From Muricea muricata (taxonomy: Eukaryota; Cnidaria; Anthozoa; Malacalcyonacea; Plexauridae): a DNA stretch of 64,000 nt. The DNA lies in assembly GCA_963855995.1 (NCBI GenBank), contig OY979728.1, forward strand, positions 9,942,004-10,006,003, in the 5' to 3' direction. Made by a program: the position numbers and the translations under genes. Below the pieces are notes generated by a model. That model was not told the DNA's origin. It was given only the letters and a program-made list of their open reading frames with translations, and made no database searches. The first letter of the stretch is position 1, and every line of letters starts with the position of its first letter. Below, one piece after another: positions 1-64,000 of the stretch.

Positions 1-7
1 AAAATCA

Positions 8-594
8 TCAATATACATGCAGGTACATTGTATTTATACTATATACTAATATCAAAATTAATGCAGTCGCTACACCGGCTACCACAAAACGCTGTGCTCT
101 AGATTCACCACCAATATTACCATTGTTGTTCCTAGGCAACATCTCTATGTCTGCTACTTCATTGACACAGGACGGTTTCGAATCGGGCGCGCCCGGGTTG
201 AATTTGATTTGCTTCTTGTAACAACGAGGGATAATATGCCTGTAAAAAAAGCAAAAAAATAAGTATGTAAGGAACAGTGGTAATGTATTAGATCAATGGA
301 TTGAAGAAGAGTCACTACCTGACTATAATGTATATCAATGCACCGATTATAATTGTTCCAACTGTTCCAATTGCGACTCCAATAACAACGCCCTTCTTCC
401 AAGAAGGACTTTTGAAATCATCAAAGAAGTTCAACAAAAAACTAAATGCTTCTTCTAAAACGAGAGACACAAAAGATTAGAACGAAAGAGTTTCCCTACA
501 AAGTATTCAAGACTTCTGTCGTTATTACTTTGGCATTCGTAGAAAAGACAGCTGTTGTCTTCCCTTGTGCTGTTGTTCATCTTGCTAGGCTGAG
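8..594 (-). CDS. duplicated 3' exon cassette (TM segment plus tail) of the membrane protein gene at 2253-3546
   Basis: Three exons on the minus strand, 529-594, 319-454 and 8-239, match exons 3, 4 and 5 of the gene at 2253-3546 in sequence, length (66 and 136 nt for the first two) and phase. They encode the stalk with the CLFYEC motif, the single transmembrane helix (VVIGVAIGTVGTIIIGALIY) and the cytoplasmic tail. All splice sites are intact and no frame is broken. The last exon lacks about 50 bases present in the other copy, so its frame shifts after ESRA and ends in a different C-terminus with a hydrophobic stretch (FVVAGVATALILILVYSI). No copies of exons 1 and 2 lie upstream in the 595-2252 stretch. 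It is either a truncated duplicate or an alternative 3' cassette spliced to exons 1-2 of the neighbouring gene. Exon homology is seen directly; use of the cassette is inference. Confidence 0.6.
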
Positions 595-728
595 CTGAAT
601 AACGTACGACAAACACTCTCAATTTTGTCTTTATTTTAACTTAAAATCCTTACAAAAGACTTCACCGAGCTTGAGCTCTGCAATACGCTAAGCGCCCAAT
701 ACGTCAGAGCCTCCAAAGCTGCAATACA

Positions 729-1022
729 CCCTAGCCGTAGCCCTAGCCGTAGCCGTAGCCGTAGCCGTAGCCGTAGCCGTAGCCGTAGCCCTAGCCCTAG
801 CCCTAGCCCTAGCCCTAGCCCTAGCCCTAGCCCTAGCCCTAGCCCTAGCCCTAGCCCTAGCCCTAGCCCTAGCCCTAGCCCTAGCCCTAGCCCTAGCCCT
901 AGCCCTAGCCCTAGCCCTAGCCCTAGCCCTAGCCCTAGCCCTAGCCCTAGCCCTAGCCCTAGCCCTAGCCCTAGCCCTAGCCCTAGCCCTAGCCCTAGCC
1001 CTAGCCCTAGCCCTAGCCCTAG
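729..1022. repeat. (CCCTAG)n telomere-like hexamer array with CCGTAG variants at one end
   Basis: About 49 head-to-tail hexamers. The first dozen or so are mostly CCGTAG; the rest are almost pure CCCTAG. The unit differs by one base from the metazoan telomere complement CCCTAA, and a few CCTAACCC-like bases follow at about 1023-1035. It is an interstitial microsatellite, not a chromosome end, because unique sequence continues on both sides. Confidence 0.9.
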
Positions 1023-1187
1023 GCCTAACCCAAACCCTTACTCTCACCTTAAAGCGGATATAAAAAAAATTTTTTAGTGAATCATGGGCAAGAACTTTTA
1101 AAATTGCTGTAGAAGTTATTTTATACTTAATTTGAAACAGTGCTTCGTCGATGATATATTTCAGTTTTAGTATTCTATTTTGTAAAA

Positions 1188-1615
1188 GTCAGTGATTTAC
1201 GCCTTCCGACACAAGTGTGAGCAAGTGGTCTAGCGGTAAAAGCTTTGGTGTGAAATACCAGATAGTTTAGTTCAAATCCCGCTGCAGACAGTTGCAGATA
1301 TTTTGGTTTAGAATGAAGTGAAGAAATTGATTAAAGTCAATAATTTACGCCCATTTGCACAAGCGTGAACAAGTGGTTTAGTGGTACACCCTTTAGTGTA
1401 AATGATCAGTTAGGTGGGTTCAAAACCCGTTGCAGACAGTTGCAAACATTTTGGCTTAAATTGAAGTAAAAAAATGGATTAAAGTCACTAATTTACACCT
1501 ATTTACACCAGCAAGAACAAGTGGTCTAGTGGTACACGCTTTAGTGTGCAATACCAGTTAGTGGAGTTCAAAACCCGTTGAAGAGAGCTGAAGAAAAAAT
1601 CATTGTTTAAAGTTT
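1188..1615 (+). repeat. three tandem ~148-bp tRNA-like units (SINE-like array)
   Basis: Units begin near 1188, 1336 and 1484, each starting with a variant of GTCAxTxATTTAC; the third is shorter. Each carries an A-box-like stretch (GTGGTCTAGCGGTA in unit 1) followed about 40 bases later by a B-box-like stretch (GTTCAAATCCC, then GTTCAAAACCC), the arrangement of an RNA polymerase III type 2 promoter in a tRNA gene. The acceptor stem does not pair convincingly, so these look like tRNA-derived SINE units or decayed tRNA genes rather than working tRNAs. Confidence 0.6.
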
Positions 1616-2252
1616 AGAGTTTTAAAAATTCAGCTTCACTCTAAGTTGCCGGCGAGGGATATGTTGGTTTACCTTAAGGACACATCGTAATGTAATTCCT
1701 AGTTACAGATTTGATGTTTGTTTTATGCAGGCAAGTCATTGTCAACATTTGTACTATTACATATTTAGGCAGGTTTTTACCTTTATTTCTTATCAACTTG
1801 CGTTTTTCCTGCCTCTTGCTCGCTATTAGAGGCACTCCGCTATAAAGAAGTGTTTGCATGTAAATTGTAACCCTCCGATCAAAACTATTATAAACTGTGC
1901 AGCAATGGCTCTCGCTATACGGACTTTAACTGTTTGCTGCACTTTAATTCGTTTAACGGAATATATAATTAGACTACTGCCTTTTTTTCATTCACCATCA
2001 TCAAAGATCATGGGTATTTGGATCAGACAGTGTTGGTACACAGTATTATTATGTGTTTGCGAGCATGGTAAAAGTAGGAAAACTGAACAAAATAAAATTT
2101 CAACTTTTTATTTGAGGTATACATAAATCATTGGTAATACAGTTCTACATCCAATACATTTACAAGAGGAATACGGATAATAAAGTCATTAATGTACAAG
2201 TGTATATGTTATATCATACAAATATTAAAATCAAATGCAGTCGCTACACCGG
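1616..2252. other. no gene seen
   Basis: AT-rich spacer between the tRNA-like array and the 3' end of the membrane protein gene. The open frames here are short and lack splice support or family resemblance. Confidence 0.5.
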
Positions 2253-3546
2253 CTACCACAGCACGCTGCGAGACTTTGGCACAACTTCAACCATCTCTGG
2301 CAATGATACAAAGCACGATTGGACCCTTAGTGCTCTAGATTCACCACCAATATTACCATTGCTGCTCCTTGGCAACATCTCTATGTCTGGTACTTCAATG
2401 ACACAGGACGGTTTCGGATCGGGGCGCGGGTTGAATTTGATTTGCTTCTTGTAGCAACGAGGGATAATATGCCTGTAAAAGAAAAAAAAAATAAGTGTTT
2501 AAGGATTAGTGGGCATGTATTAGACAGTGGATAGATGCAATGAAGCAGAGAAAAGAGTCATTACCTGACTATAATGTATATCAATGCACCGATTATAATT
2601 GTGCCGACTGTTCCAATTGCGACTCCAATAACAACGCCCTTCTTCCAAGAAGGACTATTGAAATCATCAAAGAAGTTCAGCAAAAAACCAAATGCTTCTT
2701 CTAAAACGAGAGACAATCAAAAGATTAGAACGAAAGAGTTTCCCTACAAAGTATTCAAGACTTCTCTTGCTATTACTTGGGCATTCGTAGAAAAGACAGC
2801 TGTTGTCTTCGCTTGTACTGTTGTTCATCTTGCTTGGCTGAGCTGAAAAACAAAAGTAGAATTGGAATTGGAAATATTGTTGTTGATGTTGCTGTTGTTG
2901 TTGTCACTGTCCTATTATTATCGTCATCATATTCCTGTTTGTTTACCCGTAGCTCCCAGCATTGGCGGGTCAATAAAGATTGACGACGATTTGTTGATGT
3001 CATCCTTCATGACGACACGGATTTCCCAAGTGTAAACTTGGCTCAAGTTGTGCAAGGACACGACTGCTGTTGTGTCACGAGGATCTCCCTCTGTTCCTTG
3101 CGTGTTCACGACATCGTTGTTCTCGCGTGACTGGACACCTCTCCACTTGCCGTAGGTGGGAAAATTGGTGTCGTTGTAAATCACTTTTCGAACGAAAAGA
3201 TGGAAGGACCCAATGTCCAATTCAGACTTTAATTGAAGTCTTACTTCGTTCACGCCATTCCAAGTGGCATTCATCTCCCACTGAACACCTATTGGGAAAC
3301 AAAAATGTTAGCAAATACTTTTTTGCGCAATGTTTAGTAGAAGTACAGCAGTTGTCAAATCGTACCACTAAACTGGCACTTTTCGCCAAAGAATGGGTTT
3401 TTGCAAACGCATGTCACATCAGCAACTGTGACCATGCGAACAGCCCGGGCTGGGCAAACGCTCGTAGCATCGCAACTGCATGAGAAAACAAACATTCCGA
3501 GAAAAATTGCCACGAAGACGCGCAATAAAAATCCGCACGTCTCCAT
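2253..3546 (-). CDS. type I membrane protein: signal peptide, EGF-like knuckle, FN3-like domain, TM helix, short tail
   Basis: Five minus-strand exons: 3366-3546, 2947-3288, 2777-2842, 2565-2700 and 2253-2472. Every junction is GT-AG, phases agree, and the frame gives 314 residues. Exon 1 encodes a signal peptide (hydrophobic core LLRVFVAIFLGMFVFSCSC) and an EGF-like fragment ending CVCKNPFFGEKC. Exon 2 encodes about 114 residues with alternating strands and N-glycosylation sequons (NATW, NDT, NLS, NKS), resembling a fibronectin III or similar beta-sandwich domain. Exon 3 is a short stalk, exon 4 the transmembrane helix, exon 5 a tail beginning RHIIPRCYKK, a typical stop-transfer. I do not recognise the family. 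Exons 3-5 have a second copy downstream at 8-594. A cell-surface receptor or adhesion role is inferred from architecture only. Confidence 0.75.
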
Positions 3547-3647
3547 CGCTTGACAGCTAAATTAGCATTAACGATTGTGTCGTCATAATTTGATTTGTAC
3601 GCGCGCGTTGCCTGTTGCTCGCCTCAGGCCACGTCGGTAAAAGCATA

Positions 3648-4052
3648 GACTAAGGATACATGGATGTGCAACTGGGGGATACTTTGCCTATATGATTTGG
3701 CTGTCTCACTGATTACGTCATGTCCACACGCATTTCTGGCAAGTACATTTGCTGGAATCTCAATATAAAGGTATCACAGAAAAATGGTTTCTGCCGTTTT
3801 ACAAGCGACCAAGGCAAAAACATAACTTCATTTGCTGCTTGAATGTACCGGGCAACTTCTTTTTATATATTTATGTGAACCAAGCAATTTAGCGGAAAGG
3901 TTTCTTAAAATCGCCTTTTATTCGACATTTCCCTATCTAATTCCTTATAAACCTCGCATGTGTACTTGCCAGAAATGAGCGTGCGTATGACGTAACCAAG
4001 CCATCCACGTAAGACAAGAAATACCCCAAGTTGCACATCTATACATTCTTAA
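3648..4052. mobile_element. foldback MITE, ~100-bp inverted arms
   Basis: The stretch 3648-3755 is repeated in reverse complement at about 3955-4052 with scattered mismatches; both arms share GATGTGCAACT, TTACGTCAT and ATTTCTGGCAAGTACA. About 200 unrelated bases form the loop. There is no coding capacity. The shape fits a non-autonomous DNA transposon; no clear target-site duplication was found. Confidence 0.7.
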
Positions 4053-4189
4053 CCCATGCTAAAAGCACGCCTAGTGCGTGTAGTATAGGTTTTCGGTTAC
4101 TTAGTCAGTTCAGTTCAATGCTTTCTTGACAAAAATCGGTGAGCTAAACTTTGGGGTAAAGTAAGCTTGGAAATATTGCTTTAACATTC

Positions 4190-4400
4190 CAGTCTACACA
4201 GCCAAAAAGAATTTGTTAACAAACAAGCTTTTCAATATCGTCACGTTGCAACAATGCAAAAATTTAAAATTGGGCTTGTTGCAATTTGTCATTTGCTTGT
4301 TGAACCAACTTGCAGCAGGCCTGTCCTGTCGATAGCAAATTTCGACAATCAACTTGCATCAACTTTGCTGGCAACTAGCAATACACTTGTCCGCAGCAAC
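4190..4400. repeat. dispersed repeat rich in CAACAAG/CTTGTTG words
   Basis: The sequence is built from short alternating words such as AACTTGCAGCAGG, GGGCTTGTTGCAA and CAACTTGCATCAAC. The same style of sequence occurs at 19070-19260 and 19436-19515, and both start or end near a CTACACAG/CTGTGTAG-like word. It is a degenerate dispersed repeat, possibly a MITE family. Confidence 0.5.
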
Positions 4401-5430
4401 TAAGCGGCACACAAATTATGAGAACGCTTCCTAATATGAATCGGTTTGTTTGCAACAAGCCATTGCAAGATATCATCTTTAATGCTCGTATTTTCGTGTT
4501 CTTTTAGACGAATTAGATTAGTATTTGATTTCGTAAATTATACATCACAAAATTACCACACATAGTAAAATTGATTTGTGACCATATCGCTATTATGAAT
4601 ACCTTGTCATAATGTGTGGATCAATTTATCATAACGTGGGGCCAATTTATCTCTATCACTTAGGGATCCCAGGTGCACGGGAACGATGTCTGTTTCCGCC
4701 TCTAGCATGTACTTGAGTATGCGTGTTATCTCTCTTCACATCACAAAATACAACGAAACAATTCAATTAGTTCATTTCGTCAGCTCCTAACAAAAGCATT
4801 TTTCATCAACTGTCCAGGAGCACTGATGAACTAGCTGTCCATACAATGGCACAGCTAAACAACAAAAGAAAAGTCAAATGGTTTATAAGACTCCCACTCG
4901 TTTTTGAATGATTCATACCGTTAAAAAGCTTAAAGCCTTAAAAATCCCCAGTAGTAATTAAATTGAATATTTTTAATTTTCTAGTCCTACCATGCCAGTT
5001 CAACTGCATTATCATTATTCAATTCTTTATAGAAATATTTTCATTATTTCATAGCAGGACTAAACCTCCGGCTGGCTACGTTGGCTTAGCTTAACAGTAA
5101 TAATATTAAAGCATCATTGCCGAAGATGCGGTATACTAACAGTCTTATCTGCATATGAAAGAGACTTCTCTGTTTCATACGAATAGTTTCACAATGACTT
5201 GTGTTCTTGAAAAGCTTCGTTGAGTTATTATGTGGTCTAAAATCTTATTGTGATAGCAACATAAAAGTTTGGTACAAATTTTATCTGCAGCTCACTTCCA
5301 AAGAGCATTTTATAACATATAGGAATGTAAATAAAACCTAATGTTTAGACTGCACAGACGTTTAGGTATCGTTCAAACCTGGTCATTAATCAAATCTTCA
5401 GTTGGTTGTCTCAATGCCCAGATGACATTT

Positions 5431-5515
5431 TTTATATAAAAGAACAAAAGTGGGAAGTTTTAAACATTATTGAGTAAGGAGCCGAGGAAGAAAGAACACG
5501 ACAAGAAGCTAAGAG
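5431..5515 (+). promoter_or_regulatory. TATA box and 5' untranslated exon of the CUB/MAM gene
   Basis: TTTATATAAAAG at 5431-5442 is a strong TATA box. About 30 bases on, a purine-rich stretch runs to a good donor (AGAG|GTAAG at 5515/5516). A matching acceptor (TCTTGTACAG) lies at 5612, so the start codon at 5655 would be in exon 2 of the transcript. No ATG lies between. Inference from signals only. Confidence 0.5.
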
Positions 5516-5654
5516 GTAAGAACCTCTGAATTTATTAAAGTACACTGGGTATTGAGTAAGCTCATACTTCTACATGTAATATATATAATAATAGCATGCT
5601 TCTCTTGTACAGGAGTCAATATATCTGATCGATCGACTTTAGCCAAGGAATACA

Positions 5655-8600
5655 ATGAAGCACCTGACTATTCTTTTAGTTGTGCACATTTTTTCCGCAA
5701 ACGTTTTGGGTAATAATTCAAGTAAGTATGAATTATCTTCTGCGTAACTGAAGAACGCCTTGTAACGATCTGTGGACTGGTTGTATAAAAGGCGTTTAGC
5801 TTAAACGGTGGATAAGTCGAAAATATCCAGCAAGCCTATGAACTATTGACTGAATGCAAACCAAACTTTTCGGGCGGAACATAACTACGCATAAAACTAT
5901 GTATTTAGTTGATGTATAAACTATAAATTTATATATTTAAACATAAAACTATATATTTAGTTGATGTAAAAACTATATATTTAGTTTATTTGCAAGATGA
6001 ATAGGAGCGCTTTTACATTTTGGCTTATCCACCGCTTAAGCTAAACGTCTTTTATACAACATTACATTTCAGGAAGAAAACATCAGCAAGTGGAATTAAT
6101 TGCAAAGTTATTATTCTTATTAGAGTCCTCTCGTATCCTGAGTCCTCAAGGGCGGTGCTATTCCCATTTTGCCAACCAAAATTTTTCACTAAATCCTATT
6201 CCCACAATCCCATTTTCCTTATATTGTTGAATAACATGTACAGTCCCAGTGTATGGAATCCCATTTTCCTAGCAAAAAAGTAGGCAACTCCAAGTTCTCC
6301 TGTTAGGACACTCCATGTACATTGATCTTCAATACCTGCAGTGAATTACCTTTTAGACTTTATGGATAGCTTTATCTGACTCTGATGCCTCAATTCATTA
6401 CGTTACAATTCCCTCAAACTAAACGTAAAACTTTCTCAGAAATTAAACTGTAATTTGTGGAAACGCCACGTGAATTTACTCTCGCAATGATTATTGTGAT
6501 GATAAATTTGCTTGGTGTTTCCACAAAACGATATTCACCATGCAAACATACAAGGAACTTTTCACAGGAATGTTTGCTTCACGATGCTAAAAAATTTCAT
6601 TTTCTTTTTTTACCAGAATGTGGAAATATCCTGCAGGGCAATTCAGGAAATTTTGATTCGCCTAATTACCCATCATCCTACCCTGAAAATGTCAGGTGCG
6701 AGTGGAAAATACTCCCTCCACAAGGAACTCAGAAAATAGTAATCACGTTTTTCAAACTCGATGTCGAGTGGGGCCCCAAGTGTAGGTATGTATTACTTAC
6801 CCAAGTACCAGGCACTCCTTGCCCTGTGTGATGCGAGGAACTGGATACGATTTCAGAATTAGTTGCAACCCTGTATCCACCCTTGGGAAAGGGTAACGTG
6901 ATCCTCTCCTACGCCCCTCCCCTAGTCAAAGCTTAAGGCGATGGACGAGACGTAGGTTTCAAGATGGCGGATGTTTTTAAAGACTCTTAAAACGAGAACA
7001 AACCAACAACCAGACATTTATAACATTCCTAAACTTCACCCTAACAGTACCATTAACCTTACCTCCGTTTAGAAATGTTATAAAGGACTGGTTGTTGATT
7101 CGTTTAATTAAACAATCTTGAAAAACTGCCGCCATCTTGAAAACCAACATCTCCGCCACCCCCTTTAGCCATGCCCCCCTCCCTTCGGCGTCTCCGCATG
7201 ATCAGTTTTCCTCTTATATCATTCACTACAGGACTCACTATCTTTCTGTTCGTAACTGGAGTGACTATCTTCCGTCTTCTTTTCGCTATTACAGATTTGA
7301 CTACGTGCAAATACTTGATGAGAAAAGGAAACAGGTCGGGAGCAAAATTTGTGGAATGAAATATTTCCCCTTTAAAACCGAAATTCATGGTAGCGCAGCA
7401 TATGTCGTGCTTTATTCTGATTCTAGTGCAACAGCACAAGGGTTTAGAGCAAATTTCCACGCAGTTTTACCTCCAAAACCGCCCTCCAAAGGTAGGCGCT
7501 TAAAACAGAGCTTAAAAATGGTCTTTTTTATTAGCTCTGTCATCAATTTTTTCGTATGAGCAAAGCACTGTTTTTGTTTCCTTGTTAAACAATTGCAACT
7601 TTAATTTGATCCTGAAAGAATTAATGGTACCTGTAATACTATAAAGAACAAACTGCCAAGTTCAAATCTAGTTCAGTTTGCTTCTGTTTCTTGGTGTTTA
7701 GGAGATTGTGATTTTGACAATGGGCTGTGCAAGGACTGGAGTCACGATGACGCGGGCGATTTTGAATGGAGTCTGGGCTCCGGAAGCACGCCATCGTTAA
7801 ACACTGGACCTATTAGTGACAACTCAGGAAAAGGTATGTGTTTCAATTTTTCACTCGCTTGTGTACGCGTCAAATACATAAAAGTAACACCTATACTATA
7901 CCTACATGTACCTACATATACATACTGTATCTATAATAGAGGTAATTCAGGAAATTTTCAGGTAATTCATTATAAACTACCTACACTGGACTACCACGTT
8001 TGAGATATTTTTTAAGTAGTTCAGACCCAAACTAGAATAGATTAGTGTAGAATGCTACGTACTCTAGACTACTAGGCTAAGAGAAGAGAGACACCTTATT
8101 GTAGAATACAACTTACACTAGACCACCACGTTTGAACTTTGAAACATATTAGCAGTTTATAGAATGATACCTTTACACTGTTTCACCAAAGAGTGTATTT
8201 TATCTGTTTTCCATTAATTTTCAAGGACAATACTTGTTCATTGAGTCATCACGTCCTCGTAAGGAAGGCGACAAAGCACGACTGATTAGCACCAGTCTCC
8301 GAAATGTTAGCTGTCTTACATTTTATTACAACATGTACGGCATACTTGGCATGGGTAGTCTTCGCGTGTATCTTAGAGATAGCTCTGGCAACATCTCACC
8401 GCTCTGGGGAAGATCAGGTGATCAAGGACGAAAATGGAAGAAAATACGGTTACCTTTGTTCGTGGATGGCTCAGCTACCTTCAAGGTATGATCTGTAGCG
8501 TACGCATGAAGATTACATTGATATCAAAGGAACTACATTTAGTTTCGAAGTTTTGAAATATGCTTGAACCGACCCGACCGCGTTGTTCAGCTGGAATAGC

Positions 8601-11600
8601 ATCATATGGATAGCATTCAGATGGCCATATGTTTGATTCCTGCCTTGTTCAGGCATATTTTTCCGCAAGTAACGCCACAATCTGAGTATACATAATATCA
8701 AAACAGAATAGTGTTTGGGTTATTTTCTATAGATAATTTTTGAAGGAGTTATCGGGAAATCAGACTACGGTGATATGGCTATTGATGACATATCCTTTTC
8801 GAAGCAGACTTGTAAATCCAACGGTAAGAAATTTGTAAAGGGTTCGTCAGGGGCCAGTTGTTCAAAGTTGGGTTAGCAATAACCCTGGGTTAAAGTTTAA
8901 CCAACTTTTTTAGTCTCTGTATTTTTACATGGCCGTTTCTTTTAAAACTTTAAACACCAAAACTGCTATTGATCTAAGCAAGACTTGTAGAGAAATATTT
9001 GCCAGCTTACAAATAAATTGCTACACGTTGACCCAGGATCGAGCCAACCGGCTTTTGAACAACTGGCCTCTGCCGGAATTTAGGACATGGTTGGTGATTC
9101 TCTTTTCGTTGACACATTTTACATTTAGACTGCAGAAGAGAGCTTCGTGGGCGTTCAGGACAGTTCTTGAGTCCAAATTTCCCCGACAAGTATTCTCACA
9201 ACAGCCGCTGCTCTTGGAAGGTCATTGGACCTACTGGGACCAAAAGAATCGTGTTGAAATTCCACACGTTTCATCTTGAAAATGACGCTAAATGCAAGTA
9301 AGATTTCTTTTGTGATATATAATAGACAGGTTAAGATTGACGTTTATGGCAGACCGGTAACCGCAAACGGCAAACCTCAAATCGAATATCTACAAGTTTT
9401 CGAAGGTTTCGATAAGTTTTTAGTCAATCCATTCTTCAATAATAATGCACAAATTATCCTAATTTCGAACAGCTAATACTTCACCTGAAAATCCGACTTG
9501 AAGTTTGGCGTTTGCGGTTACCGGTCTGCCGTAAACACCAATCTTAACCTCTCTAATATCTCGAACTAACGTTGCCAGCGTGGGCAGTGCAGTCACAAGA
9601 ATACAACCTAAACTATCAATATAAATTACTAGACAATATATTTTGTTTTTCAGCAAAGATTTTATCCGCATATCTGACAAGAACGGCAAGCGCGTTGGAC
9701 AGCAGTACTGTGGATTCTTCCCTTGGGGATTTGGATTAAAAGTTAATGGCGACGTGGCCAATGTGTTGTTTTCATCAAACCATATTACCTCTCGAAATGG
9801 TTTTAATGCCTCGTTTGAAGCAATTTTGGTTGAAAGCAAAGGTAAACGAGTAAGATCGAATCAACTAGAGACTCTTCTTTCTGGATGAATTGTTATGAAG
9901 AAGAGTTAATCACAATTTTAAGATGAGTAGCGCTATCCAAGCCGGATAGTGATTTTTTCATCTGCCGCATAAAGACATAAAAAGCAATGACACCAGGGAT
10001 ATTGAACTCCTAACAGATAAAAAGTGCCGACTCTAACTCGAAACTATACAGAACTTTATTCATATTAATCTGACATTGCAGAGAACAACGAAAAATTCGT
10101 ATCCACTCCCTAGTGGATAGCGCTATTCGCCTTTAGTACAACGAACCTCATTTATACCGATTTCCCCCTCAAGCACCACTAGACGAATGTGAGGGAAAAA
10201 AACAGTTCAGAACTAACTGAGCTTTTCCGTACACGAACGGGATTTGCTCAGCTTAAGTTTCTTCTTTCAAGCATATTCCACAAAGAAATTTCTTCAATTT
10301 TTTCTTAGATGACTGCGACTTCGACAACGATTACTGCTCTTGGATGAATTCCAAGATGGATGATTTTGATTGGATAATCAAATCGGGAAGGACCTCGAGT
10401 TATTTCACTGGCCCGCGGGGCGATTATTTGGAATTAGGTAAAATTTAAACGCATTCATATTTTTGCCACAACCTTTTTGCAACAGATGATAACTCGATTT
10501 TTATGTCTCAGTGTTTTATGCTCGGTTGAAAATGATGTTTGGTGACTGTGGTGTTACTTCGAGCTTCATCTGAATACACCAGAAACATAATTCATATATT
10601 GATATTGAAGGAACCAGACTAAGTTTCGAATTATGACAAATATTTACATACTGAAGACCATATCACATGCTAGCGGAAGATTGGGCTAGCACTCTAAAGG
10701 TCGTAGGTTTGATTTTCATCGCGATCAGGCATATTTTTAGCTTGCCTGATATTTGTATAGAACTCAGATTAACCGCACAAACATCAGAACAACTTGCTCC
10801 AAACTTTATGCAAACTTATTTGGAGACATTTTGCTTCTCATTACCAAAAGGCAAATACGCTTATATCGAGTCCAGCTATCGTCAAAAAGGAGACAAAGCA
10901 GAATTGGTGAGCAGATCGATGTCTGGTACAAAATGCATGCACTTCGTGTACAACATGAGAGGTATTTACATGGGAAGAATGAACGTGGTTCAAAATTATG
11001 GACAAGTAAGAAAAGTGTTGTTAAGTCTGTCTGGTAATCACGATCGTCCTTGGCACAAAGCAACCGTTGATATCCCTAATGTGGCACAACCATATAAGGT
11101 GCGAAACATTTAAAATTCTTTTGTAACTTGGATCGGTTGTACGAAAGGTGAATAGGCATAAAAAGCAACGACACAAGGGATATTGAACTTGCAAGAGATA
11201 AAAAGTGAGTTAAACTCGAAAAAGCTGAACATTAGCTATGGGATTTACCAGTTGCTGGATATAAAAACACTTAAAATATTACCAGTAAATATGTGTTAGC
11301 TCAAATAATAAGACAAGCTAAACTTAGTGACACAACGTTCATTGTCTGCAAAAGCTAATAATACTAAAATAATTGTTAGTTTAGCTCTTCTTGGAGCAAA
11401 GTATATGTGGACCATATAGTGTATTTATTAATTTATACAGATAATCATTGAAGGAGTTGTGGGTGATGGATTTACGAGTGATGCTGCAATAGATGAGATA
11501 TTTTTCACCTCTGGTCACTGCCCTCGTCAGTCTTGCGGTGGTTACCTCACAGCATCAGCTGGTATCATTGAGAGTCCCAACTACCCTGCGCTGTACCCAA

Positions 11601-13270
11601 ACAGCTCCGTTTGTGAATGGAAGATAAATCCATTACCTTATTACAACAACGTCGGTGTACTTTTCGAGAAATTTCACGTCGAAAATTCAACAAACTGCAG
11701 GTAGACAGACTAGTGTATTCTTTTAGTAGCATAATGATAGCTATATCAATTTTAATCTATTCCACAATAAATTTCCACCTCTATGATAACTCTACAAATT
11801 TTACCAACACTCTGTGGTTCCAAATGGGAAAAGTTTGTGATAATGAGCTTTATAGGCATGTTGACCAAAAGCTGGTTTGCTTAACCGCCTGGATTGACGT
11901 AAATATCACTGGGAATTTTCAGCTTTATAGGCTTGTTTCTGTACAGCTTTAAACCAGCTTGGGACGGCTGGTCCCTGATGCAGAAACTGAGACTGTTAGT
12001 TCAACTTTAACTCAGGATTAGCTCAGGATTTAACTCAGGACCCAGCTTTGAACAAGAAATATCGTGTTTGTTAATTTAATTTAATAATTATTTGTATTAT
12101 TATTATTACATATCAAGTGCGGTAATTTCTTGTTCAAATCATTTCACTAGAAACGACAGTGTTGAAATAGCAGATGGTTACAAAACACGGATTGGTGATA
12201 AACTATGCGGTAATTTAGAAGGTTTACAAAGTGCTTCGGTTCGTGTAAAAGGAGCTTCTGTATATGTCAAGTTCAAGTCAGATCCCAAAGGAGCTGGAAA
12301 AGGTTTTAGAATGACTTACCAAGCGTCAGGAAAGCGAAAAAGTAAGAGAAAACCAAGACTGTTTTTATACCATCACGATAAAGCTAGCACTCAAAATGAT
12401 TTTAAACATAGTAATCTAGCAAATGCACCTCGAACGCTGTAATTGAATTGCATCAAATTAATTTTATCATATCTTTTTTATTTTTCTATGATAGGCTGTG
12501 GTGGACAATTGTCGGGATCACATGGAAACTTTACTTCACCAAATTACCCACGCCATTACTCAACGGACGAGGTATTTACATCCGAAGAGTCTAGACAACC
12601 AGTTATACGCATGCTTGTCTGCGGTCTGCATGGAATAAATAGTGGTAATGGTATTACTAGTGATGATAGGTGGTGGTGTTGACATTTTGTAATGGTAGTA
12701 TGTGTTAGTGGTGATTGTAGTAGTAGTATGGATGGTGTTGATACTTGGTAATGGTAGTATGTGTTGGTGGTGATTGTAGTGGTACTGGTGATAGTAGCAC
12801 GTTGCAGTGGAACTACTAAACCCTCGCTATTTCACCTTTCTCGACTGGACTAAGCTTTCTGTAGTATGCGATCACCAGCTTGTTTATCGGTACTCTAAAT
12901 TCGTTTCATGTCTGAGCCAGCCTCAGAGCAATGGCTCTAATGAGATACTGAGTTTTTGTAGACTTTTTTACAACGTTTTCCTTTCCTTTAGATTTGTGAC
13001 TGGGAGATCACTAGTTCACATGCAAAGAATTGGATTGAAATATCTTTCAAAGATTTCGACATTGACGATACTGTGTTGTGTTATTATAACTATCTTATCG
13101 TCTACGACAGTATCCATGGCAACGATATCGGTCGTTATTGTGGTCGCTATGCGCCTGCGCCGATCATCATTCTAAGTCATGTGGCCAACGTCAGATTCGC
13201 CACTTCGCGATACGGTACTGCCAGAGGGTTTGTGGCCGAGTGGCGGGCGATTTCTCCTGGAACGAGATAG
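5655..13270 (+). CDS. secreted multidomain protein CUB-MAM-CUB-MAM-CUB-CUB
   Basis: Fourteen coding exons: 5655-5721, 6617-6785, 7295-7491, 7702-7833, 8226-8485, 8733-8823, 9129-9297, 9654-9841, 10309-10437, 10851-11098, 11441-11700, 12151-12341, 12495-12571, 12992-13270. All junctions are GT-AG and the phases close to 818 codons. Exon 1 is a signal peptide (MKHLTILLVVHIFSANVLG). Each CUB starts with Cys-Gly, carries a (S)PNYP/PNFP motif and is split by an intron after the second cysteine pair region: CUB1 about residues 24-135, CUB2 306-420, CUB3 583-695, CUB4 702-815. The MAM domains (about 145-303 and 425-580) begin DCDFDNG/DDCDFDND and end in the (I)AIDDI/AAIDEI motif. There is no transmembrane segment or catalytic domain. 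CUB and MAM modules bind protein or glycan partners outside the cell, so an extracellular matrix or developmental role is likely; orthology is not assigned. MAM2 and CUB3 share one exon (11441-11700), unlike MAM1/CUB2. Confidence 0.9.
6440..6535. mobile_element. short inverted-repeat MITE in CUB/MAM intron 1
   Basis: TTTGTGGAAACGCCACGTGA is mirrored about 60 bases on by CTTGGTGTTTCCACAAA. The same terminal words (GTGGAACCACGTAAATTTA) occur in the MITE at 19265-19433, so this is a second member of that family. Confidence 0.6.
8850..9069. mobile_element. MITE with terminal GGGCCAGTTGTTCAAA repeats
   Basis: The left end GGGGCCAGTTGTTCAAAG is mirrored by CTTTTGAACAACTGGCCTC at the right end. AACCCTGGGTTAAA and GACCCAGG are also mirrored inside. 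It is 220 bp, non-coding, and lies in the intron just before CUB2. Confidence 0.7.
9325..9553. mobile_element. hairpin MITE inside the CUB2 intron
   Basis: The arm GACAGGTTAAGATTGACG through AGACCGGTAACCGCAAAC is mirrored by GTTTGCGGTTACCGGTCTGC through CAATCTTAACCTCTC. Arms are about 55 bases, loop about 115. It can form a long stem and splits the CUB2 exons at 9297 and 9654. Confidence 0.75.
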
Positions 13271-13283
13271 GATGAAATAGGTA

Positions 13284-13289
13284 AATAAA
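13284..13289 (+). terminator. AATAAA polyadenylation signal for the CUB/MAM gene
   Basis: AATAAA 14 bases after the stop codon at 13268-13270, the canonical cleavage/polyadenylation hexamer. Confidence 0.6.
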
Positions 13290-13633
13290 TACAATAACGA
13301 GTTTTGCACTTTCGCTGCCCATTTGCTATCCTCAGTAACCAAATTTAATGAAAAGATACTGGAATCCGTAATATATGTAATTAAACGCTTTGTGTGAATT
13401 ATGATATTCTAACTGATTATCTTTTATTGTAAAATTCATGAATGATTAATAAGCTAATTACCCAATAAATGAACCATATTTATGTCACATGATATCTTTT
13501 TAAACCCCAATACAGGTCAACAAGCTGATAAAGCTATGTCCTAATTAGTATTCTTAACCTTTGATACAGCTGTATCCTAATTAGCATGCATTTATTAACT
13601 TTGTTAAAAAATGTTCCTGATTAATATTCATAT

Positions 13634-13777
13634 CAGGGTTGCCAGATTTCTTGAATAATTAAGCCAAACCATCATTAGTGCTGTCACAAAAACAAAGAAA
13701 ACAAAAGGCAAATACAATGAAAAACAAAAAGCATTGTTAAAAGTTTGGCTAATTTATGCATGCAATCTGCTTCTTCC
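13634..13777 (-). mobile_element. hAT-type MITE, degraded copy in opposite orientation to 52359-52502
   Basis: It starts with CAGGGTTGCCAGATTTCTTG and is the reverse complement of the element at 52359-52502 over nearly its whole length. The far terminus has decayed (CTGCTTCTTCCTTG in place of CTGGCAACCCTG), so no target-site duplication can be read. It lies in the spacer between the CUB/MAM gene and AK6. Confidence 0.75.
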
Positions 13778-14065
13778 TTGAAAACCACGTTTTTACGTAT
13801 TTATATTATAAAACGAACAGTCATAAAGCAATGCCAAGGCACAGCCACAATAGAACAACTGGCAATTAAGTGGCCGAGTACTGCATAATATTAAGCTAAT
13901 GACATTCCACATTCATTACCTATTGTTTCATTTCACAAGATAAATCCCCATACAGATCTGCCGCTCGTATTTTATCTATTACTTACATAATACCTCATTA
14001 AATTCTGGTCGTTTAATTGGTTGATTATGGTCAGGTGATATTAAATAAAAAGTTCCATTTCCCAA

Positions 14066-14439
14066 GAGTGCAATGGAAAACGTTCCATTGCACTTCTAGG
14101 AGTGCAATAGTTTTTTCCATTGCACTCTCACAATTCCCATCCGTCAAAAAGCTCTTCGTACGGTCTTCGTAGTTTACTTTAGGCTGGTTTCGGTCTTGAG
14201 GTGAATGCGAAATAATCCAAATACTAAAATACGACTCAAATGCGTGTTCTTCTAAATGTCGAATAAATTGGTTTTGAAAAACAAATCTGGTATTATATAA
14301 AACAAATAATGAATGTTTTTATTCGTGCAATAGTAAGAATATTTTAATTCGGTGAAAGATCGATGGATTGTTCCATCTGAGATCTTTCACCTCATGAAAA
14401 TATTCTTACCATTGCACTCATAAACATTCGTTATTTGTA
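14066..14439. repeat. two hairpin-forming repeats sharing GTGCAATGG words
   Basis: 14066-14128 is built of GAGTGCAATGGAAAA/TTTTTCCATTGCACTC in alternating orientation. 14301-14439 has arms AACAAATAATGAATG...GTGAAAGATC and GATCTTTCACC...CATTCGTTATTTG, about 60 bases each. Both look like MITE remnants. The rest of 13271-14941 shows no gene. Confidence 0.65.
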
Positions 14440-14941
14440 TACTGTTCACTGTTGTTGTGTGTTGTGCTCATGAATGGATAAAAACTAGAATTTCAATGTG
14501 GAATAACTTCAAAACATACGAAATTTGAGCAATGTTTATATCTGCAGCGTTTCGAGCAAATGTCCTTCATCAGAAATTGTAGTGATTAATTATTACTTGT
14601 TTTTGTTTAGATAATATCGTCTAAAACAGCCAAAGAATGGACAAATATGAAGATAAATAGTTATCTAGAAAAGTTAGCATTGAAAAAAACTTCAAAAAAA
14701 TATATTCTTCTCTTCAGTATCAAATTCGTGTGTTTAAATATTCCACAACTTTTGTTCGTATAAATAGATTTAGCCAATCACATTGTGTTGTAAAAAAACC
14801 AATCATATAACCTCTTGAGAGTTGAGCCCGGGAAAAATATCAACCAATAATAATGCGCGTAGAAACCCCTAGACTTTTTGTAAATCTCTCCCCCCCTGGA
14901 TTATTGACAAAATTTTAATTTTTAAAATTTTTCAATGCAAT

Positions 14942-16192
<1,251 letters not shown>

Positions 16193-17018
16193 GGCACTTG
16201 GTGTCTAGGGGGGTATCAGAGCCTTGATATTATTAGCACCTTGTGACAAGACCTGTCATGCACGAGGCCCAATGCAACTAAAATTTTCACAACTTCCTGT
16301 TTATTGACCATATTGACCAATCAGAATGCTAACGATTAAGATATAGTATTCTGATTGGTCACTTAACAGGACGTTGTGAAATTTTCAAGGAACTTCTTCT
16401 AAGTTTTGAGGAATTGATCAGAGGAAGTGCTAAACTTGAGCAAATGAACGCTTCTATTGCCGTGACTGTAAAATGGGCTAAGAATATTTTTGTGCCATTA
16501 CCCTTTAATTAAGCCATAATTCCAACTAGAATGAAAAAAGTATTCGTTCTGGCACATCCCTATTAGTGTCTTTATTAAGTTGTTGTTTCAAGATATATAT
16601 ATGAAATGTAAAGTATCAGATATGCCTTACTGAATGCAAATATCAATCTGATTGGCTGTCTGACACAATGCCTCTTGTTTAATGTGTGTCCTTGTCTCAT
16701 TGAATAAAATAAACTTAAGAAATGTGTGCATTTCACCAAGAAAAAATGTTATAATACTAAGAATTCACAATATTAAACAATCATTTTAAACTGAAATTTT
16801 ATTAAAGCATTTTAAACCTAATAATATACTATATTATGTATTTATATTTATTGTGTTTAATGTGATGGTTGAAAACTATAAAACTATTGTTATCCTATAA
16901 CATCCAGTATGCATCATTAAACACTTAACATCATGTAACTAAGAAGAACAATCAATCCAGGTATATTGCAAGTAATGTACCTATTTAACATGGCAAACTA
17001 TCTGCTACTGCCATTATG
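16193..17018. other. spacer between convergent AK6 and TIPIN genes, with one MITE
   Basis: The 3' regions of two convergent genes. A foldback at 16281-16388 pairs AAATTTTCACAACTTCCTGT with ACAGGACGTTGTGAAATTTT, and inside it GACCAATCAGAAT with ATTCTGATTGGTC. ATGAATAAAATAAAC near 16700 could supply a polyadenylation signal for AK6. Confidence 0.55.
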
Positions 17019-20000
17019 TTACCCAGTTGTAGGATTATGTAGATTCATTTTGTTTTCATCTTCTTCATTTATGTTTTCAGAAGTTGGGATTGATGCCACT
17101 TCTGACAAGTCTTCATGCTCCTTTCCAATTGTGGAATTGTTAATGTCAGTAACCATTTCATTGTTTTTTAATACTATTATATCATCCTCATTATTTTCAT
17201 TGTTTTGGTTTTGTAATTGTTCATCAGTTCCTGCGCTTAGTTCACTATTTTGCTCAACAGACAATGAAGCATCTTGACCAGAAGAAGGGTTTAAGTCAAA
17301 GGCACTTCTATTAAGAATTTCATCATCTTCATCTGAGCTGTCATCTTTATTCCCTTCTTGCTCATCTTCACTGTTCAGGTTCAACTGTTGAGACGAGTTC
17401 TTATTTGTAGATATACCATTACAATGTTCAACACTCTGCCAAATGTCAGTATCGTTGTTCATATCATCCATGCTGTCAATTTGGTCGTCATTTGTTGTAA
17501 AAACATTGGGGATCTCATGCTCCAATCTTGTTTCATCTTCATTGGTTTCTTCTGGATTTAAATCTTTAGATGTGCCATTTGTAAAACTAGGTTGTGCAGA
17601 TGAACTCTCCTCATTTGTTTGTACTCCTTCATTAGTTGCATCGCTGTCCAATTGAGATTCTAAATTATAAAGAGTATAAGTTCATATGGTTTGGATATGG
17701 TTTGACACTGTATGTCTCACTACCTAAACGATGCAAGCAGAAATTCAATTTCTTGAGTGACAGCCCTTTGTTGGGTAGTTACTAGTGGTATTCACTACTT
17801 CTGTAACTTCACAAAAGGTTTCTGAAGTTCTGACTCATTTGTTTGCTTTATTCTACACTATTGACAATGGCAACATCAAGTTTGTTTAATTGCCTATTTC
17901 ACTCAAAAAGTTATGAAAATTTGTCATTAGAGGCATGAAGGATATTTATCATAACTTATATGTGTAGTGATGTCAAACACAACCAAACTAACGTTTTTGA
18001 CTTTCTTCTTCCAAGCGTTTTCTCTTGGCTCGTTGTCTCTCTAAAGCAAGCAGTCTGTTTTGCCTTATTCTCTCACGTTGTTCTTCGGTCATTTCAACTG
18101 GACGCCTCTCTTCTTCTCGTGGAACCTTAAAAACAACAAGAGGTTTTAGCACGCTAAGTCTGTCATGGATCACAAACTATGAAAGGACCTTACATCTTGA
18201 GCAGTTGTGACTTTGACTGAATCCTCTTCATTTCTTTCATCAGCTTGTCCTGGGGAGAAACATGTTCACATATAGAAAATGATGCAATGAAGAAATGAAT
18301 TAATGACAAAATTTCAAATTCACCTGTCTCAGCCTCTGCCTCGTTAATACCCTCATCATCTTCAGGTTCTCCTCTCAAAACTTCTTCATCAGCCAGCCTC
18401 ATTCTTTTCAGCTCATTCTGAAAGTTATTTATAAACAATGGATTTGAAAATGGGATAATGGTTGGCCCCCTAGCTCTAATTTACTTTCTGCAGTGTCATA
18501 CCTTAACTTTGGATTTGTTGCCAAGCAATTCACATTTTTGCACAACATTGTCAAAAGGCCATCTTGGCATCAAGCATTGGGCCCAATGCTCAAATCTGTA
18601 CAAAAGTTTGTTCAAATCTGATACCTGAAAAGACAATGAATTGTTTAATGGAAACATCTCTTTCTAATACCTTGACAACACAATAAATAAAATCGTAAAT
18701 CGTGTGAATCGTTAACCCTCTTCATTAATTAGTCATGGTAGTTCATCTCAATAGTAGCAATCAATGATTTCAGCTAACCAACCTCGTGCCCTTTTCCTTT
18801 GAACACCTCGTCAGAGCACAAATTCTTTAAAGCTTCAATACCTTTCTTGGAACACAACCTATAATTGTTGTGACAAAGAAAAATCAATCACATGTTAAAC
18901 TTTCTACAAGTCAACTTGCATTTACCTTGTATTGTCACGAGTAAAATTAGTGAGCTAATAAAGGCTAGCACGAGCTGCTAAGATGGGCATACAATGTGCA
19001 CTTTGCCCTAAACAGCTGCGATCATAGCAGTGTGACTCATGAGCCCCATTCTATCTACACTGGGTGGATTCCAGCTACACAGTTAAAATCACAAGTCTGT
19101 TTCAAGTTTTTGACAGACTTGTTGAAATTGGCTTGGAAAAAATTTGTTATGCACAAGCTTGCTACAATTTGTTTCAATAAGTCTGCAAACGACAAGTTGC
19201 AACAAGCCTGATTTTAACAAGCTTGTTGCAATAAGTTCCTTGTCTGTTTGCATAGTGAATGTTGAAATAAAATATAATTTTAGGAAACACCACCTAAATT
19301 CATTATTGCAAAGCTTTTAATCCATGAGCTCAGATCTTTATCAGTGCATTATACTGATAAAGATCCAAGCTTATGAAATGAAAGCTTTGCAGTAATAAAT
19401 TTACGTGGTTCCACAAAATTATATTTTATTAAGCTTGGTGCGACTTGACTTGTTGTGACAAGCCAGTAAAATTGACAAGTTGCAACAAGTCTGTAACGTT
19501 TTTGATTGTGCAGAGAACATTCTGAAATAGCCACATGCCAAGATCTTCCAGTACTCAGTAGCAGTTATAGCTCCAAGCATTTCAAATTGCAACAGGCAGA
19601 TATTTCACGATAGACCAATCGTGCAAATACAGCATGTTTTCTCTGCATAGTAAGATTCCCTCCTGTAGTATTAAACACTTTACCAAAAACGATGGCCTTA
19701 TTACTGGCCTCTATTCATTCATGTAGGGACAGCACTTATGGAACAAAATTCAAAATCTAATCTTTTCTTCAAATCTATATTCGCATATACCGTTGTTCGT
19801 TTAAGTTAACCCGGGGCTGAAAAGCTCGCTTTCTCTTCTTTTTCTCTGCGCTATCTTGCGCTTCACCGCCGTCGACATTGTCTTGTAAGTTGACTTCATT
19901 TTCCCCTCCAATGTTGACAGGGTCGTCTGCCAAAAGGGACTCGTTTAATGGTGGGGGAAGAACGAACCCATCGTCAGCCTCTGTATCAAAATTCAATCCT

Positions 20001-20032
20001 TCGTCAATGCCATTTATTTCCATGCCATCCAT
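17019..20032 (-). CDS. TIPIN: TIMELESS-interacting protein (replication fork protection complex, Swi3 domain)
   Basis: Seven exons: 19791-20032, 18783-18858, 18502-18624, 18324-18417, 18194-18249, 17993-18125, 17019-17659. All are GT-AG and phases close exactly (1365 nt, 454 residues). The Swi3 domain (about residues 80-180) shows LCSKKGIEALKNL, FKGKGHE and LLYRFEHWAQCLMPRW, matching TIPIN in order and spacing. The segment EEQRERIRQNRLLALERQ (exon 6) matches the conserved RPA-binding/NLS region. TIPIN pairs with TIMELESS at replication forks, binds RPA and supports CHK1 activation. The final 641-nt exon encodes an unusually long acidic, Ser/Asn/Asp/Glu-rich tail, making the protein about 150 residues longer than human TIPIN. 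Exon 6 would reach an in-frame stop two codons after its donor (GTTAGT), so an unspliced form would simply lack the acidic tail. Confidence 0.93.
19070..19515. mobile_element. foldback MITE (19265-19433) nested in a CAACAAG-type repeat
   Basis: 19265-19433 is a near-perfect inverted repeat: TAAAATATAATTTTAGGAAA at one end pairs with its complement at the other, with further pairing through AATTCATTATTGCAAAGC. On both sides (19070-19260, 19436-19515) lies CAACAAG-word sequence like that at 4190-4400, so the MITE apparently inserted into an older repeat. It is in TIPIN intron 1. Confidence 0.65.
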
Positions 20033-20121
20033 ATGGATCCTAAAATCTTTAAAAGCTTGACAAATTCGCCTTTTTTAACCGAGAATTGAATTGCTCACCA
20101 AGTGTTTACAATTGCTCAATG

Positions 20122-20130
20122 TTTCCCGCG
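20122..20130 (-). promoter_or_regulatory. E2F-type site upstream of TIPIN
   Basis: TTTCCCGCG, within GTTTCCCGCGCAAA, lies about 90 bases upstream of the TIPIN start codon. It matches the E2F/DP consensus TTTSSCGC. S-phase control of a replication-fork gene by E2F is expected from other animals; here it is inference from one motif. Confidence 0.4.
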
Positions 20131-20290
20131 CAAATCCGCCAAATTTTTGCTCGACTCTGAACTCGATATCTTTGTCTGGAGTGCGACTACACGAATTAGA
20201 GAAACCTTTTTGCTTATACGTCACGACGACGTGGGAGCGAGGCTGAGGTCGATTCCAAATTTTTTTTGAAAATATTATAATTTGTAACAC

Positions 20291-20755
20291 TGAGATTTAT
20301 TTGATGGTTAAAATATTAATATGTTAAATATATATATGTTACAAGTTTAGGAGTTCTGCCTTTGTGATCTATCAAGACATTTGTAACAATTCTTTTTGAT
20401 TATTTGTTATTCCACATGTAGCCATCCTCATCTTGGGTTTTCAAGATGTTTTCTTTGTTCAGATCATGTTTTTTACCTAATTATCTTGCATGGAAGCACA
20501 ATGAGTTACAATTCTTGAAACACATTAAAGAGTCATGATCAAGGATCAACCACAATGCAGTGCATGCATTTGGTTATGTTCCACTGTTCCTTTGTCAATA
20601 GCTGCTGCCATTTTGGAAGCCTAGAAAATAGCTGTTTCTGGCTTACAACTTAAACAAACACACACAATGCATTGTAATTGATCATAGCTTGTTGTAGTAC
20701 ATTGTTTATCTACAAGCTATGATCACATTATCAGTGATCTATGAGTTCATATTCC
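20291..20755. other. spacer between two minus-strand genes
   Basis: It holds the TIPIN distal promoter and the 3' side of the small acidic protein gene. A short hairpin at about 20678-20730 pairs TGATCATAGCTTGTTGTAG with CTACAAGCTATGATCA. Nothing else is recognised. Confidence 0.45.
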
Positions 20756-21034
20756 TCATGTTGTCTTGTCAGCCCATTCTGTTGAATCAACTTCACTTTC
20801 AACTGATACAGTGTTCCCTTGATCTGTTGTGTTAATTCTGGACAAAAATGCTTCTAATAGTTTCTTGTTAAGGTGGTCAGTTTGTGTTAGTTCGTTGGTA
20901 ACTTCCTCCGAATTGTTGTCTGCCGTTTCGACATTAGGGTCGTTTTGTTCACCGCCATCATCCACTTCCATCTCGTTTTGGTCAACTTCCAACACTGCAG
21001 CACCGTTCTCATCAGTTGTTTTTTTATCCACCAT
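20756..21034 (-). CDS. small acidic protein, unrecognised
   Basis: A single open exon of 92 residues starting MVDKKTTDENG and ending STEWADKTT. It is strongly acidic in the first half (NEMEVDDGGEQNDPNVETAD) and then has a short amphipathic helix (NKKLLEAFLSRI) that looks like the conserved core. It has no signal peptide, membrane segment or cysteine. The start lies 249 bases from the CCDC124 start on the other strand, in an arrangement typical of head-to-head housekeeping pairs, which supports it as a real gene. I cannot assign a function; it could also be the first exon of a longer gene, though no good donor is needed. Confidence 0.55.
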   Translation of the reverse strand: MVDKKTTDENGAAVLEVDQNEMEVDDGGEQNDPNVETADNNSEEVTNELTQTDHLNKKLLEAFLSRINTTDQGNTVSVESEVDSTEWADKTT

Positions 21035-21283
21035 TATTTTTGTTTACAGACTTTGCTCTCAAAAACGAATTAATTGTTAGGAGGGAATATAGCAATTCAA
21101 ATACTATTTATATTTTCTGAAAGTAATAGAAACGGTCGTTCACGGCGTTTTACGTCAAGTGCCGAACCCACTCAGCCTGTTTGCGGGTTGCGGTTTAAAA
21201 ATGGCGGCTTCAATATGACAAAAGTACGAAGTGATAAAACAGTTACATAATTATACTAAACAGTTATTTTGAATTGTCATATT
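21035..21283. promoter_or_regulatory. bidirectional promoter (small acidic protein / CCDC124)
   Basis: 249 bp between two divergent start codons. It contains AAAATGGCGGC at 21197-21207, a match to the YY1 consensus on the plus strand, common at TATA-less housekeeping promoters. No TATA box is seen for either gene. Confidence 0.5.
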
Positions 21284-22310
21284 ATGCCGAAGAAATTCCA
21301 GGGAACAAATACAAAAGCTGAAGCGGCTAGAGCGCGAAAATCTGAGACAAAAAACGCAGAGAAAGCTCGCAAAGAAAAGGAACAAGAAGACAGATATTGG
21401 CAAAGTTGGGAATCTGGGGATAAAAATGAAAACAGAAAAAAAGAAAGAAAAGTAAGTGTTTTAGCAGTGGTCAAAGTTGTCTATTTCAAACAAGTATTAA
21501 TTAAAATTTATGAGGAATACGGCATAGATGTTTGGCTCTAAGTCTTGAAGTAAGTCCCCCCCTAAATTTACATACCTTTAAATTATCCTGGCGTCCCGTT
21601 GTTTTATTGAAATGAATGACTGTTGAAATACCAAGCCTGAAGGGGGGGGGGGGTTGGTCAACTTGTGTGAGATTTTGCATTTCTATCACCCCCCTGTACA
21701 CTTAGTATTCTAACTGCCACTGGTCTCAATAAACAATGAAGCACCTGGGTATGAATGAGGTGTCTTTTAGAAGCTAACAAATGCATCTTTGTTGTGTTAG
21801 GAAGATAGGGAGAAAAAAAGGCTGGAACAGTTGGAAAAGAAACGAGCAGCTAAAGAACTTCTTGAGGTGGAGGAATCGAAATTAAAAGGAAAGACAACAC
21901 CAGCTAAAGTGACGAGGTCGGAGATCGTAACCTTGCAAGAAAAGGAAGTGGAGAAACGGAAAGCTGCTGCAGCAAAGCCTGAAAAGAAAAATGTAACTGT
22001 TGATGATTGCCTCCCTGAGGAAAACATAAATCATCTAGTTGCAGACACGTTAGCAGCTGAGGGTGGCATGGAAGCTAGGAATGTTGAAGATGCTATATCT
22101 GTGCTATCCATTGATGATAAACAAGAGTCACATCCAGAGAGGAGATTGAAGGCTGCATTTGCATCATTTGAGGAAGAAAGACTGCCTGTTTTAAAAGCTG
22201 AGAACCCGAACATGAGATTGTCACAAATTAAGCAAATGCTTAGGAAAGAATGGTTGAAATCCCCAGATAACCCCCTTAATAAAAATTTTGTTGCATATAA
22301 TAAAAAGTAG
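21284..22310 (+). CDS. CCDC124: coiled-coil domain-containing protein 124 (ribosome-associated, Lso2-like)
   Basis: Two exons, 21284-21451 and 21801-22310, give 225 residues against 223 in human. The N-terminus MPKKFQGTNTK is nearly identical to the family. The middle is a basic coiled coil (KKRLEQLEKKRAAKELLEVE). The C-terminal HMG-like block has HPERRLKAAFASFEEERLP, NPNMRLSQIKQML and KEWLKSPDNP, all diagnostic. CCDC124/Lso2 binds idle 80S ribosomes at the tRNA and mRNA channel and helps recovery from translational pausing; in animals it is also reported at the centrosome and midbody. The single intron contains a poly-G run near 21640. Confidence 0.95.
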
Positions 22311-22422
22311 ATTTGTGAGGATTTGCTTGAAATTTCATTAGTCAGATTTTTTTATCAAAGGATGGACAGTCACAGTTGATATACAAAATTTAATTTTTTG
22401 AGATATATTATCTGCAATTATT

Positions 22423-23427
22423 CTATGTTGCAGTTTCAACAATTGTCTCATTCTCTGTATCAGTAGCTGTTTCAGTGTCTTTATTACTGTTCTCTATCAC
22501 ATCTATAATTGTCATTCCTGAACCTGTTGAACCAAACACATGATCAAGGCGTTTATTCTTGTCCCATACAATTTCATCATTAAACTTGAAGTATTGTATG
22601 CGATGCTTTGGAATTGCCAGAATATTTGGGTCTAGCGATGTCACATCTTCCCAATCAAACGAATTAAACGAGTTCTCAACAATTCCAACAAAACGATCGA
22701 GATAGCCGACGGTGAAATGTTCGGGGTTTAACTTTTCGTCCCATTGTATACGGTTGATGACATCAGTCGCTGTTTTCATTGGTGGCTTCTTTCTCTGCTT
22801 CTCACTTTCTACAATTTTGTTTTTTTGTTTATGGGATTTGCTTTTAACATTGTCAGCTTTGTTTTCTAGCTTTAAAGTCTTCGTCAAGTCATCTTCAATT
22901 GCCAGCTCATCTTTGATTATCTCATCAGCCATTGTTTTCTTATGGAGGTTGAAACATTTCTTCCCAAATCTGCATTTTCCTTTTAAAAAATACTGGCAGA
23001 TAGGTGTTTCCTCAGGTTTCTCAGGATCTGCATCATCGCATTCCTCGAGAACAATTCCATCGTTACCTCCATGTTCGAATACTCTTTCAGCCTCTTTCAA
23101 CAAACACTCGGCAAAATCAGCTTGGTTTGGATTAAGTTGTTTTCGTAAAAGACACTCTTCCAGGAAATCAAGTCTTTCATTTGATTCGTCCTCAATCACA
23201 ATGACTTCTGAAAGTTTATAGCTTGATTTATCACCTAAATATAAAAATGACCATAATTTGCATTGGTACATAGAATTTGAGTTATTGAATATGATACTTT
23301 TATTAGCTATATTTTTACCTGACATTTCAAAATACACAGTGAAACCATGACTTGATTTCACATGTGGTATAATGTTACCATCAGCAGATTGTGCCGAATT
23401 TATGATGCAGTCGTCAACAGACGCCAT
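22423..23427 (-). CDS. LENG9-like protein: CCCH zinc finger plus MJ1316 (DUF504) RNA-end recognition domain
   Basis: Reading starts at 23427 (MASVDDCIINS). A GT-AG intron at 23235-23318 is 84 nt, a multiple of three, and open in frame, so the spliced protein has 306 residues and the unspliced one 334. The CCCH finger is C116-x7-C124-x5-C130-x3-H134 (spliced numbering), in CQYFLKGKCRFGKKCFNLH. The MJ1316 domain follows at about 190-275: TATDVINRIQWDEKL, GYLDRFVGIVE, FDWEDV, IPKHRIQYFKF, DEIVWDKNKRLDHVFGS. This domain is proposed to recognise cyclic-phosphate RNA ends. LENG9 of vertebrates carries the same pair plus a C-terminal 2H phosphoesterase domain, which is absent here; the gene ends soon after the MJ1316 domain in an acidic Thr/Glu tail. 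It is head-to-head with ATP5F1A. Confidence 0.85.
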   Translation of the reverse strand: MASVDDCIINSAQSADGNIIPHVKSSHGFTVYFEMSGKNIANKSIIFNNSNSMYQCKLWSFLYLGDKSSYKLSEVIVIEDESNERLDFLEECLLRKQLNPNQADFAECLLKEAERVFEHGGNDGIVLEECDDADPEKPEETPICQYFLKGKCRFGKKCFNLHKKTMADEIIKDELAIEDDLTKTLKLENKADNVKSKSHKQKNKIVESEKQRKKPPMKTATDVINRIQWDEKLNPEHFTVGYLDRFVGIVENSFNSFDWEDVTSLDPNILAIPKHRIQYFKFNDEIVWDKNKRLDHVFGSTGSGMTIIDVIENSNKDTETATDTENETIVETAT

Positions 23428-23789
23428 AGCGTGATATCGACGTTCTCAATGTAATAAAGTCAATAAATTGTTCGAATGTGATTTTGAATGAATTTGTTAC
23501 AATTTTATAGAATAGAAATTTCGTTTTATGGTGCAACAGGAATAATTTTTAAAAATAGAATTTCGTTTAATATTTTTACACCGGAAGTAAACAATAGGGT
23601 ATTTAAATAAAATGCCGCGAGAATATTACGTCACTTACGCGCGTGTGCTCCCGCGAGATGGCACGAATTAGGCGAGGAGACCACGAATTTTGGCGCATGA
23701 GCAGAAAGCGTTTCACGTGAAAGCCTCCATTTCTCTCTCAACGTGAACGACTTTTGCTCGGAGGCGACGATAAAAAGAGCTATAAAAAT
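23428..23789. promoter_or_regulatory. bidirectional promoter (LENG9-like / ATP5F1A)
   Basis: 362 bp between divergent start codons. It is richer in GC and CpG than its surroundings at about 23610-23770 (GCGCGTGTGCTCCCGCGAGA, TTTCACGTGAAAG). No TATA box sits at a typical distance on the LENG9 side; AAAAAGAGCTATAAAAATATG on the ATP5F1A side is too close to the ATG to be one. Confidence 0.5.
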
Positions 23790-28763
<4,974 letters not shown>

Positions 28764-29650
28764 AAACTTTAGTGTGTGTTTGTTTTGCCTTAGGTTTGGA
28801 GATTTATCATGTTTTACATGTTTCACCACTGAGATAATTATTGTATTAAAAGTAACAAATTTTACATCTGTGATTCTTTATTCATTCCATTATATGTGTT
28901 TACAAATTCATTCAATCATGCATGTCACAATTACTTTATAATTTGATGCTTTTTCAAGCTAGAATATCTTTTGCCCTAATTGCACCTGGAAAATATGCAG
29001 GATTCTAATATTTGGTACTTCTTTGGTATCGCTCTACTAACTGTAGCGTCGTGCCATCCTCTTCAGTCATGTTGCGTACCTGTGGATCTCTTCACCAACC
29101 TTTGAAGTACAGAAAATAGGGTATTTGTTACCTTTAGCTTGTTCATATTTTAATGTGAGTTTTGGTTTGTTTCAAAAAACAGTCATGAATTTTGATTCAA
29201 CTAATCTTCACACTTTAATTTTTTCCATAAACATACACACAGACACAATACAGACATCACTGAATATCTGTACTATTTCAATTTGTAGCAAAACTTAACA
29301 TATCATTTGTGTCTGTTTCAGTTCTGCATGGATAAGTATTCAAAAAGCAATGAAAAATGCTGTTTTGTTATTAAGATAATTATACTTAATTATAGTGGAA
29401 CATGGAGTTGAGGTTTTGTGCCACTTTGCAATTAAGGACAAATTAAATAAATTAATATATTTCTATTTAAATAAGCAACAAGTGTGGGCATTCAAAAGAT
29501 TTACAATCGTTACTTTGAATAATGATATTAATTAGCACACTAATTATACATCAATACTATAGCAATCATCACTTTACATTTTAAGTTTATTTCATGTATT
29601 TAATTAATTAATATAGATTTTGACTTACATAAACTATTTATAATTCATAA
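28764..29650. other. spacer between convergent ATP5F1A and BORCS8 genes
   Basis: AT-rich 3' flanks. No further exon, RNA gene or clear repeat was recognised. Confidence 0.45.
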
Positions 29651-31961
29651 TTATTCATCAGTTTCATTAGCAGACAAATCATGAGTGTTTGCCCAGTGTG
29701 TAACTAACTCTTCCTGCTCCTGCCAAACTGTCATGCAAACTGGACATATGAAACCCTGCAGATAGGATGATAAAAATAAGTTTAATATGTTGTTAATTAA
29801 ATGTTTATTGGAAATGTTCTTCAATTAATGTATTAAGTTCTAAAAATTAACGGTCACTTGATTTTAAGATTTTAAGAGTATCTATCCAGAAGTTAAAACT
29901 TTTATAATTCGTTAGAGTATTCATGGTCTAAATTAGAGTAAAGTAGAATTTGAAAGTTGATTTTGAAGCATGAATGGTCTACGAGCAAACTGTAATGTTT
30001 CCAGACACGTTAAACCAAACCAAAATCCAAAATTCAGACAGCCAAATTTTAGTAAAAAATTACAGTAGTACATATAAGTCAGAGTAGTGCCTGACTACCT
30101 CGATAGGTTCCTGTTCATGAGTAACATGAGGTAATCCTGCCTGTGGTTGTGGTACTTGATAGCTTGTTGCTGATGTTTGAACGCTCTCAAGTCTAAAAAA
30201 TAGGTGGTCTCAACCTCTTCACAAACTGAAACCAAATGCTTTATAAAATGGTAATGATAAACTTAGATGATGGACAAAAGGTTTAATAATATTGTGAAAC
30301 ATGAATTCTAGCTTTCTTTGATCAGACCTTTGTAGATTTCTCTTTGATGCAATAGCACTCCTCAAACATTCCTTGAAATAAAAAAGTTGGGTTAAGTAAC
30401 TAATAATAATATGTAAGTTAATACACTGCATAGACAATTTAAACATTCCACTTCTTGGTTGGGCACAGCACTAGCGACCAGTGAGAAATCACACCTGAAT
30501 TATTGTAAAATGAGGATTCCAATTTATTGACTTTACATTTCTAAATTATAAAGAATATTAATTATATAATTTTGTACGGTAATTCACAAAATTAATTTGT
30601 CAAGTAATTTTACAAAACAATTTATATAGAGAATTGCGTAGTAATATTATATCATGTAAAAGATCAATGGGTTGTTCCAGAAAAGATCCCCCCCCCAAAT
30701 GGAAGAAATTGACAATACCCCTCCCTGGACATTCTACACAAATTTGAGACATTTTTTAGATCATTCCCCTCCCAGATGGCAGAAATTCCCTCTGTGTGCG
30801 GGTATTGGACCTTGTTTGGAACCAATACTCAGTACTCACTTCAAAGAATAGTCTAAATCATAGCTGGCTCCTTGAATTTTAGACTGTAGGCTTTGTAGTT
30901 CAATCTGTAATTATAGTATGATACATACATTGCACTTTACTTGTGGGTTAATGGTACCTTGTGAGAGCAAATGCCTTTTGTTAAGAAGTTACTGGTAAAC
31001 AGGGCCTTTGTGAGGGTGGGGTGTTGGGATGTCACCCCCTAAAAACTGCCATTGTCAGCAAGTGAATCCTTTGTCTACAAAACTGTGCGAGTGCTTTGTC
31101 TCCAGCCTTATATTCACATGTCTTACTGCAGAACAATAAATACATTTATATTTTAATATGCAAAATGCTCTTCTACATAAATGGACAATTCCCCTTTTAG
31201 ACAAAACTTTTGAATTAGCACAATCATTAGCAATTTAGCACAGCTAAAAAGAGCATCCTAAATTTAGTAGAATCGTGAAGATTGGTTGATAAAACATTTT
31301 ATAATATAGCATTTGTAAATCCTGAACGCTGATTGGCTAAGAGCCGTGTTGATATAACTCTATGTCAACATGGAAAATTTCCCGCCACTCTCCTGTTAAA
31401 GTTCTTTGTGCTATATTATAAAAGAAATATAAAACATTTTTTCCGTATTGATATACAGTTATATCAACACTCGTGAAAATTGGAAAAACTCGAAATTGTG
31501 TGACAACACTCCACCCTGCGGGCGTCGTGTTTCCACACAATTTCTCGTTTTTCCAATTTCCACTCGTGTTGATATAACTGTATATCAACACGGAAGATGT
31601 TTTATATTTCTTAAGTAAAATGTCAAAAATACAATCCTGTGAAGTGACCATGCCCATTTGCCTGTAAAATTAACACTCACACCTCCCCCCAGTTCAAAAT
31701 CCTTTGCAATGGCCCTGCTGGTAAGCTTCTTACAGAGGGCCTTCACTAGAAATCCATTTATATCATTAGGTAGTAAAAGATCCTATATTTTTGTATGCCT
31801 TTAACTGCACTACTGATACTTGCAACATTAGTTGCATTATTTATCAACCTTTTTCTCAACAAGATTAGGCACAGATCTTTTTACATGTTCTTGAATTCTG
31901 TACAGGCCCATCGATGGGTCATTTAACATCAAGTGTATCGTTTCCGACAACTTGTCAGCGA
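29651..31961 (-). CDS. BORCS8: BORC complex subunit 8 with a C-terminal C2H2 zinc finger (5' exon not found)
   Basis: Six small exons join in one frame: 31849-31961, 30840-30904, 30452-30494, 30328-30371, 30099-30192, 29651-29755. The first encodes ADKLSETIHLMLNDPSMGLY then RIQEHVKRSVPNLVEKK, matching the BORCS8 core (human KVTDKFTESVYVLANEPSVALY, RLQEHVRRSLPEL). The next exons continue the helices (QGASYDLDYSL, LVASAVPNQE, ECLRSAIASKR) in the family order. BORCS8 belongs to the BORC complex, which recruits ARL8 to lysosomes for kinesin-driven transport. The last two exons add a Pro/Gln-rich linker and EGFICPVCMTVWQEQEEL with the histidines of a C-x2-C-x12-H-x4-H finger, like the Rab5-binding finger of EEA1 (EGFICPQCM). 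Human BORCS8 ends without it. The first coding exon (a dozen or so residues) was not identified. The donor of the 30452-30494 exon (GTGGAA) is weak. Confidence 0.72.
31183..31330. repeat. dispersed repeat, second copy at 53213-53330
   Basis: GGACAATTCCCCTTTTAGAC, then AGCACAGCTAAAAAGAGCAT and CCTAAATTTAGTAGAAT, recur with few changes at 53213-53330 in the same orientation. In this copy it adjoins the palindromic element at 31422-31612; in the other it runs into the foldback at 53307-53715. Confidence 0.65.
31422..31612. mobile_element. near-perfect palindromic MITE, 191 bp
   Basis: AAGAAATATAAAACATTTTT at the left end is mirrored by GATGTTTTATATTTCTT at the right. GATATACAGTTATATCAACA and its complement, and AAAATTGGAAAAACTCG with its complement, pair in between. 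Arms are about 80 bases with a short GC-rich loop. It lies in BORCS8 intron sequence. Confidence 0.8.
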
Positions 31962-33269
31962 CTACACATAATAAACACAAAAATAATATCATTATTTAAA
32001 GACTGTGATCCAATTTCTAACAAGGCTGGATTTTGTAGAAATGTGAAGGGAGGTAAGGAGATTTTTATGAGAGGTCCTATTGTGATCACTCCAAGTGGAC
32101 AAAGGGTAAAAATAAAAAATAACTTCTGGTAATAAGAAATATCATCAAACAATTAATATTTGCTAAAGCAGGCATTTATTAGGAAAGGGGCAAAAATTCT
32201 TGGGAGGGGGGGGTGCTGAAAATTTCAGGGGAGATGTGCACCTTCCCCCAAAATCCGACCATGACTCGTACAAAAACAAAATCAAATCTTAACTTAATCA
32301 ATTAGATCGAATCTCTAGTTTAATCCAATCCTTACTGTAGGATTAGGATTCGATTTAGATCATTTATTTATGATTAGATTAGGATTTCATTTCTTGTGCG
32401 TCTCAAGGGTTGCAGGACAATATGAAGTAATTTGTTAAAAAGTTCTAAAATTACCCCTTATCACTTTAAGATCCGTTTCTGAGGGCATTTGAGCCATATA
32501 AAACGATTAAACAAATTACTTAGAAGTGATTGAACTGTGATCTATCCGCCATCCCAATTTGATCTAATAATTGAATGCTTGAACGTAATGCTCTGTACAC
32601 GATATTGATGATATCTCCAGCCAAGGTTATCTCCAGCCTATCTTCACAGGTAGTCTAGCGTCTTATTTAAAAGTTTTTAAAAATAAAAATAGACAAAAAA
32701 TGTGCAATTTTTATATTTCTTTGTTTTTCTCGCTCCAGTCGTTGTGAGTCGATTGATAATAATATAATTATAGCGCCTGCGAACATGTGCAATGCTTCAT
32801 CTAATAAAAACATGATGCAATCGCGATGCATTGTGGTCCAACGGGTATGACTAAAGTGAAAGTTATATCAAATATCAAAGTTATATCCTTTGTTATACCG
32901 TGGTTATATGAAGAAGGGAGTTATCTCTGGAGAGTTATGACTCACACCACGCCCACTTTTTTTAACTCTCCCGGCGTTTCCTTGGACCACAGTTCTTGGA
33001 CTAACTTGAGAAGTTATAGACAGTCGTGGCACTCCATATTCCATTATTCCTGGTTTTACTAATAGCCACCGGCCCCATATAAGTTGGTTGCTAAGGAGGC
33101 ATTTAGCTCAGAACGTCAGCCAATAAGCGCTTGGCCCTGCATCCGGGTCTTGAATTTGCCCCCATGTTCCCTTTTGTTTACACCACTGACTGCTGCTGCG
33201 CCACTGACAAAAAATAGAAACCACAATAGAAACTACATTGAACTTTAGTGGCTTTCACTCAAAAAGATT
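31962..33269. other. shared upstream region of BORCS8 (-) and gene A (+)
   Basis: It should hold the missing first exon of BORCS8 and the promoters of both genes. Nothing convincing was found: no TATA box at a fitting distance, and several possible ATGs without matching donors. A poly-G run lies near 32200. Confidence 0.4.
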
Positions 33270-36200
33270 ATGGCAGAGTCTTTGGAGCCTAGTTATGACC
33301 CTGGGCGAACAATTGTTGTGTGGAATTTTCCTGAAGATGTCGGAGAAGATGAACTGACGGCTCATTTTCTAAAGGAAAAGAGTGGCGGTGGAGATGTCGA
33401 GGTTGTGGTGGACGGAAGTGTGGCGTTTGTTATTTTTGATTCGCCTGAAGGTCAGAGCGCTTTGTAGTACTTAACTGTTTAAATGTTTGTGGCGCGTATA
33501 TGAAAGTAACTATTCAACTACGGGCTAGCCCTTATGTATTTATATTTTGCGTTTAGGTTTCATTTAGCGCTATCACAGACAGCGAACGATATTAGGTTTT
33601 AGGCAATGTATTTCTCTTCAAACAGCTGCTTCGAAGTTCAAACAGCTGCTTTTCTGTTAGCTTTCACCTATGCTTTCACTTTATGATTTGCTGTTTCGAC
33701 TTACGAAACATAACGTATGACGGGATCAATTTAAGGAGGCCCCCTACAGTTTTAGTCCCCGAGCCAACGGCGCGAAGCGCCGTGCGAGGGTACTAATTCC
33801 GCACGGCTATTTACACCCGGGAAAAGGAAAGCATAGCGAAGTCTGAAGTTCATCAAATATCGCGGGCGCGTGGTTCAAGGGTGGCGGTGAGTGGGAGTCA
33901 TAGATATAGGAGACCTAGATTGCTGACTGTGGTAGAATTCATAAGGCATGCGCGTGGCAACTATGAGCATTCAAAATGGCGGCTCAACCGGGCAAAAATC
34001 ATAGAGTGGTATAGGGGAAAACCATGTTTTTTGCATTTTACGTCGTCCTACAGCTTCCGATCCCGTCATAACACATTATTTTGGAAAGAGCTAACTGATG
34101 CGAAGGTTTTGAATGTATATTTGTACAATTTAAGTTCATTAAAGTCGAAATAATCGATCGCGAAACGTTTTCTGAAGATCATAGCATTTGGTCGGTTGAG
34201 CTGTTCGAGACAATTTGTTGCAGAAAATAAAGGTTTGGGTTCTTTGGGTACTTTTTTTCTTAAGGATCTAGGTTGGAATATAAAACAGGGAATAATATTG
34301 TGAAGTTTCAACTTATTTTGCTTGATTTATCTGGTCTACTACTCTGCTGGTTTGAAAACTCTGATGCTTTGTTTACTATGACCTTGCTGCTGCAGATGTG
34401 TCACGGAATCTCAAGTCCATATGGCCTAGACTGTGAAAAGTGATGAAACAATCAGGTTTTTATTGAGAGCTAATGCCAGAAAAAGTTTTCAATGGATTAA
34501 TTTGAAGTAACTAACTAATTTGTGTATAGTATAGCTATGCATTAAATTGTTAAAGTATCTTAGTTCCCTCCCCAAGACACCTGATTGATTTTTTACAGTC
34601 CAGGCCATATTGATTAGTCAGTCATTGCCAAAAAGAATAAAGCTATTCAGCTTTCGCCTCTGGGATGGATTTCCTTTGCCAAAACAAAGTTTGAGTAAAA
34701 CCTCTGACAAGACAATATCAATGTGTTCATGGTCTTAACAAGGTGGAAAGGATAATCAAAAATAGATGGGATGGCATCTTTTTCAGATTGGTCTATTACT
34801 TGCTCTCCTGTAATATTAATAAAGTTGTCAGGTATAAAGTGTTTCTCATGCATGCCAGACTGAATATTTAGTTGACATCCAGTCTGCCCATTTCATTGCT
34901 GTTATTCAATTTGTTACATGCTGGGATTGGTTATGAGAAGTTAAAATAGTGCAAACTTAAGGGAAAGATGTATTATTGGTTCACTAATGTGAACAAAAGT
35001 CTTTGACAGAATTGTTGCATGATGTTCAAAACAAGATCTTATTTGGTCTAACATTCTTTGCATAATTAAAACTGTAAATAGTTTTATATTATGGTATTAT
35101 ATGTAGCCAACAAACTCAAAACTACATTTTGTTGTCATTACAGTATTTACAAAACAAGTTGTTTTTATGCTATTGAAAGCTTTGTTATTTTATTGTCTTA
35201 AAGTATACTTTTTATATGATTTATTGTCTTAAACTATTCTTTTTATATGAAGGATATATGGTGTACAAATGTACAGTATTATATAGACTTAATACTTATG
35301 GAAGGACCTGGCAGTTATACCATGGATAGTAGGTATATGAACAATATTTTATTATTCATAGGTATATGCTGGACAATATTCAGGCATGCTTATACATGGG
35401 TAGTTAAAAAGCAATAGATATTTTATTATCCATAATATATACTGGAAAATATTCAGATATTTTTGGCATGCATTGCCACAGCAGAAATTTCAGATGAAAA
35501 TACTGTATTTTGGTCGAAAAAAACGATGAAAGAACTAAATAAACAGTACTAGATCTTAGAATAACTAGATATATATCTCGTTACGTTGGAAAATCTCGTA
35601 AAAGACCGAAGAAATTCATAGGAAATGAAACCAGGCCGACAGGTTCGCACGCTTTTGATCTTTACCCACCTTTGCCCAGTTGTAAAAATGTAAAATATAA
35701 ATTGCAAAATGTACTAATTATAACAAACATACATTCAAAACCTTCGCATCGGTTAGCTCTTTCCAAAATAATGAGTCGGAACGGGATCGGAAGCTGTAGG
35801 ACGACGTAAAATGCAAAAAACATGGTTTTTCCCTATACCGCTCTATGATTTTTGCCCGGTTGAGCCGCCATTTTGAATTTTAAAAAATTGCCACGTACGC
35901 CTGCTGCGCCGAGTCAGCAATCTAGGTCTCCTATATCTATGGTGGGAGTGGGTGGTCATCACTGATCTCAAAAATATGGTGGACTATATTGCACTACAAT
36001 ATTTCGTATTTTTGCAAAAAGATTTGGCAACTTTCACAACCAACGAAGGGTGGTCATTTCTGATCTCAGGAATATGGCGGACTATCAGGAGTAGCAAACA
36101 CTTAAGGCATCCAAAAAGGCGAGAAGTAAGACGAAAACGACTGCCACAAGACTCTTGAAGAGAGATTAATTCGGGGAAAATACAGAGAAGCGCCAAGAAT

Positions 36201-39200
36201 TGACTATGACGTGAAACACAAGGCAAGTTTGTTGTTAATGCGTATTTATACTTGTGTTTTAATGCTTTATAAAGGCCGGCGTAGCCGTACTCATCCAGTC
36301 TATTCACTGTTTAAATTCCAGAGTAAGTTTATGTTTTGTAAATGCAAGACTGTCTTCTTATTACTAATGTAATTAATAGGTCGTATTTTATACCAAATTT
36401 AAGCTTACATTAGGCGTAATAACATACTGATGACAAATGTTGTGCCAATTAAAAAAATTGTCAATAAAACAAGGATTAAAAACTGATATTTTGTCATTTT
36501 GAAAAAATATACAGAAAGAATAACAATTGCCGTGTTGCTATGACAACAACCTATTGAAGTACTTCATGTAATTCCGAAAATATAGTTGCATGCTCTTAGT
36601 TAGTGGCGAGGGGTTGCTGCATGCATGTATTTCTAGTATATATCAAAGACTTAAACTAAAAGGCGTCTTAAATAAGAAAACTCGATGTTTTTGCATAAGC
36701 GTTTGCTTGCTCGAATATCAAAGAGTAATTTTCAAATAAAATTGTAACTCTTGACGTAACCATGGCGACATGTCGTCATTATTTAGATACAAAAATTTAG
36801 CAAAAAAGCCATCGTAGCGGATAAACGAGCACGGTGACCTATCTTTTTTATTGCAGAAATTGCATGATAATGACATTCTTAATCTTTTTAGAAAGTTATT
36901 TAAAAATCGCCAGTGTAGTTTTTTTTTAAAAGCCAAAAATTAGTTTCACAAAAACTACACTGGCGATTTTTTTCAAATTTTGAAATTTAATAGAACTTAA
37001 TAGGATAAATACATATACAAATTTTGAGATATAGTCACCGTGCAAACAAGCGAGAAAATAGCACCTCTAGGTTCCCCAAAGTGACTTTTTTTACTTTTTT
37101 ACTACACGCAAAAAGTATTTTCACTGACCGTACACGCATTCATCACATGTTTGCGGACGTGTGTCGGCACGTTTTATGCGTATTGTAATAGCCGTAGTAT
37201 TTTTTCGTTTGGAATTTTTTGTTTAACTATGTTTAAGAAGAGATTAAAAGACATTCATATTGCCAAAAAGTAAAAAGACAACATAATAAGGCTTGAAGTG
37301 AATCCACTGTTTGTTGAATTTAGTATTGTCATTAAAAACTGATGCACAAAAATCTTTTCAAAACATTGAATTACCAATTTGACTTCATGGCTTAAATACA
37401 TGACTGTATGTACTATATACACAATAGTTACTAGATTATGTTGTTAAAACACGAAAAAAATCGCATCTACTTGAACAAGAAAACTTACATAAGCTTCGGT
37501 AATACTTCAGAAGAGCCATGAAGCCGATGGAGACAATATAAAATAGTTAGTCGGAGTCCATACAGTTTTCGTAAAATTTCGAACATCGAAAATTACATTA
37601 CTGGACGTAATAAGCAACCAAAAACTTATTTAAAACACATACCTCTTGAACCTAGAAACACAAACGATTGTAAGGAAGAACTAGTGTTTTTTTGTATGTA
37701 GAAACACGAAAACATCGGCAAAAATAATTGTTTTTAAAATTGAAAACCCTTGAAAACTTTGAGCAATTTTATAGCCGGCCACGAACATTCCACGCGTGAT
37801 TCGCGCGGACAACGTCTGATCTCTATAAATCCGGTTGTAACTGAACCAAACTGTAGGGAGCCTCCTTAAGTTAAAGCCCCCCTATGCATAGGGTGGCGTA
37901 TATTAAAATAACAAAATTTTGCGTTTGAATATACGCCCCCCTTTAAACAAGCGTTAATTTTCCGTATTATCGTTCGTATTTGTTTTGAAATTGCATATAC
38001 TCATATTTAACGAAACTGGAAGGAGATACTTTATATATATATGAAATAACAAATTTCAGTATTGCACATTGTTTTAACACGCTTGTTTTCACACCTTTCG
38101 TGTATTGTTTTAAAGGCGGATAAACAGTGAAAGCGGTAACGTTTTTGTAAACAAATTCAAATTAGCGAGTAATTTTATTACAAAGGACTTGCGTCTGTAA
38201 CACGCATAGCCAATAACATGCACTTTAGCTGTGCTGTCTTGATACTGTGTTGACCAAAACAACCTCATATTTGGTCGATGAGTCATTACTAAAGTTCATT
38301 ATAAAAAGACCTCAAAATGCTTGTTAACCATACTGCCAGTATATCTCCGACGCGACAACACAAGCGAAAGAAAGCATGTCTTTTCACGGCGAACTTCGAG
38401 AATTTCATATTATAAAGGGGGCGTATACTGAAATGACCATTTCAATATACGCCACCCTATGCATAGGGGGGGGCTTTAACTTAAATTGATCCGTATGACG
38501 TAACATCCGCGTAGGTGTATGCAATATCAAATGCGATATTTGAAGTTTTAAAAAGTAGCAAGAATTCAAGAAATATATTTTCGTGGCACCCGTCTACAGG
38601 AGGTCAGGTGATGAGGTTCATTTGAAAGGTATTTGCAGTAGAAAAATTGATGCATCACAATTTGCATCACGACAAAAGGGTTAAAAAAATGGCGCTGTTT
38701 TGGTTCAGTCTTTACTGTTGAAAAAACTTCGAAGAATGAAAAACAATTTCTGTGTGACCAGTCAAACTGCAAAATTAAAGTTTTCAGAATTAGGTTTAAT
38801 AATACCATTTGCACTGGCTTAGCAACGAGCACTTCATTTCAAATCACTACTTATTAACTATTTACTCTATTATTTAATGAGGTATTGTTATGTTTTCAGT
38901 GGTAACAAGCGTCCTTAATGAACCCCAGCAAGTCATAGATATCAATAACTCCAAGATTGAAGTGCAGAGTTATCAATTATGGTTGACCAACAAGAAAGAG
39001 AAGGTCAATAATTATAGACAAACTGTCATGTATATCCTGTTTTAGAGAAAAGGCTTTCCTCCTAACTGAGAAAGTAGTTTTACTAAAATGTTTGTACATC
39101 AGTGTTCGGTGATCGTTTAGTTGTTCAAAGTTTGTGAACCTCGTTCTTATTTCTTCTTTACTCTCAAAACAGGAAAGGCCATTTAGTTCTCCAGTAGAGA

Positions 39201-42200
39201 GTCCTGGAAGTGGCAATACAGAAGATGCAGATGAAAAGGATGCAGTTAAAACAATTTATGTGAGCGATTTAAAAGATTCGACAACCACAGATGCTATTAC
39301 GTTTTTCTTTGAAAACACAAAAAGAAGTGGAGGTGGTGATCTACGTGAAGGCAAAGAAGGATTCAAGAGACTTTCTCCCACTGTTGCCCGGTTGACATTT
39401 GTTTCTTCCAGAGGTATCGTCTTCAGTTAACTCTTTGTATTGCATCATCATGTAAAGGGCTTGTGATAATATCCATGTTTAAAGATGTACTGGTCAATGG
39501 AAAATGTCATAGTTATAATTATCTTCCATCATCTTCTTGTAGTTGTCTCTCTACCTTAACATTTTCTCTTTACATTTTTTCTTTCTTTTATCTTCTAAAT
39601 CTTTCAGCTAAGGTAAAATCATACCTTGTTTTATCATGTGTAACTCCAGTCCTTTCCAGTACAATTAAGCCTGTACGATTCTCATATTTTGCCGATGATT
39701 GACGAGTCATTGTCGGTAATCATTCAAGGAAAAAATTTACAAAGGATTTTACTTGTGAGTAATTACCTACAATAGATGCTGCCATACATGAACGAGGTCA
39801 CAGAATTGGATCAAGGCTTTACCCCCATCTCATCTTCTCAGAGAGAAGAGAAACATGTAGTAAATTCTTCTAATCGTTAAATAAGGGCAATAATCACAAT
39901 TGCACTCTTGAATAATAATCAACCCTAGATCCCAATCCAATAATGCATTTTACCTAACTTTAAGACAAACTGTTCTAAGTACTGTATGTTAAAACATGCA
40001 TTAAGCAACATTGACAATCATTTCTTTTCTTTATTTACCATTGTTTCTCTCAGGATCATGTATTTTCTAGCTGTTTCTTGATCATTTAGTCCAGTCTTTG
40101 AACAATTAGAAAATTAGCTGCCGGGTCTTAATATCCTAGTTTATCTTTTTGTTTCACCGTCTTGGTCTTAAGATGTTATTTATAACTGTACATTTGTAAT
40201 ATTTTTGTTTAGTTGCTAAATATGTGCTTGAGAGAGCCAAAGTGACACCTCTTCGACTCGAGGGAAATTTATTGACAGTGAGCAGCGAGTTTATACCAAC
40301 ACATGACCAGAGTATACTACTGGCAAAGAATCTTAATCCAAAGACGAGCAAACAAACATTTAAAAACTTTGTTGAATCAACGCAAAATGCTGATGTTTTC
40401 AACATTGTTTTCGGGAAAGATGGTAAAGCTCTCGTCATATTGAAAAGTACGATAGGTGGGTTTTTTCATTATATTTGTAAATATTGACGACATATTTGTG
40501 AATTTGGAAGATACTTCGGAATGTCCAATGCTAATATCTCCAAACATCACCCCTCTTTAGATGCTGATGAAGATGATTCAGGGAGAGAAAATGCAGATAT
40601 GAAACTGGATGGATCCATCATATCTCTCGAGTTTCCTCCACTAACCAAAGGAATTAAGATCAGCAATTTACCACAAGATACCACTACTGATGATATCAAG
40701 TTCAAATTTTCAAACCAAAAAATTGGCGGCGGTAAAGTGACGGACATAATGTTGGACAAGAAAAATGGAGTTGCTAATGTTTACTTCGAGAAATCCTCAG
40801 GTGGGGTCATAACTTATGGTAATTGCTTATGAGTGGAAATATGTCAGTGTTGTCGTGTTATTACTTTAATAAACCATTATTTTCAAATATTTTGTATAGT
40901 TGTTCCTGAACTCGTGAAGAAGAAACATACATTGAATGACATTTCTTTAACCGTGATTCCTTACTATGATGATTTTGATGAACTTCAAGAAAAAAAGACC
41001 AGAACTTTCGACCACTCTGGCGAGTATCCTATCGACCCTCTTGTCATGGACTACATAATGGATACACAGGAAATCGATAAGAAGTTCGACTTTAAATCAA
41101 TGAAGTTTGATGGAGAAACATCACGATTTCATTTTACGAAACAATTCGACGATCCTAAAGACGCGACAGAATTTAAAAACAAGTTGAACGACTTTCTACA
41201 ATCGTTTGCCAAAGAAGAAGTAAAAATCCCTAAGGTTATTTTCCACAAAGGTAAGGAAGAGATTAAAAACAAGAGCGAAGCAGACAAAGTCGATTTCAAT
41301 TGTTATCGTTCTCGAATCTTTTTGGTTGGGGAGAAAAATGTTGTTGCCGAAGTAAAATTGGTGTATGAAGCCGGCATCAATTTGGCACATGAAGCCCCGA
41401 AGGAATCGGCAGATTTTCTAATTGAAGGCAAAATCAAGCTGAAACTAAAACATGAGCTGAAAACAGACGACGCCACAGAAGGAGCTGTGAGTCCTAAATG
41501 CATACTGACCTTGAAGATATGTGACCACGAGGTAATATTAAAATAAATTAGCTGTCACTTGATTCGCTATGGTAGTATTTTTAACAATGCTGTCACTTGA
41601 TTCGCTATGGTAGTATTTTTAACAAAATGGCTTAAAAATCAATTTTTTGTCGAAGAGTAAAACAATTAAATTACTTTTACAGCTTTGATTACTTTAAAAA
41701 CAATTTGTAAACTTTTATTCCGTTTAAAATATGACATACCTGTATATTAATAAGGACTTTCCTTCTCTCCATTTTTAAGAAAAAGCGATTTCCGATAATT
41801 CTCAACGTGATAACCCCAGAGGAAGAATCAAAGTCAGAAAATCTACAAGAATTCAAGAACGAACAGTTACAGATACGCCGAGACTTGATCCTCATACGAG
41901 AGATTATAGAACCGTTAATGAGCAATTCCAAACAAGTATTGGAACGTTTAATTGATGAAAGAGCTATTGAATCCAGTACATTTAAACCCATGGATACGAT
42001 GAAAGTTCGCTTCCTAAGCCAACACTGTTGGGATAAGATTAAAGAGAAAGAACGAAGTTACAAAGGTGAAGGCGTTGTTGTAAGTAAGGCTGATGATGCT
42101 AACTCTTTGGAAGTAAAGAGAACGAAGAAGGGCAGAAGTGATATGATCATGGTCCTGGGAGAACTGGCTGGAAAAGTTGATACCATGGTATGTTGGTTTT

Positions 42201-45200
42201 TCTTTCTTTAGTGACTGTTTGAAAAGCGTTATTTTTGGAGAGGAAGATATATGTGATGAGCGATGTTGTCAAAAATTTTTTTGTGATGCACTGGACTCTT
42301 AAAATCATTCTTTTGCTGTCATATCAGAGCTGTTATATACAACTGAGATGGAAACATTAACATTATTTATAAAATTCATGAAGAAAACAGAAAAGAGATA
42401 CATAATTTGGTCAATATTAGGAATCGGGTAAAGATTTTGAGCACACAAGCAGTCCGCCATCTTGGATTTTCAAGAATATCTATGTTTACTGTATTGGAAT
42501 AAAATATAGAGCACTTCATACAATCGTAAAGAGTGTAAAGTATTTTCTATGAAATTTCATAAATTTTATTGTATCTCAACAAATTTTATAATATTAGTAC
42601 AAAAAATGCGTAAATACAGATTCAATATTTAGTATGGAACCCTTTGGCTTTGCACACTTTAACACGACGCTCTCTTCACTTTCTCCATCTCCGTGTACGT
42701 CCACACTTGGTCAATGATGTTCATGTCAGGACTGGGCCAGCCAGTTTAGAACGGTCAAGCTGCCATCTCGCTTCTTATTCGCCAGGTATATCTTGATTAC
42801 CCTAGCGGTGTGCTTGGGGTCGTTATCGTGCTGAAAAACAAAGTTTTTTTTCCAATGAGAGCCTTCCCGACAGGCACGGCGTGGTACATACTGCCTCAAA
42901 CTGCTTCCAAAAAAGATGAAACTTTTTCTCATCAGTGAACATAACTTTTCTCCATTGCCCAGGCGCCCATGTTTTGTGAGTTCGGGCCCATACAAGTCTT
43001 AGGTTTGCGTACAGCTACATAACCTCCAAGACCTGCACCTTTCAAGGTCTTTCGAACAAGCCTTGAGGACACTTTTTTACCAGTTGCTTCTTCCAGATTA
43101 AAATTTCCGTTCTGTCCATGGCGCCGGGCACTCTAGTTCACCGTACTTGGTGAAAGGTTCATCCTGTCTGCAATGTGCGGGAAAGAGTAGCCTTCATCCC
43201 GCAGAATTTTCATCTGTGCTCTTTCTGTCTCTGTTGTTTCTCTTCTGGGCGCCATTCTGGGTTTTTTTTAGTCTTCTTCTGAGATATAACCAACAGCAGC
43301 TATAGCTTACGCTTTGTACCCGACATCACCAGCCAAAGCTTACGCTTCCTGTAGAAGTAGCCATATCTCCAGTACTTCATACGTTTTGAACTTATCATAG
43401 TAAACATTTTTCGTGTTTACATATTTTATTCCAATACTGTACGTCACAAGCGGGATCACGCGACATTTGATGATTGACAAGCAGTGATCAGAACCAATCA
43501 GAAACTTGTTTCTATTTGCTATTTGATACCACATATTAAGTAGCATTTTGGCCAACTAATGTTTGTTACGCACTTTCTTATGAGTAATTTTTTAAGGCTT
43601 ATTCCACTTGTGACGTCACGTAATGAGTTCAAAAATTTATCCAAGATGGCAAAAAGCTGACATGTTTGAGTCCAAATGTCTTAAGAATCAAGCTAGATAT
43701 GAAAAAGCTGTAACACGCTTTGTCGGTTATTCCAAAAGCTCTTTCAATTAAGCAAAGAGTATTCTTTGTTGCCAATACCCTTTAAATATTATTCATTTCT
43801 TTGAGATTGGGAACGAATACCAACGTTTTCGTGCAGTACGATTAAGCATTTGCATCCGATCTGTATCTGATCTTAAACCACTCGCCTTCTGCTCGTGTTT
43901 GTAAATCAGATACAGATCGGCCTCTCATGTTTTATCTATTACACGTTTATGCGATGGAATCATTAACATCATATATTTATGAATATCATAGCGATACATA
44001 ATGTATCATTTGTTTGACGTTAGCGAGGGCCACTTTTTTAAACAATTAACCCGATATTATTCATAAAATAGACCTACAAAAAGTTCCAACTGATATTCCT
44101 CGGCTAATGTGATTTATTCAACTCTATCTGTTTGATATATCACGTGTACATGAATTCTTGCTTAAGCTTGCTATTGTGTCATCGTTTGCACTCTTTGTAA
44201 TTGCATTCAGATGATTTTCAACGACGTCGCGACATTGCGAATGAATCGTCGTTAAAAATTGAGTACGCACAATCAAATAGGCAAGTAGATTTCATTTTAA
44301 AATATATATTTTAATGATATATTTTTTATAATAAATTTAGGATAATTTTTAAAGTCTAGCGTGCATTTTGGCCTAGAAGCTGGTTACAAAATTTGTTCCT
44401 GTTAAATATAAAATCTTGCAAGACTGAATATGAGTTTTGTAACCCTTAATATAGATTTTGTAAGCTTGAATATAAATTTTGTAAGGCTGAATTAAAGTCA
44501 TGGAAAAGTCTTATAAGAATCTTTGTTAGAGAATGATAAACTCGGACGGTTCTCGCAAGATATCGTGATTGGTCGGTGGCTTGCAGATAAATTATTTGCC
44601 TCTGTCTTTGGCATCGGCAAAATAATTGATCTTCTCGCCACCGACAAATCACGACATTTTGCTTAACCTTGTCGAATAATTAATAATTATTTTTATTTTA
44701 TTATGAAGACTTTATCGAGAAATACTGTACTTAGCATACAAATATGCGAGTTAACATGGATCTAGACAACTGGATAGTTTATATGCAAAAGACAATAGGT
44801 ATAGGTTAAAAAGGCATCTGTTAATGAAATATCACTTAAACCGTCCGCGATATAAAATTATGTTCTCTGTTACGTAATTTCCTCGTCCGTTTGTACGATT
44901 CCCTAAAGTTGAAAATGCATATTTAGAAGGGTCTACTTTTTCGATACACCTTGCATAATGTAGTGCATGTTTATAAATGTAAATATACAAGGTTGGTAAA
45001 AAAACTGATACCCTTTCAAATTCAATGTCTAAAACAAAATCTAATTCCCTGTGGAAGTTAAAATGCATAATTCTGGCCGTGCAAGATTTGTGAGAAATAA
45101 GACAAAGTCAGAAACGAGACAACAAAACAGACCCATGGGAATAAACCGTAATGTAATTCGCGGCTAATTTGAATTTGAAAGGGCATCAGTTTTTTTTACT

Positions 45201-46905
45201 CGCCCTGTATAAATATTTTCTTCTTTTTTTCTAGATCAAAGAAGCGAGATCATTAGCTTTGCGATTCATGTCTTTGCATCCTTGCTGCATCCGAGTTATC
45301 CCGTATGAAAATAAGGGTGACGGCAGCAAGCTCATAACGATGTGCTTGTATGTGAGTACTAATGGCAAGGGAATTCCAGAAGAAGTAAGAGAAGACGCGA
45401 AGGAAATGTTTGAAAATTATGACATTGAGTTTGATGACCTCCAAAAACGTCCTCCAAGTAAGCTTTTTATCCCACTTCCTTCGTCGGAAAAGCGACAAAA
45501 CAAAAAATTATTAGATCTGTCCAGGAAAATCAAGGAAAATCTTCATCTTTTCGATAACCGATTAAATGTAACAGCCGTCCAAGCATCTTATAAAGTAAAA
45601 GAATCTAAAGAGCAGAGCATTCCATGTATTGCAGTATTTGTCCTAGGCAAAACTAAAGTTCCCGCAGGAGAAACCGATATGAAGACGATAAAAGACGACA
45701 ATTACCTCTTATTTCAGGATATCGAGTTTGACGTTGTCGAAGGGTATTATCAACCAGCAATTCGTCGCCCATTACAGGCTTCCTATACCCGCTCTTTGCG
45801 TTCTGGCTTCGGAATAGGCGTGGAAGGATCAGATTATGCTGGAACGTTGGGAGGATTTTTGGAAGACGAAACTGGGAAGCATTATATTCTCTCAAACTGG
45901 CATGTGCTCCGTCCACATGATAAAAAGAATGAGGATGTTATCGTTCAGCCTGCTTGGTGCGACTATGAAGTTATGTGTAAGGAAGCTGAGGCTAATTTAG
46001 AAAGAGAAGAATGCACAAAAACTCCTGCTATAGAAAGAGAGAAAGAGAAGAGAGTGTTTGGGGATCTTGACTTGGAGAAAGAAACTGAGGAAAGTATAAA
46101 GGAGGCAACTGAGGAATTAAAGAAAACCAAAAGTAGAAAGCCAAGACAAATTGGAACGTTCGTGGATGGCTTGCGACAGAACGTACCCGTAGACGGCAAA
46201 TTAGGCGGAGACAAAATATACGTTGATGCAGCTATTGCCGAATTAGACGAAACGGAGGAGGCTCGTATGATATGGGAGAAGAAGAGGTATCCTGATCTAT
46301 TCGGCTTTGAAGAACAAGGTACTAGTGATAAAATTGTTAATTTTGAAGGCTTTATTAACGAACTTCGTACAGGCGACACCGAGAAACTGAGATTTAAGAA
46401 GTATGGGCGAACAACGGGGTGTACCGATGAAGGTTTTATTGACGACGTAGTAAGGGATTTGTATGTCACAGTTTTTCATGATCAGAATACTGCTTCTAGA
46501 GATGACCGGATCGCTTCTGTATTGTCTCACGTCCCGTATCCGTTCTGTAAGAATTGTAAATTTTCAGATACCAATGAGAGAGTACTCAACTACGACAAAA
46601 AGAAGTGCACAAGTTGTGACAACACACTGAAGAAAAGTGACCAGTTTGGGCAGTTTTGGGCTCGTAATTGTTTCGTTATCCGCCAGCGTACAGATGCTTT
46701 CTGTGTTCAGGGCGATTCAGGTGCCTTGGTATTTGACGAAAAGGGTAATGCCTGTGGCTTATTGCACGGTGTTTTTGATGATTACACTCGTACCTTCTTT
46801 TTCGGTTTAGCTTCGCCGCTTTCTTTCACTTTGAAAGCTCTGGAACAGAAATCGGGAAAAAGAGGACTTAAACTATGGTCTACTAAAGGGGCGGAAGACA
46901 TTTGA
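33270..46905 (+). CDS. gene A: RRM-like x4, KH-like region, C-terminal trypsin-like serine protease
   Basis: Eight exons: 33270-33450, 38900-39003, 39173-39413, 40213-40455, 40561-40800, 40900-41531, 41780-42187, 45235-46905. They total 3720 nt, 1239 residues, all phases consistent. RRM-like units start TIVVWNFPEDVGEDELTAHF, TIYVSDLKDSTTTDAITFFF, SILLAKNLNPKTSKQTFKNF and GIKISNLPQDTTTDDIKFKF, the set-up seen in PARP14-like proteins. Exons 6-7 hold shortened KH-like sequence. Exon 8 (residues 684-1239) has two related strand-rich modules (each ending near YDIEFDDLQ / QDIEFDVVEGYY), then a chymotrypsin-fold protease: His906 in ILSNWHVL, Asp1014 in VDAAIAEL, Ser1178 in VQGDSGALVF. A four-cysteine knuckle (C1121-x2-C1124-x16-C1141-x2-C1144) sits before the serine. 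There is no signal peptide, so it acts inside the cell. Function is unknown; an RNA-guided or RNA-triggered protease is a hypothesis. Confidence 0.85.
33735..37865. mobile_element. TTAA-targeting transposon inserted in the left end of the outer element
   Basis: Terminal repeats GGAGGCCCCCTACAGTTT and AAACTGTAGGGAGCCTCC (one mismatch) are bounded by TTAA at 33731-33734 and 37866-37869. The target lies 8 bases inside the outer element's left terminus. Without its own nested insertion it is about 2.1 kb. No intact transposase remains. A short hairpin at about 36896-36975 (AAATCGCCAGTGTAGTTTTT and its complement) lies within. Confidence 0.75.
33899..35941. mobile_element. long-TIR element (~235-bp arms) nested inside the TTAA element
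   Basis: CATAGATATAGGAGACCTAG at the left is mirrored at the right end, and homology continues for about 235 bases (shared ATTCAAAATGGCGGCTCAAC, TTTTGCATTTTACGTCGTCC). A perfect 8-bp target-site duplication GTGGGAGT lies at 33891-33898 and 35942-35949. It is 2043 bp with no sizeable open frame. CA termini with an 8-bp TSD fit hAT or P superfamilies. Confidence 0.85.
42489..43439 (-). mobile_element. Tc1/mariner element with decayed transposase, in gene A intron 7
   Basis: Terminal repeats CTGTATTGGAATAAAATAT and ATATTTTATTCCAATACTG are flanked by TA (42487-42488 and 43440-43441). On the minus strand it encodes a Tc1 transposase with helix-turn-helix remnants (APRRETTETERAQMKILRDE near 43250) and the catalytic-core words FQHDNDPKHTAR and LAQSPDMN. 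Frameshifts and a stop interrupt it, so it is not active. Confidence 0.85.
42726..43255 (-). pseudogene. Tc1 transposase pseudogene
   Basis: Reading from about 43255 leftwards, the DNA-binding part, a TGKKVSSRLVRKTLK stretch, KTWAPGQWRKVMFTDEKKF (second DDE block) and FQHDNDPKHTARVIKIYL are found in at least two frames. Shifts lie near 43140 and 42900. The length is below the usual 340 residues. Confidence 0.75.
43857..44656. repeat. two short hairpin repeats and a 22-bp triplet repeat in gene A intron 7
   Basis: 43857-43921 pairs CCGATCTGTATCTGAT with ATCAGATACAGATCGG. 44563-44656 pairs CGTGATTGGTCGGTGGC with GCCACCGACAAATCACG. Between them, near 44415-44490, a unit like TTGTAAGCTTGAATATAAAT occurs about three times in tandem. 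Confidence 0.6.
44988..45207. mobile_element. TA-flanked MITE just before the protease exon
   Basis: Ends CAAGGTTGGTAAAAAAACTG and CAGTTTTTTTTACTCGCCCTG are mirror images with mismatches, continuing through GATACCCTTTCAAATTCAA. TA on each side fits a Tc1/mariner-type MITE. Its right end lies 27 bases before the exon at 45235, so it supplies part of the polypyrimidine neighbourhood. Confidence 0.7.
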
Positions 46906-47756
46906 ATTAACATTCGCTATATATAAGCAAGCATGTAAAAACTAACAAAATGCTGGACTACAGCTTCTAGACGGACGTTATATAGCTCGCATTGCTTCCT
47001 TCTCGTTTTGATCATGGGTCACCGATTTGTGCTCTACAAACTTTTGGACTTATAAACACGCATGAGAGAACACGCAGACGCGTAATTAAATATATTATAA
47101 ACCTTCCATTCTCGACAAACCTTGAGTATAATACAAGATAATGCTCCCTGCATCGCATTCCTATATTCTACCGACGATCTAGTCTTTAAAAACGCTTTTG
47201 ATGTGACACAATCGTCTATTTTCCCGTCTATGCCGCAGACAGAGCATCACGGTCATCAGCCAATACAACAACACAATATGTTGTACAAAGATGTGAAGGC
47301 CAGAACACTGCACGAGGGAACCAATTGCTGCAACACCAAACTTTAACGTGTTGCAGCAACAAACTTTATCATCTAAACATGGAAATTTTTTTAAAACCTT
47401 TGTCACCGTGGTAATTTTCCCTCTCGTAAACGGTCGATGCCTTCGGAAACGGTCGTTGCCACCATTGATGTCGTTCCGTTTAAAATTTTATGACAAGTAA
47501 CGTGTTGCAGCGAGCAGGTTTTCTGTGCATGACATGTTTTCATGTGGCAATATTTTGGTGACGTCACAACAGGGATAAGCCATTCAAAGTTTCTCCTAAA
47601 TACCTTCCACCAATAAAATATTTGTGCTGAAATCCGTAACACTTACCGTGTGTGTGGTTACTGGTTAAAGAGTAATCCTTGTGTCGTAAGAAAAAAATTG
47701 CGTGATCCCAGTTGTGACGTGTCATGCATATCTACAAATATCCAAGATAGCGGACA
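46906..47756. other. 3' flank of gene A, no further gene seen
   Basis: It contains the presumed 3' UTR and spacer. A short palindromic word (TTGCTGCAACACC / GTGTTGCAGCAA type) repeats near 47320-47360 and 47500. Confidence 0.45.
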
Positions 47757-47760
47757 TTAA

Positions 47761-50563
47761 GGTAGTCATTCCCCTTTAAAATGTAATTTTTGAAAAAAAA
47801 ATCAAATTTTTAAAATTTATATATTTAGGTACTTTAAGTATTATACTTTAAGATAACATGGCTTGTTTTGTTGAAAAAATGCATATTTGTGAGAAAATAG
47901 GTGTTTAAGAAGCCCTATTTAAAAAATTTCCCCATAGCAACGCCATAGCAACGCGTTTTCCTTCCAAATTTGCTTGATTATTTCACTGACAAAGCGTATT
48001 TTTTTGAATTAAACTTTTGATGTATGTTATTTAAAGCTATGCCAGTAGATCTCTTTGTGATTGGTTCATTTTCGTAGGCATAGCAACGCGCTGACTTCTC
48101 AAACTCGAGGTCGATTTGTGGCGAGCTGTGTAAAAAATTGTGTCAGAAAATTGCTGTTTTTTTCGCGTTTATAAGTTGAAATATTGTTGTTACAGTGTAG
48201 AATTACATTCCTAAGGTTGTTCTGAGTGTAATTCAGAGTGAATAGATGGGGAACTCGAAAAATAGAGCAAGAAAAAAGAAGAAGATACCACCGTCAAGGA
48301 AGAAGAATATAATCCAAGATGGCGGCCCAAGCTACAAAGATCGTGGACCTTCTGCGAAAAAAATCAGCCAGAATACAGAATTGCTTCGTGGTATGACGGA
48401 AAACATTGATAGTACTGTAAAAGAAGGAACTATTTTAATGGACTTATCCATACTATGCAATGTATTTGACAATGTTTTGAAGTGCCCTGATTGTGGATGT
48501 GATATAAAGTCACATGCTGACATGAAAAAGAAATGTGGATATTCCAATTACCTCGTGTTACAATGTGAAAGTATGGAGTGTGATTGGGAGTATTCTTTTA
48601 ATACTTCAAAGAAACAAGGTCATTCTTATGAAATGAATGTAAGAACAGTCTTAGCTTTCAGGGAAATTGGCAAAGGGCATAATGCCATGACTACCTTCAA
48701 CAAGGTCATGAACATGCCTCCTCCACTAACCCGTCGTGTCTTCACAAAGATCCAAAATGAAAAGGTTTTGCCTGCTGTAAAGAAGTTGGCTTCTGATAGT
48801 ATGATCAACAATGCCTATCAAGTCAGAGATGAAATAGCAAATGATGATGGTGAATGTGGAGTGTCGATCGACGGTACTTGGCAGAAGCGAGGATATTCGT
48901 CCCATAATGGGATTGTTACTGTGATCTCCTTGGATACGAAGAAATGCCTGGATGTGGAAGTGTTGTCAGACAAGTGCCAAGAATGCCAAAAGTGGGGGGA
49001 AAAGATTAATGACCCAGGCTACAATGCATGGAAAGCATCCCATGAATGCAAGATCAATCATGAAGGAAGCGCTGGCAGTATGGAGACAACTGGTGCCGTT
49101 CGGATTTTTAAAAGGTCGGTGGCTACGAGAGGGCTGAAATATATGAACATGCTTGGAGATGGGGACTCCTCAACCTATAACAGTATTGTTGAAAGCCAGC
49201 CATATGGAGAGGATTCTATTCCAAACAAATTAGAGTGTATCGGCCATGTTCAAAAAAGGGTTGGAAGTCGTCTACGCAAACTGAAGAGTTCGAACAAAGG
49301 AGTGAAATTGGCTGATGGGAAAGGTTTGGCTGGTAAAGGTAGGCTGACTGACAGTAAAATTGATGTGTTGCAAAACTATTATGGCTTGGCAATCAGGGAA
49401 AACCTTGATGATGTTGGTAAAATGGCCAAGTCCATAGAAGCGTCTCTTTACCATGTTGCATCAACTGCCGAGAATCCACAGCATCATCTCTGCCCAGAAG
49501 GAAAGGACAGTTGGTGTGGATATAAGAGAGACAAGGAAGAATATAAACATAAAAATGGAATACCAAGCTGTATTGTTGATATGATCAAGCCAGTATACAA
49601 AGACCTTAGCAAATCTGAACTGCTAAGTAAATGTACTCATGGCTTGACACAAAATGTTAACGAGTGTCTGAACAGGCTCATCTGGGACAGATGCCCTAAG
49701 TCTACTTATGTTGAGCAAGAAACTGTGGCTCTTGCCACCTACCTGGCTATTCTTAAGTTTAATGATGGTGACATTTCCTTCTTGAAGTTATTTCAGGACC
49801 TTGATGTAACTCCTGGTATTTTCACTGGTAAAGCCTCGGAGGAATGTGACAACTCGAGGATAAAACTGTCGGCAAAAAAGAGCTCAGAACAAGTGAAGAA
49901 GAGAAGAAAGATACTGAGGCACCAAAGAAAACACTATATAGACACTACAGAAGACCAAGAAGGTGTTACCTATGAAGCAGGTGCTTTCTAGAGACTATAT
50001 AAACCAGAACAAAACATTAAAGTACTATTTTCTCAATTTCACAGTTTTCTCATTTCAGTTAATCTTTGTGACAGCATATCTTTCTGAATATTTAGTGTAA
50101 AAGGTTGAAACTTGGTATGTTTATGGCTTTTAACATTATCTAGTAACTGACCATTTTTAATTTTTCATATTTTTCATTAGTAATGTATAAATGAGGTTTA
50201 ATTACCTAATTAGCTGTAAAAAATCCCTGTTTTTTCCTAATGTGCAGATTTTTTACCAAATTTTTTGCAAAAATGTTTTAAAGTGAAAATAAAGATGGTC
50301 AGTTACTAGATCATGTTATAAGCTTTCAAAATATATGTCATTTATGTTCTTCTGATTAACGGTGTGTGTGGTATCATGTTTCATGCGACGCCATTTTTTG
50401 GCTAATTAGCGGGCGGCCATATTGGATAATTAGTGTAATTAATGAGTAACCTGAAAATTTTTTTTAGATTTTGATTTTTATCACTGTGCCCCTTAAAAAA
50501 ATGTTTTTGCTGAGTCTGTACCTTGTAAAATAAAAAAAAATGCTTTAAAGGGGAATGACCACC
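47761..50563 (+). mobile_element. complete TTAA-flanked DNA transposon (Kolobok-like) with transposase gene
   Basis: Terminal repeats GGTAGTCATTCCCCTTTAAA (left) and TTTAAAGGGGAATGACCACC (right) differ at one base. Both ends are flanked by TTAA (47757-47760 and 50564-50567). The 2803-bp element holds one uninterrupted transposase frame. TTAA target choice fits Kolobok or piggyBac; the transposase is not piggyBac-like. Confidence 0.88.
48246..49991 (+). CDS. Mutator-like-domain transposase of the TTAA element
   Basis: One open exon of 581 residues, no stop or frameshift. The N-terminus is basic (NSKNRARKKKKIPPSRKKN), followed by a possible zinc ribbon (CPDCGCDI ... CGYSNYLVLQC). The catalytic core resembles the Mutator-like transposase family: first Asp in GVSIDGTWQKRG, then HECKINHEGSAGSM, second Asp in LGDGDSSTYN, CIGHVQKRVGSRLRKLK, and a candidate Glu in TQNVNECLNRLIW. 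This gives a D/D/E set in the expected order. The C-terminus is Lys-rich. The intact frame and near-identical terminal repeats point to a young, possibly mobile copy. It is a cut-and-paste enzyme for the element and has no role in the flanking genes. Confidence 0.85.
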   Translation: MGNSKNRARKKKKIPPSRKKNIIQDGGPSYKDRGPSAKKISQNTELLRGMTENIDSTVKEGTILMDLSILCNVFDNVLKCPDCGCDIKSHADMKKKCGYSNYLVLQCESMECDWEYSFNTSKKQGHSYEMNVRTVLAFREIGKGHNAMTTFNKVMNMPPPLTRRVFTKIQNEKVLPAVKKLASDSMINNAYQVRDEIANDDGECGVSIDGTWQKRGYSSHNGIVTVISLDTKKCLDVEVLSDKCQECQKWGEKINDPGYNAWKASHECKINHEGSAGSMETTGAVRIFKRSVATRGLKYMNMLGDGDSSTYNSIVESQPYGEDSIPNKLECIGHVQKRVGSRLRKLKSSNKGVKLADGKGLAGKGRLTDSKIDVLQNYYGLAIRENLDDVGKMAKSIEASLYHVASTAENPQHHLCPEGKDSWCGYKRDKEEYKHKNGIPSCIVDMIKPVYKDLSKSELLSKCTHGLTQNVNECLNRLIWDRCPKSTYVEQETVALATYLAILKFNDGDISFLKLFQDLDVTPGIFTGKASEECDNSRIKLSAKKSSEQVKKRRKILRHQRKHYIDTTEDQEGVTYEAGAF

Positions 50564-50567
50564 TTAA

Positions 50568-51830
50568 AGATTTCAAGTCAAAATATCTTACCAAATAAGG
50601 CAGATATAAAAATTCTGTAATAGACTTCTATATATTGTTTTGGAGTCTCTTTCAAATAAGACAATAAATATTTTTGTTGTCATTTCCCGAAAAAGATGGC
50701 AGCATGTACATTTTACAAGAATGCATTGGGGGAATTTACCGTGAGTAAAAGGCCTGGAACTATCTATCAAATAGAAATTTATTTTGCTGTTTTTAGTCAT
50801 TCGTATCTTTTATTTTCCTTTATGAAAGTTTGTAATTATAGTAAGTCTACCAGAAATTTGGAACCGAAGTAAATTATACCTAATGAGAAATTAGTTTGGC
50901 TCGAAAAATGGTTTCTATTTGACAACTAGTGCCAGTACTTTTCCGCGTTTCAGAATATAGATATATTTTGAGAGAATCTCAAATGCAGGAGACGGGGTGA
51001 TATATCTACACATACGTCAATCTCGCCGCTGAGGTTGTAAATTGTCGATTTCGCAATTTAAGGCTATCTTAACTGTCATCTTACGAGCTCCGAAAGGCCT
51101 CCGAGGATATTTTTACTCTTGTTCTTTAAACAATCGAGTCACACCTTTATTCTCAATTTACGGAGCATTTTTGTTGAGATTCACGACTTATTATTACGGG
51201 CGTAGACAAGCATTTCAAGACATTGACCAATCACCGTTCACGGAAATACCACCTTTTACCACCCTCTTTAAAAAAAGGTAGAACTTGCTTTGCTAAACCC
51301 ATTTAGGAAATATAAAATCAATGATTGTGCTTGGCAAGTTTATAAGTCATGCTGGCTAGCTATGCAAACTGACACGTACTGCCTCTAGTAAACTAAAAGT
51401 GAAAGCTTGTCCTATACACAACAGGTGGCCCATGCAAATAAATTATGTAAATAAGATTATATGTCATAACACAAAAGTCGTAGTATAGTTTCCCTTGAAA
51501 TGTATGCCTAATAACATTTTATTCCATGAGTAACACTATACCTAAACGTCTTTGTTAATTGGACGAAACAACTCTTCGTGTTCGAACCGAAAATTAGCTG
51601 GCCATTTGCAGTTTAGACGTGTATAAAAATCCTTTCAAAATATGCCACGGAAGTCAGCCGGAAATAGTGGCTAAATCTATGTAACGAAAGTCCAAGAATT
51701 GCTGCACTCTTCCCGGAATTGATGCGAAGCTGAATTCTGAGCAGCTCAAACTACAGAGCACGTCGACAAGCGATGTATTTTGGTGCAGTTTTGATTTGGG
51801 GCTAGCAAGCCTCGCAGCGTTTCAAGAATT
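50568..51830. other. upstream region of gene B
   Basis: Spacer after the transposon. No exon was recognised. Sequence similarity to gene A begins around the gene B start codon, so the promoter itself is not obviously shared. Confidence 0.45.
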
Positions 51831-54800
51831 ATGGCAGAGTCTTTAGAGCCTAGCTATGACCTTGAGCGAACGATTGTCGTGTCGAATTTTCCTGAAGATG
51901 TCGGAGAAGATGAACTGACGATTCATTTTCAAAAAGAAAAGAATGGCGGTGGAGATGTCGACGAGGTTGTGGTGGACGGAAGTGTGGCGTTTGTTATTTT
52001 TGATTCGCCTGAAGGTCAGAACGCTTTACAGTATCTTAACAGTGTAAAATGTTTGTGAAGCGTATATTAAGACAGGCAGCTATTCAACTACCCCAGCCCT
52101 TATTTATACTATGTTTCGCTTTCATTTAGCGCTATCACAGACAGCGAATGTTATAAGATTTTAGGCAGGGTATTTCTCTTCGAACAGCTTGCTTAACTTA
52201 TCTTCGTACAGACGTACCAGGCTGATAAAAGTTAGCTTTCATTTTAGGATTTGGTGTTTTGACTTGCGAAATATAAATATCGTCGGCTGGCGAGAAGGCA
52301 GCACAGAATAGTGAATAGTGTGACGTAATACCGCGTAGGTGTACCTAGCACATATGATCAGGGTTGCCAGTTGCATGAATAAACTAGCCAAACTTTTAAC
52401 AATGCTCTTTGTTTTTCATTGTATTTGCCTTTTGTTTTCTTTGTTTTTTTGGCAGCACTAATGATGGTTTGGCTTAATTATTCAAGAAATCTGGCAACCC
52501 TGCATATGATTAGCCTGATAATTAAATCACTATGCAGTACTTTTTGGTTTCCTGGTTAACCTATAAATATTAATATTTTGGACTATGTATAAATGTGAAT
52601 TTCGTAAGTAACTTAAACAACTGGCCCCATCATCATGGCTACTTATTGTGGATTTGTTTTACATTATGGCGACTTTAATGAATGAAATAACTCCTAATTG
52701 CTGACCAAATAACTCCAAATTTAGCTACTTCCATTATGTGTACATGTTATACATGACTAGAATACTATAGAGGTAATTCTGTTAGAACCTCTTTCCCCCA
52801 GCCCAATACAAATTTTCCTATTAAATGATTAGCCTAATGGGGAATAATCTAGAGGAATTTATTCAGTAATATTGCGTGATTAAACGTATGACTGTATGTG
52901 ATATGTAACATCAAATATGGAGTAATCTAGAGGAAGTAGGAGTAGAGGAAGTAGGAGTAGTCTAGAGGAAGTAGGAGTATTCTAGAGGAATTTATTCAGT
53001 AACATTGCGTGATTAAATGTATGACTGTATGTGATATGTAGCATCTAATGTAGTAAGAAATCAGATAGAAGACAAAGACAGGGATGCCTAAATGAGCAAA
53101 GGGCTAGGGGGGGGAGCAAACTTTTTTTGAAGGGCATCAACAAAATTTTAACCATGTTAAAATGCTTACCTGGGAGTTTACTGGGTCAGTTGCAATGTTT
53201 TTTTGGTCAATGGACCATTCCCCTATTGGACAAACTTTTAAATTCGGAAAATCAATTAGCACAGTTGGAAAGAGCATCCTAAGTTTTATACAATTGTCAA
53301 GTTTGGGTGCAAAATATTGTAAAATGTGGAAAATATAGCCCTGTAAAATTTGCGAATTTTGTATACTTTTATATTACGACGGAAAAGCGTTACAATTATC
53401 AGTGGCGGATCTAGTGTAAGTCAAAATAAATTACCACTGACAGCTCATTCTAGGTTATGTTTACATTTTAAAATACCTTCAAAGCAACTTCATTGGTTAG
53501 ATTTTATTCTTTTGAAATTCATAACCTATGACATTGTTATAAAGTTATTTTGAATTTAAAATTGGCTGCTATAGTTTATTTTGACTTACCCTGGATCCGC
53601 CACTGACAATTATGTGGAAATGTGGTAACACTTTTTCCCGTGTAATACAAAAGTATACAAAATTTGCAAACTTTACATCACTATATTTTCAACAGTTTAC
53701 AATATTTTGCAATAAATAATACTAATAACGTTCTTGAACTTAATGTTCAAAAACGAAGCGGAAAAGAACTTAAAGAAGCCCATACTCTGCTTTTAGTGTC
53801 TTATATAATATTTTTATACTTGAAGGGCACTTTTCTCCCCTTGCCCCTTTTGCAAAAGGCATGGGGCAACTGTCCCTCCTGCCCCCCCCCCCCCCCCCCC
53901 AGCTTCGGCGTGCCTTGACATAGCGATACTAATTTGACCGCATTATGTGTTTTTAGTTCTAACAAGCGTCCTTGAACACACTGACCAAGTTATTGATGAA
54001 ACAAAGATTAAAGTACAGAGCTATGAGTCATGGTTGGCAAACAAAAAGGTCAACAATTTTATTAATTCAACAAAGAGACTTCTTCAAGCTGAAGAAGTGA
54101 CTTTCCGAGTTTCCACTAGATTCAATTGTTGTTCTGGATAGTTTAGATCTCATGGGTGATAACTATTTATTCATTTTCAAACAGAAGAAGCATAGGTCCT
54201 CAGCTAGCAGTCTTAAAGAAAATCCTAAGCACAGCCCTCCAGAAGATATAGTGTCAGAAGATGCGTTTAAAACAATTTATGTCAGCGATTTGAAAGACTC
54301 GACAACTACAGACGCTATTACTTATTTCTTTGAAAACAAAAAAAGAACTGGAGGTGGTGATCTATGTGAAGGCAAAGAAGGATTTAAAAGACTTTCTCCC
54401 ACCGTTGCTCGATTGACATTTGTTTCTTCCCAAGGTATCGTTTTAGTTATCGTTTTCATATCCGTCATCCATACATACGTACAGTTGCATTATACAAAAT
54501 GTAATGGTAATGTCATATTTCCTTTATTATCTTGTAAATCTTTCCGCAAATTTAAAAGTATATTTTTGTTTATCTTGTGTAACACCATTCTTTTCCAAAG
54601 ATCTTATCTATTTCATTATTCCATTTTATCTTTTATCTCTTATTTGTTTCCATCTATCGAGAGAAGAGAGACATCTAAAGCATTATATAGTAGAACAGTA
54701 AAGAATAATCAAAACCGACAAACTATTCAACCACTTTGAATAATGATCAACTTGGCCCTAGATGGCAATCCAAGCACATTTTGCCTGTAGTACTTTTAAG

Positions 54801-57800
54801 ACAATGCATGATGAATGTGTTGAAAAAAACGCTAGACAGCAATAACCATTATTGTGTCTTTTTCAGTAATTAAATGATTCTCTTGATATAACGTATTTGT
54901 AGGTGATTCTTAATTGTTTCCTGATTCTGATTCTTAGCTGTTTCCTTCCTTTTCCCATCCTAACATTTCGCCGTCTTGGTTTCAGGATGTCCTTTATATT
55001 AAGTCCACATTAATTTTGTAATCATTACGTTTAGATGCAAAAAATGTCCTCGAGAATTCCAAAGTAACGCCTCTTCAACTCGAGGGACAATTCTTGACAG
55101 TAAGCAGCGAGTTTATACCAACACATGACCAGAGTATACTACTGGCAAAGAATCTTAGTCCAAAGACGACGAGCAAAGAAACATTTAAAAACTTTGTAGA
55201 ATCGACGAAAAATGCCGATGTTTTCAACGTTGTTTTCGGGAAAGATCATAAAGCTATCGTTATACTGAAAAGTACAATAGGTGGGTTGTTTCGTTTTGGT
55301 TGTATGTATATACTGACGCATAATATTTTGAAATGTACCAGTGCTAATATATATCCACCAACAATCACCTCTCTTTAGATGCTGATGAAGATGATTCAGA
55401 GAGAGAAAATCAGGATATGAAATTGGATGGATTCATAATTTCTTTAGAATTTGCTCCACTGACGAAAGGAATTAAGATCAGCAATATATCACAAGATACC
55501 ACTACTGATGATATCAAGTTCAAATTTTCAAACCAAAAAATCGGCGGCGGTAAAGTGATGGACATAATGTTAGACAAAAAAAATGGAGTTGCTAATGTTT
55601 ACTTCGAAAAATCCTCAGGTGGGGTCATGACTTATGGTAATTGCTTATGAATAGAAATATGTCTGTGTTGTCGTGTTATTGTTTTAACCAACAATTATTT
55701 TCAAATACCTTATAGTTGTTTCTGAGCTCGTGAAGAAGAAACATACATTGAAAGACGTTGCTTTAACCGTGACTCCTTGCTATGATGATTTTGAAGAACT
55801 TGAAGAAAAAACGACTAAAATGTCTGACTACTCTGGCGACTATTCTGTCGACCCTCCTATCATGGACTACTTAATGAATACACAGGAAATCGTTAAGAAG
55901 TTCGACTTTAAATCAATGAGGGTCGATGGAGAAACATCAAAATTTCATTTTACGAAACAATTCGCCGACCCTAATGACGCGACAGTATTCAAAAATAAGT
56001 TGAAAGATTTTCTGCAATCATTTGTCAAAGAAGAAGTTAGAATCCCTACGACTGTTTTTGAAAAGGTTAAAGAAGCAATTGAAAGCCAGCGCAATGACTT
56101 TGAAGATGACAGTGTTGATTTTCGCTTTGATGGTTCTCGAGTCACTCTCATCGGCAGAAAAGAAGACGTGGTCCTCAAAAAACGATCAATTGAAGCAACA
56201 ATAGATAGAAGTTTGGAAGAAGCCAAATTAGTATCAGAGGAGTTGACGATTGATGACCAAAATATACTGAAATTCTTGAATTTTATAAATTATTTCAAGA
56301 ATGTTTTGCAGGATTTTCCCGGAGTGAAAGTTCACGGCGTTGAAAGCTCTTCTGGGCAATTGTCGATTCTAGGAATGGAAGGAAAAATAAAAGATGTCCA
56401 ATTAAGGATCTACCAGGATATAACGAAGATCTCTGAGATTGATGTTAAGACGAGTGTTCATCAGATAGATTTTCTGCAGCGCACTAAATGTAAGATCGTC
56501 NNNNNNNNNNNNNNNNNNNNNNNNNNNNNNNNNNNNNNNNNNNNNNNNNNNNNNNNNNNNNNNNNNNNNNNNNNNNNNNNNNNNNNNNNNNNNNNNNNNN
56601 NNNNNNNNNNNNNNNNNNNNNNNNNNNNNNNNNNNNNNNNNNNNNNNNNNNNNNNNNNNNNNNNNNNNNNNNNNNNNNNNNNNNNNNNNNNNNNNNNNNN
56701 AATGATGAGCTAAAGAAAGACGAGGCCATGTTATTACTGATGAACGTGGAAGGAGCTGTGGGTGCCAAAGCCTTGCAGGCTAAGATAATGACTTTGAAGA
56801 AATGCGACGACAAAAAGGTAATCTAACATTTTATGCCGTATGATCTGACTTTTATTGTTAATTCTTTTCCATTAAGTAATGACGCAGAAACGTGAAGCGA
56901 ATTTTATTCGGAACCTTTTTAGCTCGCAAACCAGAACCTGAATATATGAATATTTGCCCCCCCCCCCACTTGCCCTTCGCTAAAGAGGTTGTGAATAGGT
57001 TGCTTGAAAATTGTAGAGGCTAAACATAAGATTATTATTGGCTTAACTGCCACTGCCAGCTCCTAAGCAGAGTAATAATAATAATAATAATTTACTAATT
57101 TATAAAGCGCTAAACGCTATAAATATTCTAAAGCACTATCATTACAAATTCAAATAAAATGCTATAAAATATGGGCATGGTGGAAAAGACGGAGTACGGA
57201 GTCACGGAGTACGGAGTCACGGAGTACGGAGTCACGGAGTACGGAGTCACGGAGTACGGAGTCACGGAGTACGGAGTCACGGAGTACGGAGTCACGGAGT
57301 ACGGAGTCACGGAGTACGGAGTCACGGAGTACGGAGTCACGAAGTACGGAGTCACGGAGTACGGAGTCACGGAGTCAAGACGGAGTACGGAGTACGGAGT
57401 CTGTCTGTAAAGTGTTCCCCCAGACGTGGCGGTGACTTTTAAACAGACTCCGTCTTTTCCACTTTATGGGGGCATAAAATGGAAAACACGGAGTCCGTCT
57501 GTAAAGTGTTTCCCCAGACGTGGCCGTGACTTTTAAACAGACTCCGTCTTTTCCACTTTATGGGAGCATAAATATATCTACGTTCATATTACAGCGTTCT
57601 ATCGTATAGTAGCGTATCTATTTAACCACATATCAGGATATCATATAATCATAACGGATATCAATATCTTTATATCTAATCATATAAAAAGTTTCACCAG
57701 CGTCCAACCGCTAACACAATTATGCTCTTAACGTAGCAAAAAATAATATGAAATTAAGCTTTATCATTTATTTGGTAACTTCCAGCTATGGTTCTCATAA

Positions 57801-60800
57801 GCTACAATCATATCATGCTCATTATTGTTGGAACTATTTCCTTCCATGTTCAACGTTGCTGCCAATTTAAGCTTTGTTTGCAGTTTTCTAGAAGGCTCGT
57901 TCTTTTATTGGGATGAGCGTGTCACGTGTTTGAGCATTCAACTTTGAGTGGCTATAAAGAGTTGGGGTTCAATAATCCGGGATCAAGCATCATGTATATT
58001 TCTCGGGCTTCAAGGATAATATTGATGATTGTAGCTTAGGGAGACGCGTATCAGAACAGTCATAATATCATATGAGCAGGATGCATTATATATAAACTTG
58101 ATATATGCGCTCACAACGTCTTACGATAAACGATTTTGTTCAGTGGACTCAAAAACAGTAATATGCAGTTTTGTGCACTTTCGCGTTATAAAGTACGCGT
58201 TGTTAACTTAATATTTCGTATTAACAGTGAATACCCAAGTTCATTCGAATGTAATCTCGATGAAGTGGTAGAAGGTAAGCCTCAATCTGTGGAGCGACAA
58301 AGCAAGAACTCACCACAAAATTTGGCTGTTTTCGTAGAATGCATGCTGTAGCGCAATGAAAATAAACGTTGGAAATTTTGCTGTACGTTCTCCCTTGGAA
58401 CATCCATTCTCTGGGCATCTTCGAAACAACGACCAAATCATTCGGAGCGTCAGGAATAGCAGTACCTTGTTTTAGTGGATTTCCACAGCCAAAGCACGTG
58501 GAGGTTTGTCCAGGGCAAAACTGAAGGAGGTAGAGCATAAATAAACTCCGTACTCCGTGACTCCGTGACTCCGTACTTCGTGACTCCGTACTCCGTGACT
58601 CCGTACTCCGTGACTCCGTACTTCGTGACTCCGTACTTCGTGACTCCGTACTCCGTGACTCCGTACTCCGTGACTCCGTGACTCCGTACTCCGTGACTCC
58701 GTACTCCGTGACTCCGTACTTCGTGACTCCGTGACTCCGTACTCCGTGACTCCGTACTCCGTCTTTTCCACCATGCCTATTAAACAGTACTAGTCAGCAG
58801 TTTTTAGAAAAATGTATCAATTATGTTACAATTATATGCGCCATGTAGTCTCAACAATAAGGAATAATTCAACTTAACACTTATCGTTTGATTCATTCAT
58901 CTAAATAAACAATAGTTCGTCGAAAGAAGTGTGTGATCTTTAAAAAAAATTTTTGGCTTCCATGTAAAAATCACCGCCAAGGTCTGGGGAGACACTTTAC
59001 AGACAGACTCCGTGTTTTCCACTTTATGCCCCCATAAAGAGGAAAAGACGGAGTCTGTTTAAAAGTCACCGCCACGTCTGGGGAAACACTTTACAGAGAG
59101 ACTCCGTACTCCGTCTTGACTCCGTACTCCGTGACTCCGTACTCCGTGACTCCGTACTCCGTGACTCCGTACTCCGTGACTCCGTGACTCCGCACTCCGT
59201 CTTTTCCACCATGCCTAAAATATGAGATGATACCTATATTACATATTCAAAATTTATTTAAAGATAAAATGCCTTTTTAAAAAGAAAGGTCTTAAGTTTG
59301 CTTTTAAAAGTTTCCACTGTTGACGCTTCACGAATATCAGCGGGAAGTTCATTCCACAAAAATGGACCAGCCTTGGCAAAAGCTCTGTCGCCAAACGTTT
59401 TCCTCGTTGTCTTCGGAACTATTAACAAATTTTGCTCATTTGAGCGCAGGCTATAGCTACCAATATGCTTAGGTACCAGAAGGTCTGAGATATAAGGCGG
59501 TGCATTAGCATGAAGAGCCTTGTACACCAGCAACAAAATCTTGAAAATCACTCGATACCGTACAGGAAGCCAATGAAGGCCAATTAAAACGGGAGTAATA
59601 TGATCGAATTTGGGGATTAAACAGACCACACGTGCTGCAGCATTGAGAACTCTTTGTAACCTATCATATTGAGATTGTGAAGGTTGAGAGAGTGAAGATA
59701 TATGGTTTATTAACAAAATTTGATAAAGTTTTATTCGTAACGACACATGCGTTTCAAGAATATCGAACTCATAACGTTAAAATGTTGTCTCTATATTTAT
59801 TTTCTTATAAAGAAACAGCGACTTCTCAAGATCGTTGTCACAAAAACGTCAGAGAAATGCGTAAAAATCGACGAAGAGACAGCGGCTTTCCTATCAAAGT
59901 CAAACAAACTAAAGGAATTCAAGAAGGAACAGTTTGACAAACATCAAGTCTTGATTGACCAAGAACTTACAGACCCCAACAACATCTGGATTGTCTGTGA
60001 AAAATCGAAAATTGACAACGCCGAACAAGAGCTGGCAAGTTTAACTGACGAGAAAAAGATTGCCAGTTGTACATTTAGACCTGCGGATTCCATGAAACTT
60101 CGCTTCCTGAGGGAACACTACTGGGCTAAAATAAAAGAGAAAGAAAGCAATTGTAAAGCGGAAGGTGTTGCTGTGCTAGATATTGATGCTGAGTCATTTG
60201 AGGTGAAGGGAACAAAAACAGGCCGAAATGATATGGTCAGTTTTCTGCAAGGACTGGCTGGGAATGTTGATTTCAAGGTATGTATGTTTTTTGTTCTCTG
60301 GATAGGCGGATCAAGTATATGATCAGTGCAGAGAGGGGGCCGCCTCGCTGGCAGGATTGCTGCGCCCAGGTTTCCCCCTGGGAGTTTCTTGCCCGCGCTC
60401 CTCTGAGTTTCGACCGGTAATTTTCATTTTAAGTGCTCTTTGTCATTTCGTGTTTATTGAAAACCCAAATAACTTATCTTTCTTGGTATGAAAAAATTAA
60501 ATCGTAGAATTCAACATATGATGCGTGATAGCCTGCTGAGTTTGTGTTTCGTGTTTTAGACACCCTGTATAGAGCTTCAATGTTGAGATATATTAACCAT
60601 ATTGTGTTAATATTTCGTATTAATTGTTAGACATATCCTCTGAATGAACCTGGTATGAAGAAACAGATGAGTATGGAAACAACAAACGCGATTATTTCTG
60701 AAGTTCAGAAGAACAATAAATGCGTTATTCAAAAAGGTATCCCTTCTGATGAAACGGAAAAGAAGGAAACTGAAGCACCGACGTTTGTAGCAGATGGAGG

Positions 60801-63800
60801 GAGCGCCGCTGGAACTAGTGTTGCTGCCACGATGAACTTACCATATCATTCCATGTCCTTTGTCAACGACAAGGAGATTAAATTGGCTTCAGGACAAAAG
60901 ATAACCATAGTTGTCGGAGATCTGGCACAACAAACGGTATGCTGGGGGCAATATACAGTATATTTTCAATGCATGTCTATTTAACATCTCTGTCATTCAA
61001 AAGTGAGTGAGTAACATCTAAGTGAGCATTATTTTTCGTTCACCACAGCTAAACCATAGGTAGGCCAGGAACGCGGTGTTTTGTTTTGTTTTTATCGATG
61101 TGACATATGCATAATTATAATTAAAAGATAACCATAGTTGTCGGAGATCGGGCAGAACAGTTGGTATGTTCGAGCAATATGCCGGGTATATTTGCAATGC
61201 AAATCCTTTTAACATCTCTATCGTTTGAGTATTATACTACGTAAAATTTCTGAACTCAAAGTGAGTTTTATTTCAAAACAGCTAAACAGGATAATCATAT
61301 ATTCAATTTATTACAATGATTTGTCACACGCAGAGAATTCTAAAATTGTTTCAAATTAAGAAGCTTGCATGTGATTCTAGTAATTTGACTTCATTCAGGT
61401 TGACGTCATTGTAAACACAACCAATGGCAACGTGGATTTGAACGCCAACCCATGTGGAAAGGCTTTACTTAAAGTGGCTGGAAAGGAATTGTTGAACGAA
61501 TGTAAGAAAATCGGCAGTCTTCAGGCAGGAGAAATGGCTTCAACCGGACCGGCGAAATTGAGTTGTAAACGTGTATACCATGTCTGTTCATCATCCTGGG
61601 ACGGCGGCAAAGGAACTCCGGTAATTTTAGTTTTATTCTTGCTAGAGCTGGTGTGGAGTTAACCAGGAAACACTACCCACTTTTTTCTTGACTGAACTAC
61701 TCTCAAACAGATTTATAGCGCATTTTTGAATCAAAATGAAACTGGAACTATCGCTAATTGCCTTTCCTCTTCTTTAGATTCTCCGAGACCTTATCAAAAA
61801 ATGCTTAAACCAGCTTGACAAAGACAAATTAACGTCCATCGCGATTCCCGCGATTGGTACTGGTAATTTGCGTTTCCCACGTCCGGAAGTTGCAAAAGTT
61901 TTTTTTGAAGAAGTGACAAGCTACCTCACAGCGCATCCACAGTCGGCCATTAATGATGTTCGTTTTGTCGCTTATGGGAAAGACCAACTGACCGTCGACG
62001 CATTTCTGGGTTAGTTGCATTTTATAGGCCCACACAGACTGGACGCGATTTGCCAACGCGACGCGATTTTTCGATTTTAAAAGCAAATAAAACCATCAAC
62101 GGAAGGAGATTTCGCTAGATATGTGCACCAAGTAGCTTAAATTGTTGAAGTCCTTCCGAAAATTGGACAAAAACAGAAAAGGATTAAACTTAAAGGACGT
62201 TGAAAATCGAAAATTCGCGTCGCGTTGTCAAATCGCGTCCGGTCTGTCTTGGTCTTATACAGTACTGTGCAAAAGTTTTAGGCATCCCTCTTTTTGCCTC
62301 TCACGTGAAAGCTAATATCTAATTTAAAATAGAGCCGATTTCAGTGAAAATTTAACATGTGGTAGAGACAAGTGTTATTTGCCACGAAACAATTGATAAT
62401 TGATAATTTAAACAATTGATAATGCAAACCGGAAGTTTAGCTATTATCGGAAGTACTGGTTACAACTTGTCTTCAGATTCAAAAATGAAGCACGCAACTT
62501 AACTTTTTTGTTGAAGTTTTCAGCGTGATCCTGTTGCAAAGTGGTTACAGTGGTTCAGAAATAACAAAAATCTTTAGTGCGAAACGTTGATTTAAATTTG
62601 ATCACTTTGCAACCAGGTTTAAAAATCTAATATAATATGATGCTATATAAGGCCGTTTAGTTTGACCAATGGTTGTTGATATTTGCCCTAAAATTAAAAT
62701 GATGTTATTCCGTATAATCTGCACATGCTAAAACGTTGCAGAAAAATTATCACAAATAGAGTACCAGGAGTATTCGAGAAGGACTGTTTTTCAGACGAAG
62801 AGATTGAACACTGCATGTTGCACCAAATTGATCAATATTTCTAAAATAATTTAGTGACTTTGCTACAGTCTTACTGCAAAAAAGATTAATTATTCGAAAA
62901 CTGTATATGGATATAATGATGATATCTCAAAAAATGTAGTATATCACCATTTCGGTTATAACTGAACTTCCGGTTTGCAATACCCATGTTTTTAAGTAAC
63001 AAGTTGCAAATATCGTTTTGCTCCATCACCCGTAAAAATTTCATTGTAATTGGTTCCATTTTGGGTTAGATATGACTTTTTATGTAAAAGCTAAAAAACG
63101 GGGTGCCTAATTGCACAGTACTGTATGTCATGTCATAAAAACCATGACCAGCCGACAATTTAAAAAAGTAAAGTAAAAAGCAAATTCCGAAAAAAGACAT
63201 CTTGAGAATGCAAGATATGCTTCAAAACAAGACGCAGGTTGAAACTGTAAATTTTCGACTTTATTTCCAAGTCATCATCGGACAGAATGAAATACAATAC
63301 TTTACAACTTAGATATATACAACGTGGAGAGAAAGCGTTTGACATGTGTCCGGAAGTTAGGCAGGCACATGTCAAACGCTTTCTTTCTACGTTGTATATA
63401 GCTATTTCAATAAAGGTTGTCCTTTGATAGGCCTAAACTGTAGACTATGAGCGCGCAAGGGATGGCGGGTTATTGCTCTTTTCCCCCTTCAAACTCGGAA
63501 TTATTTCTGTGAAATAGCATCAAGGGAACATAGGAAACTTATGACGGCAAATTTACTTGCTACAAAGGTAAATCCGTGGAAATCAGGACTTAGATAAATA
63601 ATAACCAATGATCCTTTGCGCGCTCATAGTTCACAGTTTACGCTTTTGGAAGGACAACCTTAATTGAAATAGCTGTATATCTAAGTTGTAAAGTATTGTA
63701 TTTCATTCTGTCTGATGATGACTTTGAAATAAAGTCGAAAATTTACAGTTTCAACCTGCGTCTTGTTTTGAAGCATATCTTGCATTCTTAAGATGTCTTT

Positions 63801-64000
63801 TTTCGGAATTTCCTTTTTACTATGTCATGTCATGTCATGTCATGTCATGTTATGTTTTTTTTAATTTTGGGCTGTTGAGTAAGCGTCAGCGAGCTTTGTC
63901 ATCAACTATGCATGTTTGACAGTAGTTTCACAGTAGTTTGAAGGATTGAGAACAACACAATATTCTTTATAGGCGCTGTCCAGGAAATCAAATCCACGAC
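51831..64000 (+). CDS. gene B: RRM-like x4, KH-like repeats, macro domain (PARP14-like; probably continues past the window)
   Basis: Exons: 51831-52014, 53957-54048, 54185-54434, 55035-55280, 55379-55618, 55716-56817 (with a 200-N gap), 59813-60277, 60631-60936, 61399-61620, 61778-62009, and probably 63973-64000+. The first five match gene A exon for exon. Exon 6 is longer and holds KH-like repeats (VDFRFDGSRVTLIGRKEDV, VHGVESSSGQLSILGMEGKI). Exons 8-10 encode a macro domain: VDVIVNTTNGNVDLNANPCG (ADP-ribose loop 1), ASTGPAKL, and SIAIPAIGTGNLRFP (loop 2). In PARP14 relatives macro domains read or remove ADP-ribose and often precede a PARP domain. Exon 10 either stops at 62013-62015 or uses GTTAGT as a donor; an acceptor at 63972 would continue the frame as GAVQEIKST, so more domains may follow. 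It is intracellular; an innate-immunity role is inference. Confidence 0.8.
52359..52502 (+). mobile_element. hAT-type MITE with perfect 8-bp TSD
   Basis: 144 bp, ends CAGGGTTGCCAG and CTGGCAACCCTG, flanked by CATATGAT on both sides (52351-52358 and 52503-52510). No coding capacity. An older inverted copy is at 13634-13777. It lies in gene B intron 1. Confidence 0.92.
52849..53053. repeat. direct duplication, ~70-bp units 132 bp apart, with GAGGAAGTAGGAGTA repeats between
   Basis: TCTAGAGGAATTTATTCAGT begins both copies (52849 and 52981), and the next 50 bases differ at only a few places. The stretch between is made of three copies of AGAGGAAGTAGGAGTA-type sequence. Confidence 0.8.
53307..53715. 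mobile_element. foldback element interrupted by a hAT MITE
   Basis: The arms 53307-53392 and 53619-53715 are reverse complements with about 85% identity by eye (shared AATTTTGTATACTTTT and its complement). The loop is occupied by the separate element at 53400-53605. Confidence 0.7.
53400..53605. mobile_element. hAT MITE (CAGTGGCGGATC ends) with 8-bp TSD
   Basis: 206 bp. CAGTGGCGGATCTAGTGTAA at the left is mirrored by TTACCCTGGATCCGCCACTG. The 8-bp duplication ACAATTAT is perfect on both sides (53392-53399 and 53606-53613). CAGTGGCGGATC is a typical hAT terminus. Confidence 0.9.
53882..53900. repeat. poly-C run of 19
   Basis: Nineteen consecutive C in a C-rich stretch 57 bases before the gene B exon 2. 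It is prone to length error in assembly. Confidence 0.8.
56501..56700. other. assembly gap of 200 N inside gene B exon 6
   Basis: The frame is open on both sides. With 200 bases the exon phase does not fit its next exon; a gap length divisible by 3 would. The round number therefore looks like a placeholder. Confidence 0.9.
57174..59215. mobile_element. 9-bp-TSD element with subterminal minisatellites, inserted in the LINE
   Basis: Ends GGCATGGTGGAAAAGACGGA and TCCGTCTTTTCCACCATGCC are perfect mirrors, flanked by TAAAATATG on both sides (57165-57173 and 59216-59224). Just inside lie arrays of the 15-bp unit GGAGTACGGAGTCAC (57187-57375 plus strand; 58546-58766 and 59100-59205 minus). A TGTAAAGTGTTTCCCCAGAC and CTTTTCCACTTTATGGGGGC motif occurs on both flanks. 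A third terminus-like copy ends at 58776, so a smaller relative may be nested. The 9-bp TSD suggests a Mutator-like or Merlin-like element. Confidence 0.8.
58221..58538 (-). pseudogene. transposon-borne fragment with a Cys motif
   Basis: About 100 residues inside the 9-bp-TSD element, with STCFGCGNPLK, PNDLVVVSKMPREWMF, NVYFHCATACI and LLPLHRDYIRMNLG. It resembles the C-terminal tail found in some cnidarian and mollusc transposon-like proteins (CxxCG, then W..., then NxYYHxxxxCI). It is incomplete at both ends and could be a captured or leftover exon of the element. Confidence 0.35.
60896..61232 (+). repeat. tandem duplication of the end of gene B exon 8 and its intron start
   Basis: AAAAGATAACCATAGTTGTC with the following GGAGATC, the donor GTATG and about 70 intron bases is present at 60896-61000 and again at 61123-61232. 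The second copy (KITIVVGDRAEQL) keeps the frame and the donor but has no clear acceptor. Confidence 0.75.
62028..62250. mobile_element. MITE with GACTGGACGCGATTTG ends
   Basis: CACACAGACTGGACGCGATT is mirrored by AATCGCGTCCGGTCTGTC, continuing through CAACGCGACGCG and TTTTCGATTTT. 223 bp, right after the gene B macro domain exon. Confidence 0.75.
62260..63123. mobile_element. non-autonomous Tc1-like element
   Basis: Ends CAGTACTGTGCAAAAGTTTT and its shorter mirror TTGCACAGTACTG are flanked by TA (62258-62259 and 63124-63125). CAGTACTGTGCAAAAGT is a classical Tc1-family terminus. 864 bp without a transposase. Confidence 0.85.
63165..63856. mobile_element. large foldback element with a CATGT microsatellite at its edge
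   Basis: Left arm 63165-63470 and right arm about 63605-63822 are reverse complements: AAATTCCGAAAAAAGACATC pairs with GATGTCTTTTTTCGGAATTT, and AAATTTTCGACTTTATTTC with its mirror. An ATGTC repeat follows at 63822-63851. It lies between the last two gene B exons. Confidence 0.75.

Follow-up and report, generated by a model that had tools for sequence, protein, structure and literature searches.

In the window, the whole stretch of 64,000 nucleotides of Muricea muricata DNA that was analysed (contig OY979728.1, positions 9,942,004 to 10,006,003), one forward-strand gene, here called gene A, probably encodes a front of PARP14-type RRMs and KH-like units fused to a trypsin-like protease of apparent NAL1 type. 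We put the probability that gene A is one functional gene, with an RRM/KH platform and a protease in a single product, at about 0.6, a figure that leaves out the immune role taken alone. The parts of this gene are of already-known kinds; their combination, and the effector swap visible next to a tandem sister (gene B), is new as far as was searched.

Gene Structure and the Tandem Sister

Gene A has eight exons, all on the forward strand, which encode 1239 amino acids and a stop codon. Every intron runs from GT to AG, and the intron phases are, in order, 1, 0, 1, 1, 1, 0 and 0. This agrees with the preliminary description of one gene with closed phases, with the splice from exon 7 to exon 8 being predicted from its sequence features. 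The gene is free of N, all frames are open, and an in-frame stop codon (33246–33248) lies directly upstream of the ATG. Exon 1 (33270–33450) carries this start and the first half of RRM 1, which is completed by exon 2 (38900–39003), conserved relative to gene B at 53957–54048. Exon 3 (39173–39413) encodes a linker and the first half of RRM 2, exon 4 (40213–40455) the second half of RRM 2 and the first half of RRM 3, and exon 5 (40561–40800) the remainder of RRM 3 with the first half of RRM 4. Exon 6 (40900–41531), shorter than its gene B counterpart, completes RRM 4 and adds KH-like units. Exon 7 (41780–42187) has no Pfam match of its own and is KH-like by position and by 48% identity to gene B exon 7. 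Intron 7 (42188–45234; phase 0, 3047 bp), the likely point of the effector swap, contains transposon remnants, and exon 8 (45235–46905) is a single C-terminal exon that encodes the NAL1-type protease module and ends in the stop codon.

Gene B lies downstream on the same strand (51831–62009), with exons 1–7 as in gene A followed by exons at 60631–60936, 61399–61620 and 61778–62009, and may extend further; its exon boundaries were set by eye at AG/GT sites. The phases agree with those of gene A for exons 1–5 and 7, the phase at the end of exon 6 being uncheckable since an N gap (56501–56700) falls within that exon. Joined exons 1–6 (first part) and exon 7 give an open translation, and the exons from 60631, 61399 and 61778 encode a macro domain (Pfam, E 9.2e-20). 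Gene B is PARP14-like over the part read, in which no ART end was seen, and the presence of the macro domain shows where the front half of gene A came from. Within gene A intron 7, leftovers of the later gene B exons were looked for and not found, the DNA likeness of the two genes at E 1e-3 stopping at 42207, 20 bases into the intron.

Over exons 1–6, up to the shortened part, genes A and B differ by a dN of 0.124 and a dS of 0.339 (dN/dS 0.36, 460 aligned codons), and over exon 7 the dN/dS is 0.51 (dS 0.75, 134 codons), ratios that pool both lineages and cannot tell the two genes apart. When gene A exons 1–7 were simulated under neutrality, limited to base changes, 0 of 2000 copies were stop-free at either 0.136 or 0.17 changes per site, with 0.55% stop-free at 0.10 and 5.35% at 0.05. 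Since no simulated copy was stop-free at half the A/B dS, these exons have remained coding through most of the period after the duplication; the same simulation is compatible with constraint having been lost recently. The matching exons 1–7 in gene B, the stop-free exons set against the simulation, and RRM scores that are raised by splicing place the exon set beyond chance, and the exon structure of gene A is confirmed, with its splice from exon 7 to exon 8 as a prediction.

The RRM and KH-Like Front

A PARP14-type RRM/KH front had been proposed for gene A, and for the RRMs this stood. Spliced residues 1–683 match the Pfam family RRM_PARP14_3 over three stretches (E 1.9e-33) and RRM_PARP14_1 (E 3.5e-11), which places PARP14-type RRMs at the N-terminus. 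The unspliced stretches gave RRM_PARP14_3 matches with E values of 7e-5 (33270–33464), 5.6e-4 (39113–39427), 5.6e-8 (40488–40832) and 0.013, and the exon 4 stretch gave none. For the KH part, the evidence consists of model folds and a sub-threshold Pfam match in one relative, and the region behind the RRMs is best described as KH-like. Pfam returned no macro, WWE, ART, TRADD-N, RING or DTC match in gene A. By eye, there is no obvious signal peptide at the N-terminus, so the product should act inside the cell.

The Protease Module

The triad predicted for the protease falls at His223, Asp331 and Ser495 of exon 8, which are His906, Asp1014 and Ser1178 of the protein, and is retained in 31/31, 31/31 and 30/31 aligned rows, respectively. 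The assignment as a trypsin-like protease was upheld, and the domain is active-looking. Within the protease there is a zinc-ribbon-like CxxC...CxxC insert (46546–46617, forward strand), whose cysteines at exon residues 438, 441, 458 and 461 are present in 29, 31, 30 and 30 of the 31 aligned rows and may bind zinc.

Among the fold matches listed (50 per list), the best for exon 8 is rice/maize NAL1, in line with the NAL1-type kinship suggested beforehand; FAM111, which had been named alongside it, is absent from those lists, an absence that shows nothing either way. Exon 8 itself has no Pfam match to NAL1_N (PF25608), and this family scores E 0.25 in the relative P0001 and about 1e-4, below cut-off, in phage relatives. 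Two of the module relatives on phage contigs match NAL1_N and one also Nal1_C, all below the curated cut-offs. The best NCBIfam name for exon 8 had an E of 0.1, far under cut-off, and searches of the PDB gave no significant kin, the best E being 0.25 with the single sequence, and 0.26 (a Semliki Forest virus capsid chain) and 0.28 (NAL1) with the alignment.

The phage proteases of phrog_20754 are homologous to exon 8 (best stretch residues 105–243, E 5.4e-17). Similarly, hhalign of exon 8 against L001, from a phage-like contig, gave a probability of 97.4, and an Alphaspiravirus 'putative serine protease' matches a second such protein, L002, at 30.5% identity. Both L001 and L002 differ from exon 8 in being compact (~330 aa), without inserts and without fused domains. 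PADLOC gave no match to a known anti-phage system for exon 8, L001 or L002.

Relatives of the Cassette

The relatives of the protease module comprise 122 different proteins, from 6 matches in one search and the best 120 of 140 in another. Among these 122 matches listed, six have at least 100 residues before the module, and their fronts vary: ankyrin repeats in P0003, TPRs in P0006, a kinase fragment in P0074, an Asparaginase_2 domain in P0004 (Dendronephthya gigantea LOC114537883, which may be a gene-prediction fusion), and no assigned domain in P0122, with front and protease occurring twice in P0001, where TRADD_N scores only E 0.046 on the front. This is the arrangement that had been anticipated, in which the protease is the effector and the domains in front of it vary. 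The module begins at an (I/V)-x-x-(A/V)-R-S-L-A motif in P0003, P0006, P0004, P0074 and P0001; RSLA stands at the module start in 13 of the 13 aligned rows that reach that point, with variants among the other matches listed. Four ORFs of relatives apparently run through an intron end directly into the motif, as a phase-0 acceptor would yield. Taken together, the varied fronts, the common start motif and these read-through ORFs would fit a C-terminal exon that became joined to a variety of genes.

The same fusion may be absent from all relatives. An RRM/KH front was found in 0 of 6 protease-module matches of 680–2168 aa, and in a species-genome collection 21 stretches fitted one of three patterns, with 0 confirmed; two contigs with the closest modules do, however, also carry PARP14-type exons. 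This linkage comes from a comparison of the protease matches listed (122 proteins) with 113 of 113 exon-6 matches, in which contigs were equated by equal size in bp. Among the matches listed, 95 protease contigs and 71 exon-6 contigs have three in common, namely the window's own (trivial) and two holding the three closest modules, P0008 (85%) on a contig of 410,277 bp and P0009 (84%) and P0010 (85%) on one of 919,977 bp, which form one clade with exon 8 (support 100/100). On the 919,977-bp contig, P0123 shows 99.2% identity to exon 6 of gene B, and a neighbour of the B type could by itself be enough to explain the linkage there. The protease modules of that contig differ from exon 8 by 15–16% and are probably its paralogues, the locus thus probably being variable in content.

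Comparison with Known Proteins

Vertebrate PARP14 resembles gene A in having PARP14-type RRMs, followed in gene A by putative KH-like units, and shares a macro domain with gene B, but it continues into macro, WWE and ART domains where gene A ends in a NAL1-type protease and a stop codon. According to the available part of one account, human PARP14 consists of RRM1-3, KH1-8, three macrodomains, WWE and ART; nucleic-acid binding is predicted for its RRM and KH domains, the latter being involved in protein contacts as well, and the RRM/KH front is described as little characterised so far (PMC13224862). The same part describes DTX3L as an RRM-KH front with a C-terminal ubiquitin ligase (PMC13224862). 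DTX3L thus offers an earlier example of an exchanged effector, being like gene A in placing another C-terminal effector behind an RRM-KH front and unlike it in having a RING/DTC end in the place of the protease. NAL1 (rice/maize NARROW LEAF 1) is like exon 8 in its trypsin-like domain, with ~16% identity over the aligned part, but exon 8 has the zinc-ribbon-like and also helical inserts. Unlike gene A, NAL1 presumably has no RRM/KH front.

Lineage-specific expansions combining RNA-binding, repeat and effector domains are described for the TRADD-N families of marine invertebrates, including cnidarians, in the available part of a survey that places an oyster PARP14-like set among these families and trypsin-like effectors in bacterial systems (eLife 2021, PMC8195603). 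Gene A is similar in style to such variable immune proteins, but lacks the TRADD-N match. No RRM-KH-protease fusion was found in that part of the text, nor does 'NAL1' occur in it (PMC8195603), and in a coral genome paper PARP14 appears once, in the reference list (PMC6208414). Among the titles and abstract starts listed in open-literature searches, none reports an RRM/KH-protease fusion.

Proposed Function

In the most economical reading, the gene A product would be intracellular, its four RRMs and KH-like units binding nucleic acid and/or partner proteins, and the scaffold would place the NAL1-type protease on its substrates. We infer RNA binding by the front; recognition of RNA, or of an RNA-protein assembly, might then cluster or free the protease, although activation by RNA binding is hypothetical only. 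The protease would subsequently cut host or invader proteins, most likely as an innate-immune or stress effector, the immune role being the weakest step. Literature titles and abstract starts connect PARP14 and PARP9/DTX3L with interferon responses. The full mechanism is less likely than the fusion itself.

One gene could also serve as a general RNA-granule or transcription regulator with no defence role, RNA binding placing a NAL1-like turnover of corepressors, an explanation that shares the structural part with the preferred one and is not mutually exclusive with it. It would agree with the degradation of a TOPLESS-like corepressor reported for maize NAL1a (available part of PMC12915138) and with the protein contacts of human PARP14 KH domains (available part of PMC13224862). 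The tandem copies and the cassette behind several partner domains nevertheless look more like a conflict system (compare the part of PMC8195603 cited above), as does the 15–16% divergence from exon 8 of protease modules, perhaps paralogues, on a contig where exon 6 of gene B is matched at 99% identity, and a purely regulatory role is considered rather doubtful.

The Exon 7–8 Junction

The junction is in phase 0 on both sides, with a donor in which ATG is followed by gtatgt, the same as the exon 7 donor of gene B, and an acceptor that is pyrimidine-rich by eye; a stop codon closely precedes exon 8. If exons 1–7 were instead a truncated PARP14-like copy, exon 8 would be a separate protease gene starting at Met12, with its promoter in intron 7 or with a non-coding first exon. 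Such a gene would be consistent with the many family ORFs listed that begin at or near Met12, in some cases with their own short start (MSNKIAEARSL in P0030, MLQKINEVRSL in P0043), but at Met12 itself 8 of 29 aligned rows have T or S, and the residues upstream of it are conserved coding sequence in relatives. Intron 7 is long, with transposon debris, and no spanning transcript was found; it does, however, contain no ATG-led, in-phase leader exon that ends in a consensus donor of one of two forms, weaker donors being possible. Exons 1–7 have, moreover, escaped stops, yet as a truncated copy would have no known 3' end. On the in-phase junction, the conserved residues before Met12, the missing leader and the lack of any other known 3' end for constrained exons, exon 8 quite likely belongs to gene A, and two separate genes are unlikely.

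A broken duplicate or an assembly chimera, in which the join is unreal, is very improbable, as the shortened exon 6, the transposon insertions and the N gap elsewhere in the window have to be set against a gene without N, with open frames and intact triad residues, the dN/dS of 0.36 and the simulation given above, and the closest protease modules lying on contigs with PARP14-type exons.

Proposed Effector Exchange in a Tandem Pair

The fused gene probably arose when a PARP14-like gene was duplicated in tandem and the copy that became gene A then had its 3' end replaced, from intron 7 on, by a protease cassette that already existed as a single phase-0 exon. In both genes the exon that comes next starts in phase 0, which would have made it mechanically simple for a phase-0 exon to take over as the 3' end. 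Tentatively, anthozoans could be reusing a portable cassette of this NAL1 type behind different sensors (RRM-KH, ankyrin, TPR, kinase-like); gene A would then be an RNA-sensing protease and, by way of an effector swap in one tandem pair, a third effector class beside the ADP-ribosyltransferase and the ubiquitin ligase on the PARP14/DTX3L platform.

Proteases of the NAL1 type, known from work on crop plants, are now seen in animal multidomain proteins, with phage-encoded relatives, and whether they act as effectors in host-invader conflict becomes a testable question. With a common front and either a macro-domain end or a protease end, the tandem pair indicates that the platform is modular, and genes A and B together offer a naturally occurring way to test the role of the front half on its own.

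Apparent variation of the protease module

Judged by sequence comparison, the protease module at the gene A/gene B locus seems to vary in both copy number and sequence. One contig of 919,977 bp encodes the protein P0123, a counterpart of gene B exon 6, and the two module-bearing proteins P0009 and P0010. Its version of gene B exon 6 shares 99.2% identity with the one in the window, but its two protease modules share only 84–85% with exon 8 of gene A. Within the window, exon 6 is shorter in gene A (40900–41531) than in gene B (55716–56817) and its end is more diverged in gene A, the shortening probably reflecting loss of part of the KH region.

Compact NAL1-type proteases are also encoded on two phage-like IMG/VR contigs (L001:2659–3645 and L002:2938–3936), with phrog_20754 as their family match, and the L002 protease is related to an Alphaspiravirus protein.

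Mobile elements, repeats and neighbouring genes

The intergenic stretch between genes A and B holds an open Mutator-like transposase ORF of 581 aa (48246–49991; PF20700, E = 2e-70). In intron 7 of gene A, 42726–43132 (−) carries probable Tc1/mariner-like transposase remnants, judged by a motif; a Pfam search of 42729–42998 returned no match. The DNA separating exon 6 of gene B from its exon 7 contains short-repeat blocks (57106–57442, 58221–58793 and 59038–59246) and, at 59258–59776, a minus-strand ORF, presumably reverse-transcriptase-like, whose sole profile match was rhaM, below threshold (E = 0.052). Elsewhere in the window are coding stretches for Ccdc124 (21801–22307, +; PF06244, E = 1.3e-33) and for a CCCH zinc finger with an MJ1316 RNA-end domain (22426–23445, −; PF04457, E = 6.6e-27).
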